64,000 nt of DNA, taken from NCBI GenBank assembly GCA_000827205.1, contig KN832567.1, forward strand, positions 906,540 through 970,539, in the 5' to 3' direction. Origin of the DNA: Plicaturopsis crispa FD-325 SS-3. Lineage: Eukaryota; Basidiomycota; Agaricomycetes; Amylocorticiales; Amylocorticiaceae. Made by a program: the position numbers and the translations under genes. Of the stretch, positions 1 through 64,000 are shown in pieces. Each line of letters begins with the position of its first letter. The stretch's first letter is position 1. The notes beneath the pieces were generated by a model. It worked only from the letters and a program-made list of their open reading frames with translations, had not been told where the DNA came from and searched no databases.

Positions 1-1
1 G

Positions 2-1657
2 ATACCCGAATCCCTGTCCAATTACTCTTACTCCGAAACATTTGTTCCAGCACTACCTCTTCGAGACCCTCAGATATTGTCGGGTGACTGGAACTTGTCC
101 TCATTCACCAATTCGACTTATCACACCGTATACCATCCGCTATACGAGGTTGACAACTTCATGCACGAGATCGCAAAATTGCACCCCGCGTCTGCTCAAG
201 TTGTTAGCCTGGGGCACAGCGGTTTGCAACGGGAAATGTATGGCCTTACAATCTCGCAGCCTGCGAAAGACACGGTCCAGAAATTTGGATTCGTTATAAT
301 GGGTGCGCAGCATGCACGCGAGGTCCGTGACTTCCCTTGTATGCCCTTTTCGCATGACCATACCAAGCGCAAGTCCGCAGTGGGTGGCGACAGCCACGTC
401 ACTTTATCTCGCACATGCACTGGTCGCAAACGCGTCCGAGACGCATTCGTTGTCTCACCTCCTCGAAGATTTTGTGCGTCCCGCGGCGATTGTGGCAGTC
501 TTGTGTGCAGTCTTGTGTGCTCATGCTCGTGGCATTTAGGATTTCTACATCATCCCATCTCCAAATCCAGATGGTTATGAGTATACGTGGGAAAGCGACC
601 GCTACTGGTAAGTACGTGAGATAGGATGGTTCATGATGGCATCCCATTTATATTCTGCTGTTCACTTCAGGTACAAAAATCGTGTGTTATTACAAGCCAT
701 CGACTCTATATAGACTTTGACATCCGCCAAGGTATGGTTCTAGGTCCTGATGCTAAGTGCGTGGGCTTGGACATGAACAGGTGCGCGTTTCGTGGTTCAC
801 AGAGAATCGAGCTAATCCCACGAAAGAAATTGGGTGTGTGTGCCTTCCACAGCATAGCAAATCGACTGACCACATGCGAAGGGATACAAGTGGAAACCTA
901 CCGCCACCAACTTTGCAAAGGGCCCACCTACGGACCCGTGCTCGCACTGGTATCCCGGCGGCCGCGCTTTCGAGGCCCCAGAGGTCAACAATATCGCAAA
1001 TTATATCAGCACACTTCCGAATATCGAAGTATTCATCGACCTCCGAAGTTATGGCCAGATGTGTCCGTCCATACCATCACTGTCTTATTCTTTATCTCGA
1101 ACGCTGATCTCTGTCCGCACCCAAGTGTCTGCACCTTATTCTTTCTCTTGCAAAAAGATACCCGGCGACGCAGAGGATCAACTAGAGGCCGCACATGGGG
1201 CTACTCGCGCTCTGAAAACGGTGCACGGTACATCGTTCATGGTCTGTCTACATTTTTACCTTCTTCGCTATCTCATTCTGAAGCCGTCGTCTGCAGACAG
1301 GTAGCCTGTGCTCCATGCTGTATCGGTGCGTGCAAAACATCGAAACGTACTGCTTTGGCTGACCCTCCCGCAGCGCACCCGGAAATGTTATAGACTGGAT
1401 GTACAAAAGGGCAGGCATCAAATACTCATACGTTGCACATCTACGCGATACGGGAACCGTGCGTGCTGACCCAGCTCTTATTTCTGTATGCTGACCTTTG
1501 AGTCTCTAGTACGGCTTCTCGTTACCCTCCAGGTTGATCCGACCCGTTGGTGAAGAGACCGGAAAAATGGTGGAATACCTGTCGAAATTCATAGTGGCCA
1601 AAAGTACGTTGAGTCTATGCTAGAACGCCTGCCATCGCTGACACTTGGGCAGAATGA
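2..1657 (+). CDS. ECM14: ECM14-like M14 metallocarboxypeptidase homologue, 5' partial
   Basis: The reading frame is already open at base 2, so the signal and propeptide lie outside the window. Spliced exons read as an M14 fold: the zinc-site motif QHAREW is split by intron 323-380, followed by IIPSPNPDGYEYTW, LDMNRNW, GGRAFEAPEVNNI and the C-terminal RDTGTYGFSLP. Further introns include 474-539, 608-670, 781-826, 834-881, 1063-1125, 1242-1296, 1326-1373, 1459-1509 and 1602-1652; the exon near 671-730 is uncertain. TGA is at 1655-1657. A 7-nt microexon (827-833) supplies Asn-Trp. The third zinc ligand (His196 of carboxypeptidase A) is Arg in DLRSYGQ, and the catalytic Glu270 position is His in AHLRDTG. 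ECM14 proteins are known to lack the catalytic Glu, so this is probably an inactive, secreted or vacuolar member. Family confidence is high; the ECM14 subfamily is inferred. Confidence 0.85.
827..833 (+). other. 7-nt microexon in the ECM14-like gene
   Basis: The upstream exon ends at 780 in phase 2 (…MN, AG). The seven bases 827-833 complete Arg and add Asn-Trp, then a GTGTGTG donor opens at 834. The next exon at 882 continues G-Y-K-W-K. Only this microexon restores the M14 signature N-R-N-W in frame. Confidence 0.8.
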
Positions 1658-2187
1658 GGGTCTATTACGACCATGCGTTACCTTGCGATTTTGGGATGAA
1701 GGATGGACGCGACAGTGCCGTCGCTCTCTGTACTTGCTAAGTAGTCTTCATGATTCGCCAGTGTTGTATTATTACTTTTCGATGCACAGTACCCAATATA
1801 CCACGATATGGATGATCGCTCGCATCATGCTTCAGATAAGTGAAACAGCAATGCCATTGCAGTACGTTGTGGCGCAGTGCACAAAGTAAACAAAGCTAGC
1901 GTCGACAGTAGGGACGTCATGTACGGGGCATGGTATCGTATGTGTGGTACGTATGTATATATATGGTGTATGTGAATGGACAGAGCGTTCGAAAGAAAGC
2001 GCGCAGGAAGATAAATGAAGTGGCATGCAGAGCGAAGGGTCGGTCAAGTCAGGTAAAAAAATAAATGCAGGAACAGAATGGCAGACATAACATACGTTAC
2101 TGCTACATAGATGGATGGCGCACAATAAAAAACACACAAAACACGGACGCACCAGCAGGACAGGGCGCATGATCGGAGTCGAGAGGC
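1658..2187. other. Intergenic, convergent 3' ends
   Basis: This stretch lies between the ends of the ECM14-like gene (+) and ATG13 (-). I see no coding region with family resemblance, only short spurious frames and AT-rich probable 3' UTR sequence. Confidence 0.6.
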
Positions 2188-4397
2188 TCAGTCCCGCGGC
2201 AAGGGCGCACGCCGCGAGCGCACACTGTCGAAGGACATCCGTCCCATGACCTCGTCCGAGCCTTGCCCGATCCCCGCATCGCTCACGCTCGGGCTCGGCA
2301 GCGGCAGGCTATCCCTGCCAGACGCAGCGCCCCGTGACGATGGTCGGCGTTCGCGCCGAGGGCCGTCACCCAAGCCGTCTAGACTCGCGAGGAAGGTCTC
2401 CTTCATCTGCCGCAGGCGCTCGTCGATCTCCGACTCGTTCGTTAGCATCGGGCCCGTGCTGCCACTGCCCTCTCGCCTGCTGGCGGTCCCGCCGGCGTCC
2501 GCAACGCCACCCGTACGCTGTTCGGAGCTCGTTCGGCCCAGAGTTCGATCCCGGTCGTGCGACTGGCCTTGCCTCTCCACGCTCGGGTCTCGTGCGAGGC
2601 TAAGCGGCTTCCGCGCGTCGATATCTTGCACAAATGCAGATATATCGTCGTCGTCCGTGTTCGTACTCAGGAAGGAGGCACTCTGTGGAGGGATTGCGAA
2701 AATGTCAGAAAAATAGGATGCCAAGAGGGATATGAAAACGCACGCCAATGCGGTCACTCTCACGGCGCTCCCCGCTCCCATCGCTGCCCTGGCTTGCAGC
2801 CCCACCGCTGTTCGCATACCGGTGGCCGAAGCTACTCGAATACCGCTTCCGTGGGGGCATCTTAGGCTCATCCTCGGCGGACGTGATGGACCTCCGGTCG
2901 CCCAGACTGGATGGTGCGAACGGGACGGATGTGGGTGGGGAGGGCCGCATCGGCGACGGGGGAACGCGTGAGGAATTGGGCGAGCCTTGCGCAGGTCGAG
3001 GGGGGATAGAGGAGAGTGGTGACGGTTGACGGAGGGACGGGGAAGGGGAATGCAGGGAGGGTGACGAGGAAAGTGTGGAGCTCTTGAACGGGTGCACAAC
3101 ATTGAGGTTCGGGCGACGGATTTGCTGCGGGCCCGGCGACGAAGGCAGGTCCTGGTAAAGACGTTAGTGATACTGTTTAGGGTAGCAATATCGAAATGAG
3201 ACGTACTGCACCCCGAGCCGAGCCTGTGCTCTCCTTCCTGAGCCTTGCCGCGATGCCCGACGCCGGCCGGCCGTCGTCCTTCGACCAAGCCGAGCTGCTG
3301 TCCTGGCGTGACGACGACACGGAGCCCGAGTGCGCGTGGGAGGGCTGGCGCGTCATAGGCGCGGCGACACTGCGCCCGCTGGGGCCAACCTGCGGCGGCA
3401 TGGATACCGTGCGCGTCGTTGCGGGGGGCAAGATAAAGCGGTCGACAACAGATGACGGGGGCGACTGCGGCAGCGACGTGCGTATGGGGAGGCTGCCGGG
3501 CGATCCAGACACGGAATCGCGCTGCTGGTTCTTGGCGAGCGTGGGGGTGAACTCGGGGCCGACGTCGAGCGAGAGGAAGCGTGAGGAGAGCAGCGACTCG
3601 AGCTCGTCGAGCTGGAAGTTGGGGGATGTGAGGTACGTTGCGGACAGGGCAAGGGCGCCCATGGGGTGGGGCACGGACTGAAAGACGTGCGTCTCCGTGG
3701 GCAAGGGCGCCGCGCTGGGAGCTGGGGGTGAGTCTGCGGGGAGGCGCGTGAGCTGAAGGCCACCGTGCATGCGGCCGCAACGTGGCTTACCAAGTTCGAG
3801 AACGCGATCTGCGTCTTGCGCTCCACGCACGGCTAGCTGGATGGCGAAGTTTGCGTTGGTGCGTCTGCGAAGGCGTTTGAAGAGCTTCCAGGCGGGGAGG
3901 ATGCGCAGCAGAGTGAAGAGGCTGCGAAAGAAGGGTATGCCGTTCTTGTAGATCGTGGGCGGTGCCACCTGGTCGTGCGCGTGGCCGTGCGCTGTAAATG
4001 AAAGCCGCCATGTCTCGAGCACGATGCAGCGGGGCGTGGGCTGGACGCGTAAGCGAGACGAGTCCGGTGCAAGGTACACGAGTGCTTGGTTGTTCGAAAG
4101 CTCTGGCACCGTTAGCAGGACCTGCAGCTCTAGCGGAGGTGGGGGCGGCGAAGAGGACACAGAACGGTAGATGCGGAGATGCTCCCTGAACAAGTCGGCG
4201 TCGGGGGTCTCTATGTTGAACTGCGGGGCCGTTTAGCGAGAGCACGAACCCTCCAAAACCCAGTTACTCACCCATTTGTCAACCTTTGCAGACCTCAAAG
4301 ACGTCTCTGTCGTCGTCCTGGCGTTGTTGAGGACGAGGACGAGCTTTGTGTAGAACCTGTACGCTATCTGGTCGGCCTTCTGGATGTCATTGGACAT
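2188..4397 (-). CDS. ATG13: Autophagy-related protein 13 (Atg13), Atg1 kinase complex subunit
   Basis: Five exons (4397-4272, 4220-3791, 3733-3207, 3151-2744, 2682-2188) give an intact 661-residue protein. The N-terminal HORMA region starts MSNDIQKADQIAYRFYTKLV, followed by KVDKWFNIETPD, LFREHLRIYRSV and the characteristic ETWRLSF…PPTIYKNGIPFFRSL block. A DFQLDELESLLSSRF-like stretch (here NFQLDELESLLSSRF) ends the ordered part. The remainder is Ser/Pro-rich and disordered, as in fungal Atg13, and includes RRPNLNVVHPFK and the acidic DDDDISAFVQDIDARKPL segment. Atg13 bridges Atg1 and Atg17 at the pre-autophagosomal structure and is a TORC1 target. Intron 3734-3790 is 57 nt, a multiple of three, without a stop, so retention would add 19 residues. 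Splice borders agree in phase throughout. Confidence 0.93.
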
Positions 4398-5389
4398 GGC
4401 CGAAACTTGGTATAGGTTTCCGGTATGGTTTAGCGGGAATTACGCGCAGGAAAACATGTAGAATAACGATCTAATGAAGCAGAAGCAAGGGAGCCTGGGG
4501 AGGAAAATGCGGACGGTACTGGTGGTACAGACGCTAGAGGCGCAGTGGCATGTAACTGCTACGGTTCCCCCACTTCAGGGGTTAAAACACCACTTTAAGT
4601 CGCCGCTACAGCATGCACCTATAGTACTTGTTGACAGAGCGCCTACTGGAGCTGACCACGGCACAAAGCATCCTATATATTAAACATAGGGTTACACAAG
4701 TATTACCCGGAGTGTGCTACACATTACGGGGAGGGGAAACGCAAAGGAGCGTGTTCATCCCCCGTGGAATCAGATTGGGACATTGTCTGGGGAGGAGGGA
4801 TTGCTGTGCGATCAGTATCGGTTAATTGCTTAGCGCTTATCATCCATCCTGGTCTATGGGCGTCAAAAGACTCACTTTGACACAGCAGTAAGCGTTGCGC
4901 ATGCATTTCTTGCACTGCATTGAATCAGAGGTGACAACATTCTGCTAGGCCCTAGCGGACGGCAAGTGTCCGTTAAGAAGGCCATCGCGAGGATGGTCCA
5001 GACGGTGGCGTACGCGAGGCGTGGAAACAGCGTGAATCCGGACGTGACACAACACTGACGCGATTAATGAGGGGACAGTTGGCAGAACGGGTACCGTATA
5101 TACAAAGGCTTGAGCAGCCTAGTAGTTACCTTTGTGAGCGTGCAAGCACGGGCCGGACAATAGTGAGAATGAGTGCTTACTGGAAGGAACGAGCATTAAG
5201 GTATCTGGATTGAAGTGGCGGTGGCGGGGTGGCGGGCGATTGGTGAAGGATCCAAACATGCCACGACAACAGCCACCGGAAATGAGTCGCAGCGTTGGGG
5301 CCGTGACACAGATTATTCCTAATACTGTAGAACTCACTGTCAGTGCTGAGGCGATGCCGATATAAAGATGAAGTACAGTTCTGAGAGTT
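4398..5389. other. Intergenic, ATG13 upstream region
   Basis: No gene is recognised here. The stretch holds the ATG13 promoter and the 3' side of the unknown gene ending at 5390. Short frames on both strands show no domain resemblance. Confidence 0.5.
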
Positions 5390-6396
5390 CTACGCATTGC
5401 CATCAGCCAAAATCGCCTGCACTCGGGGTACCGCAGCAAGCATTTCCGGCGTCCAGTGCGCATTCATGAGGAGATCGTGACGTTCCTCTGCATCAAAGTC
5501 GCGTTTAGCGCGTGGCCAATTCACTCGCGGAGGGGGAGCTGCAGGGACATCAGCAGAGCTACGATCTAGAACAGAGGTCAGGGACGCACGAGCAATCTCC
5601 TCATCAAGACGTTCCAGTATGGCAGCCTTCAGACGTGAATTCTTGCCTATATCGACCACCAATGATTTTGCAAGAGTGTCGTTGTCACTACGCACGATCG
5701 AGGAAAGCAGAAGCTCGCGCCAGAGCCAAATTATCGCGTGCATTGTTGAGCCTGGAAGGCTTTCGTGGAAGTAGACAGTTTTTCCGGTCGCGTCTTCGAT
5801 GGTGATATCGGGGCCGTCTAGGTCTTCAAAATCCGTTCTGCGGTGGGAAGTACTAGTCCATAATCACGCAAAGCTTGCGAAAGTATTGTACTCACTGGCT
5901 GTTCGTTTTGCGGAGCGCGTCATAAGTCGATTTGCATAGCTTGAGGCTCTTGTGAACGAGTCTGTGCTCCTTGCCGTGCTCCACTCCGACCTTCCACAAT
6001 GTCGGAAGCCATCCGGATATGTCTCCATCTATCTGGGACATCATTTCTCCCTGTAGAGCCATGTAACGTGAAAGTCGCGTCAGTTAACGCGTTCCAAAAC
6101 ATGCTGCGCGCGCGAACCTGCTCTTGCCAGCCGGTCTTCCAGTCTGATCTCACCGACTTGGCGAGAGCCTTCTGCTGCTTCGACAAGGACATCTGCATCC
6201 CATCGAAGTTGACCAGTTCCGCATCCTTGTGATCGTCTGAGGTCTTCGACAACGCCTTCACCAGGGCGGTCTTCTCCTTGGCTGGAAGGCGATCCAATGC
6301 GGGATATACGTGTTTTTCGAGTATCTTGAGGTACTCGGCAGGAGTGTGACCAGACTTGAGCGTCGCTAGGATTTCGGAGGGCGATCCAGCGGGCAT
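5390..6396 (-). CDS. Hypothetical protein, unrecognised family
   Basis: Three coding segments on the minus strand fit one gene. Exon 1 begins MPAGSPSEILATLKSGHTPA at 6396 and contains a Lys-rich helical stretch (PAKEKTALVKALSKTSDD). The second reads QIDGDISGWLPTLWKVG then EHRLVHKSLKLCKSTYDAL. After an intron at 5838-5895 the last exon reads DFEDLDGPDITIEDATG, then MHAIIWLWRELLLSSIVRSD, and ends LADGNA with TAG at 5390-5392. Segments 1 and 2 are in different frames; a 67-nt intron with a GTTCGC donor, or one from a GTGAGATC donor, would join them in phase, but that junction is the weak point. No signal peptide or membrane span is evident. I do not recognise a domain. Confidence 0.6.
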
Positions 6397-6713
6397 TATG
6401 GCCGTTCGCTCTTTGTTTTGTTGATCGTCTGTATGGATGGGGAGGAGGATACAATTAATTACAATGCCGCTGGAATGCCATAGTGATTGCCAGTAGCGCG
6501 TTGATTTGGAACTCAGCGGCCTTTTCAAAGTTCTCGCTCGTCTGCGAAAACGTGGCAGATTTCTTCTCGTTCGTACCAAGATCGTACTGCATTAAATCGT
6601 AGCGACGTACTACGAGGCGTGGGAGTAAATGGAGATGGGGTATGTACATGCGGTTATGGGCCAATCGTCGAGATACAAAGTGTACAACATATCTTGAAAT
6701 TATAACTTATATC

Positions 6714-8304
6714 TCAAGAGAGGGACGCGAAGCCGACCTGGCTATTGTCGACGTCGAAAACGGTGTACACGTTCTGCATGAAGACGTCGCTGCAAGTGAA
6801 ACCAAATCAGCAGGTGTCAAGGCGGAGGACGAGTACGGCAACATACCCGACAATCCAGAAGCCCTCGCTAGCGGACGAGGCAGCAACACCGCCAACGCAG
6901 TCCGAACCGCCGGATTCTGCGGGGCCGAGGCTGAAAGTGTCCGAAGAGACATCGAAGCTCTTGCCGCCGAATTTCAAGCTGATCTTGGGGATCGAGCTGC
7001 AAGGAACTGAAGAAAAGGGGTGGTCAGACCTTGTGCCGTCGTGCATCTGAAAAGCAGCTTACCGGTGTACATGCCCTCACCGAGGCTGGATGCCTCCTTG
7101 GCACCGTCAATGCCGGCGTAAAACGATTTTACGCTCGAGGCGTCACCGACGATGAGAGTGGTGCCGGAGTCGATGATAGCGGAGGTCGAGTCGACAGCGG
7201 ACTTGCCGTCGACGGAGATGCCGTCGAGGTCTACTTGCCAGTAGCCCTATTAGATCGAGACCGTCAGCAGATGTCCAAATCATTTGGTACAGAGCACTGA
7301 GCGCACCTCCTGGGTGACCTTGGCGTAGGTGAAGTCACCGCTGTACGCGGAGCTGTCGGTGCCACCGACGGTGAGGCCGGCGCCAGACTTGGAGAGCTTG
7401 AAGCCGAACTCTCCCTTGTCAGTCTGGCCGTCCTTCATGAGCACCTGGAAGACAGGGTCCGCGTTGTATTCGGAGATGGACTTGAAGCCCATTCCCATGA
7501 GGCCATCAGCAGGGAATTGCTTGCTGCTGAAGCCGGTGCTGTATTGCTTGGCGGCGCCGACGGTGGCCTTCTTGCCCTGTAATCCATGATCTTGTTAAGA
7601 GCTGCATGGGGTGGGACTGGGAGCGCAAATGCACGTACGGTAAGGCCAGAGATGGTGACAGCGTCGTTGTACTGCTCGCCAGAGACAGTGGAGCCGTCGC
7701 CGTACTGGAGGCTGAAGTCCTTGCCGACATCGGAGGACGACGAGCTGGACTTGGGGTTGTACGCCTTGTGGCCATCGCAGTTCTCAGAGCAGTCAGGACC
7801 GGGGAGGAAAAGGTCGCTGCTCCCGGTGTCGAAGTCGACTATATTGAAGTCGTCAGTAAGAATATTGTATACGAGGATGATGGAAACAGTCAAAAGTCAC
7901 CTTTGTATGTCACGGCGGGTGTACCGACGGAGATTTCACCGTACCACAGCTGTTCGCTGTCGTCGGTCAGGTCGTCCGTGCCAGTCTTGCGCTTGGATTG
8001 GCCAGAGGTGTTGCGGGCCAGGGAGTGGACTTGGCCAGTGTTGCGCTGGTAGGCAGCAAAGCCGTTCTGCACTTTGCTGTATGCGATAGTTAGTATACAG
8101 CCATGATTCCACAGTGGTGATCATTGCTAACCTGGCAGCGCGTGCAAGCTGGGCGCGAAGGGCGTCAGCGTTGACGGAACCATCATCCTTCACAAGGTTG
8201 TTCCTCCTGTGCAGGGGGATCGTGGTACGGGGCTGCTTGGCGACAGGGGAGGCTGTGGCCAAGAGGGGGAGGACAGCGAGAACGGTACCGAGAGTGAAGT
8301 GCAT
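6714..8304 (-). CDS. Secreted aspartic peptidase A (family A1, polyporopepsin type)
   Basis: About 411 residues in seven exons. The start MHFTLGTVLAVLPLLATAS is a clear signal peptide; a propeptide follows with basic sites (AKQPRTTIPLHRRN and QSKRKTG). The mature enzyme shows WYGEISVGTPAV, the first catalytic VDFDTGSSDLFLPG, a flap YGDGSTVSGEQYND, DGLMGMGF and the second catalytic AIIDSGTTLIVGD. The C-terminus is FMQNVYTVFDVDNSQVGFA, then SLS and TGA at 6714-6716. Introns are about 50-65 nt; one falls just before VDFDTG. A TATA-like box lies about 90 bp upstream of the ATG. The N-lobe site has DTG and the C-lobe DSG, as in active A1 enzymes. It is an extracellular acid protease and divergent neighbour of peptidase B. 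Confidence 0.92.
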
Positions 8305-8391
8305 CGCAACGACTACTATTGAAGGTAGGTGGACACGGATGAGATAAACCTGCTGTGGGCGGTTGGAGAAATTCAGACGAACTGCGCAAGG

Positions 8392-8399
8392 CTTTATAG
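8392..8399 (-). promoter_or_regulatory. TATA-like box of peptidase A
   Basis: CTATAAAG on the minus strand lies about 90 bp upstream of the peptidase A start, a plausible core promoter distance. Confidence 0.45.
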
Positions 8400-9577
8400 C
8401 TTTTCGGGTGAGACACCTAACAACATAGACCACGATGGCGTCGAAGTGAAGTTCAGAATGTCCAGATGGTAATGCACCTTGGTCACATTACAGTGGAGAG
8501 CTAGATGATGGACGCTCAAGCGGATGAGCCCCGGATATATGGTTGAAATCATGTAAATCTCACCGAATTCCAATATCCTTGTGCTCTTCCCGCGTCGTGC
8601 AGGACTTTGAACGCCGCACTCAGGCGGATCGGACGCCCTTCGACGTCTGCCAACATGGACGCGTTGGAGCGCCTCGCCTAAACGCAGGATTGTGGGGTAG
8701 ATTCACCTGATTTATTCTCTTGGCATAGCTTGGCATGCGTTTGCAGAAATTGATCAGGGGGTTGAGACCTTTGAGAGACGCAGTCAGTAGTGCCACATGG
8801 CATGTTCAATGAGCTCGGAGTAGTATCGTAATGCAGCACATGGCGCAGGAAATATGATTTCAGGTCGCAATGAATCGTTCAATATCTCGCGTACACGGGC
8901 AACAACAGCTGGCATGTTCAGATGGAGATAGCTAGTCAGAATTTGAAAAAGAGTACAATTTACGGCGTTGAATGAGACGCGAGTCCAAGTTTGCAGTCCA
9001 AGTTCATTGCAAGTTCAGGGTGCACGTCTTGCGCCACTGCTGAGCTTTGGCGTTGTTTGGCAACGGCAACTAATCGCGATATTGTGTTTTTGAACGCCAT
9101 CTCAATTTCGAATTCAATTCTCGACGACTCCGGCGTGTTTGGACATATCGATGAAACCGGTAGCGCACTGCCTGGGCGATTGGAGTACTATGTATACTTC
9201 TCATTTCGTAAAACCCTCCTATGCTTGAACATCTCTCGCTTAGACAGGCAAATATGCTGATTTCACTTGGCGTGTTTTGACTCTGACTTGCTTCCTTTTC
9301 ACCGCGAAGTACAAGTCTAGGTGGTTTCCGTGCGCATGCACTTGCATGCGTTCAGTGCAGACGTTTCCTTTCTCTCTGAAGATGCCGTGGTTCTACGGTT
9401 TACCTTGTCCTGCAGGACGCGACGATCGAAAGGAAGACCGCAATTGGCTTGAAGCTAAATCGCTTTGTTGCTCGGGCGACGCAGGCAGAAGACTTGGGTA
9501 CGTGCATAAAGAGTGGGGCCCAGTTTGACCTTTTCTGCAGCTACGCTTGTTCTCCTTTTTACTTGGTCATCGTCAAA
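8400..9577. other. Divergent intergenic region between peptidases A and B
   Basis: About 1.2 kb separate two head-to-head peptidase genes. A CATAAAGA element near 9505 is a candidate core promoter for peptidase B. No gene is recognised. Confidence 0.5.
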
Positions 9578-11522
9578 ATGCCCTCGCTATTATCGACGCT
9601 CGTTTTTTCTCTGGCTACCACCTTGACGATCCGCGCGACACCCGTTTCTGAACACCCAGCTCAGAATGTCGCGCTCCCATTCACGAAGCACTTGAATTTC
9701 AACTCCTCGGATAGCCTCAGCATTCTGCATGCAGACCAGGCGCGCGTCAAGTCGTTTTTGGAGAGAACGTCGGGGTCCACTGCAGGCGTAGTACGCGCGG
9801 AGGAGAGCATTCCGGTCGTCAACCAAAATGTCTATTGCACTGTGGATGTCGACGTTGGCTCGGTGCGTGTATCTTTACACATTGAACGAGAATATCTGAC
9901 ACATTACGTCGCGAATAAAGCCACCTACACAATGTAAGGACGCGTTTTTAATCTACATTTATGAAGTGCTGATGCCGCTGTCATTTTATAGATAGCGTGC
10001 TCATTGACACAGGCACGTTTTCCGTGGAGTCCGATATCACAGTTTGGCTTACAAGGAGATGTCTTACAGGATCTTCGAATACCTTTGTTGGCGTAGGCAA
10101 AAAATACGTACGAGGCAGCACCAGTGTCGACACGGGAAAGAACGTCGTGTGTGCATCCTCTTTCCTCCGTGGGGTGCCGTGAACTCACCCTACGCGTCTC
10201 TTACTAGAGCGTCTCATATGGCTCTGGGGGCTTTTCTGGCCGTCAGTACATCGACACCGTGTCTTTCGGGAAAGGCCTGCAAATCCACAACCAGTCAATC
10301 GGCGCAGCCACGAGCTCTGCGGGCCTGGAAGGTGTCAACGGCATGTATGTACCTTCGTGTTGAACGTGTCTGAATTTGACTAGCGTGCATACTAATGTGT
10401 TGCGCTGTTATCGACAGTTTGGGTATTGGGCCAGTCGGCCTCACATTGGGCAGTCTTAACCCTGGGGCTAAGGAGACCATACCTACCGTCACGGACAACC
10501 TCTTTAGCCAGCACGCCATCCCCGCGCACGAAGTCGGCGTGTACTTCGAGCCCGCGCGTGCGGGCAACACGAGCGGTGATCTCACCTTTGGAGGTAACTT
10601 GTACCTTGTAGCGTGTAATCTACTGGTTGCTGATAACCTCACATGGAAGGTATCGACGCTTCGAAGCTGAAGGGAAATGTGACATATGCGTCAGTTTTCA
10701 GTATTTGCTTGAGGTGGATTGACGTGTTTTTGACGCGAATATGCATAGGCCGGTCACGAAAACAGCGCCTGCGTCGAACTTCTGGGGACTAGACGCGTGC
10801 GCTTGTCAACACTTGCGTGCCAGGCCCTGATGTCTGACAGTATCTGCACCCAGGTCCATCACGTACGGAGCGAACACCGCGGTCCTTAACCGCACCTCTG
10901 GCTTCTTCGACACCGGTGCGTATCTTAATCGTGTCTTCCCTCTTATCGCACCTCTGATTTGTGGTATGGTAGGCACCACCTTAATACTCATCGCCTCGGG
11001 TAAGTTATGCATCTTGTTCCCGCATCGTACCATACTCATCTTTCTGCGTAGACGCGTACAAAAATTACCAAAAGGCTACCAATGCTACGCTCGACCAATC
11101 GACCGGCCTCCTCAGCCTCCCTGCTACGAAACTCGCCACGCTGAAGTCCATGTTCTTCCACATCAACGGGGTAAGCGCACGCACTCTCTCTCTCCTATCT
11201 CCCCAAAACTAATTCGGCATCGTAAACGCAGGTCCCCTACGAGCTCACTGCGAACGCGCAGATCTGGCCGCGTGCGCTGTACTCTGTGATCGGCGGCACC
11301 CCGGACAACATCTACCTTGTGCTCGGCGACCTGGGGCAAAACGCGGGGGCGGGCATCGACTATGTCGCGGGGCTTGTGTTTCTCGAGCGGTACGTCGCGT
11401 TGTTTGATTGTGGGCACGGTGCGATGACGATGACGGGCGGCAGGTTCTACTCTGTTTACGATACGAAGAACCAGAGAGTCGGGTTTGCGGCGACCAATTT
11501 CACGCACAGTTTGAGTAATTGA
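9578..11522 (+). CDS. Secreted aspartic peptidase B (family A1)
   Basis: ATG at 9578 starts a signal peptide (MPSLLSTLVFSLATTLTIRA), then a propeptide (LPFTKHLNFN, HADQARVKSFLE). The catalytic N-lobe reads VLIDTG, with an intron at 10013-10069 splitting the Gly codon, then SSNTFVGVGKKYV. Next come a flap region (SYGSGGFSGRQYIDTVSFG), GLEGVNGILGIGPVGLTLG and DNLFSQHAIPAHEVGVYFEP. The C-lobe site is FFDTG, intron 10916-10972, then TTLILIASDAYKNY. The end is FYSVYDTKNQRVGFAATNF and TGA at 11520-11522. Many introns of about 50-60 nt are present. It is a close paralogue of peptidase C and more distant from A. The intron in the first DTG uses a GC donor. Both catalytic Asp residues are present, so an active extracellular enzyme is expected. 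Confidence 0.88.
10013..10069 (+). other. GC-AG intron inside the catalytic DTG of peptidase B
   Basis: The exon ends ATT GAC ACA G. The intron begins GCACGT and ends TTACAG; the next exon starts GA TCT TCG, restoring D-T-G-S-S-N-T. Peptidase C has an intron at the same codon phase with a normal GT donor (13281-13331), which supports the GC donor. Confidence 0.75.
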
Positions 11523-11817
11523 GGACCGGGAGCGTGCGTGTGGTACTGGTCGCTGCGTGCACTGGGTGTATAGTATATAATGTTTCTTGCAGTTCACGCA
11601 GAGTGTCCCCTCATTTGTTTTGTTGCAGTCCTAGTATGTTTCTTTCCGAATAAATATGTATGATCGTGTTGAAACTTAAAGCTTAAGACCTTAAAGTGAA
11701 GTGCTCAATCTGGACGTTGGATATAGTACAACTCAATAAATTGGAGTCTGAATGCCACACTGTTACACAGTATACATGCTGCCCTTATAGAAAGAATACG
11801 CGCGCGGTGCGCAGTCC
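11523..11817. other. Convergent 3' region of peptidases B and C
   Basis: Less than 300 bp lie between the two stops. The AT-rich sequence includes possible polyadenylation-like AATAAA near 11649. No gene is seen. Confidence 0.5.
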
Positions 11818-13749
11818 TTAGTTTGTGGTCGCAGTCGTGAACGGCGTCGTCGCAAAACCGACGCGCTTGTTCGCCGTGTCGAAGACCGAGTAGAACCTGT
11901 CCAGCCCCATCAGCTCACTCAATCACGCTCAAAACGGACAAGGGTCCACATACCGCTCGAGGAAGGTAAACCCGTTGATGAAGTCGAGCCCGGAGCCCGT
12001 GTTCGCGCCCGCGTCGCCGACGATGAGGTAGATGTCGCCCGCAACGCCGCCGATGTCCGCGTTCAGCGCGCGGGGCCAGATCTGCGCGTTCGGAGTTAGC
12101 TCAAACGAGGCCTGCGCGTTGCCCATGTGCATTAGCGAAAATCCATAGTGAAGGGGGCACGCGGACGTACGCCGTTGATGTTGAAGAAGAGCGACTTGAG
12201 CGCGGAGAACTGGGCGGAGGTGATGCGGAGGAGCCCCGTGCGCTCGTCGTTGACGGCGCCGGTGGCGGTCTGGTAGCGCCGCAGAGCATCCGACGCGATG
12301 AGGACGAGCGTGGTTCCTAGATGTGGCATCTTATCAGTGCGTGTCCTCGTATATGGTGGAATGAAATTGAAGACGCACCGGTGTCGACGATGCCGGCGGT
12401 GGAGGTGAGGATAGAAGTGCCCGTTGCGGAGCCGTAGGTGATGGATCTACGAACACGGAGGAGTTATAAATGCAGGTATAGTAGACTGCAGTCCCATGCT
12501 ACATACTCATTGATACCCCAGAACTCGGAGGCAGGCGATGTCCTGGTTATGGGCCTATGCATAATCTCCATGAGCAGGGGTACCACGAAATGCCAGGGAG
12601 CACTGGGCAACTCACGCGAAAGTGATCGATCCCGTGAACTTGGAGGAGTCGGTGCCTAGTGCGGTCCCCTCAATCACTATTTAGCCGACCGAAAGTTAGC
12701 TGACATACCTCCGAACGTGAGCTCGCCATTGGTAATGGACTCTGATGTCGTGGGCTCGAAGGATACGGCGACTTCGTTCGCCGTGATCGTACCAGCGCTA
12801 AAGAGGTTGTCCGTGACGGTGGGGATGGTGGATCCCGTCGCCGGTGAGAGCGTGTCGAGCGTCAGGTCAACAGGGCCGATGCCCAGGCTGCTCGACATGT
12901 GTTAGAGCACCGTGTCATGATAGATTTTGAGGAGGTCTACGCACATTCCATCGACGCCTTCGAACCCAGTTGAGCGCGAGGCGACACCAATGGACTGCTT
13001 TTGTATAACAAGTCCGGTGCCTAGAGTGACAGTGTCCGTAAACTCCGTCCCGGAGAAAGATCCCGATCCATAGGTCACAGCCTGACGAGATGAGTTTAAC
13101 ATGCATGGACTCGAGACATAGTGGACGGGAAACGCACGACTCTGTTTGACGTCTGCGCGCTCGTACTAGTCCTGACATATGCCTGTGTACGAATTCCGAA
13201 AGATCATGATCAGAAAGCAGCTTCGTACAATGGAGACGTATGTGTGACCTTTGTGGCACCGACCCAGGTGTTGGAAGATCCTTTGGCAAACAATCAATGA
13301 GATAAGGTAACAGAAATAAGCAGCGACAAACCTGTGTCGATCAGTAGACTGTCTTTACAAAGAGTACATTAGTCCATCCTCTACAAGTATCAGCAATGCA
13401 TGGACTCACAAGTCGTAGCCGGCTAAAACCAACGCCTCAGTTTAGACACATCAAGTCAAGGCATAGAACGTACCGATCCGACGCCAACGTTTGCAACGTA
13501 GGTCACAGCCTGGTTCGTCACCGGAATACTGACGACAGCGTCCTTGGTCAACCGCCCTGCAGCCTTGTCCTTTCCGAACTGGCGCAACGCAGCAATGCGC
13601 GCCTGGTCAGCCTTCACGATGCCCGCAGTTCCAGTCACGTTGATGTGCTTCGTGAATGGAAGCGTTACAGGCGAGTCACGGATGGCAACTGCCTGCGTCT
13701 GAGCCGCCGCCAGAGCCAATGCGATGAGAGATGCTGAGAGCGTGAACAT
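11818..13749 (-). CDS. Secreted aspartic peptidase C (family A1)
   Basis: The start at 13749 encodes a signal peptide (MFTLSASLIALALAAAQTQA), then LPFTKHINVTG and VKADQARIAALRQFG, the same prosegment pattern as peptidase B. The N-lobe is YVANVGVGS … LLIDTG / SSNTWVGA with intron 13281-13331 inside the Gly codon. Then VTYGSGSFSGTEFTDTVTLG, SLGIGPVDLTLDTLSP and DNLFSAGTITANEVAVSFEP. The C-lobe is GIVDTG / TTLVLIASDALRRY with intron 12317-12378 at the same phase. The C-terminus is FYSVFDTANKRVGFATTPF and TAA at 11818-11820. A TATA-like box is about 65 bp upstream. Both catalytic aspartates are intact, so an active extracellular acid protease is expected. It is convergent with its paralogue B. 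Confidence 0.9.
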
Positions 13750-13811
13750 GGTGGGCGGGGGGAGTCACTCGGATTCGGGTGACGAAGAACTTGCATGTTT
13801 GTGGAGTGGAT

Positions 13812-13819
13812 CTTTATAT
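13812..13819 (-). promoter_or_regulatory. TATA-like box of peptidase C
   Basis: ATATAAAG on the minus strand, about 65 bp upstream of the start at 13749. Confidence 0.45.
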
Positions 13820-16161
13820 GTTCTCCTCGAGGGAACGGCGTCGCGATATTAGTGTACACCACATGGTGTTTGAACGACGCAATGTGGTCAAATTTTGTCT
13901 GAGAATTACACGACTACCGAACACTGCATCGTGTGAGAGGTTCTAGACGTGAAATGTTAGTGCAAGTCACAGTGACATATGCGTCAGCTACAGGGTAGAG
14001 AATGCGCCAAAGCGAGAGCCCGCGTCCGAGCGTGATACGGTGCACACAAGGCCGATGCGAGTCTAGCTGCCTCCAGTCGTAGTATAATAGTTCATCGTGA
14101 GCGGCATAATAAATTGTGCATTAATGTGATGCATACCATAGGCCGATTTTATTTTGAGGTCATTTCCCATAACGTGCCCCGAGGTAGGCACGCTTATGAA
14201 ACGTTGGCGCAGAGGAAGCACGCATTGTATCCCACGTCCCCATGATAGCAAAAATACGACTCGGAATATCTTCGCAAGACCCGGAGGTAGAGTATCCGCT
14301 GGTGCTCGCCATTTCCATTCAGTAAGACACCAATACCTGCCACTGCTCACTTAGACTAGATGAGTTTGCCAGCGCCTCAGAAGATTGCAAACGAAGTACT
14401 AGTACTCTGTCGATGGATGAAAATCGAGTGAATTTTTCATCAAGACCGCTAGAAATTCAGAGAGGAGCATGCATGTCGTAGAGGGTTAGACTCTGAGGTA
14501 AGTTTGGACTCGAGGCTCCGTACGGAACATAGACGTGGAATTAGGAAAGTGCGAGCGTTCAAAATCTAAATGGATGGCTTTGGCAAACAGCTCCAAACAC
14601 ACGCCACAAAATTTCTGGCACTGAGCCCCTCCATTCCCGACCGCGAAATTTCTCCTTCGCACCACCACCATGTTCAACGCCTGCCACCGCTGTTGTGCCA
14701 CTTGCAGATTCCCCTCACAAAATGAACTTCCTCGCTCGATATCGACTCGGACATCGTCTGAATCTGCTCTGCTCTCCAGCTCCAACTTTCGAGCCACCCA
14801 TGCCAGTTGTTCTACCGATAGGCGTGCGCATTTGAATTTGCGGCAGTACGCGTACGGCCTCGAACGTTGCCAGGAAGTCCATGCTACAACTTATGGTGCG
14901 CTGCTCTTTACCAGGCTCATTTTTGCACCACTTTGCCTCACAGTGCAAATCCGGTTCATCACCGTTCGTTAACGAGCGGGTCTTCAGACTGGTCTTCGTC
15001 GTCTTTCAAATCTCGCGACGCGCCTCCTCCGCAAGTCGTGAACGCTTTCATGTACGTGATGTTATTGCTAAAGTAGCCAGTTTTTTTCCGGCCGTGCTTC
15101 TCTTCTTGCGCCATTGTAGCTGTTGGATTAAACGCTTCCTCGAGGTCGTTCATGGACGCTCTCAAACGCAATGTCATGGTCTCTCTCAGACCTTTGCAAT
15201 GTGTTTGATATGGTGTGCTTCTCCGTACGATCCCGAGCGGCGATTTCTTGCTGCTTAGCATTTGTGCACAGCAATGACTGCGGCTCCTCAGAGCGTGCGA
15301 ATCGGGTCACTCGAGCTTCCTGCATATCTTCCGTCTGGCAGACGGTTGTAGACATCTTTGAATCTGTTCGGCGCAGTGATAGCAGGAGTACCATGCTCAA
15401 GTCCGCGAGCCTCTGAAATGGCTGCACAGCTACGTTCCACTTTTCTTTTCCAGTTCTTGCTTGACATCGATTGCGTCTACTTCCACGCGCTCGAAATGAA
15501 ATTTTATTTCTAAACTCAGGCCCACTTATTATTTTTCATGGTGAACCACCCCGAGGAGTGGACGTTACATCAACCCACTGCATCTACTTCGGCGATTTTG
15601 CGATGCTCTCCTTGCCTACACAGTGGTGTCAGCCTTGGAACCTCGAGCTGAGAATAGTGGCTTACTCGAGCCCACCCTGCAACGCCCACATTGCCGGCGC
15701 GTGCAGTGGCTCGTTATGGTCAACGAATCTCTACTTCGAGGACCTCGACTCCGCTATGGGTCCTACCTGTGTGTGCTGGCATCTTTGCGCGTCCATTTGC
15801 ATTTTCGTTCCTGTCACGTTTGGCTGTCCAGCCGTGCTTTTGGAGTTAAATGCAGTCGCAGGGACACTTCCCGAGGCAGGGGCGTACATTCTTCCCCACT
15901 CCCTACTGCATATCGTCCTTCCAGACTTTCAATGGGCGCACACACAAGGCATTGTCGATCTCGACATTTACGCCGCAAACTGCCTAGCTTGCACAGACAA
16001 GAAGATGATAATACACCCAATCGGACGCGCGTTGTACATTTGCTACATATCGAATCTTCTCGGACACGTGGGTATTCTGTCAACTGGATACCCTTGGTTT
16101 GCACGTAGTCCTCGCAATCTCATACAGAAGTGAGGAGCGTAGATTGCTCGTCACGCCCTGT
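13820..16161. other. Gene-poor region with one weak minus-strand gene candidate
   Basis: The minus-strand frames at 15427-15128, 15261-14959 and 14797-14486 have a charged, helix-like composition (SEEPQSLLCTNAKQQE; RKLELESRADSDDVRVDIER) and could be exons of a small coiled-coil protein. I cannot place convincing splice sites or recognise a family. The plus-strand frame at 15471-16133 has no protein-like features beyond length. Treat the region as unassigned. Confidence 0.25.
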
Positions 16162-17784
16162 CTACATGTCTCCCTCTACAGATGGTTCGGGGAACTGCTC
16201 GATCGTGACCAGGATCTTGTGGAGGCCCAAATCTTTCGAGCGAGCAAAGTTAGGAAGCTCGATATCTGGAGACCCTAAGACCTCGCCCTTGGGGCGTATT
16301 TCACCCAAGTGCACAAGGACGCTGCCGTAGCGATCTGAGACCGCGGCGAAGGAGTGCGAGGTGAGATTGTTGTGACCGCGAGATTCATCACGCTCATCGT
16401 CGTCATCGTCATCGTCCTCCTCCTCACCCGCGGCGATATCGTCCACGGGATCCCTCGGAATGGCCTTCGTCAGCTGGAGGTCATCGATAAACGGCGCCCG
16501 CAGCAGCCTCTCCGCTATCAGCTTGCAGCGATCGGAGACACAAGCAAATTTGAGCAAATCCGCGCACTCTATGATCTTGCGGGCGATCTTTTCGAGAATC
16601 TCGGTGGGGAGCCTGTCGAGGGCAGTGGCGTCTGTGCTGGATAAGGTTTTGAAGCGTGGGACGAACGATATGGAGATGTCCATAAAATGCTCAGCTTCAC
16701 GCAGCCATTGGGACGCTCTTTCGACGCCGTCGGAGTGGGCTTGGAACCCCAAACGCGCCAGAGCTGTGATGCCCGGAGTGGACGGTGACTCGGCATAAAA
16801 CGAGGGCAAAAACTGGAGAACGGGCGTGTGATCGAACGACCCGCCCGCTCTCTTGTCGATGCGAATCAGAACGCAATGGAAGATGGAGAATACGATGCCA
16901 TAGACGACGTCTGTTCCTTCATCCGTACTCTTGACATATGATACGAGTGCGGCCACCGCTGCCTGCATGTTTCGTTGGTCATCAAGGTGCGTAGCGATAC
17001 GGAGGACAACGTCTCTGCGCAGCCAGATGGCATCCAAGTTTTTTGGACGGTAGAATTTAGGGCATGGGAATATCATCGGCAGGATGGCGAGACAGGGGAG
17101 GAGCCCGGCGATGTCGCGCATATTCCGCGTCAAATCCTTACGGTCCGCGACGTTCTCTAGCAGACGCACACTGTGCCCAACGGTGGACGCGGTCATCACG
17201 TTTCCGACCAGCACTTCCAGCAGTTGTACATGAAGCTGTTCGCCGTCCGACAGCGCACCGTCCGCCACTTCGAGCAGCGTTGCCGCTGACACTTCCTTCT
17301 CCTTGTTTGCAACGTACGCTTCCAGCGCCACATCATCCACGCGAGGTGCGGGGGCCGTCCAGTCATAACGATATTTGGCAGGCGTCGTCCTGACGGGTGC
17401 ACGGTGGCCATAGTGGTCGAAACCGATGCACCGAAGAAACACGTCCTCGGGAGGCATGTGATCAAGACGGAAAACTGGCTCCGTGTCGACGAGGAAGACG
17501 AGCCTGTCGAGGTCGATCTCGTAGATCCATTCGATGAACAGATCGTTAACAGGCTGGTCGTCGCTGACGAAGTATTTTACATCGTCTGTGCCCTTCAACT
17601 CCTCGTAGTCGGCGTCCAGCTGAGTGCGCATCCTCTCCAGCCACGCGTTGAATACCTCCCGGTTTCCTTTGGGTATCGAGGCAAGCACCTGGACGCCCAG
17701 CCCCGACGGGTAGGAATCGCAGTGGTTGTAGCTCACAAAGTATCGGCCTTTGTGGCGATACGATCTGTATCCGCGGGTGCCCAT
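16162..17784 (-). CDS. F-box protein 1 with fungal GTRGYRSYRHKGRYF-type N-terminal domain
   Basis: Single-exon gene of 540 residues starting at the second in-frame ATG (17784, MGTRGYRSYRHKGRYFVSYN), because the paralogue at 27992 starts at the equivalent residue and shares the upstream promoter. The N-terminal domain (about residues 1-140) reads YPSGLGVQVLASIP, then FIEWIYEIDLDRLVFLVDTE and FLRCIGFDHYGHRA. The middle is helical. Near residue 420 an F-box-like motif appears: LDRLPTEILEKIARKIIECA. An acidic run of Glu/Asp follows near residue 465. F-box proteins recruit substrates to SCF ubiquitin ligases; the N-terminal domain is a basidiomycete domain whose function I do not know. It is paralogous to 27992-29608 on the other strand. 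Confidence 0.85.
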   Translation of the reverse strand: MGTRGYRSYRHKGRYFVSYNHCDSYPSGLGVQVLASIPKGNREVFNAWLERMRTQLDADYEELKGTDDVKYFVSDDQPVNDLFIEWIYEIDLDRLVFLVDTEPVFRLDHMPPEDVFLRCIGFDHYGHRAPVRTTPAKYRYDWTAPAPRVDDVALEAYVANKEKEVSAATLLEVADGALSDGEQLHVQLLEVLVGNVMTASTVGHSVRLLENVADRKDLTRNMRDIAGLLPCLAILPMIFPCPKFYRPKNLDAIWLRRDVVLRIATHLDDQRNMQAAVAALVSYVKSTDEGTDVVYGIVFSIFHCVLIRIDKRAGGSFDHTPVLQFLPSFYAESPSTPGITALARLGFQAHSDGVERASQWLREAEHFMDISISFVPRFKTLSSTDATALDRLPTEILEKIARKIIECADLLKFACVSDRCKLIAERLLRAPFIDDLQLTKAIPRDPVDDIAAGEEEDDDDDDDERDESRGHNNLTSHSFAAVSDRYGSVLVHLGEIRPKGEVLGSPDIELPNFARSKDLGLHKILVTIEQFPEPSVEGDM

Positions 17785-17868
17785 GATGATTATGATCGAA
17801 AGCGGTTCCGTAGGATGGCTATTGACTTCTGTCAAGCGTTTTGACGAGAGTGCAGCGCGTACGATGGG

Positions 17869-17882
17869 TAGAGATTTATATT
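17869..17882 (-). promoter_or_regulatory. TATA-like element in a promoter shared by both F-box paralogues
   Basis: GAATATAAATCTC lies about 90 bp upstream of the ATG. Blocks such as GTCCTTGTTTT, CCCATCGTA and GCTGCACT are shared in the same order with the promoter of the paralogue at 27850-27991. Confidence 0.55.
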
Positions 17883-17889
17883 CTTGATT

Positions 17890-18368
17890 AAAACAAGGAC
17901 GCCCATATATAAAAGAAATGGACAATAGAGAATCGACGACACGACGCGCCAGAAGACATGTGCCCCGGAGATCACACAGGGGCTTATTATTTGCCTTTCT
18001 TGAAGTGATATGTGTCCCCAATTCAGCGCCGCAGTACATAGATGATAGTGGCACTCGATTGTCCCAAATCTGCGTCGTAGGCGTAGGGCATTGCATGACT
18101 GTCGCCCTGGCTCCTGATCATGAAACTTGGAGCCCGAGGATAAAATCAGTGTGAACACCAGACACCCATTATGCATCCGCAGCAATGAAAATCGCAGGCA
18201 GTCTAAGCGCATGGTGCACATCCTTTCTAGCCAAGCCAGTACCGTGTCCACCAAATCATTAAGTGCGAGATATATTAACCTACGCATGGTCCAAGCTAAT
18301 TAATAGTGTATGCATAAATAGCTGCGTTGTGCCAGCAAACCCTTGTCATCTGCGACATACGCTGAGCC
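17890..18368. other. Intergenic between F-box 1 and esterase 1
   Basis: No gene is recognised. The stretch holds the upstream region of F-box 1 and the 3' flank of esterase 1. Confidence 0.5.
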
Positions 18369-19714
18369 CTACGGCAATGGGAACGCGTCGAAAAACGGGA
18401 TGATATCCGTCGGAGTGGCATTGTATGCGGCCACCGACGTTGGCCCGCTGCCGTCCAGACCTGCCGTCGTGGGCCACGAGTGCCCCAGCCCCGCCACCGT
18501 GTACCCCATCACGATCGCGCGCGGCGTTTTGGACGTGCAGTCCCACGTCTTCAGCGTCGTGTTCGGCTGCGCCTTCGTCAGGTCCGTGAACTGCGTCGTC
18601 GGGCAGCCGTTCCGCGTCGCCCACGCCTCCCGGTACTCGGTGATGTTCGGAAGCGCGTCTGCCGTCCTGGTCAGCGCAGGTAGGCGGAGCGGGAAAAGGG
18701 TCCAACTTACAAGAGGTGTTGCCGCTGCTGTCCGCCGCCTGCCCGCCGAAGGGAATGACGGTATCCGCGAGCCCGTGGAAATTGAGCAGCGGCACCGCAC
18801 GCCCCGGGTTGCAGCCGGTTAGCGGATGCGTGTCCGGGTATAATGCGGCAGATACGGGGGCGAACGCCGCAAAGAGCCCGGCTGTCGATGATGTGCATGC
18901 GAGTAAATTAACCTTGGCAGTCAAAGGAGAGTTAGACCAAGATAAACAAAGACTCAAAATTGCATAGAAATACGCACGAAGCCTCCACCCTGGGAACGTG
19001 GAGCGCATCAGTACTGCGGAGGGTAAAGATAGCATGTAGGTGCGTACGTTGCTCTTTCCTGCAGCGTATATGCGCTTTTCGTCGACGCAAAGATTGCTTT
19101 GGAGTTCGCTTACGATACTTTGTGTAAATGCAATCTGAAGATGGGCTGTGGTTAGTTGCTTTTGCTGCGCTACAGGAAGCATATGGATAATTACATCGTC
19201 AACACCCGCCTGTCATAAGAGGTGATATATTCTGATGAGCTGCTGCCAACGAAAGAAATTCACATACACACCTTGGCATAAGGGGCGCCTTGCCAGGCAC
19301 TCATCGAGCCATGTCCACTCTTTCCAGGGCCCAATGCACCCATGGGATACACTCCGATAACGCCCTGCACAGTCCCTGGTTCTCAGAGCGTCGCTCGTAC
19401 GGATGGCTAGAGAATCGTACCTTGTTATTCAGCTTGGTGCCGGGCTCGGAAAATCCTGAAATGAGCTCTTGCTTCGCACTCGTCCCACCAGCTCCGTGGA
19501 AGCTGAGGACGACGGCATGCGCGACGCTGGAGTTGTAGTCGTCAGGAATATGGACGAGGTAAGTACGGTCCCCGATCTGTCGGTTGGCATGGCCGGTGCC
19601 GTCGAAGACCCACGACGACTGCGAGCCGCACCCAGAGGAGGCGGCACTCGCTGTGTGAGCAACGCCCAGCGCGACGAGTGCGAGGAGGACCTGTGGGGAG
19701 AATGCTCGTGTCAT
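18369..19714 (-). CDS. Secreted feruloyl esterase / PHB-depolymerase-like hydrolase 1
   Basis: The signal peptide is MTRAFSPQVLLALVALGVAH. The mature part starts SSGCGSQSSWVFDGTGHANR, followed by RTYLVHIPDDYN and VVLSFHGAGG (oxyanion region). Next are GVIGVYPMGALGPGKSG and AWQGAPYAK. The nucleophile region is RIYAAGKSN / VGGF, then NLLACTSSTAGLFAAFAPVS, VPLLNFHGLADTVIPFGG (catalytic Asp) and GYTVAGLGHSWP (catalytic His). Stop TAG is at 18369-18371. At least five introns are present; one splits the nucleophile elbow. After splicing the elbow reads GKSNV rather than GKSNG of the paralogue, so GxSxG is altered if the acceptor is placed correctly. These enzymes cleave ester bonds in plant cell wall feruloyl side chains or similar esters. 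Paralogue of 24383-25724. Confidence 0.85.
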
Positions 19715-19766
19715 CGAAAGGATAATGGATAGATGTGTATCCGCACCCCTCGTTGGCGCAACGAGG

Positions 19767-19775
19767 CTTTATATA
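19767..19775 (-). promoter_or_regulatory. TATA box of esterase 1
   Basis: TATATAAAG on the minus strand, about 55 bp upstream of the esterase 1 start. Confidence 0.5.
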
Positions 19776-21097
19776 CGGGACACCCTTGATGAAATGAGCC
19801 CCGTATTTGGAGTGCGGACATCCTCAGGCTGCCAAGGGAGCCCGGAAATAGCTCAGGATGCGAAACGCTTGGAAGCATTGCCCTAGAGCGGTGATCGATA
19901 GCCACACATCCGTGCATCGGAGCAGGTAATCCGCCTTGCGCGGGTCCAATTCTTCGACTGGAAAAAGTGAGACCATGGCTTGCAACGGATATTGGCAATT
20001 CGCATACCGTTCACTGGCCGGACAGACGGGCCGTTTCCGAGAAGCAGCGACGAAGCTACAGAAGCATGTTGCGGCGAATAGGTTGCGTTTGACCGGAGGC
20101 GCTGCAGGGCCTCGGAACCCTCATTTTCGTGTATTGTGTGATTACCGAGTCCGGTAGCGACTGCGTCGCGACGCCTAAATTTGAATCCTTTGCAATATGT
20201 CTACCTTCGAAGGCGACGCGTCGGCGCGCGTATTTTGAGACGGAGGTCGCGTCGGTAGGGTAGGTATCCAAGTAGAGCACTGGGTGGAGACATTCCGCGA
20301 ATGTGTAGTACGGGGCGGGTAGGGCGTACGTAACGTGAATGCTTAGTACATCGCGAGTCGCAACCTGGGTCATAAGCAAGGCCTGGTGACCACGAGGAGC
20401 TGGGGGCCCCAGTCACTAGAGCTTTAGAGTGACCTGAAAGGCGTATGAGCTCCAAACACTCGAGGGGTAACTGACGCCCTTCCGATACCGTAGACGTTTC
20501 GGGGCTCATCGAGCCCTGTAAAACGACCGTGTTTCATGTATGGGTCATGGCGGCGGGAGATATTCCAGTGGAGCTATGATCACCAGACGAGGGGCAGTAT
20601 ACAGCTGAAGATCGTGGTGTCAACAGCCAGAGAAACAGGAACACGAGAATGAAGACGCACTACATTGTCCATATGTGTATAGTCCGGGAGATACGCTGTG
20701 ATCTCCCCACAACGCCCCGATGCCAGCGGTAGTATCCTGCGGTCAGATGATATCCAATCCACCAAGCTGTAGTAGTAGCCCCGACATGGAGGTACAGTCC
20801 TCCAGCTAGTACACCGGGTTGCTGGATGGAGTATTCCAGCAACTCGCCAAAGCACCTCGAGCAGCAAAGCTGGATCTGTGAATGTTTCATCTGCTCTTAC
20901 TTCCAGTAGTCCCATCGCGGATATCGATGAAGCCTGTGGAGAGTATTCGTACCGCTGGTCACTTGCCCGCGTGCCCGGTCATGGGACTCGTCCGTCGACG
21001 AAACAGCTCTGCACATCCAGCGTCGTGAGACCAAGAAGTCCATTGCTCATGAGGACGTAGAGAACTAGTTTTCATCGCATCGAGCAGGCAGGTAAGA
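19776..21097. other. Intergenic upstream of esterase 1
   Basis: About 1.3 kb between esterase 1 and the transposon. Short frames only; no gene or repeat that I can support. Confidence 0.5.
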
Positions 21098-21236
21098 TAT
21101 GGCGTTCCAGAGCGATTTTTATTATTTTGCACAAAACTCTCTGAGTTCACACCTGCAAACTCTCGGAGCCTTCGGTCCGGAGCTAGCCGACGCCTTCTAA
21201 CGCTTCTCCAGGCTCCTCGTCCATCGCAAGCCCCGG
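21098..21236 (+). repeat. Left terminal inverted repeat of the 1-kb transposon
   Basis: Matches the reverse complement of 21986-22125 with scattered substitutions and single-base indels. Confidence 0.75.
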
Positions 21237-21985
21237 CCATTGCCAAATCAGTGCCGACGTGGCAATCTTCGGCCACTGCCGCTGCCGCTTCCCACGCCAG
21301 TTCCCGGCCCCGGCCCTTCCACTGTCGTCGACGCTATCGACGACGCCCACCGTGCTCGACGCTGCACACTGGGCGCTGCCGCTGTCATAGACAGCAGGGT
21401 GACAAGCCGCAAACAGGTCACAGGCCTGACCCAGAATGGTCAATAAAAATATATCAATTGAACTTTAGTTATGTATCGGTGTGGGTGCCGGCGCCATCGA
21501 CACTGTCGTCGACGCGAGTCGACGCGCGTTGCATCCGCCCCTCTAAGTCCTGGAGCGTATTTCGTAAGCACTGGGAGACTCGATTTAATCCCTTAAGCTG
21601 TGGCAGAGTAGTGTACTTGTCTTATTTTAACAGAAAACTTTAATCTATCTGAAATACAGGCTCTATGTAGAAGTGCGCGCTCGCTGTTATCGACGGCGAC
21701 GACGACGTGTGGCGGACGAAGCATTCCCTTTACAATACCGAGCCCGACGCGCGACGCGCGACGCGCGTTGGCGTTGAGTAGCGATTTACTTACCTAAATT
21801 TACATAAATGAACCTTGATCTTCATGTTACCTACCATGCCGCCGGCGCCACAATAGACCATGTCCATCGGACAATCCATTGGACATGTCCAATGGACAGG
21901 TCTGGGATCGGTCAGACATTCCCGCACTGCGGGGCTAACGACAACGACGGTGGAGAGGCGCGAGCTCGATGCCGACGCCGACGAG

Positions 21986-22125
21986 GACCGGACTTGCGAT
22001 GGAGGAGGACGGCACAGAAGCGTTGGAAGGCGTCGGCAAGCTACGGCCCGAGGCGCCGAGAGTTTGCAGGTGTGAAACTCAGAGAGTTTTGCGCGAAATA
22101 ATAAAAAGTGTTCTGGAACGCCATA
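21986..22125 (-). repeat. Right terminal inverted repeat of the 1-kb transposon
   Basis: Reverse-complement partner of 21098-21236, ending at the same outer motif GGAACGCCATA. Confidence 0.75.
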
Positions 22126-22131
22126 GTAAGA

Positions 22132-22601
22132 TGCTTAGCATTTGTCGAGAAATTCCGAGGTCAACGCAGGAACTGGGAGACGAAAGAGTGAGACACTCGA
22201 GATACAATTCGCTGAATTGTAGCTGGCGAGCGGTTGTTGTATGTTGTTTGTTTCTGAAGATTCTACGCCACCGCCTATTATTTAACGTTTTAACCGTTGG
22301 AACCAGGATCGTGCTCAATTTCGACGAGGTGCAGTAGCTTGTCTAAATAATTGTAGCCAGCAATGCGTGCCAAATCTTCTGCTGGCTGTGTTCCGGTCGT
22401 ACTCAAGAGGTGAAAAAAGGTAGGCGGCGGCGGATTGCACAACCTTGCACGACGCTGTCGAGACCGTTTACCGAAACTCCAGCATCTCCGATGCGCAAAA
22501 CAATTGCCAGATGGCCTCATGATACAGGTGGGCATGCAGAAACAAAACAATACAGAAACGAGTACTCATACACCCCGACGCCGCCCAGATCAGGCGACCG
22601 C
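22132..22601. other. Intergenic 3' of the helix-repeat gene
   Basis: Nothing recognised. A minus-strand frame at 22290-22550 overlaps the 3' flank and has no family resemblance. Confidence 0.5.
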
Positions 22602-23952
22602 TCATTTTTTGAGCGGAAACTCCTTGCCCGTCAGCTGTTTGTACTGCGTCCTTATCATATGCGCGAACTGCTCGTCTTTCATCTGCTCAATGATGGACTC
22701 CTTTTTCTGCGGGCCTTGCTTCAGAATATGTTCCTGGACAAAATCGATAGCTGCAATTCAATCGCCCCGGTCAGCAGACATGACGTCGGTCCGCGTCAAA
22801 TATATCGTGGCGTACCTTTATCTAAACCATCTGAATACCACGACCGACCAGAACAATTTTAGGACACGGGAACGAAGGGGGAAAAGCACAGGCACGCAGC
22901 GCACCTTCTTTCTGTTCCCCGAATCCGAGCGCGTCCGTGATCTTCTCAGCGATGCCCTGTGGCTCCTGGCCATGACGCAACACCTCCTCGATCTTCGCCG
23001 ACAGGCCCTCCTGGTGCTGCTCGGGTGCACCGTGCGTCCCCCCCTCGAGTTTCTCGCCGATTTTCTCTAGGAGCTTAGCACCGCCGCCACTGCTAGTCTT
23101 GTGCGGGTCGTGGTCGATGGTGCTGTGCAGGGCGTCGTCAAGCTTGTCCACCAGCTTTCCGCCGTGCGCGGACGCCGTCGTCAATCCTCCCGCCGGTGAC
23201 TCGTGCTCGTGCCTGCTCCCCCCGAACGCGTCGCCTATCCGGTCTGCTATACTCTCATGCGCAGGCGGCGGCGGAGGCTGCGTATTATGCTCCCCGCCCA
23301 GTGAATCGCGGATATGGCCCAGTATCCCCTCCTTAGGCGGCGGAGGCGGAGGAGCTAGCTCCCCGTGTTCGCCACCGAGCGCATCCTTGATTTTCTCCAG
23401 CGCGCCCTCCTTCCGAGGCGGGGGCGGAGGCTGCTGCTGCTGCTCTTCGCCTTCATCCTTTCCTCTAAATACGTCGCCCAGCTTCTCCAGAGCACTGCGT
23501 TTGTGCTGGAGCGTTGGCGGCGGCGCTTCGGCGTGCTGTCTCCCTCCGAGCGCGTCCTCGATCTTCTCGAGTGCGTTTTCTTTGTGCGGGACGGGCGGGG
23601 GCGGCTGGGCTACCTCGTCCTCGTGTCCGAGCGCATGTCCGAGCCGCTCCAGTAGCCCTTCGGGCTCCGGTTTGGGTGGTGGCGGAGGCGGGGGCGATTC
23701 CTTCCCATTGAGTGCATCTCCGAGTTTATGCAGGAGGCCTTCGTGCTCTGCAGACGGCGGCGGTGGCGGTGGCTGCTGCACGGGCTCCTCGTGTCGTCCA
23801 CTGACGAACTCTGCGAATATGTCCCCGAGTCGTTCTTCAGTGTGTCGTGTGGGTTGTGGCTCTTCGGGCTGCGGCTCCTCGCGATGGCCGAGCAGATTGT
23901 CGATCAGGTTATGGTGGTGAGGCTCTTCGTGGGTGCTCGCGTTATCGCTCAT
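22602..23952 (-). CDS. Tandem amphipathic-helix / proline-linker repeat protein (LEA-like, hypothetical)
   Basis: Three exons (23952-22905, microexon 22830-22816, 22750-22602) give 403 residues, MSDNASTHEEPHHHNLIDNL to TGKEFPLKK. The start is chosen at MSDN rather than a more distal ATG. At least eight copies of a unit resembling EGLLERLGHALGHEDE or NALEKIEDALGGRQ are separated by runs of 4-7 prolines, giving amphipathic helices on extended linkers. There are no cysteines in the repeat region, no signal peptide, and it is highly charged. The C-terminal module DGLDKAIDFVQEHILKQGP, IIEQMKDEQFAHMIR and YKQLTGKEFP resembles a module I recall from small stress-associated basidiomycete proteins of unknown function. 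A hydrophilin or membrane-binding role is only an inference. Confidence 0.8.
22816..22830 (-). other. 15-nt microexon of the helix-repeat gene
   Basis: Flanked by introns 22831-22904 and 22751-22815. It encodes (D)GLDK(A) and joins the repeat region to AIDFVQEH in frame. Confidence 0.75.
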
Positions 23953-24382
23953 GGCGTGTGTCTCGATGAGGTTGGGATCGAGAACTGCTATAGTGGAGGA
24001 GTGCGGGTGGCTACTATGGCAGCACAGCACGGACTCGAGGATTCGCGTGTCTTGGCATCACCTGTCAGTGTGATTAGATGGAGGAGATCATATCTAGCCG
24101 AAGGTGCAAATCTCCTCGTGTCGACCGACAAGAAGTGGAAGACACGCATGTCTACAGGGATATCCGCGAGCCATCCTCAACATCATCTAAGTAGTAGTTC
24201 ATGAAACGACAGTCTTTCTACACCACACAATCCTAATAATCCTACCCACACACGCAAAAGTTATTACAACAACATCCGTCGCCATACAACCCAATCTATC
24301 ACGTCTAGTTCATCGTCTCCTAGCGTACATCCACGTCCACCATACCTTACAGCTCCAGCGCGGTTATGAGAACCTAGCGTGG
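23953..24382. other. Intergenic between helix-repeat gene and esterase 2
   Basis: The promoter side of the helix-repeat gene and the 3' flank of esterase 2. No coding sequence is recognised. Confidence 0.5.
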
Positions 24383-25724
24383 TTACGAGAACGGATGCGC
24401 GTCAAAGAACGGCACGATCACGTTCGGCGTCGCGTCGAACTGCACGTCGTCGCTCCCGTCGAGGCCCTTCGTCGTCGGCCACGAGTGGCCCAGGTCTTTC
24501 ACAGTGTAGCCCTTCACGATCGCGCGCGTCGTCGTGCTGGATGCGGACAGCGCGTTGGATGCGGTCAGCGCGTTGGACAGGTCGGACGACTTCGACGACG
24601 ACAGGTCTGACGCCTTCGACGACGACAGGTCTGACGACTTCGACGACGAGGAACACTCCCACTGGCTGAGCGTGGTGTCCGTGCGCGGGTGGCTCTGCGA
24701 GGTGGCGTTCGTCGAGTCGCAGCCGTTGCGCTTCGCCCATGCCGCCCGGTAGTCGTCTACGTCGGGCAGTGCATCTGTTAAAGGCGCCAATCAGCTTTGC
24801 CTTCGCCATGCACAAAACAAGTGTGTCCGGGTGGGCGGCTTACATTCGGGGTTGCCGGTCTTCTTGTCCCAGTAGCGTCCTTGGAAGGGGATGATCTTGT
24901 CGGCGAGGCCGTGGATGGATAATATGGGGACTTTGCGGCCGGGATCGCATTCGGACATGGGCTTCGTCCCAGCGTAGAGTGCCCCGGAGATGGGCGCGAA
25001 TGCAGCGATGAGGTCCGCAGTCGAGGATGTGCACGCTAGTAGATTTGTCTGCAAGGACGCAAGTAAGTAAGATGAATTCGGACAAGGGGCGCGGAACGTA
25101 CGAATCCACCGCCGTTAGATTTGCCAGCGGCGTATATCCGCTGGTCGTCGATGCAGAGATTCTCTTGAAGGTCTGCGATCATATCCTTCACGAACGATAT
25201 ATCATCCACGCCTTGCTAGCCATATCGTTCAGCTAAGGAGGCGGGCGATGGTCATAAATACGACTGACCTTCGCGTACGGTGCACCTTGCCAAGCGCGCC
25301 TTTCAAGCACCGGCTCTGCACCACCCTTCCCGGGACCGATCGCGCCATTCGGGTATACTGCGATGATACCATAGTTGTTGATCGTCAAGCCGTCCGCGGA
25401 GAACCCAGAGATGCGCTCCTGGTCGCTGTCGTGCCCCTTGAAGCCGTGGAAGCTGAACACGAGGGGGTGCGCGACACTGTCATTGTACGACGGCGGGATG
25501 TGCACGAGGAACGACCGCGCGCCGCTGTAGAGGGTGCGGTTGGCGTGGTTGCCGGAGTCGAACTTCCACGCCGTCGGCGAGCCGCAGCCGGATTTCGTAG
25601 AATTTGTCGACCGCGGCTGGGCGTGCGCGAGGGGGTGCGCGTCCACGGTCACGGATGCTGCTGCAAGGAGGGCGAACGCGAGCAGGAAATGCCTGAGCGT
25701 CACGGGCACCGCGGGTATATGCAT
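24383..25724 (-). CDS. Secreted feruloyl esterase / PHB-depolymerase-like hydrolase 2 with Ser-rich insert
   Basis: The signal peptide is MHIPAVPVTLRHFLLAFALL. The mature protein begins KSGCGSPTAWKFDSGNHANR, then RSFLVHIPPSYN, LVFSFHGFKGHD and GIIAVYPNGAIGPGKGG. The nucleophile elbow is RIYAAGKSNGGGF with an intact GxSxG. It continues NLLACTSSTADLIAAFAPIS, VPILSIHGLADKIIPF (Asp) and GYTVKDLGHSWP (His), ending FFDAHPFS. Between QWECSSS and TTTRAIVKGY, where the paralogue has about five residues, lies a repeat-rich insert of about 40 residues built from SSSKSSDL/SSSKASDL units and NALTASNALSASS. Intron phases match the paralogue, including the Tyr codon split before ALP. A TATA box is near 25782-25791. 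Expected activity is ester hydrolysis outside the cell. Confidence 0.87.
24537..24650 (-). repeat. Minisatellite coding for the SSSK(S/A)SDL insert of esterase 2
   Basis: About 24-bp units containing GACGACAGGTCTGACG-like segments, then shorter units with GCGTTGGA. It is in frame within the esterase and absent from the paralogue at 18369-19714. Confidence 0.75.
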
Positions 25725-25781
25725 TGGGGGGGCAGCGATGGGTCAGGGACGACGGACATTTGTGTCAAGCTGAAGAGGGCG

Positions 25782-25791
25782 ATATATATAA
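25782..25791 (-). promoter_or_regulatory. TATA box of esterase 2
   Basis: TTATATATAT-like run on the minus strand about 60 bp upstream of the start at 25724. Confidence 0.45.
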
Positions 25792-27849
25792 GACGGAGAG
25801 ATAACAGACGGCGGCCCAGTACAGAGAAGATACGAACCATATGCGCCAGTGTGCTCATCGTGCAAAGGAGCCGTGCGGTGCGACATGGCTCGCAACAGAC
25901 ACGACAGCGTGGTTCCGGCCCTCTGATTGGTTGCAGAGTTGTCACGTGATCGAAAATATCGCTGTTCTCCACGAGAGTCCAAGTTGCGTCGAAGTGTTCG
26001 TTTAATCCGATAAATATGAGTGAGTCGTCGCGAAGGAGAGGCAGTGGGCGTCGAGGAGACGTGCGCGGATATTAGGAGGAGATTTGTCGGATGAGCGAGG
26101 TTAAGCAACGTTTAATAGCCTAACGCAGCCGTTTGATGGAACTGAGATAGACGCGGACTTGCGACCTGCATGACAACATGTCGAGGCACCAGTTCCGCAG
26201 CAGCTGTTGAAAAGATCATTATGCCGCTGGGTAAGATTAAGACCTGGCATGCCATACGCACCGTACGATCGTCTGAACGTTGGCTGCTGCTCCTGGTTAC
26301 GACCGGAGAAAATCCGTATCAATGCAAAGTTGGAGTGGCGGCAGAATAAGAGAGTGGATGTCGAATGCTCAACGATCGCTGTTTCTGTTTGCGATCAAAG
26401 TTAGTAGAAGTAGGCGTGGTACTTCTGAGGGCCTCTGTATTGAGTGAAGCACTGACTGACGTACGAGGGCCAAGCCCTTGCGTGTACTTCCGTTCCCATC
26501 CGTATCAGCCGCAGGACTATTCCACACACGACCGAAACAGGCGGCTGTGAAATCGACTAGTTGCAGAGCAGAATTGCGTGAACGCAGGAATTGCGATGCG
26601 ATGCTCGGCCGTGCACGCGCTATGGGTTCCTATCGTGCGGGAAGGTAAGTTAGACCACGATACGCGGCTCGAAGAGTACCACCTACCCGAAAGTGAGCAC
26701 CCGTTCCATTTCAATGCGGGCATACATCTTCGGCGGCGAAGACTCTCGGAGGCAGCCTGGGAGGAGGATCTTCACAATAAACACGTGCATTCAGCTTCAC
26801 CGGTCCAAAACGAATGCTACCTGCATTGGTTCAGCACAGTCGACGCAGCGGGAGAAAAATTATGGGTATGAAACTACAACGATTCAAGATGATGCTACTC
26901 ACCATATCGAAGCCACATGAGCAACGAGAGTGGATCGTGTTTCACCGAGACGAAATGGAATCCCCAAAGGACGAGACATGACGGGGAAACGCGCACCACA
27001 AAAATCCGAGGCGAAGTGGGTTTTGGCGACCAAGTGAACGAGGTGTGGGATACGGAAGGTCGGGTGGAGTGGAGCGGTCTTAGCTGTCGCAGTAGCGTCG
27101 ACAGCTTGCCCGCATCTTTTCCTGTGAGCGATGAAGAGCAGGCCTGATTGGCCGCGATTACATTCTAGATAAGCTCGCTGCCCGACCTTTTAATGCAAAT
27201 TGTCAGTCATCCAAGAGGTGAACCTCGTAAGCACCACATACCTAAGCCCAATCCTCCGGCTGTGCAGAAGCTCTATCTCAGCACTGTCCTCCCAAGCGCC
27301 AGTAGAGTGCTATCACGCGAACAGATGGCTGGAATCCAACAGGGCGTCATCATGCCGGTGGTTTTGTACTAGATGTACAGTACCATGCGACGTGCATGAT
27401 AACGCTTTGACGATCCGTCTTGACATCGATGTGTTCGAGGACCAGAAAGTCCACGGCACGGCACAAGGCAAGTAAGTGTAGTCCATCATCGACAGTGCGA
27501 CTACCCTAGAGGTGAGCGCTCTGAGGTGACTTCTGGTGTCAAAGTTGAAAGACGCGACGGCAGAGTGTAGGATGCGATTCGAGGCGGCAGAGTTGTGCAT
27601 TGAAAAGGGAGTTCACGAGTCGCGCAGTCGAAAAGCTTGTGCATTTTCCACTCCTTCCGCGTTTCTAGATGCGTTTCTAGATGGCAGTATGCGGACAGCT
27701 TGTGCGGTTTGTCCAAGTACCTTCGTGAACGTTTGAACGACGAGACCAAGAGCAATGACTTCAGTAAATTGCTCGCTGTGATTCTGAAAGAGGTGCAATC
27801 AATAACCCCTGTGTGATTTGTGGGGGGGTAGCTATGTGACGGCGCGGCT
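25792..27849. other. Divergent intergenic region, esterase 2 to F-box 2
   Basis: About 2 kb without a recognisable gene. A CACGTG E-box-like hexamer occurs near 25943. Short frames (for example 26578-26871) lack protein-like features. Confidence 0.45.
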
Positions 27850-27991
27850 AAGAACTGGTTATTGTCCTCTTGCTTTTGTTCGTGGACGTCCTTGTTTTCA
27901 CGAACGATATAAAAGTATTTGCCCATCGTATGTGCTGCACTATCACCCAAACGCTGACAAGCTGGCCTACATACTTCCTAACATAATCATC
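27850..27991 (+). promoter_or_regulatory. F-box 2 promoter homologous to the F-box 1 promoter
   Basis: Contains GTCCTTGTTTT, GATATAAAAG (27906-27915), CCCATCGTATGTGCTGCACT and AAACGCTGACA, collinear with the F-box 1 upstream region. The duplication therefore covered at least about 130 bp of promoter. Confidence 0.6.
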
Positions 27992-29608
27992 ATGGGCACT
28001 CGCGGATTCAAGTCGTATCGCCACAAAGGCCGATACTTTGTGCGCTACAACCACTTTGATTCCTACCCGTCGGGGCTGGGCGTCCAGGTGCTTGCCACGA
28101 TACCCACAGGCGACCCGCAGGCATTCCAGGCATGGCTGGAGAGGACGCGCGCTCAGCTGGACACCGATTACAAGGAGTTGGAGGGCACAGAAGACGGGGA
28201 GTATTTCGTGAGGGATAAGCAGCCTGTCAACGATTTGTTCATCGAATGGATCTATGAGATCGACCTCGACAGGCTCGTGTTCCTCGTCGACACGGAGCCG
28301 GTTTTCCGACTCGATAACATGCCTCCCGAGGACGTGTTCCTTCGGTGCATTGGTTTTGACCATTATGGTCACCGTGCATCCATCGAGGACACGCCAGAGG
28401 AATATTGCTATGACTGGACGGCACCCGCGCCGCTCGTAGACGACGCTGCACTGGAAGCGTACGCGACGCACAAGAAAAGTGAGGTTTCGGCGGCGAAGCT
28501 ACTCTCGGTGGGCTCCCCGTCCGACGGCGAACTCGTCAACACGCAGCTGCTCGAAGTGCTGGTCGGGAACATCATGAAGGCGCCTTCCGCCGCACATAGC
28601 ATTCGTCTGCTGGAAAACGTCGCGGGACGGGAGGAGCTGACGGAGCAGATGCGCGATCTCGCCGTGCTCATGCCCTGCCTCGCCCTTCTCCCACGTCTGT
28701 TCCCGCACCCCGATCTCAAGCGCCCAGAGAACGTCGACGCTATCTGGCTGCGCAGAAACGTCGTACTCCGTGTTGCCACGCACCTTGACGACGAGCGAAA
28801 TATGCAAGCGGCGATCGCCGCCCTTGTCTCCGCTATCATGGGCCCGGACGAGGGTGAAGACATCGTATATGGCGTCGCGTTCTCCATCTTCCACTGCGTC
28901 CTGGTCCGCGTCGACAGGAAAGCAGGCGGGTCGTATGATCACACCCCCGCCCTCCAGTTCTTGCCGTCGTTCTACGCCACGTCTCCGTCTACGCCGGGCA
29001 TCACCGCTCTAGCGCGCTTGGGATTCCGGCACGACCCAGATATGGTCGAAAGGACGGCGCAATGGCTAGAACGTTCTGCGGACATCTCTGTATCGTCTCT
29101 CGCACCATTCAAGGTCTCCCCGGCGGCGGTCATCACCGCGCTCGACAAACTTCCCATAGAGATTTTGGAAAGAATCGCTCAGCAACTCACGCGCAGCGTG
29201 GATCTACTGCATCTCGCGCATGTCTCCGAGCGGTGCAAGCAGATCGCGGGGCGGGTGCTGCGGGCGCCGCTCGTCAACATTTTCAGGCTGACGCAGGCTC
29301 TCGAAGACCCCGAAGACGAGGCGGATGATAAGGCTGCGGGCGGTGCAGACGAAGAGAACGAGGATGACGACGACGACGACGAGGCCGGGACTCGCAAACA
29401 TCCCACTCTCTCCGCACAGTCTTTTGCTGCGATATGCGATGAGCCGGACTGTGACCGCGAGGCCTTCGTGAACATAGGCAAGACGCGGTCCGTGGGCGAC
29501 GTCTTGCGGTCCTCATACATCAGGTTGCCTCGCTTTGTGCCCGAACACGACCTTCTGCGCCTTCCCCCGATCCCTGTCATGGTCGAGCGGATGCCCCCAT
29601 CGATCTGA
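27992..29608 (+). CDS. F-box protein 2, paralogue of F-box 1
   Basis: Single-exon gene, 538 residues, starting MGTRGFKSYRHKGRYFVRYN. The N-terminal domain is nearly identical to its paralogue (NDLFIEWIYEIDLDRLVFLV; FLRCIGFDHYGHRA). The F-box-like motif is LDKLPIEILERIAQQLTRSV near residue 390, followed by LLHLAHVSERCKQIAGRVLR. An acidic run (EENEDDDDDDEAG) lies near residue 460. The C-terminal tails differ more between the paralogues than the N-terminal domains. Like F-box 1 it probably acts as an SCF substrate adaptor; the ligand of the N-terminal domain is unknown. Confidence 0.86.
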   Translation: MGTRGFKSYRHKGRYFVRYNHFDSYPSGLGVQVLATIPTGDPQAFQAWLERTRAQLDTDYKELEGTEDGEYFVRDKQPVNDLFIEWIYEIDLDRLVFLVDTEPVFRLDNMPPEDVFLRCIGFDHYGHRASIEDTPEEYCYDWTAPAPLVDDAALEAYATHKKSEVSAAKLLSVGSPSDGELVNTQLLEVLVGNIMKAPSAAHSIRLLENVAGREELTEQMRDLAVLMPCLALLPRLFPHPDLKRPENVDAIWLRRNVVLRVATHLDDERNMQAAIAALVSAIMGPDEGEDIVYGVAFSIFHCVLVRVDRKAGGSYDHTPALQFLPSFYATSPSTPGITALARLGFRHDPDMVERTAQWLERSADISVSSLAPFKVSPAAVITALDKLPIEILERIAQQLTRSVDLLHLAHVSERCKQIAGRVLRAPLVNIFRLTQALEDPEDEADDKAAGGADEENEDDDDDDEAGTRKHPTLSAQSFAAICDEPDCDREAFVNIGKTRSVGDVLRSSYIRLPRFVPEHDLLRLPPIPVMVERMPPSI

Positions 29609-29901
29609 CCCGGAATCGGACTTCGTGGAGGCATCAGACGTCTGCTTCGGAGGCGTGCGGGAGAGCACGGTGGACGTTATCGCACTTCGATTTGAAACTC
29701 CAGAGAATAATGTATGCATGTACCAGACCATGTCTTGCTGCAAAACGTTGTTAATATATTGTACCCTACTACTTACCTTGACAAATACCTGTCCTTGAGC
29801 ACCTTGCATACCCGTGTGCACTGCCCTATCGATAACTACTCGCATTCAACTACATGTGTATACAATTACAGGAAAAGAAATCAATATCATGGCAGCCATA
29901 A

Positions 29902-32488
29902 TCAAAGAACATATCGGAAATCCCGGTTCTGGATGTCCGTCAAGTCAAGGAATTCCTATCGCCCGCCACACACCGTCAGCACCTCGAAAGGAAACAATCT
30001 CGCCACGGCAAACGCACCTTGTCGATCTTTTTATCCACCCTCTTCCCGTCCGCGTTGACATACTCGATGTACACCTCGTCGTACGTCTCGTCCGGCGGCT
30101 CCGTGTCGCGGCGCTTGTTCTCCGCCGCGAGGACGTAGCGGATGACGAGCAGCAGCAGCGGGCAGATCAGGTAGCATATGCCGATCACGATCCACGGGAC
30201 GTGGTTCCTGCGCACAAACGACGGTGTGAGCAACTGAGCGGGAGGGAAAAAAACGGCGGGTTTGGACTTACCGCGGCTTGTACTTGTCGAGCCACATGAA
30301 CGGACCCGCGGCGTTCCCGATGCAGTACGCGCACAGCATGATCGCGTTCACCGTCACGCGCTTCGTGTGCCCCGCGGTCACGTTCGACAGCCAGCTCAGT
30401 GAGAGCACGAAGCCCGTCGTCCCGACGCCTGTGGTGACCGCGTCAGTGCTGTGCATATAGACTGCGTTGATGAGGAGAAGACGTACCAGTGACATATTGT
30501 GAGCACAAAAGGCCGATCTTGTTGTCCCACGGCAGGAAGTTAAGCAGAAAGACGCCCATCAAGTTGGGGATGAAGTATATTGCGCCGACCCATGCCCTAC
30601 TGTTTGGGATTCGCGCCGCAATGTTGACACCTGCACGATGCGAGCTCAACCCCGCCCACGATTGTGGCCACTGACTGGGACTACGCACCTGTGTATATGG
30701 TGACGATCTCCACCAGACCACTGACACAGCCAAGCAGAGTCGTCTGCAGGGTGGTGAATCCGAACGATGCGACGATGATTTGCTGCTGGTTGGTGAGCGA
30801 GTTCGGGACGTTGTCGAGGGCGGAGAACAGCGCGAAGAGCCAGGTCTTGGGGTCGGTCAGCGCCTCTATCATCCTGCGTACATGGTTAGAAAAAATTTCA
30901 GAGAAAGTTTGTACGGGCGGACGTACTGCTCACGCTTGAAATGCTTGTTCTCCACTCCGGTTTGATTTTTCCTGGCATTCTGCTGTTAGCGTGGGATGGT
31001 AAGCAAAGTCAGACTGTGTACCTTGATGCGGCGGACGGCGTTGGCGCGTTCTTCCAGCGTCAAGAACCAGGCGTTCGTAGGTGAGTCGGGGAAGAAAAAC
31101 CTGGCAAATGCGGTGAGCATCGTTGCGGGCGTAGATTTATAAGTGAACATTACCAGTATACCACGGCAGTGATCAGCGTCATTAACCCGGTGATGATCAT
31201 CAACCTGTACTACTGTCAGAGCTGCGGAAGATTAACGAAAGACAAGCACTCACCACTGCCACGGCTCAAAGCCTTTCGTCTTGATATGCAGGGTGCCAAA
31301 GCTGACTAGGCCCATGACGATTTGGGCTGCACGCGTCCTATATCAGCAATGGACACCCGGACATATCGAGGACAGCACGTACCAGTGCCGTTCATCAAGA
31401 CTTTTCCGACTTATCAGTTCCCACCCATCCAACGCAAAGAAGAACAAACTCACACCAGTAGCCAACCCGCAGCGTCTGCTCGTTCCGGGTGTAAAACATA
31501 GAGCTAACGATCATGAAGCCCGCCGTGATTGCGCCTTCGCACATGCCCAAGACGAGCCGAACAACGAACAGTCCCGCAAAGTTCACGCACGCGGCATGGC
31601 AGCACAGCGCGACGCCCCATACAAAGATGTTGAGGCTAGGATGCGACGGCTGAGTTAGAGAGTGTCTACGGGGCTACGATGATGAGCATACCTCATCCAT
31701 TTCCCGACCGGGAACTTCTGCAGCGCGAGATTTTGCGGATATTCGAAAACAAGATAACCTGGCGTGGATTAGTTCTCGTCTGGTCTAGAGAAAAGGAGGG
31801 ACTCACTAAGATAAAATATGGTTCCTAGCCTGTCCGCGTCAATATGAAGGCCGTCAGCACTAAACCTCACCAGCGTTCATCATAGATGTATTACCAGTTG
31901 AATCTATGCCAGAAAGGGCAGTCAGCTCATGCACATTGGCGTATCGCGAAGCGAATGCAACGCACTGGTTCGTCGATATATGCGTGGATGCCCTGAAGGA
32001 ACACTTAGCACGAACGTCTCACGGATCATGCCACCCGCGACAGACTCACTTGATACCCAAGATAGCGGAACTTCCGAGCGTCGTCTTATCCATGAACTGA
32101 ATCCTGAGGTGCAGTTTGTCAAATGCCGAGTCCCGACTAGCGACGTCCCCGGCACACATACCAGTAAAGAACTGGCAATCATTCAGAACCGCGTAAGATT
32201 TTGTGTGTGAGAAATAGACGTACTGCACATCATGGGCAAGATATGGATGTCGATCTTCCGCCTAACGAGCACAAAAACACGCGTTCATTCAGTCGCTCCC
32301 AGCGTCAACCATAAAACCATTCAAACGCACCTCAGCCTCAAGGCCTCCGCAGGATCGAGCGGCTCGTCAGACCCGCCCGCTACGAGCTCTGCAGCGGTAT
32401 CAACCTGTGCCGTCGACACCGCCACACCCTGCTTCTCGTCCAAACCCGCCGGTTTCTCGTCCGTGGAGGCTGTCGACCCGGATCCCAT
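29902..32488 (-). CDS. MFS transporter, ACS / allantoate permease (Dal5-like) family
   Basis: The N-terminal tail is MGSGSTASTDEKPAGLDEKQ, then LDPAEALRLR and RKIDIHILPMMC. A 10-nt microexon (32162-32171) bridges to WIQFMDKTTLGSSAILGI, the hallmark of this family. Later exons show FPVGKW, NFAGLFVVRLVLGMCEGAIT, FYTRNEQTLRVGYW, MGVFLLNFLPWDNKIGLL, KRVTVNAIMLCAYCIGNAAG and PWIVIGICYLICPLLLLVIR. A last intron near 29955-30005 splices KKIDK to EFLDLTDIQNRDFRYVL, a typical end, with TGA at 29902-29904. About 10 exons. Twelve membrane spans are expected in the plasma membrane; members import allantoate, vitamins or other organic anions. The substrate cannot be read from sequence. Confidence 0.88.
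32162..32171 (-). other. 10-nt microexon in the MFS transporter gene
   Basis: Flanked by introns 32172-32223 and the one ending at 32104. It completes M-C-I-L-Y-W in phase, joining MMC to IQFMDKTT. Confidence 0.75.
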
Positions 32489-33593
32489 GGCTGCGCAGAG
32501 GAGGACGCACACTGGAGGAGACGGTGCGATAGACGCCCGGGGGACATGGGTCTATCCTACTTATACGCTTTAGAAAAAGAAGTTGATAGATAGCCTGTGG
32601 TCAGTTAACTTCTTGCACTGATAAGGGTCGGAGAAGCGGAGCCAGTGCGATGCGTACCTGTCCCGCGCACACAGGGCGTCGAGCTTGCCGGAAATGCAAT
32701 GGCAGCTGTGGGCGTCTAGTCCCTACAGTACATAGATAAGAGGTATGTACGGGTTGAATCCAGTAGTGAGTATACCGCCAAGAAAACCAGAATGAAGAAG
32801 TGTCTGATAACGTCGGCTAACCAAAGAGATTCGGAAGCTTTCCTCCTGCATGCTCCCAACTGCTACTAAGAATACGGCAGATTTACGGACGGTGCACAGA
32901 CGAGCTAAAATTGCCAGTGCCAACTGGAGGTGGCTGATTTCTGAGGCCTGTGAACGTGAGAACTATTCGAAAGGGCCGTCGAGTACGGAGAGAACGTCAG
33001 AGTTGACGCGCTGAAAGCGAGTGAGCGATGAATTTCGTTATCAATTGGAATCAGGGTCTCGTACGCTTGTTGAACGCTTGCGAGATGCTGTTATCGAGGG
33101 AATGCGATGGCGACATCGTTCGTACACGATGCAATGGATCGCAGTCTGACTTTTCCGCATAATGATAGAGTAGACGGCGGAGCGCATGCAGATGTTCGCC
33201 ACCAAACATGAGATTCATCTAGAAACGGGCGGTTGATCACGGTTATCGATTGCAAACAGACTTGAATACATACCGTAGGATGCGTCCCATGCTTATGCAA
33301 ATCCGCAAAATGGGCGGGTTCCTATGAGCGAGTGCGACAGGAAGAGGTGGAGTCGGTAGGCGGTATTGAGCACGGCACGGAGACTTCGCGAGGAGCAACC
33401 CCGAGATCCTGAAGCAGCACTGCAAGTAGGGGATATCCGGAGCGAGGCGGATGTTTAGTAGAACAACAGCGCGACGGTGTTCCGTGCATATGCGATGAGT
33501 AAGTAGCAGCCATGGACAGACACGGGGAGGAATGAAAGCATCGTCAGCAGTAAGATCTTTGCATGTACATGAAATCAGTCATGCAGCGACCCT
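32489..33593. other. Intergenic, transporter upstream region
   Basis: No gene is recognised. From about 33300 the sequence starts to resemble decayed spacer or hairpin material of the array that follows, but I cannot assign units. Confidence 0.4.
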
Positions 33594-35650
33594 CAGACCC
33601 CCTCAATGGCAACTAGACGGACTGCAGTACTGTACCAGTACACGCAGGAGGGGCGCTGCAATATGGGCTTGAGACATCCGCACTGGACATGAGGGGCTTG
33701 ATATTCCTGCGTCGCTGGCTCGACTGGATGCCCACGCATACTGCATAACATTACGCGCCAGTGGAGGCATGGCACAGTGGACGGGCGAAATGTGAAGAGA
33801 AACAAGATACATCAAGACGAACAGTCCCAATAGAAACGAGATACCCTCAGCACAGTACATATACATATAAAAGTCCATTTCCGTATTCTCCCGCAGAGAG
33901 GTACGGAAGTTAGGACTTGGGAGAGCCGCAGGTGCCGCTGAGGGGGAGGCATCATGGTGCGACCGATCTGAGAAAGCCAAGAAGAACAAGTAAGATTGGA
34001 GTGGACACGGCACCGCACGCGAATTTTTCGTATTAGGGAGGGGACAGCGGGCGAGCCACGCATACAGCAGCAGTAACAGCCGCATTCCCTCAGTGATACA
34101 GGGCAATGGGCATACGAGTCCCGCCGTGGACTTCTATCGAAGAAGCACACGGGCTAGACTTGAGAGCGCTGCAAGGTGCCGCTGAGGGGAGGTTGCTGCA
34201 CTGCGAGGATGCCGGGACGGGATATAGATGATTGTATCGAGTAGTGAGTATAGCACCAGATAATGGAACAAGCGAGAATGTGCAGCGACGGAGAAGGATA
34301 GATCCCTCGAGATCCTCTGGTGGCAAAGGGATGAAAGTCCATCGCGATACGCTCGCAACCAGATGATCCCGACGGGTGGTCTTCCCGTGCACGATGCTGT
34401 ATCGCAGTCGAAGGGAGAAATACAACGCGAGATAGACGGAAACACAAGTTGAGACGTACGGCAGCCATCATACGGAGACACCAGAACCCCTCGAGGCCAC
34501 CTAACCGTTGATTTACAAGCCCATCGCAGTACATCCGTAAACGGCGCAGCATGCTGGGCTTGATCTGTCGCAGACGGTCCTCGAGGGGGAGGGTATCTCC
34601 GCACGATCGGACGCGGTGATGCAATATCTGTGAGGGAGACGGGGCGCATAGGAATGCGGCGGACAGCAAATAGAAACGTACAAATCCCTCGAGGCCATCT
34701 GACCGTCGACTTACAAGCCCGTCGCAGTGCATCCGTAAACGGCGCAGCATGCTGGGCTTGATCTGTTGCAGAGTCCTCGAGGAGGATGGAGTGTCCAAAC
34801 GCATTGCTGAGCCGCACCGTATTACTCCGATCGCTGTGTTGGAGTGTTGGAATTGGAAAGGCACCAATCGTGTTAGCGACGCAAGGACCGCAATCGCCGA
34901 AAATTACTGGGTTGCTGAATGCACAGCGCAGAAAAACACATTTTGGCCTGCATATGCATGACCCACGAAGTCTGAGGTTTAAGTTCCTTGAGCATAGTTC
35001 GCTCTTCAGATCGCGCAGAGGATGGAACAGGACGAGAAAGCAAATTCCTGCTGCCAGCGGGGGACATGGGCGTCGTAAAGAGAGAACGGTTGTCAAAAAC
35101 TTGTGGCGCAAAGATCGTGGGCGGCTTTGTCCGTATTTGCACGCGCCACCGCCACAATATCGTTTACTTCCCAGTGATTTGACGCAAACTTACGCGCAGA
35201 ACTCGCGCAGACGAGCCAGGACCCCGGACAATGCCCACGGAGGCTAGATCTCAAATTCAGCTTGTTGTCCGGCACAAAATCGTTGATTTTCAGGGATCTT
35301 GTCCGACATTGGACGTGGCCTGGAGACTTTTTTCAGCCACAAATTGCCATATATGGAAGGTATTTGCCAAAAATTTCCGGCCCTTCGGGCCTTTCCCCCC
35401 GGAAGCCGTCTAAAATCTGACTTTGTGTCCGTTTTGGAACAGGCCCTCTCGAAAATGACCCCTCGATTTGTCCGGTCAGAAACTGGCCTGCGGCTGCGAA
35501 AATCGATTTGTTGTCCGTGCCAAGATCCAGCCTTTACAGGCATTGTCCGGGGTCCTGACGAGCCCTGGGACAGACGTCGCATGCGATCTACGCTATATAC
35601 ATAGAGACATAGAGCGATATCAACGGTTGTGCTATAATATTGATGGTGGT
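33594..35650. repeat. Higher-order repeat 1 (degenerate)
   Basis: Contains an A-like remnant (33594-33700), two B hairpins (33838-33948, 34082-34192), a C-like remnant (34308-34400), two A hairpins (34486-34591, 34685-34783) and spacer block S1, which is interrupted by the MITE at 35218-35556. It is the most diverged copy, consistent with an old array edge. Confidence 0.65.
35218..35556. mobile_element. hAT-like MITE, 339 bp, with perfect 18-bp TIRs and 8-bp target duplication
   Basis: The ends are AGGACCCCGGACAATGCC and its exact reverse complement. GACGAGCC is duplicated on both sides (35210-35217 and 35557-35564). Homologous spacer blocks near 39065 and 40880 read CAGACGAGCCCTGGGACAG without interruption, giving direct empty sites. 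The interior has no coding capacity and holds repeated TTGTCCG and AAAATCG motifs. An 8-bp duplication is the hAT superfamily rule; perfect inverted ends suggest a fairly recent insertion. Confidence 0.9.
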
Positions 35651-37430
35651 GCCAGGGCGCCCCTGGCTGCATGTTGAGGCAAGTAGCAGGACGACGACGG
35701 ATGCCAAGTATGCATGCACCCGGAAAGACCGAAGAAGCGAGCACGAGGCTGGCTGGGCTCCCTCAGGGACAGCTTACGGTGTACTTACAAATGCACCCCC
35801 GTAATCTCTCAAAAGAGGTACCCAAGGCTGGACTTGAGGATGCCGTAGGTGGCGCTGAGGGGCTGGCCCTCATCGACTGCTGGACCACTCTGAAAAAGGA
35901 GGATTAATTAGTACTATACGGGCGCGGCATCTCGAGTGCACCGCGCACCGAGAGGAGGGCGATCACAGCGAGTATTCGCCACATGCAGATGACAACAACA
36001 GCGGTAACAGCCACATTCCCTCAGGGCCACATAACGGTGGATTACAAATCCACCCCCACAGCCTCATCAGAGAGGAACGGAAGGCTGGACTTGAGAGCAC
36101 CGCGGATGACGATGAGGGGTAAGTGGGTCGCCGTACCGTAGTACACCAGACAGACGGACAGTAGTACACAAGACGAAGATGTGAGCGCAAAAATTCGGCA
36201 CCGCGAGAAACACGAGAAAAAAGCATGCACAATGCAGCGTCCAGGAACGAAGAAACCGCGATTCCCTCAGGAAAGCGCAAGCAAACGAACAAAAGTCTGT
36301 CGCAGCATACCCGCGAAGGAGGTATTGCGAGTGGACGGAGGCAATTGCTGACGGCCCCCAGGGGAGAGATTCCTGCGCGTGACGCTGTACTACGGCAGTT
36401 GGAGAAAGGAATGGAGCGATCGATTGCGAGACATACAGGGTTACGCATCGATGTCTCGTAGCATAGGTGGGGATGGTAGGATACGCGGCGAGCGACGTAT
36501 GGAAACACCAGTTCCCTCGAGCAGGCTTGTATGCCGGCAAGCCCGTCGCAGTACACCCGCAGAAGGCGCAGCACGGCGGGCTTGAGAACGGCGAAGGTCC
36601 TCGAGGGGCGGTGGGTTTCGTGTACGGTTTGTTCGGACGTGAAAGCGATGTAAGGAAGTGGAATGAGGCGAGCGAAGCACGGGAACGCGGGATGCCCAGG
36701 AAGATCTCTGTCGTTTACACGCCCGTCGCGGTACACCCGCAGAGGCTGCAGTGCGGCGGGCTTGAGCGTCTGACAAAGGTCCTCGAGGGGGAGGACATTT
36801 CCGTACGGATCGCAGCACCATTCGACGGTATGAGAGGGAGACTGGGAGTATGCAGAAGTGCGGCCAACAGCAAATGGAAAGGTCGGGCCCCCTCGGGACC
36901 ACATCACAGTGGACTGACAAGCCCATCGCGATACATCCTTGAACGGCGCAGCACGGTAGGCTTGAGCAGCCGACACGCGTCCCCGAGGGCGAGCATGTGT
37001 CCGCACGCATCGCTGGATTGCGTTGATCGCCTCGTATCATTATTACTATTACTGCTGAGGGAAGGCAATAATGGTGCTGGCGGCGTAAATTATACCTACG
37101 ATCGCCGAATATGACTAGATCGCTGGCTGCCGGAGAGCATCAGCGAAACGACGCCTCAACACAGGTTCGCACCTACGTGAACCCGGCATCTCGTAGGCAG
37201 CGTGGGCGTGAATCATTCTACAGATCGCGCAGAGGATGGAACAGGGCGAGAAAGAGGGGATAGCTCGTCCCAGTGGGGGACATGGACGTCGGGAGGAAAG
37301 AAAAAAAAGGTCGAGAAGAGTTGTCGAAGAACCATGGCGCACAACCGTGGCTGGCTTTGTCCGTATTTGCATGCGCCACCGCCACAATATCGTTTACCTG
37401 CGATAGAGACATAGAGCAATATCAATGGTT
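35651..37430. repeat. Higher-order repeat 2
   Basis: B hairpins 35753-35866 and 36007-36120, C hairpin 36250-36370, A hairpins 36513-36607, 36685-36800 and 36889-36990, then spacer block S2 (37098-37430). Confidence 0.75.
37098..37430. repeat. Spacer block S, copy 2
   Basis: Shares with the other copies GCATCAGCGAAACGACGCCT, TTCTACAGATCGCGCAGAGG and CGCCACCGCCACAATATCGT. The minus strand carries a run of eight or more T, a possible terminator if that strand is transcribed by Pol III (inference only). Other copies: about 34870-35217 plus 35557-35650, 38738-39140 and 40590-40980. Confidence 0.75.
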
Positions 37431-39140
37431 GTGCTATGGTGCCAGGAGAAGTACTTGGTCGACGGCGGAGACACACGGAGCAGGAGCAGAAGTTTGCGCC
37501 ATGTTGAGGCGAGCAGCAGGACGAGCGCCAAGTCTACATGCACCCGGAAGGATCGAGAAGTAAACACGAGGGGAGCTAGGCTCTCTCAGGGCCACCTTAC
37601 GGTGAATTATAAGTCCAACCCCGCAATCTCGTCAAAGAGGGACCAAAGGCTGGACTTGAGAGCGCCGCAGGTAACGCTGAGGGGGACATCCGAAGTGTGC
37701 GGGCCGATTGCTGTACCGCTCTGGAAAAAAAGAATGAATATGTGCACATGGAACCTCAAGCGCGCCACGTACCCCGAGTCCTCGAGTCAACCGCACACCT
37801 CGAGGTATGTGATAGCAAGGATACTGCACATGCAGCAACATGAGCAGCGATAGCAAATGCACGCAGAAACAGCAGCGAAAGCAGCCACATTCCCTCGGGG
37901 CCACTTAACGGTGGATTACAAATCCACCCCATAACCTCGTCAAAGAGGGATGGAAGGCTGGACTTGGGAGCGCCGCGAGTGACGCTGAGGGGTAACCGCG
38001 TCGGTGATTGCTGCGTTGAACTGCGCAAGAAAGAAGCGCCACAGGACGCAGGAAATCAATGAGCAACAGCAGGGGGAAAAGCGTGATTTCCTCAGGAAAG
38101 CGCAAGCAACTCAACACAAGTCCATTGCAGCATGCCCGCAGAAGCGGTGCTGCAGGAGGACGTGGGCGATTGCTGATGAGCCTGAGGGAAGAGATTCCCG
38201 CCCGTGATATTCACGGTAGTAGGAGGAAAGGAGTAGAGTGATAGAGCGCGATCAGACGGGGATGCACACCGAGATACCGCAGAACTGGCAGGGATAGTGG
38301 GATACGCGGCGAGCAGCATACCAAAACGCTGGACGCCCTCGAGACTACAACAATATCGTCGACTTACAAGCCCGTCACGGTACACCCGCAGAGGGTACAG
38401 TGCGGCGGGCTTGAGCGTCTGACAAAGGTCCTCGAGGGGGAGGACATTTCCGTACGGCTCGCAGCACCATTCGACGGTATGAGAGGGAGACTGGGAGTAT
38501 GCAGAAGTGCGGCCAACAGCAAATGGAAAGGTCGGGCCCCCTCGGGACCACATCACAGTGGACTGACAAGCCCATCGCGGTACATCCTTGAACGGCGCAG
38601 CACGGTAGGCTTGAGCAGCCGACACGCGTCCCCGAGGGCGAGCTATGTGTCCGCACGCATCACTGGATTGCGCCGATCGCCTCGCATCACTATTACTGCG
38701 GAGTAAAGGCAATGATGGTGCTGGCGACGTAAACTCATCGCCGAATATCACTAGATCGCTGGCCGCCGGAGAGCATCAGCGAAACGACGCCTCAACACAG
38801 GTTCTCACCTACGTGAACCCGGCATCTCGCAGGCAGCGTGGGCGTGAATCATTCTACAGATCGCGCAGAGGATGGAACAGGGCGAGAAAGAGGGGATAGC
38901 TCGTCCCAGTGGGGGACATGGACGTCGGGAGGAAAGAGAAAAAAGTTTGAGAAGAGTTGTCAAAAAACCGTGGCGCACAACCGTAGCTGGCTTTGTCTGT
39001 ATTTGCACGCGCCACCGCCACAATATCGTTTACCTCCAGTGATTTGACGGAAACTTATGCGCAGACGAGCCCTGGGACAGTTAGACGAAGCATACAATAC
39101 ACGCAATATACGCAGTGACATGGAGCAATATTAATTGGTG
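37431..39140. repeat. Higher-order repeat 3
   Basis: B hairpins 37583-37685 and 37890-37994, C hairpin 38083-38200, A hairpins 38336-38442 and 38536-38640, then spacer block S3. The second A unit and S block are nearly identical to those of repeat 2, so the duplication is recent or homogenised. Confidence 0.75.
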
Positions 39141-40980
39141 TGCCAGGAAAGTATTTACTCGTTTGACGGTTACATCACGGTCCATTTACAAGCCCAACCC
39201 CGCATTCCCATGCGAAGGGTAAGGAAGTCTGTTTTTGAGGTACCCACGAGTGACGCTAAGGGGAAGCGTGCGTCGCTGATTGCTGGACCGCTCTGAAGAA
39301 AAAAGGAGAGTTAATGAATATATAGACATGGCGCCGCGCGCCGAGAAGAAGGACGGCATAGTAAGCATACTACATGTGCAGCAGAAACAACAGCGAAGCA
39401 GCCACATTCCCTCAAGCTTCCACATCACGGTCGATTACAAATCCACCCCCACAACCTCATCAAAGAGGGACGAAGGGTCGACTTGAGTGTACCGCGAGTG
39501 ACGCTGAGGGGTAAGCGCGTCGGTGATTGCTGCGTGGAACTGCGCAAGAAAGAAGCGCCACAGGACGCAGGAAATCAATGAGCAACAGCAGCGGGAAAAG
39601 CGCGATTCCCTCAGGAAAGCGCGATTCCCTCAGGAAAGCGCAAGCAACTCAACACAAGTCCATCGCAGCACCCGCGCAGGCAGGAGGACGTGGGCGATTG
39701 CTGATGAGCCTGAGGGAAGAGATTCCCGCCCGTGATATTCACGGCAGTGGGAGGAAAGGAGTAGAGTGATAGAGCGCGATCAGACGGGGATACACACCGA
39801 GATACCGCAGAACTGGCAGGAATAGTGGGATACGCGGCGATGAACATATAGAAACGCGGGTCCCCTCGAGGTCATTTGACCGTCGACTTACAAGCCCGTT
39901 GTAGTGCACTGGCAAACGGTGCAGCACGACAGGCTTGAGCAGCCGGCAAAACGTCCTCGAGGGCGAGGGCGTTTGTGTACGGATCGCTACGATCGCAAGA
40001 GAGAAGTAGGCGCGAAGATGATGTTGGTGAAGACGAGATATGCGGCTAGCGACGTATGAAAACGCCGGACGCCCTCGAGGGTCTTTTCCAGAGGTGAAAA
40101 GCCCGCCGCGGTATGACACACTCGCAAGCGGCGGGCTTGAGCAGCCGACAGGCGTCCTCGAGGGCGAAGGGTATGTGTACGGATCACCGCGATCGCAAGC
40201 GCGAGAATGCGAAATAGATGTTTGTGAAGGAGTGAGGTGCGGCGAGCGGTGTACGGAGACGCGTGTCCCCTCGAGCCCAACTTGACAAGTTACAAGCCCA
40301 TCGCGGTACATCCTTAAACGGCGCTGCACGCTAGGCTTGAGCAACCGGCAGGCGGCCTCGAGTGCAAGGGCATCTCCATGCGAATCGCAGCACGATTGGA
40401 CAGTATGTGAGGGAGACTGGGAGCGAGCAGCAGACGCAGACGGCGAACGCCTCGAAGACACACTGCGAGAGATACAAGCCCATCGCAGTGCATCCTTGAA
40501 CGGTGCAGTACGCTGGGCTTGATTCGTCGCAGACGGGGAGTGCATTCTCGTGCGGATCGCCGCACAGTGGACGCGAGGACTGCAATTGCCGGCTGCTGGA
40601 TGTACAACGAGCGTCAGCGAAACGACAGCTCAACACAGATTTTCACCTACATTAACACATTCTCTAGTAGGGAGCTTGGGCGTGAATCGCTTTATAGAAT
40701 GAATAGACAATGAAGTAGAGCCTGAAAATGCGGGTTTCGGGGACATGGGCGTCGTAAAGAAAGAACGGCGTCAAAAAACTGTGGCGCAAGTCGAAGGCCG
40801 ACTTTGTCTCTATTTGTACGCGCCACCGCCACAATATCGTTCACCTAACTTACAAGCAATTTGACGGAAACTTATGCGCAGACGAGCCCTGGGACAGCTA
40901 GACAGTACATACAATGCATTTCCAGAGATATATCCACACAGAGATATGCATAGAACAGTGGATGTGCGAGGGGGTAGATG
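39141..40980. repeat. Higher-order repeat 4
   Basis: B hairpins 39165-39264 and 39408-39512, C hairpin 39600-39725 (with a direct duplication of about 20 bp in its left arm), A hairpins 39861-39968, 40069-40168, 40271-40365 and 40450-40540, then S4 (40590-40980). Confidence 0.75.
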
Positions 40981-41770
40981 TACTCGGACGCACCCTAAAC
41001 CCCATCATACGTCGGTACCCGCCCTCAAATCATGCGCCTCTCAATAAGCCCATGGTAGGCAGTACTCTCGCATAGAGGCATTCCACGCTGGGCTTGACTG
41101 AATGGAGAACTGGAGCGGTGGGTGGGGATCGTTGTTGATGCAAGCAACAGGAGGACGGGTGCTCAGTCGGCAGGAACCCGGGAAGAGCAAGAAGTGAACG
41201 CGAGGGTAGGCTCGCAGCGCTAGTCTCCCTCAAGGCCACTTAACGGTGGATTACAAATCCGCCCCCATAACCTCATCAAAGAGGGATGGAAGGTTGGACT
41301 TGAGAGTACCGCGAGTGACGCTGAGGGGAGGCGTGCGTCGCTAAGTATTACACCGCTACGAAAATTAAGGAAAATTAATTAGTATACGGATGCGGCATCC
41401 CGAGTGGATCGCGCCAGCGGTAGCAGCCGGACTCCCTCAGGATCATATCACGGTCGATTACAAATCCACCCCCGTACTTCTATGCAAAGATGGACGGAAG
41501 ACTGGACTTGAGAAGGCCATGAGTGACGCTGAGGAGAGGCGCGTCGGTGTTGCTGCGTCAGAGTACGCAGATTGCTGCGCCATGGAAAGCAAGAAAGAAC
41601 AGTGAGCGCGAGAATGCAGAACAGCGAAGTATGCAAAAAAAAAGGATGCAGCAGCGGGAAAAGCATGATTCCCTCAGGAAAGCGCAAATAAACGAACACA
41701 AGTCCGTCGCAGCAGATTCGAGAAGGAGGTGTTGCGAGTGGACGAACGACGGGCGGAGACACTATATCCC
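40981..41770. repeat. Higher-order repeat 5, B-B-C part
   Basis: A degenerate hairpin at 41010-41130 precedes B hairpins 41224-41328 and 41432-41535 and a C hairpin at 41667-41750, which runs directly into the expanded A series. Confidence 0.7.
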
Positions 41771-44693
41771 CCTCGAGGATACTCCCCGGTGGACGAACAG
41801 GCCCGCCGCGGTACCGTGTACGCTTGCACACAGTACAGCGCGGCGGGCTTGAGCAGCCGGTAGACGTCCCCGAGGGCGGTGGGTTTCTTGTACGGATCGC
41901 TGCAATGCCAGAGAGAAGTAGGCACGAAGATGTAAAGTCAGAAGGAGGGAAGAATGGCGAGCGAGGTATAGAAACGCCGGACGCCCTCGAGGACACCTGA
42001 GAGTGGCTTGACAAGCTCGTCACGGTACACCCGTAAATAGGGCAGCACGACAGGCTTGAGCAGCCGACAACGGTCCTCGAGGGCGGTGGGGTTTGTGTAC
42101 GGATCGCCGGGATCGCGAAGACGTAAAGTCAAAAGGGGAAAAGCGCGGCGAGCAGCTTACAGAAACGCCGGACGCCCTCGAGGATTGCTTCCCGAGGGAT
42201 TACAAGCCCGGCGCGGTACACCCGCAGACGGTGCAGCGCGGCGGGCTTGAGGCCGGGAGGTCTCCTCGAGGGGAAGGGCGTTCGTGTATGGATCGGCGCG
42301 ATCGCAAGGAAAAATTGGACCTGAGGAAATGTCTGGGAAGGAGCAAGGAAGGAGGGAAGAACGGCGAGCGACGTACGAGAACGCGGCACGCCCTCGAGAC
42401 TACGTCGTAGGAGCTACAAGCCCGTAGCGGTACACCCGCAGAGAGTGCAGCGCGGCGGGCTTGAGCATCCGACAAGGGTCCTCGAGGGTGAGGGCGTTCG
42501 TGTACGGATCGCTACGATCGCGAAGATGTAATGTCAAAAGGAGGGAAGCGGGGCGAACGACGTTCTGAGACGCCGGCTTCCTCGAGGATTCCTGGTAGGA
42601 GCTACAAGCCCAGCGCAAAACACCCTTAAACGGTGCAGCACGGCGGGCTTGGGCAGCGGACAGACGTCCCCGAGGGCGGTGGCGTTCGTGTACGGATCGC
42701 CGTGATCGCGAAGATGTAATGTCAGATGGAGGAAAGCGCAGTGAACGACGCACGAGAACGCGGCACGCCCTCGAGTACACTGGGCGAAAGATGACAAGCC
42801 CGTCGCGGTACACCCGCAGAGAGTGCAACATGACAGGCTTGGGCAGCCGGCAGGTGTCCTCGAGGGCGGTGGCGTTCGTGTACGGATCGGCGCAATCGCG
42901 AAGATGTAAAGTCAGAAGGAGGAAAGCGCGGCGAGTAGCACACGAGAACGCGGGACGCCCTCGAGCCTATCACTGGTCAGGTTACAAGCCCGTCGCGGTA
43001 TGACACACTCGCAAGCGGCGGGCTTGAGGCCGGTAGACGTCCTCGAGGGCGGTGGGCGTTCGTGTACGGATCGCCGGGATCGCAAGAGCGAGAATGCGAA
43101 ATAGATGTTTGTGAGAGAGTGAGTGCGGCGAGTAGCACACGAGAACGCTGGATGCCCTCGAGGAGTTGCTTCCCAAAGGATCACAAGCCCGTCACGGTAC
43201 ATCCGTAAACGGTACAGCGCGGCGGGATTGAGTGTTTGACCAAGGTCCTCGAGGGCGGTGGGGTTTGTGTACGGATCGCCAGGATCGCAAGAACGACGGG
43301 CGCGAAGATAATGTTTGTGAAGAATGAAGAGCGAGAGAGGTACGGCAAAGCGTGTCGCCCTCGAGGAGACTGGGCTATTTATATTAAGCCCGTTGCGGTA
43401 CACCCGTGAACGGTGCAGCGAGCGGGCTTGAGGTATCGACAGACGTCCTCGAGGGCGGTGGGGTTCGTGTACTGATCGCCGCTATCGGGGAAACGATGGA
43501 TGCGAAAGAGGTCTGGGAAGGAGGGAAGAGCGGCGAGCGAGGGACGGGAACGCCGGACCCCCTCGAGGACACCTGGTGGAGTACAAGCCCGTAGCGGTAC
43601 ATGCAGAGGGTACAGCACGGCGGGCTTGAGTATCCGACAGGTGTCCTCGAGGGCGGTGGCGCTCGTGTACGGGTCGCCGATCGAGAGGTAAATGCAGGCG
43701 CGAGGATGTGGAGTGAGGAGGGAGTGAATTGCGGCGAACGACATACAATGACGCCGGTCCACTCGAGTACACCTGAGAGTGGCTTGACAAGCCCGTCGTG
43801 GTACACCCGCAGAGAGTGCAGCGCGGAGGGCTTGAGGCCGGGAGGTGTCCTCGAGGGCGGTGGGGTTCGTGTACGGATCGCTGCAATCGCGAGCGCGAGA
43901 TGTCTGTGAGGGAGGGAAGGGCGGCGAACGACGTACGAGAACGCGGGACGCCCTCAACGACATATGGTGGATCACAAGCCCGTCGCGGTATGACACACTC
44001 GCAAGCGGCGGGCTTGAGTGTCTGACCAAGCGTCCCCGAGGGCGGTGGGCGTTCGTGTACGGATCGCCGGGATCGTGAGGTAACAGCAGGCGCGGGGGTG
44101 GAGGGGAGAATGAGTAAGCGCAACGATCAGCGCACGAGAACGCTGGACGCCCTCGAGGACACCTGAGAATGGCTTGACAAGCCCAGCGCAGAACTTCCGT
44201 AGACGGTGCAGCGCGGCGGGCTTGAGTATCCGACAAGGGTCCTCGAGGGCGAGGGCGTTTGCGTACGGATCGGCGCGATCGATCGTGAGGTGACAGTGGG
44301 CACCGAGGTGCAAATACAGTGAAGGAAAGAGGTGCGGCGAACGACGTGAGACGCCGGTCCCCTCGAGGATTTCTGGTAGGAGCTACAAGCCCATTGCAAA
44401 ACACCCGCAGAAGGTACAGCACGACAGGCTTGAGTATCCGGCAGACGTCTTCGAGGGCGAGGGCGTTCGTGTACGGATCGCCGCGATCGATCGTGAGGAG
44501 ACAGTAGGCACCAAGATGCGAATCCAGTGAAGGAGGGAAGAACGGCGAGCGACGTACGGAAACACCAGAACCCCTCGAGGCGATATTGCGGCATACGTCT
44601 AAGCCCGTCGCAGTAAACCAGCAAACGCTGCATTGTGACAGGCTTGAGCCACCGACAGACGACCCCGAGGGTGAAGGCATCTCCACAACGCCG
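41771..44693. repeat. Expanded series of 15 A-family hairpins, ~200-bp period
   Basis: Outer-arm starts lie near 41771, 41979, 42170, 42391, 42570, 42769, 42955, 43153, 43351, 43559, 43759, 43950, 44149, 44362 and 44573, a mean spacing of about 200 bp. Each hairpin has CCTCGAGG arms, an inner CAAGCCC/GGGCTTG stem and a flank GTGTACGGATCGCCG. Linkers are purine-rich. Three units (40069, 42955, 43950) share a variant loop GGTATGACACACTCGCAAG, a sign of unit exchange. Confidence 0.85.
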
Positions 44694-45767
44694 CGCCAAG
44701 ATGCAATGAGGCACGCACAGGCCGGGGCAGAGAACGCACCCTCCACCCTATGCATCCACAGCGATCGAAGGAGGGGATCGCCCATAGCGATCGAGAGAGG
44801 GGAGATGGCGAAGCAGCAGGCGCGAGGCAGGCGGCGTAAGGAAGGAGGGAGGGTTGAGCTGCAGATGAAAAAAGGGAGTGAGTGGCGCGAGATGGTGGTG
44901 GCGTGGTTTGGGCTTGTTTGGCAGGGGCGTGCCGTGCTGTCCGGGCGGATCGGAGTCGTGACCTCGTCATCGCCCACCTCTCCATGTCTGCCCGAGCCCG
45001 TGCCATTCATGTCTGCCCTTGCGCCCATCTAGTGTGAGATGATGTGCACCCGACCCCGTTCCTGCCCGCACGTCCGCCCGTGAGCTCCGCCTCGTAGTCT
45101 CTGCCCTGCATCCGCACGAAGGCGCCACGACGCACGCGACGAGGTGTAGCGGGTCTTGCAGACGTCCTCGTATGCGGAATCGTCGTCAATCTGAGCGTGT
45201 GGTAGGCGCACGATGGAATTCCATCGCTCAAACGACTAGAATGCTTAAGGATATGTAGGAAAGCCTTGGCACAAGCAGGATATACCGCGTCGGATGCCAG
45301 CACCGTTGTAAATTGGTTGTGAATTATAATCAATGATCGTGCAACCGCCCTGTACTATACGCTAAGAACTTGGGCTGCGGATGTGCACATCACCCCCGGA
45401 GCGCGCCCGTTCTAAGTAAGTAGATGAATGCGCGGTCAAGTATGTACAAAATCGCCGACGAGTGAGGAGTGTGCTTGTCCCTCCGCAAACGCAGACACTC
45501 CACCGGTAGTGTCCTCCTCCCCAGCTTCCTCCGTAGGCAAGTAAGAACGTCCATGGTATGACACGGGTACGGGACTGGGAGATCCAGACGTCGGTGGGCG
45601 AGTGCTCGACGATCTATGACACACACAAGCAGCGAGGGATGTGCGTGAGGCGAGTTGAGCAAAGACAGTCGAGTCGAGCCGGTGAAAGCCAGGTTATTTG
45701 GGAAGCCAGGTGTGAGTCAAGAGAAGTTATACGAGGAGCAGAACAAGACGCGCCCAACACCCCCACA
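44694..45767. other. Intergenic between hairpin array and RING gene
   Basis: A minus-strand frame open from 45028 into the array looks like chance openness of GC-rich repeat DNA. No gene is supported here. Confidence 0.5.
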
Positions 45768-46925
45768 CTAGGCCTTATAAACCCGTATCCACCGCCGCAC
45801 ACCGTCCCTGCACACGGGGCACGTAGCCTCCCGCCCCGGGCCTCCTACGGCCGCGCGCCCAATGTCACCAGCAGCGGCACGCCCCGAGTCTCCAGCATCG
45901 TCTCCAGCAGCACCAGTAGTAATAGCCGCACGGAGCGCATCGTACCCCATCTGCCCGTGCGATCCCTCACCATCCGCAATTAACTCGGTTCCGCGCACCT
46001 CCGCTCCTGCACCCGCCTCTCCCCCCTCATTACCGCGGAGGAGCGGCGTGCCTGAGTCTGAGTGCAAGACCGGCGTACGCCCACAGAACAACCGCCCCGC
46101 ACACCCGCGACACGCGACGAGGTGCGCGCAGGGGAGGAGCAGCGCGTCGCGCGGCGCGGCGAAGCAGATCTTGCATGTGTCGTCGTCTGTGTACTCGATA
46201 TCAGCGTCATCCTTGTCTTCTTTGCTTGTGTGTACTGGGGAAGGCGCGGCGACTGGGTGCAGAGGAGGCACGGTGGCAGATGGCAAAGGAGGAACGGCGC
46301 CAGGAGCGAGGGTTGCAGGTGCAGGTACGGCATCATGGGAAGGGGCAAGGGGAACAGCGAACATATCCGCCAACGGCGACACCCAATCCGGATCTGCAGC
46401 GATCTCCGCCAGCGACGCTGCCCCCCACGCCCTAGACGTCGCTGCGCCCCACGCCCTGGACGACGTCGTGCCCCATGCCCTGGACGTCGCCGTGCCCCAC
46501 GCCTGCGTTGTCGACGCCGTGCCCCATGCCCGCGCGGTTCGTTCTAGTCGTTGTCGTTGGGTGTGGGAGAGGTTTCGCGCGATGTCGGCTGGCGAGGGGG
46601 AGGGTGGCGTGGATGCGGTAGAGGAAGCAGGAGAGGTGGAGGACGAAGCAGACGAGCCTGAGGTAGATAAGGTAGATGCTCTAGCGCACCACGCCTGACA
46701 CGGCGAACAATACCACGCCCAGCGCGTCCCCGTCGGGGTATACCCCACCCCATCAACATAAACCCGATAACCCCCCGAGGACGTGTGTGGGCGGCGGTCG
46801 GCGCAGGCGCAGCAGGTGGGGACGGCGGCGGAGAGCGCGCAGTGGTCGTGGCCGCATGCTTTCTGGGCCGGCGCTGTGAGTGAAACGTCGACTAGATGGG
46901 GAGGATGGAGGGAGCGGGGTGGCAT
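45768..46925 (-). CDS. RING-finger protein with large insertion in the zinc-binding domain
   Basis: Intronless frame, 385 residues. The N-terminal part has paired cysteines (QKACGHDHCALSAAVPTCCA, WYCSPCQAWC) that may bind metal. Residues about 135-170 repeat (S/A)RAWG(T/A)(A/T)S five times, from a minisatellite. The C-terminal RING reads CKICFAAPRDALLLPCAHLV then ACRGC and, after about 90 residues of Gly/Ala-rich sequence, CPVCRDGVRRWIRVYKA at the C-terminus. Normally only about 10-20 residues separate these ligand pairs. The sequence resembles MGRN1/IAP-type RINGs that end soon after the last Cys pair. It probably acts as an E3 ubiquitin ligase. The start MPPRSLHPPHLV is the first in frame. 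An intron removing part of the insert cannot be excluded. Confidence 0.75.
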   Translation of the reverse strand: MPPRSLHPPHLVDVSLTAPAQKACGHDHCALSAAVPTCCACADRRPHTSSGGYRVYVDGVGYTPTGTRWAWYCSPCQAWCARASTLSTSGSSASSSTSPASSTASTPPSPSPADIARNLSHTQRQRLERTARAWGTASTTQAWGTATSRAWGTTSSRAWGAATSRAWGAASLAEIAADPDWVSPLADMFAVPLAPSHDAVPAPATLAPGAVPPLPSATVPPLHPVAAPSPVHTSKEDKDDADIEYTDDDTCKICFAAPRDALLLPCAHLVACRGCAGRLFCGRTPVLHSDSGTPLLRGNEGGEAGAGAEVRGTELIADGEGSHGQMGYDALRAAITTGAAGDDAGDSGRAAAGDIGRAAVGGPGREATCPVCRDGVRRWIRVYKA

Positions 46926-47311
46926 CGTGTAGTAGCGGGATAGAGTGGGTATGGTTTACAGAGGGTTAACGCTATGTTTTACGGAGGATTCATGCATTAG
47001 CGACAAGCCGTGCCACTGCACACCCTCCTGGTGGCGGTGCACGTGATTATATTGGCCGACGCGTTCGCGATTGTGGTGGACGCGTCGTGATGGAAGAGCT
47101 CGAGGAGTCTTGGTCAGAGAGTGCATGGGGTGGGCATAAGAGACATAGACATAATCGGCATATAGCAAAGCGAGAGAGAGGGGGGGGGAACAGCATGTAG
47201 TAAGTAGTACGACGATACGCGTCATAATCGTCCGCGAGTAACCATAACAGTATTAGAGTAAATCGTAAAGTAATAATCGTCAAATCCAAGGCGCGATGAG
47301 GATGAACAACC
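46926..47311. other. Intergenic between RING and zinc-finger genes
   Basis: Short AT-richer stretch with a GAGAGAGAGG tract near 47168; no gene. Confidence 0.5.
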
Positions 47312-50300
47312 CTAAGCCGGCCCAGGCGTATTCGGACAACTCATCTTCCTCCTCTTCCCCCCGTCCAAATGCCGCTGCAGCGAGCTCCGCCGCGAGAACG
47401 CCGCACCGCAGAACGGGCACCGCGCGTGCTCCGAGGCGAGGTGCGTACCAGCGACGTGCACGCCCATGCTCTGCATCTGGATGCGTTTCCCGCACCCTTT
47501 GCCGCCCATTCCACCCTTGTTCCCACCCTTGTCCTTTCCTCCCGTCCCGCCGTTGCCCGTTGGAGCCTCGGAGACGGTGGAGGTGGTAGAGTCGGTGGTG
47601 GTAGAGTCGCCCGCACTGGCACACGCCCCCCACTCACAAACCGCATACCCCTGCTCCACATACGCCCTTCCCTTCCAGTGCGCCGCGCGGAAGTGCCGCA
47701 TCACGGGCGCTTTGCCGAGCCCGACGATCGTGCCGGTGCATCCGGGCCATTTGCAGGGGAAGATCGGGAGGGAAGCGGGGGAGGAGGGGCGGGTGGAGGT
47801 GGGGAGGAAAGGAGTAGAGGTGGGGAGGAAGGGGGTAGAGGAGGCGGTGAAGCGCGGGCGTTTGGCAGGAGGCGAGGGCTCAGGAGGGTCCGCGAGGTCA
47901 GGAGGAGCAGTAGAGGCGGACACGGATGCCGACGAGGGGTGCGAGGAAGCCGCCGTGCCAGACGACGGGCTGGTCGAACCATACGAACCCGAAAGAGCCC
48001 TCGCCCTCGCACGCGTCACAGGCCCGAAGTACCACTCCTTCCCCGCCTCGGACGCCGTGCGCTTCGTCCCTCTCGGCGCTTGGGGTAGATCGCTCGTATT
48101 CGTGTTGGCGTTCTTGTTCGTGGTTTCGGCGGGCCTGTAGGAACGAGTAAGCAAGGAGGAAAGGAGATGAGGGGAATGAAGGGAAAGGAGACGTACGAAG
48201 CAGCGTCGTCATCGAAGGTCGGCGGGAGCTCGTACGCGGGGAGACGCGGTTCCAAGTTGCTCGGCGCGGGGTCGTTCGTGTACGCCGCAGCCGACTCGTT
48301 CGTGAATGCCGCAGCCGACTCGTTGAATATCGCAGTCGGGTCGTTCGTGAACGTCGCAGCAGGCTCGTTCGTGAATGTCGCAGGAGGCCCGTTGAATGTC
48401 GCAGCAGGATCGCTTGAGATGCTCGCGGGAGGCGCGTTCGTGTACGCCACACCAGGCTCGTTCGTGAATGTCGCAGCAGGCCCATTCGCGTATGCCGCAG
48501 TCGGGTCGTTCGTGAACGTCGCAGTCGTCGGCGCGGGTGCAGGCGCGTGCATCAACGTCGCAGCGGGGCTAATCCCGTACTGCTCCTCGGGGTTGATCCC
48601 ACACTGCTCGGCCTCCGCGTCGTTCTCAGCCGGGGTGAATTTCCTGTGCTTCCATTAGCACCACCGTCCACGACACAGAAGATACGAAAGGGAGAGAATG
48701 AGGGAGATAGGGAAGACGCAGACTCACATGAACCCATCAACCGCCCTGGGGAGCGGCACCACCGCCGTCGGGCTCACCTCTGCGAAGCCCGTCTCCATCA
48801 CGTCTTTGGTGTCCCTATATTTCGTAGCACGTCAGTCATTCTATCCTAGTCTTTACTCTAACTCGAGCGAAGGGGAAGCGAGAGGGAAGGGTATAGGGTA
48901 GAGAAGAAAACAGGATAAAAGGGTAGGAGAGGAGGGACGCACACGACATGACACGCCCACTCGACGTGCGCGAGCAGGCACACGGCGTAGTGGTTCCCGA
49001 CGTCGCTCGCGGGGAGGGTGCAGTCGTAGAGGTAGTCTTCGTCGGCGTCGTCGTCTGAGTCGTCGTCTGAGTCGTCGCTTTCTTCTCCGTCCTCGTAATC
49101 GTCTGAGTCGGAGCCGCTGTAGTCCGAATCCTCGGGGTAGTCGTCGTTGGAGTCCTCGTAAGCAACGTCAGCCTCGTCCTCGCCATGGTCCTCGCCATGG
49201 TCGTGGGTGTCGCAGGAGGAGTCGTGGGTGAAGGAGGAGCCATGATCCCCATCACACCTCAAAATCCGCTCATCGCACACATCCACAACCGGCTTCGCCT
49301 CGGGGTTCACGCTCGGGTTCTGGGCAAGCAGCGCGTCCAGCTCGTCCTGCGGCATCTCCAGGTCCTCCTTTGCGAGAGTGACCCAGTCGACGAGTTCGCA
49401 GCCGCACTTCAACCGCCGTCCCTTACCCTTTCCCCCACCGTTTAACCCGTCGAGTAGCCCCTCGCCCTCAAACCACCCCACCAAAACACCCACATTCCCA
49501 CAAACCCACTCCAATGTCTCCCTATGCGAGACGCTGAACACGGCGTACAGGTAATGTTCCCAGGGCACGTGTGCTACGACGCGCGACACGAGGGCGGGGG
49601 AGAAGAGGGGGAGGGTTAGGGTGGAGAGGGCGGACCATGTGTGGGGGATGCGCGAGGTGGGATCGGTGAGCGGGAAGGAAGGGGTGGGGTAGGCGGGCAT
49701 GTCTGTGAATGCGGGAGAGCTGCGTAAAGGGTCAGGGTAGGGCGTTAGGGTGGGGAAAGAGCAAAGAGGAGAGGACGAGCGTACGTGGGCTCGAACACGA
49801 ATGCATAGTCCGCGGGGGCGATGAGCTCGATGCTGCCAAGCATCGCCTCCAGCTGCCTCTGGATCTCCGGCTCGCTGTAATCACCCGTGTTAATCACATC
49901 TCTCCGCGCACAAGGGAAGGGAAGGGAAGGTAAGGAGGTAGGGAAGACGTACCTCGCCTGTACCTGGACGCCCGCATCCAGCTCAGCGAGCTCCGCCTCT
50001 GTGAAGAGCACGCACCCGGCGTCGTCCTCTGCGGGGGTGGTCGGCGCTGTGGAAGTGTTCTGGGAGGAGGGGGAGGATGGGGAGGAGGGGGAGGAGAGCG
50101 AGCTGCTGCATGTGCGCGGCGGGTGAGACTTAGGACTTAGGAGAGAGAGGGGAGGGAGGGAGAGAGGGAGAGAGGACGTACCCAGCGCTCACGGAGACGT
50201 CCAGCGTGATCGTAGTTTTTGGATCCGTGTAGTCGGGGCGTCTGCATCGTAGCACCGTGCGACAATTAGCGGACGGCAGAAAGCACAAAATGGAAGGAAG

Positions 50301-50369
50301 ACTCACCCAGCGCCGATAGCATCCCGCACCATATCCGAGAAAGAGGTGTACGTCGATGTCGCGTTCATG
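47312..50369 (-). CDS. C2H2 zinc-finger protein with acidic and degenerate repeat regions
   Basis: Multi-exon gene starting MNATSTYTSFSDMVRDAIGA at 50369. Exons then give PAEDDAGCVLFTEAELAELD, EPEIQRQLEAMLGSIELIAP and a long exon (to about 48950) with LPLFSPALVSRVVAHVPWEH and an acidic tract of Asp/Glu/Ser. Further exons add TGFAEVSPTAVVPLPRAVDG and a repeat region with about ten copies of (A)ATFTN(E/D)PA. Intron 48138-48195 joins it to the last exon (PAETTNKNANTN). That exon carries a basic KRPRF stretch, FPCKWPGCTGTIVGL … HFRAAH and a C-terminal C2H2 finger RCPFCGAAFSRRSSLQRHLD. The stop is at 47312. Probably a nuclear DNA-binding regulator. Several internal splice sites are approximate. 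A TATATA element is near 50498. Confidence 0.75.
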
Positions 50370-50497
50370 CCTGCTGGATAATTCGAGTACTTCTAATAGT
50401 AGTCAAGAAGAATAAGAAAAGCAAGGAGAAGTGAGCAGCAAGAGAAGGAGGGAAAGAGAGAGTTATTAGATGGAGGGCAAAGCGGGTAAGGGTGGGT

Positions 50498-50505
50498 ATA
50501 TATAC
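50498..50505 (-). promoter_or_regulatory. TATA-like element upstream of the zinc-finger gene
   Basis: TATATATA-like run about 130 bp upstream of the start at 50369. Confidence 0.35.
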
Positions 50506-51834
50506 CATATGCATCGTTTTAGTCGAACAATGCGGGGGTGCGAGGGCCAAAGCGGGGCCACCGGCGGCGGGCCACCCTTGGGGCACCAACCAACCATCCA
50601 CCCTGAGATTTGAATCATCGGTCGGTCGGGACGTTCCGGTGTCCACAGTGCTTTGGCACAGCAATGGCAATGTTAAGCGTGTAATTTGGGTGTCGTTTGC
50701 TATGGTCGGCTACGGCGGGCGAAGTTCGAATTTGCACGGTTTCGGCGTTCAAAGACGGAGCTCGGCTAAGGTGAGACGGACGGACGAGCTTGCACATTGT
50801 CCACATCAGAACACGTTTCCGCGCATGAGAACGTCAATCGTACCTTTGCGTCGTCCACGTCAGATACGACGACGGTCGAGCGACTAGCTAGATCAACAAC
50901 CCAACCCGCAAAAAACACGGAGTTCACCCATTTGGCAGAGAATCAGCCGCAGCGCGCAGTAACCAGTCCATTTCCTCAAGTTCTCTACGCGCAGGCGAGA
51001 AATACAGTCGTGTATACGGACAATCGGCGAACATCCACAGCGGGCGACGTTGCTCAGGACGGACCAAGTTGGGACGTGGCGTTGAGTATACATCAATCGC
51101 CTTTTTGGGACATCGATGATCGGCACTGGGGGGAAGGCCCCTGTCTCGCCCCTTCTCTTTCAAGTTATCCGTTGGCTATCCGTGTCTTTCATTTTTCTGT
51201 CGATGTGTCGGTTGTCCCTGCGGTCTGCGCTGTGGACTCATGCTAGCAAACTATGGATACGATCTTGTCGATAACACGATACCTGGCACTGGACACAAAA
51301 TGGAATCTATGCCGCGGCGTATCCGCTGCGCGCGCTTTGAACTCGATGGAGCTCAACGACTCGGAACGACCGCTATCTGAAGGACTCAGCAGTGTATGGC
51401 CTGAGCTATAGTCTCAGACTTGAACGTCCTCAAGTACGTGAATGGCGTGTCCAGCTACGCTCCATGCCAAGACGGTTATGACGCTGTCAACGGAAGGGCG
51501 TCCTCGCCGTGAAAACGAGGTCTGTAAATTTTCATGCGCAGTAGCCCCCAGAAAACCTCCCGCATTCGCCACCGTCCCTATCCGCGCATTATCCTCGCTT
51601 GGGAATGTACGCCGGCTGGCATATGCGGCGCGGAAGGCGACAAATCAGTGGTGCTCGCTCGAGCGGATGCGAATAGGAGTTACCCGCAGCCTCCGCGCGC
51701 TCCGAGCCCCTGCAGCGGATGCAACATTTTTCGATGGACGACACAGGGCCAGATGAGTTTTCTGCTATTTCACTGCACTCCTTACTCGCGACTCTCCCTT
51801 CTACTCACTACCTACAATGCGGAGTCCATCGACC
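50506..51834. other. Divergent intergenic region, zinc-finger gene to Pls-like gene
   Basis: About 1.3 kb without recognised genes; the upstream regions of two divergent genes. Open frames such as 50492-50887 show no family resemblance. Confidence 0.5.
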
Positions 51835-54800
51835 ATGGCTATCCCACTATCATTCCTGCGAGACCTCCCCGCCCATCCGTCTCACACCTCTCTCGGCGAA
51901 TACCTCGCTGAAGAAATCACCGATTCCGGACGCTTCACGACTCTCCTAGATTGTATACCCACCACCGCAGCGCCAGCCATACACTCCACGGACCCCTCGA
52001 GGTCTCCCCTACGCCACGCCACTATCCACGCATTCGTCTCCTCGTTCGTCCTGCCGACATCCACGGCTGAGCCTCTTGGGCCGAATGATAGGGTCATGGT
52101 CGTTTTGCCCACCGGCCCAGCCAACGCCCTCGCACTGCTCGCCGTCGCCAGCTACCATACGTGCGCACCCGTCAACGCGAGCGCCACCGCGGCGGAGCTG
52201 AAAGTGGATGCGCGGAGACTAGGGGCGAAGGCGGTATTGACGACGCGCGATGCGGAGGACAGGCTGGGGCTGCGCGCGCTAAGGGACGAGCTGGGGTGCG
52301 AGGTCATTTTTGTGGACGAGCGCATGGGCGGCGAGGCTGGGCTGTTTGACATGCGTGTCATGGGTGACTCGGCGCTCAACGTCTCGCATATGAAGGAACG
52401 CAAGCCTTCGCGGCTACATGGTCCCGACGATCAGTCACTCGTTCTTCATACTTCAGGGACTAGTGGGCAGAAGAAGGTGGTTCCCTATACACTCCGCTCG
52501 TTGATAGTGGGCACGTGCGCAGTCGTCAAGTCCTGGGATATCACGTCGAGTGATATAAACAGTGAGCACATATCCGCAATCGTGAATATACCTCGGGCTA
52601 ATCGAGACTTCAGTGAATATGATGCCTTTATTCCACGTTGGGGGCATCGTCCGCAATTTATTCGCACCCATCATGTCGGGTGGAAGTGTCATAATGTGCG
52701 GCGGCTTCGATTCCACTGCTTTTTGGACGCTCGCCCAAGAGCTTCGAGCTACATGGTATGTAAGACTCTGTAAACCATTGGTTCTTTTCTAACGCCAATA
52801 TCCAGGTATTACGCAGCGCCAACTATGCACCACGCAATCCTGGCGTCGCGACCGGAAGATATCGTTCCGTCCACAGACCTGTGTATACGCATGATCTGCA
52901 ATGCAGCAGGTGGCCTGCTGCCCAATCTCGCGACCGAGCTTCGTGATACCTTCGGAGGCGCGGTGATCTTGCCGTCGTATGGCATGACCGAGTGAGTCTT
53001 TACCTTGCTAACAGGTATATGTACTTACAACGACACAGATGCATGCCAATCGCGTCGCCCCCCACGACGTACGCCCTAGACCGACCCGGATGCTCCGGGC
53101 TCGCGTGCGGACCGCACCTCTCCATCCGCCACCCACTAGACCCCGAGCGCGAACTCCCGCGCGGTGAGACCGGGGCAGTCTCCGTCAGAGGGCTGCCGAC
53201 GTTCGAGGGCTACGAGACCGCGCCCGGCGCTCCCTTAGACACGTCCGCGTTCTCCTCCGGTGGGTGGTTCGATTCCGGGGACATGGGCTATATGGATGCA
53301 GATGGGTACCTCTACATCACCGGCCGCTCGAAGGAGATCATAAACAAGGGCGGTGAGGTTATCTCGCCGTTTGAGATTGAAGAGGCAATCATGGTCGTTG
53401 CGAAAGATCGAGTGAAGGTCAGGGCAACCTCTTGTCGACTGTTTGGGTTGAGCTGACTTCGGTTTCAGAATACCCTGGCTTTCGCGGTTGAGCATGACGT
53501 TTTTCAGGAGACTATCGGCGTTGTGATAGTTTCAGCCCCCGGCACCAAGCGTCTTGGTCTCCCTGCGCTTCACGAATCTCTGAGGTAGATCATTTTTTTT
53601 CTTCTCATCTGCAGCACAGTTAAACATGTCCGCAGGGATCGTCTGCACCCGTCAAAATGGCCTTTCGTAATTGTATACATGGACGACCTGCCAAAGAATG
53701 AGGCTGGAAAGCCTCTACGCATCAATCTGGGATCCAGGCTTGGCCTTGGCTGCCTCTCCGACCAGACTTCTGTGCTCCATCGGCATTTTGAAGCTGAGAC
53801 ACCCGGTCGCGATTCTCAATTGTCAACGCCCATTGCATGCAAGCGCGTGGACTTCAAGCTCGAGGATATCCAGCACGCCATCTTCAGCGTCACGGGCGTC
53901 ACCGATGTTGCCATGCTCATCCGGACGGACGGCACTCCTGAAGGCTTCGTCTCCGCGACAGAGGCGTCGACCCTAGACGCTGCGCAGGTGAAGTTGCTTT
54001 TATCTCGCCACCTGCACGATTACCACGTTCCGGATCACCTCCACATCTTCAACAAGCCGCTGACGCGCGTGTCTTCCCGCGAGGTCGACTTCACGTCGAT
54101 GAAACACGATATCGAGCAGGCGAACGCGTCTAGCATGTCGAAAAGGGCGCTCGTCGTCCGTGAATTGGTCGCACAGCTGCTTCTTATCGACCAGGATATA
54201 ATCGACGGGTCTTCGGACTTCTTCCTCCTCGGCGGAAACTCGCTGCTCGTCGGGAGACTCGCGTACGCTATTCGCAAGGAGACAGGTGCGGACCTGGACA
54301 CATCCTCTCTCTTCATGAACAGCACTATCAGCGGCATCGCTCGTCTCATCGACATTGAGGACGCTGACCGGACGCCCGTCGATTCCTCGTCTCAGGTGAA
54401 CGTGAGCGGCTTGAAGCACACCCTCAGCGAGGAGACTCTGTCGCCACTCCCCGACACCGATGGGCCTTGTCGCGATCAGACCCATCCGCTGGTCCTCATC
54501 GTGCAGGCAATTCCGATGCTGTTCTTCTACCCGCTGAAGGCTGCACTGACATGTAAGCATGCATTGAATGTAACGTCGATTCTCGCTGACCTTACCGTTA
54601 CCAGGGTGGATCATGCTATTCGTCCTGTCGTCGCTAACCGAGTTCACGGACTCGAACTTTTTCGAACGTGCCTCCAGCCTTTTATGCGCGATTCTTGGTG
54701 CTCGGCTCGTCGCCCGCACTGTCGCTCCCATCAGTGCCATCCTCTTCAAGTGGATCGTCATAGGCAAATACCGGCCGGGGCGATATCGGATGTGGAGCGT

Positions 54801-57032
54801 TTACTATCTACGCTGGTGGATAGTCAAGCAAGCGCTGAGGGCCGCTGGACGCGGCATCTTCGCCCTGGACCCCTTCCTCGAGACCATCTACTATCGCCTA
54901 CTCGGCGCGAAAATCGGCAAGGACGTCCAGATCATGAAGGGCGCGAAGCTCGGGGAGCTGGACATGCTCACGTTCGAGGACGGCTGCCGCGTTGACGCAA
55001 ATACGCTGATTCGGGGCTTTTGCGTCGAGCGGGATGGGTATTTTCGCTTGGAGAACACGACGATCGGACGAAACGCGGTCATCAACACGTACACGCAAAT
55101 CGCGCCGGGGTCACACATTCCCGACAATGCAGTTTACGGGCCCCATGCTTCGTCGTACGAGAAACCCTCGCCTGGGTCGTACGTCGACTTCAACAGGACT
55201 ACTTTTGCACAGCCGCATTGCCTGCTCCGTGTCCTGGTTGCGTTCCCTATCATCTTTGTGGTAGTGTTCGTATCATGTGAGTGTCAACGCTTTGGTACAT
55301 GGTGAGCGTCACTGACCCTTTGTCCTGCATAGACATGCCCTGGATAGCGGCGATATGGCTCATGCTGAAAGAGACCATCTTGACGACCCCCTCACTGAAC
55401 GCCATGGAATCCGTCATATTCTGGTTCGCCTCTCCGCAGCGTATCTTTTGGCACGCCGTCGCGCGTATCATCAGGGCAGTGCTCACCCCGCTTGTGCACC
55501 TCGCCCTCAGCATCGCTCTCAAACGCGCCATGGGCCTCACCAAAGAAGGCCCGATAGCGGACGCCACCGAATGGGATCTGCTCCGCCGCTACATCAACAG
55601 CGTACTGCTCTCCAAGTCGTACCTGCACCGCGCATTCGACATCCTCGGCACGCACTACGAGATGACCTCGGTCGTCTGGCGTGCGATGGGGGCCAAGATC
55701 GGGCAGCGCGTCTACTGGCCTGGCTCAGGACTTGACTGCGCGGACCCCGAGCTCGTGGAAATCGGCGACGACGTTGTTTTCGGCTCGCGCTCGGAGCTCT
55801 TCACTACGGATCGGCTGGGATCGAAGAAGATTCGCATAGGCGCCGGTGCAATGGTCGCGGATCGATGCGTCCTGCTACCGGGCGTGCGCGTTGGCCGCCG
55901 TACGGTCATGGGCTCTGGGGCCCTTGGGAAACGCGACGGCATGTACGAAGACAATTCGACCTGGATGGGTAACGGTATGCATCTTCATCTGAGATATCGT
56001 GCACCATTCTGACCGTACACAACAGCTGGAGGAGAGGCCATACGTTTTGCTGCTGGGCGCAAGGATTTAGACGAAAGCAGCGACACGACAACTCCGTTTG
56101 GACGTGCATTCTACGGTGGCAGCGCTAACTATTTCGTGCTGCCATATTTCTTCTTGGTCACGATAAACATCCTGGTTGCGGCGATATCTTCCGCGTACTG
56201 GTCGATCAGCGCCGTCACTGCTGCACAATTTTTACGACAACTGCAAATCCACATGCCCAAAGCCCACCTGTTCCATTATTCATGGTACCGCTTCGGCACC
56301 GCCTACGGCCTCATCGCCGTCTCGTTCGTAATCGTACTCAACATTCAGGCAGCCATAGCTATCTCGTGGGTCATTGTGACGAAGTGGGCAGTCATGGGTC
56401 GCCGTCGCGAAGGGCCACACCATTGGGATACGAGTAGTTATTGCCAGCGCTGGCAACTTCATCTCGTCCTCTCGCGGCCGCTGTACCGCGGTCAAGGAAA
56501 CGGAGGTGTGCTAGCACCTTTGACCGGCACTGCATACTATGTGTGGTATCTGCGTGCTCTCGGTGCTACCATTGGCAGGAACTGTTCCATCTACCCGGGC
56601 GGCACTGCGGGTTTGATGACGGAGCCTGATTTGGTCCACGTTCGTTTTTTTCTCGCCTATCTTTTTGCTCTCCCATGACGCTCATGCCCTTTTGCACAGT
56701 TGGGAGACAATGTCTCTTTGGATGAGTGCTCTGTCGTGGCGCACGTAAATTCTCGGGGGAAATTTGCCCTCAACCATCTCAACATAGGACACGGGTATGA
56801 CCCATTCAAATCTCGCGCTCAATCAGCTCAATAACGTTTTTTCACTCATAGATGCGCTATGAGATCTGGATCCAGACTGCTTTCGGGGGCATCTATGGAG
56901 GACAGCAGCATCCTCCTCGAGCACACCCTTCTTCCTTCCGGCGAAATTGCAGAGGCCGGTTTCGCGTATTCTGGCTGGCCTGCCCGACGACGAGGCTCGA
57001 TATGGTCCGAAAAGCACAAAAGAGATCTTTAA
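51835..57032 (+). CDS. Pls-like NRPS: adenylation - carrier - three membrane/beta-helix blocks
   Basis: Eleven exons (51835-52561, 52614-52755, 52806-52991, 53039-53417, 53469-53584, 53636-54552, 54605-55276, 55333-55974, 56026-56639, 56700-56794, 56852-57032) give 1,556 residues in unbroken phase. An in-frame ATG at 51817 is an alternative; 51835 has the better context (ACCATGG). The adenylation domain shows LHTSGTSGQKKV (A3), LPSYGMTE (A5), GGWFDSGDMGYMDADGYLYI and GRSKEIINKGGE (A7/A8) and NEAGKP (A10). A carrier domain carries DFFLLGGNSLLVGRL with the phosphopantetheine Ser near residue 716. Then three blocks of membrane spans plus hexapeptide beta-helix follow: LGAKIGKDVQIMKGAKLG (~922), MGAKIGQRVYWPGSG (~1165) and LGATIGRNCSIYPGG (~1440). 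This matches bacterial epsilon-poly-lysine synthetase (Pls) and the NRPS terminal-domain family TIGR02353. It probably forms isopeptide oligomers of an amino acid; the substrate is unknown. Confidence 0.88.
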
Positions 57033-57502
57033 TGTGGCTACGCGTCTCGCGGCGATGATACTCAATAACAATAATAATCTCAGTTGCGTATACATTTATA
57101 CGATCCGTCGGCTCAGGAGTGGATGGATTCTACTCGTTACCGGATGCCTACATGCGTCTCTCGAACACGAGCGTCACCCCTTTTGGAGTGAGTACCGTTC
57201 TTCATTCTTCTTCACAGTCCATCGTTTTATTCCATGTACCACAGAACACCAAGCGCGAAGAAAGTTCTTCGTAGTCTGAATTCTGGAATATTCGCATAAA
57301 TAGTCGTGACCAAGATCCACGAGGAGCCAAATAGCATAACGTTCATGTACCGCTGCTCGGAAACATTTTTGTCGCGATGCATAACGGGCAAGATGAAAAC
57401 TGCAACACTGCATATATACGCAGGTTAACACTTGAAAGTGGCGAGGGAATGAAAAACATACGCTGTCGTACCTGCCGCTTCATATCTACACAGTCGTCTG
57501 TC
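57033..57502. other. Convergent 3' region, Pls-like gene and aldo-keto reductase
   Basis: No gene is recognised; AT-rich 3' flanks of both genes. Confidence 0.5.
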
Positions 57503-59000
57503 TCACCAGCCAAGGCGCTCGATGGTCCAGCCCATCACCTCCCCCTTCTCATCTACTTTGTTGCAGATCCGCTGGTTCTTGTTCAGCGCGCTGATTTTGG
57601 CGACATCTTCTTCCGCAAGCTTGACCGGCTATCGCAATAACCATTAACAATATTCTAAGGAAAGGGGGGGGGGGAGTGCGCGTACGTTGAGATTCTCGAC
57701 CTGGCGTCCGGGGTTCTTGCTGCTTGGGACTGCGGTCACGCCGCGGGCGATGTGCCACCCGAGGATGACTTGCGTGGGCATCGCGTTGTACTTTCTAGCA
57801 ATCTCCACGATTGTTGGGTCCGCGCGCACAGAATCGTAGCCTTGAGCCACATTTGTTAGACAAATGCGCGTATATCTCTAGCAGGGGGTTGGGACTGACC
57901 ACTCGGTGTGTATGCGGTAATAACAATACCCTTCTTCTTGGAGTACTCTAAGAGCTCGGGCTGCGCGAGGTAAGGGTGCAGTCTTGTAGGGATATAAATA
58001 TCAGAGACGGGAAGTATAAGTGACGAGATGTACACTCACTCAACCTGGTTAACGGCGGGCACCACTTTCGCCGTTGTGAAAAGCTGCTCTAGGCTGTGCA
58101 GTCGGGCTTATCGTTAATATATGCCGGGGCTTTGAGCAGAATCACGTACGTCTTGATAGAGAAATTGCTGACGCCGATTGCCTTTGCCTTCCCGGTGGCG
58201 GCGACCTTTTCCATCTGTGCCCAAGTATCGTTGAAGCTCCAGTCCTCGACAATGTCGTAGGAGCCGTCGGGCTTCTTTGGTACAAGCGTACCTTGCGCAA
58301 TATATGAGTTGCCGTTGTGTACACCTACACAGGAAGAACCTACCACCAGGAATATATCTGAACGCTTGAGGCCAGTGGACGAGATACTGCACAAAGCGGA
58401 TGTGATGAAAAGCGGGCACGCTGGGTAGATATAGTACGGATACTGACGAGATCGACGTAATCAAGCCCCAAGTTGTCCAGACTTTCCTGGAAGGCCTCCT
58501 CTACGCGAGAGTGGTGGTTCCATCTACAGCATGCCGTTCCCGACGTCAGATAGAATCACGAACAGTGGATGATATTACTAACGAGAGCTTGGTAGTGACG
58601 AAGATCTCCTCCCGCGGAACACCCGATGCCCGTATGGCTTCACCAACGGACTTCTCAGTACCTGTGTTGATGTATATCAGAGTAGGGGCGACACAGACTT
58701 AGCTATTGCTCACCGTAGAAATACGCGGTGTCGAGGTGGCGATAGCCAGCCTGCACACCAGGATCAATTCAGGATCACCGCTGATTTCATCATGTTCCGC
58801 ACCTTTAGTGCGGTGAGGACCCAGTCTTTTGCTGCATCGCGGCTGGATTGTTCCCATCCGCCCCAAACTCCAAGCCCTACCGGTAGGTATTATGATAAGT
58901 TTATGATCCGCCACACTCGTAATCGATCGCTGCGATCAGGCGTACCTATGGCTGGAATGGACGCTCCGGTGTTCAGCTTCAGCGAGGGAATGGCAGACAT
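57503..59000 (-). CDS. Aldo-keto reductase
   Basis: The start at 59000 ([19 protein letters not shown]) is preferred over 59078 because it aligns with the usual AKR N-terminus. Spliced exons read [32 protein letters not shown] (catalytic Asp and Tyr), [23 protein letters not shown] (catalytic Lys), [17 protein letters not shown] (catalytic His) and [19 protein letters not shown]. Then [49 protein letters not shown] and a C-terminal [13 protein letters not shown] with TGA at 57503-57505. About ten short exons, roughly 320 residues. All four tetrad residues are present, so an active NADPH-dependent cytosolic reductase of carbonyls is expected, close to fungal Gcy1/glycerol dehydrogenase types. 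It is convergent with the Pls-like gene. Confidence 0.88.
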
Positions 59001-59673
59001 AATATCCCTGTAGTTATCTGATGGGTCCTGTAAGTCTTCAAGCTTCAGGGTGCGCAGTGAGTGGACAGTGGGAACCAAAGCCGAAGGGAGGTCTGTGCTT
59101 ACTTATGCGATTGCTGCATAGCTTATAAGTAAGTACATCCTGCCTGATACTTATAGGTAACGTCCAAAGTTATCAGCCCTTCAAAGTCAGCGAAATTGGC
59201 GGAATCCTTCACACTCGGTGTTGTCTCGGACGGTGCTGCACACCTCTCATGACGCAATTGCACGGAGCATCGGCGTCCCTATGCTCTCCCTTCATGACTA
59301 AATGCTCGTGAGGGTCCCGCCCGACGACGCAAGAAAGCCCCTCCATAGCACAGGCACTAATGAAGGGGGCATCGGAGACGAGAAATGACCATGCGAGCTA
59401 GTTCGAGCAGGATGGGGGCCCGACGCTGAGTGCGAGAATAGGCGTGGGCGGTTGAAACCTGTAATCTAAGCCCAGGTTAGAGTCAGTGCCCATTACTATA
59501 GCTTGCAAACTGCACGAGTTTACGGTGTTCAGCACTCTTCGTCCGATTACGGCCAAGATCCTCGTCAAGGATGTCTGTAAAAATGAGCGCGAGACACGGT
59601 CGAACGGGAATAAATCCATTATCCGTATTACTATCGCACCCATACTTGCATGCATACAGCTGCTGCCGCAGCA
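59001..59673. other. Intergenic between aldo-keto reductase and PEX3
   Basis: Promoter side of the aldo-keto reductase and 3' flank of PEX3. No gene is recognised. Confidence 0.5.
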
Positions 59674-61615
59674 TCATCGAAACCGGTCTTCGAAGCCTGC
59701 AAACACGACAGCAGATAGCGCGGCCACCTCTCTCGTGCCCGTGATATCCTATGTACAATAAAATCATCCCAAAATCAGCATGATTCCACGGCGGTAAAAA
59801 AGCAAAAAAAGCACTCGCGTCGACAAGCTCGTTCGGCAGGCCCTCGAGGGCGAGGCGGCCCCACCGCGCTAGGCCCGGGAGCATGCCGGCGAGGCGCAAC
59901 TGGACATCCACCCCGCTCGCCTCATCACCGGCGCTGTCCACGAATACGTACCGCTCGAGCCCGTCGAAGAGAACGCCCGTGGCACGGTCGAGGCACACCT
60001 CCAGCACGAGCGCAAAGTCAGACGATGCGAGACACGAATGCGTCGCGTCGAGGAGGGCCGAGAACGCCGGGTCGGGGTGGCTGGGCGACGCGGCCCCGCC
60101 CTGCGTCAGGACGTGCTGCAGGGTCTCGGGCGTCGGCGGCAGGAGCGCAGAAGTGAAACTATATTCCGCGTTCAGCGATGAGGATACGCGTAAAGGGACG
60201 AAGTACGGACGTACTCTATCCGCCGCCCCGTGCCCTCAGACGTGAATTCGCGCTCGATGCGCCTGCGTACATCGTCAACCAAGCGGTGGAAATCGTGAAT
60301 CCCGAGTTTGGTCTTCAGGGACACGCTGTACGGTGTACTGGTCAGCCGGTCCGGTCATGCAAACTCGGTGGTGCAAACAACGTGCCTATCAAGTACCTCC
60401 TCGACGCCCCTGCGCACGCGCTCCCCGATGTCCTTCCATCCCACATGCAGCAGCCACCAGCTCAGCGTCAAGTACCGCACCGCAACTTCCTCGGTGACCT
60501 CTTCCTCGTCTGGCACCCCGGTCTCCGGGTCTAGAGGAGACAGCAGCCCCGCGCCGCCCATCAACAGCCCTGATATCGACAGACTTGCCTCGAGCTGCTC
60601 CCGCATTCGCTCGTCGCGTTCGAGCTGTAGCACCGACTGCACGTATCTTGCGCGCGCGAGGAGCGTTAGCTGGAGGGTCGTGAAGAGGGAGAGAAGCGTT
60701 GTGGAGTAGAGAATGGTGAGAGTACGCGTGAGGGCTGCGGCGCGTCAAGAAGTGGGGATGGACACGAGGCTAGGGAGACGCACTGAGTATCTTCACTTCG
60801 TTCCAGAGTTCTGATTTGCTTTTGGTGCTTGCAGACGACGGTTGTGAGCTGAGCGCTTCCGACTAAGTACAGACGAAGTCAGCATCTGTACTCCCTTGAG
60901 ACAGGATTCGCTTCGTACCGAGACGGATTCTCCATCTCCATAGCTGAGAGCAGAGCTTGCAGTGGAGATGATAGAGTCTGATAGTCGCGGACCCACAGAG
61001 TGCAGTTCAGGTCTTGCTTCGCCTGCAAACGACGGGTGTCGTTCAGAGCCCTCGACAGAGAACTGGTCCACCCAGCTAGTTGACGACTCGCTCAGATTCG
61101 AGTTATCGTTGACACCTGAATATGATGATAAAGACGCTGAGCCAGCATCCGACCGTGCATCACGCTCGTCTAGCATTTCGGCGCTCGAAGCAATGCTCGA
61201 TTGCGATTGTGCGAGTGGCGAGGGCGATATCGACCTGGAGCGTAGCGAAGAGGTAGCCTTCGAAGCCCTCGACCGTGACTGCAGCTCGTTCGTTACACCC
61301 TCGACGTCCATTTCTTCGAGTATATGCCTGCCCAGGGTTGGCATAAGGGCCATTATAGTATACGATACATCTTCCTGATTCTGTTGGAATCGCCGCCGCA
61401 GACTACGCCAGTTCCTCAGTCTGCTACGCGTCCGGGAAATGTTCTTTGACGACTCACTTGTCCCGGACCACTTTCTCTTCCATGACCTTTTCCTTCACTT
61501 CCTCCAGCCGCTCGACGACATACCGACCGACGAGATACGCGCCCCCAATTACGCCAGTTGTCTTCGCAAGTCCGCCACGGCGATCGTAGACGTACGCTTT
61601 AACTGATTCCAGCAT
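59674..61615 (-). CDS. PEX3: Peroxin 3 (peroxisomal membrane biogenesis factor)
   Basis: Starts MLESVKAYVYDRRGGLAKTT at 61615 (exon 61615-61458), with the N-terminal membrane anchor GVIGGAYLVGRYVVERLEEV. Exon 2 (from 61402) reads LRRRFQQNQEDVSYTIMALM, TLGRHILEEMDVEGVTNELQ and a Ser-rich segment. Later parts are KSELWNEVKILT, TLTILYSTTLLSLFTTLQLT, VRYLTLSWWLLHVGWKDIGE and SVSLKTKLGIHDFHRLVDDV. The end is LARWGRLALEGLPNEL, then REVAALSAVVFAGFEDRF-R with TGA at 59674-59676. One intron (60338-60385) appears to use a GC donor (GCACGT). Pex3 anchors Pex19 on ER and peroxisome membranes and is needed to insert peroxisomal membrane proteins. The last splice junction is the least certain. Confidence 0.92.
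60338..60385 (-). other. Probable GC-AG intron in PEX3
   Basis: Minus strand: exon end GAT AG, then GCACGT … GACCAG and exon TACACC. It joins EEVLD-S-TPYSVSLKTKL in phase; canonical GT donors nearby do not restore the conserved downstream frame. Confidence 0.55.
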
Positions 61616-61962
61616 GGTATGCTTGTAGTGATGCGCTGTGACAGGTGCATTTGGCGTCGCGTCGAAGGAGACCGCTGGAAACACATGATGCGCGCGCCGG
61701 GTACACAGGCCACTTGAGTCAACACTTCGTTTTGCGTATCTCACTAGGCAATAAAACGTACAGCATGCGCTGGAAACAAGCAAGACGGTACTTGTAGCTC
61801 GCTACTGTTGCGGCCGGTATGCAATCGAGGTGGACGTCGAACTTGAGGCTGAAGCAATGACCGGGTCGGTCCATGGAGTTACGTAATCCTCTATCGAGCA
61901 TGCGAGTGCGACTCTGACAGAACTGATTCAGTGATTCCACAACTTGTCCTCGGCATACAACA
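61616..61962. promoter_or_regulatory. Bidirectional promoter between PEX3 and the small membrane protein gene
   Basis: The two start codons are 347 bp apart and point outwards, so both genes share this region. No specific element stands out. Confidence 0.5.
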
Positions 61963-62441
61963 ATGGTAAGACATAGCACAGTCCTGCATATCTGGTCCCG
62001 CTAAATTTTGTGCAGGGAGGAGGCGGCAGATATCCTTACCCAAAGACCGTTTGGTCTCCAGCAGGTGCGTGCTCACCGGTTTTCAGTGCCGAACGATTAC
62101 TGACGGAAAACAACAGGTGGTTGGTGGACGCGCCCGTCAAACTGGAAGAGCAACAGCATCATCATATTCGGTGGCATCGTCGCGCTGTCGTACGGTGTAG
62201 CAACGGTCAGCTGGGCTCACGAGGTGTGTCTCTGCGACCCTTCGTCACTTTCTCTCTCGCTGATTCCGATGGTGCATACAGTGGAGAAGTGTCCAGCCGT
62301 TCCGCCCGATACCGTCTATGAAGGTGCGTCCGTTTTGGATCTCTCCTTGTGTGCTGTGCGGCCCGTTGAAGTCAGTTATAGTGGGCGAAACAATATACGG
62401 ACGAGGCGGCGGCGAAATCTGCGGAGACGCCCTCGACATAA
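61963..62441 (+). CDS. Small single-membrane-span protein (86 aa), probably mitochondrial
   Basis: Five exons (61963-61965, 62016-62064, 62117-62223, 62282-62323, 62382-62441) total 261 nt, giving 86 residues and TAA. The protein reads MGGGGRYPYPKTVWSPAGGW, then WTRPSNWKSNS, a hydrophobic span IIIFGGIVALSYGVATVSW, AHEWRSVQPFRPIPSMKWAK and QYTDEAAAKSAETPST. The layout (YPYPK.VWSP.GGWW, one span, EWR…P.RPIPS) is one I associate with conserved small fungal proteins thought to be mitochondrial inner-membrane proteins. A complex I accessory subunit role is possible but unproven. The first coding exon is only the ATG, followed directly by GTAAGA. All intron phases agree. Confidence 0.78.
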
Positions 62442-63099
62442 AATCACATATATCCCTACAGCCTAGTTGCCGTCAATCAAATCTCTTCATTCTGGGCTCT
62501 AGATGTCCCAACCGATTATCTGTCAAGCTCGAAATAGGATCCCAGCAGCGATGTGTCCGCGAAGTGTGGTAGACAGCACTTGTTTCCGTCCGGTATTTCT
62601 CGCAGTCAATGTCGAAATCATGAAGACCTCCCGTTCGTTTAAGTTCTAGGAATCGCACTTGTTGGTGAGCGGTTATCTTGCGAACTTGCCTGTAATCACT
62701 ACCACCAAGCCGTCACCCTCCAGCTCTGGATATCAGGAGCCTCCATATATGTTATGCACCATGTCCTGCTCAAAGTACGTGCTGTGTCGCATAAAATGAA
62801 GTACTGAGGTCCGTGGAATGCCATTGTCAGGTTGCACCCCTGTCCACCCTCCCTCGCCGCCCAACGCTTAACGACCGCCAAACTGTGGCATCTCATTTGG
62901 ACAGTGTGCAGTGCATCAGGGTAAACGTGTGCATAAGCCAACCTGTTTGCTCCTCATCATTCAGTGTGCGAACGCCCCGACCTGATTATAGCTCCCGTTG
63001 ACCGCACTCGGACGCTCTATCTGGCCGTGTCAGTCGGTGCGACTCCTCACACAACATCCGAGCATATCTGTACGAGCAAGGCCTCGTCAGTCGATCGTC
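62442..63099. other. Intergenic
   Basis: No gene, RNA or repeat recognised in this stretch. Confidence 0.5.
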
Positions 63100-63333
63100 G
63101 ATGCAGCAAGGGGCAGCTCTCCACGACGAACAAAGACGGCCGACGAAAAAAACACGCACCGAAATCCGTTTCTCACTAAGGTATATACACCCCGTGTGGT
63201 TGCAGCAGGTCGAAGGTGCAGCGCTGCAGCTATAGCCGCGCGGAATGCACTGGGGCGCGTGTGGCTTTACTGCGGCGGCGAGGGTGGCGGTGGCGAGGAC
63301 GAGTAGCGCGAGAGCGGATTTGATAGCATGCAT
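63100..63333 (-). CDS. Small cysteine-rich secreted protein
   Basis: Starts MHAIKSALALLVLATATLAA at 63333, a strong signal peptide, then KPHAPQCIPRGYSCSAAPST and CCNHTGCIYL. Cysteines follow C-x6-C-x6-CC-x4-C, the spacing of knottin-like secreted peptides. A GTGAGA or GTATATA donor near 63178-63190 probably leads to a second exon from about 63108 (NMLGCCVRSRTD or a similar tail), giving about 60-65 residues. Without splicing the frame runs on to 62986 with no clear features. Candidate small secreted or effector-like protein; the 3' end is uncertain. Confidence 0.55.
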
Positions 63334-63546
63334 GTTCGACGTTCAGCGTTGGAATTAGAACTGTAATCGGGCTCTGGACGGGGTGTAGTGCTTAGAACTG
63401 AGTAAGTGGCTTCTCTGTTTGCCCAACGTGACCTGGACGTGGTGCTGACGTGTCACCTCCCACGTCCATCTAGATTCTACAACGCAAACAACCCGCGACA
63501 GCGATTGAACGCCTTCGGACTACATGCTGCTCGCAGCATGTTTCAT

Positions 63547-63954
63547 TCAACTATCGAGCGGTCGATTCACGCAGGTAAGCCCAGTACTCATACTGTCTTG
63601 CGGCCGATTTGATCGATCCCAAGTATACAACAGTCGACGCACTTTATAAGATCTAGAGCCGCGAGCCTGGTCACCGTGACGGCGATGCGAAGGTGCAAAA
63701 CGGCGTACTTGTGCGTACACGCCTTCCACCATGATCTTGCCCATGAAATTCACGACTAAGCGTAGATAGTCGCCGACGAGCGCGGCATCGCTGGGGTTCG
63801 GGCGCTCGGGCAGACTGCAGTGCTTATAGGTCAGTGGATTGTTTACTCTTCTCAGGTACTTACCGCTACGACCAGCAGGGTTCACTACACGTGCTCTGTG
63901 TCTCAGCATCTGCTGGTCCACGCCGTGTTGTATATCTCGTGGATGTTGCGCCAC
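63547..63954 (-). CDS. Possible exon(s) of an unknown gene at the window edge
   Basis: A minus-strand frame contains a protein-like segment (PERPNPSDAALVGDYLRLVV, NFMGKIMVEGVYAQ) bounded by a CTGCAG acceptor and a GTACGCC donor. The neighbouring exons are unclear and the gene may extend beyond the window. Low confidence. Confidence 0.25.
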   Translation of the reverse strand: MAQHPRDIQHGVDQQMLRHRARVVNPAGRSGKYLRRVNNPLTYKHCSLPERPNPSDAALVGDYLRLVVNFMGKIMVEGVYAQVRRFAPSHRRHGDQARGSRSYKVRRLLYTWDRSNRPQDSMSTGLTCVNRPLDS

Positions 63955-64000
63955 GGTTCACCGCCTGGTGTGCTGGGTCACTACGATGTCAATAAGAATT

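Follow-up and report, generated by a model that had tools for sequence, protein, structure and literature searches.

A single-locus array of 43 hairpin units in Plicaturopsis crispa, possibly a non-coding hairpin-RNA locus

Results

The window analysed here, a stretch of 64,000 nucleotides of the genome of Plicaturopsis crispa, the one species on which this study is based, holds an array of hairpin units (33597..44693, + strand) between two genes. As the preliminary description of this DNA had proposed, these neighbours appear to be a transporter and a RING protein. On the left lies what is probably a spliced gene for a major facilitator superfamily transporter (30268..32551, - strand, outer limits approximate), one of whose six exon-like frames matches PF07690 with an E value of 2e-4, under the curated cut-off, and on the right a RING-finger protein (45768..46955, - strand; PF13920, E 2e-9). 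The left gene reads away from the array and the right gene has its 3' end toward it, an arrangement that fits a transcription unit on the + strand. Some 65 kb separate the array from the terminus of the 1,016,680-base contig, and no two consecutive telomere repeats (TTAGGG) occur in the last 9,981 bases of that contig, in agreement with the earlier view that the position is not obviously subtelomeric.

By reading of the sequence the array comprises 43 units belonging to three families, 26 of family A, 12 of family B and 5 of family C. A covariance model (R1) trained on the 26 A units alone was searched against both strands of the whole window, giving 70 matches at E<=1, all of them within 33586-44685 and none in the window beyond the array. 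On the + strand there are 41 matches, which include every one of the 26 A units (E values from 5.6e-14 down to 1.1e-28, matched by construction since they are the source of the model), 11 of the 12 B units and 4 of the 5 C units, one of the latter weakly (E=0.17); the two units missed are a degenerate B near 39160 and a truncated C near 41666. Since B and C units are matched by a model from whose training they were absent, we conclude that they are homologues of A. The earlier count of about 43 hairpins over 11 kb is thus reproduced, with 41 of 43 units recovered by R1, and the covariance-model check that had been suggested gives, within the window, a signal confined to the array.

The unit order spacer-B-B-C-A-A is repeated across the array, as defined by sequence reading and R1 on the + strand. 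Block 1 (33597..34790) consists of B, B, B, C, A and A at 33597, 33843, 34084, 34303, 34484 and 34682; Block 2 (35756..37010) of B, B, C, A, A and A at 35756, 36014, 36260, 36512, 36690 and 36888; Block 3 (37586..38655) of B, B, C, A and A at 37586, 37888, 38086, 38334 and 38536; and Block 4 (39160..40560) of the degenerate B that R1 leaves unmatched, followed by B, C and four A, at 39160, 39406, 39603, 39860, 40068, 40266 and 40444. Block 5 (41008..44693) begins with a degenerate B, two further B and the truncated C (41666, unmatched by R1), and ends in a terminal run of 15 A units with a spacing of 188-215 nt. Neighbours in this run are 76% identical, against 75% for other unit pairs, which gives no indication that the run was locally homogenised in recent times. 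A representative full-length A hairpin (43525..43685, + strand) has an extended outer stem, an inner CAAGCCC/GGGCTTG stem and a conserved 3' tail. The inner motif pair and CCTCGAGG, which is its own reverse complement, are near-invariant in the arms of family A. Family B does not retain this outer palindrome; in its outer stem CCTCAG pairs with CTGAGG of the opposite arm.

Four of the spacers carry a conserved block, a candidate promoter or processing element, at 35103..35167 (spacer 1), 37335..37397 (spacer 2), 38971..39033 (spacer 3) and 40781..40844 (spacer 4). These blocks are more conserved than the remaining spacer sequence and share an invariant run of 22 columns, which none of 5000 column shuffles produced. 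Two spacers are 91% alike across 400 bases, indicating that larger blocks were exchanged. Spacer 1 also contains a later insertion foreign to the array (35218..35556), a MITE-like element of 339 bp with inverted ends and an 8-bp target duplication, GACGAGCC, of which further copies are dispersed in the genome. The higher-order unit order, the conserved spacer block and this transposon-like insertion were absent from the preliminary description. The linkers are purine-rich, as had been stated there, with 74% purine on the + strand of the terminal run; across the array the + strand has 58% purine, compared with 51% in the flanks.

As far as our searches reach, the array is a single locus. An A unit, a pair of B units and a spacer, used as DNA queries against the genome, found the array locus only, among the matches listed. 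A forward-strand search of the 33.2-Mb genome for the pattern CCTCGAGG-N75..105-CCTCGAGG gave 14 occurrences, always inside the array, and one for the reversed-letter control. Exact CAAGCCC-N3..30-GGGCTTG occurs 5 times in the genome, twice within the array, and is no commoner than its reversed control.

A public gene model, PLICRDRAFT_178745, describes a spliced protein-coding gene on the - strand over the array, and several features might appear to support it. The frame 43379-45028 (- strand) is open for 549 codons; in the right part of the array the - strand can be read for 437 codons without a stop, which exceeds the longest frame in 200 mononucleotide shuffles (433 codons); and stops number 52, 71 and 79 in the - strand frames, compared with about 110 expected from base composition. 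However, 12 of the terminal run's 14 unit spacings are not divisible by three, which places successive units in differing frames, and no three-base periodicity is consistently seen in the variability. The + strand is likewise stop-poor (101-120 stops against 149 expected), and the long frames may be explained by the repetition of stop-poor units. Pfam has no match at E<=0.1 to three array frames or to the public gene model, as expected from the earlier statement that no recognisable protein is encoded, and the sole match among 8000 candidates scored in a protein search is PLICRDRAFT_178745 itself. On frame, periodicity and homology we therefore reject a - strand coding gene as highly improbable, despite open frames longer than shuffled ones. 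Nor does the array match a described RNA family, again as had been thought: Rfam gave 0 matches at E<=1 over 30000-48000, and a tRNA scan found none. Family C (CTGATGAG...GAA) bears what we take to be a resemblance to the hammerhead core, a candidate dropped for lack of an Rfam match. A promoter and terminator scan of bacterial type, unsuited to a fungus, returned chance numbers.

Pairing between the arms was compared in an alignment, A4, of 35 of the 43 units, which omits A units 38527, 40434, 42944 and 43936, B units 33585 and 41000, and C units 34293 and 41650. A count of 23 pairs over 22 rows of A and 10 rows of B gave 5 whose most frequent pair is different at both positions in the two families: pair 27/133 is GC in 22 of 22 A rows and AT in 9 of 10 B rows, 28/132 is AT in 18 and GC in 6, 60/108 is CG in 22 and TA in 9, 63/105 is GC in 14 and AT in 6, and 66/102 is GC in 14 and CG in 9. 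Six other pairs (29/131, 33/129, 59/109, 64/104, 67/101 and 68/100) are mostly unpaired in B. Over all 35 rows, C included, 79.6% of cells are paired, compared with 73.9% after shuffling (0/500) and 32-48% when slid. A tree simulation used 32 of these rows, the three C rows being removed on account of a one-position shift that the aligner introduces in their inner arm; it expected 64.2% pairing (sd 4.5) where 81.4% is observed (0/1000) and 21.5 doubly changed cells where there are 52 (3/1000), and the five strongly exchanged A/B pairs were reached in 5 of 1000 runs. In a separate analysis, of 25 of the 26 A units, columns that pair are more conserved (80% identity, n=125) than unpaired columns inside the hairpin (67%, n=40; p 9e-6). 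The hairpin form is retained between families beyond the tree-based null.

Inside the families, the first arm-exchange test took 25 of the 26 A and 10 of the 12 B units, leaving out 38527 as a recent duplicate and 33585 and 41000 as degenerate; a unit's own arms pair better than exchanged ones with p 0.003 (A) and 0.02 (B) on the + strand and p 0.015 (A) and 0.08 (B) on the - strand. Among all A units (25 of the 26 taken) own arms are 77.0% paired and exchanged arms 75.7% (9/2000), and within B the figures are 82.8 versus 80.3% (1/500). Shuffling within A gives a chance-level result (80.5 versus 80.0%, 109/500), and exchanging the arms in the terminal run hardly lowers pairing (180/2000). Compensation inside family A is near chance. 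In the joint alignment neither the pairs changed on both sides (11 versus 10.5, 249/500) nor the further pair types (32 versus 32.2, 326/500) are raised; these two measures are the ones least misled by relatedness. Mismatches of G.T and A.C type carry no strand signal (106 versus 130 cells; 193/1000 in the tree simulation).

The consensus of the terminal-run A units folds into a single hairpin with 63 long-range pairs (-112 kcal/mol, 187 nt), in keeping with the long family A stem and nested inner stem described before. All 26 A copies are weaker, at -57 to -96 kcal/mol in 176-nt windows, and the minimum-energy fold has 34-58 long-range pairs in 25 of them and none in one. Terminal-run hairpins show no gain in stability over versions of the consensus carrying random mutations in the same columns (p 0.17). 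In the array, stable local folds (<=-45 kcal/mol) are no denser than in the flanks, at 1-6 per kb over the window, and z<=-2 was reached by 11 of 24 units, scored for array units only in fixed 146-nt windows of the + strand. What is unusual is repetition and nested inverted symmetry, rather than folding energy itself.

Discussion

The reading that we prefer, with a probability of roughly 40%, is that the array may be a non-coding hairpin-RNA locus feeding Dicer, by analogy with a tandem hpRNA cluster of Drosophila. One or few transcripts, most likely of the + strand, would consist of strings of ~160-nt hairpins linked by purine-rich unpaired stretches, with initiation at, or processing from, the conserved spacer blocks, perhaps. 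Dicer would cut the hairpins into small RNAs, which would be loaded into Argonaute. A stem of 63 pairs would be an ordinary Dicer substrate, and several loci of the genome encode Piwi (PF02171) and RNase III (PF00636) domains. Two 21-nt probes from the A arms, with <=3 mismatches allowed, hit 2 and 1 sites beyond the array, and their reversed controls 1 and 2, so that these probes give no sign of a target. It is possible, if doubtful, that the locus is a fungal tandem hairpin-RNA cluster in a fuller sense, in which 43 diverged hairpins of three families form modules, each opening with a conserved spacer element that serves as promoter or processing site, and give polycistronic precursors diced into related small RNAs; such a cluster would have arisen separately from the hpRNA clusters of insects, perhaps under the pressure of an arms race.

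A serious rival, and itself quite possible, is that the array is a local functionless satellite which arose by inverted-repeat duplication and inherited its pairing from a near-perfect ancestor, with template switching or arm-to-arm conversion improving imperfect palindromes without selection. It agrees with the lack of a target for the two arm probes and of a match to a known RNA family, with compensation at or near chance within A and with two of the five joint-alignment measures being at chance. The consensus hairpin outscores every A copy, as erosion would give, and higher-order repeat order of the kind seen here is typical of unequal crossing-over. However, passive decay as simulated falls short of the 81% pairing (0/1000) and of the five exchanged pairs (5/1000), paired columns are conserved above unpaired ones, neighbours in the terminal run show no greater likeness than units further apart, and the spacer block is conserved above other spacer sequence. 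If the array is only a satellite, its exchanged A/B pairs require a non-selective repair of hairpins, which would itself be worth knowing.

Less likely is a structured long non-coding RNA, or a cluster of ~160-nt RNAs, that acts folded and undiced, for example as a protein-binding scaffold. It shares the pairing evidence with the hairpin-RNA locus; the near-invariance of CAAGCCC and CCTCGAGG in A suggests a bound partner, and repeated units may fit multivalent binding. Against it stand the lack of an RNA family match, a 63-pair consensus stem that would suit Dicer, and a genome that has Piwi and RNase III. Improbable, in our view, is a DNA-level element, whether an array of palindromic protein-binding sites or cruciform DNA involved in chromosome organisation: the palindromic CCTCGAGG and CAAGCCC/GGGCTTG are among the most invariant letters of A and the mismatches have no strand preference, but B does not keep the outer palindrome and has CCTCAG/CTGAGG there, the linkers are strand-asymmetric at 74% purine, and there is one locus only among the search matches listed. 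The preliminary description had offered structured non-coding RNAs, small RNAs derived from long hairpins, or a satellite under selection for its hairpin form. This is partly supported, by the pairing kept between families, the more conserved paired columns and the presence of Piwi and RNase III, but none of the three is singled out.

Comparison with known repeats helps to place the locus. Satellite DNA with higher-order repeats has monomers of ~200 bp in repeated order, and the P. crispa units likewise stand in repeated order. Unlike a satellite, which occupies several loci or chromosomes, the array lies at one 11-kb locus among the DNA-search matches listed, its terminal-run units are about 75% alike and its nested hairpin symmetry is kept. 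MITE-type transposons are short elements with inverted ends; the hairpin units differ from them in standing head to tail and in having no dispersed copies among the matches listed, in contrast to the 339-bp MITE-like insertion within the array.

Fungal mi/milRNA loci resemble the array in having hairpin precursors, but they were called from small-RNA reads and the array from DNA sequence (PMC9757828, in excerpt). That re-analysis covers 41 species, and its main text has 0 occurrences of the words "tandem", "cluster" and "Plicaturopsis" (PMC9757828). Among the open-access papers listed, judged mostly on titles and abstract openings, there was no comparable fungal hairpin-RNA cluster. If transcribed and diced, the array would represent, in a fungus, a large gene cluster dedicated to hairpin RNA. 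For P. crispa a poly(A) transcriptome from long reads exists, according to the excerpted source (PMC4503453), which makes the hairpin-RNA question directly testable.

The closest parallel is hp-CG4068 of Drosophila, for which excerpts of PMC10317233 describe many tandem copies of one hairpin (20 in D. melanogaster) and report that it is transcribed, that dcr-2 mutants lose its siRNAs and that mus308 is a target. Common to both are tandem homologous hairpins at a single locus, and the consensus stem of P. crispa, measured for A, has with its 63 long-range pairs the long duplex of hpRNA clusters. The P. crispa array differs from hp-CG4068, so far as those excerpts describe it, in being basidiomycete, in its 43 units of three diverged families, in its higher-order order and spacer blocks, and in being known from sequence alone. 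The likeness that we suggest is one in manner of working, without claimed descent. In Drosophila simulans, the same excerpts state, hpRNA loci suppress selfish meiotic-drive genes (PMC10317233); since hpRNAs silence drive genes there, a target of the P. crispa hairpins could indicate genomic conflict in a mushroom.

Results

The array (33597-44693) had been described from the sequence as about 43 long hairpins, and our reading likewise gives 43 units, of which 26 belong to family A, 12 to family B and 5 to family C, with nested arms visible in the unit alignments A1-A3. A covariance model built from the A units only matches 41 of the 43 units at E<=1 on the + strand, with 40 reaching E<=0.01, and has no match beyond the array in the whole window. 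The order of the units is non-random: B-B-C-A-A blocks, some with an additional B or A, are separated by four spacers of 0.4-1 kb each, and the last block closes with 15 successive A units at intervals of 188-215 nt (the terminal run). As the preliminary description held, the outer stem of family A continues when flanks are added to the units, and the linkers are purine-rich, with about 40 nt between hairpins of the terminal run and 74% purine on the + strand. The terminal-run consensus folds on this strand with 63 long-range pairs (-112 kcal/mol), and its reverse complement folds at -104 kcal/mol. Several B units (e.g. 36037-36053) carry a small inverted repeat, GTGGATTACAAATCCAC, within the 5' arm; pairing within it would be at the expense of the long-range inner stem, and two folds could be possible. 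At 39597-39641, one C unit has a doubled start, the result of a 19-bp tandem duplication of AAAGCGCGATTCCCTCAGG, and a recent segmental duplication links about 36750-37400 with 38400-39050, its outer limits judged by eye.

Genome DNA searches with an A unit, a B pair and a spacer find matches at the array only (the counts being lower bounds), and the array is the only place in the genome with the double CCTCGAGG pattern; the exact inner-stem pattern by itself is not specific to it. The suspicion that no known family matches is upheld by an Rfam search of the array, which returned no match.

The window covers positions 906540-970539 of contig C14 (1,016,680 bases) in a genome of 33.2 Mb and 49 contigs. 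The right contig end lies about 65 kb beyond the array end, and two consecutive telomere repeats are absent from the terminal 9,981 bases of this contig. The array sits in a gene-like position between one diverging and one converging gene. The left neighbour (- strand), a probable transporter, reads away from the array; its MFS_1 match comes from one of six exon-like frames, at E 2e-4 and under the curated cut-off. The right neighbour, a RING protein gene also on the - strand, has its 3' end towards the array. Farther out are genes for ATG13 (3177-4232) and Peroxin-3 (59483-61494), and at 51757-56012 (+) AMP-binding, phosphopantetheine-attachment and hexapeptide-repeat stretches stand side by side, possibly an NRPS-like or reductase-type gene. 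The stretch 23001-24000 (GC 64%) has a locally very strong AT skew of -0.383; a 411-aa open frame on its - strand has no match in a Pfam search.

Among the 8000 candidates scored in a search with an array frame, the one protein matched is PLICRDRAFT_178745 of P. crispa FD-325 SS-3 itself, modelled at 45010-43387 (-). Since three pieces of it map onto the array and its right flank at 97-99% identity, this model is probably not a real gene and most likely represents the hairpin array misread on the - strand.

When the four spacers are aligned, 150 of 332 ungapped columns are invariant, including 45 within one 60-column stretch (0 of 2000 shuffles that high) and 22 in a row (0 of 5000 shuffles). 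Two of the spacers, one copy being 37000-37400, are recent duplicates (91% identical over 400 bases), leaving about three lines for the comparison. The 26-nt core CGCGCCACCGCCACAATATCGTTTAC, which lies ahead of B units on the + strand, occurs at four genome places at <=3 mismatches, one in each spacer; our guess is a candidate promoter or processing site. Spacer 1 also holds a recent, MITE-like insertion of 339 bp (35218-35556); its ends, AGGACCCCGGACAATGCC / GGCATTGTCCGGGGTCCT, are inverted, GACGAGCC is the 8-bp target duplication, and spacers 3 and 4 show the uninterrupted sequence. Elsewhere in the genome the element has four matches: two span the full query at 96-98% identity, a third reaches 77% and the fourth is partial.

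In the joint alignment A4 (35 of 43 units), the commonest pair is changed on both sides between families A and B at 5 of 23 pairs, and at 6 of 23 most B rows lack the pair. Paired cells make up a larger share than in any of 500 shuffles or any slid structure; neither the pairs changed on both sides (249 of 500) nor the number of pair types (326 of 500) is above shuffles. Because shuffles leave relatedness in place, we built a tree null from 32 A and B rows, with a paired ancestor and paired columns evolving independently at their own rates. Paired cells amount to 81.4% against 64.2% (sd 4.5) under this null (0 of 1000 simulations), doubly changed cells to 52 against 21.5 (3 of 1000) and strongly exchanged pairs to 5 against 1.2 (5 of 1000), figures to be taken as indications since this null is a simple one, with kappa fixed at 3 and rates drawn from the alignment under test. 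Pairing is thus largely kept between families.

Within family B, own partners pair oftener than shuffled ones (1 of 500; covariation score 53 of 500), and within family A they do not (109 of 500). Whole-arm exchange among 25 A units gives own arms a small advantage (9 of 2000; terminal run, 180 of 2000), and in duplex energies, too, own arms do better than exchanged ones (p 0.003 on the + strand and 0.015 on the - strand). The stability of extant terminal-run hairpins does not exceed that of the consensus with random mutations at the same columns (p 0.17). Column conservation is 80% at paired columns (n=125) against 67% at unpaired columns inside the hairpin (n=40; p 9e-6), and lower, 51%, at flanking columns (n=20). 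Taken together, the between-family and within-A results show that pairing is under constraint over the longer term, whereas over the shorter term it mostly reflects shared sequence.

Discussion

The reading that we find likeliest is a putative hairpin-RNA locus that would supply Dicer, suggested by the tandem long hairpins, the unpaired purine linkers, the gene-like place and the Piwi and RNase III domains that a domain search finds encoded in the genome. Layout and purine linkers alone favour the + strand as the putative transcribed strand; mismatch types give no strand signal. Pairs could also have been exchanged through non-selective repair, which can alter quasi-palindromes, but such repair should strongly favour own arms within family A, where the own-arm advantage is weak. 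We give a satellite without function a real chance as an account of the array. Genome searches with two A-arm probes at up to 3 mismatches found no target for a hairpin RNA: the probes hit 2 and 1 places outside the array, and their reversed controls 1 and 2. On contig C4 (1764434-1768017; loci L031/L029 and L043), Piwi matches lie about 2.4 kb from an RNase III match on opposite strands.

Among the matches listed in the open-access literature searched, there is no tandem hairpin cluster in any fungus, and the main text of a re-analysis of hairpin small RNAs in 41 fungal species (PMC9757828) contains the words 'tandem', 'cluster' and 'Plicaturopsis' 0 times each. With no membership claimed, the closest described counterpart known to us is the Drosophila hp-CG4068 cluster, which the array resembles in its tandem hairpin copies; according to PMC10317233, D. 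melanogaster has 20 of these in tandem and D. simulans 9, produced from a common transcript.
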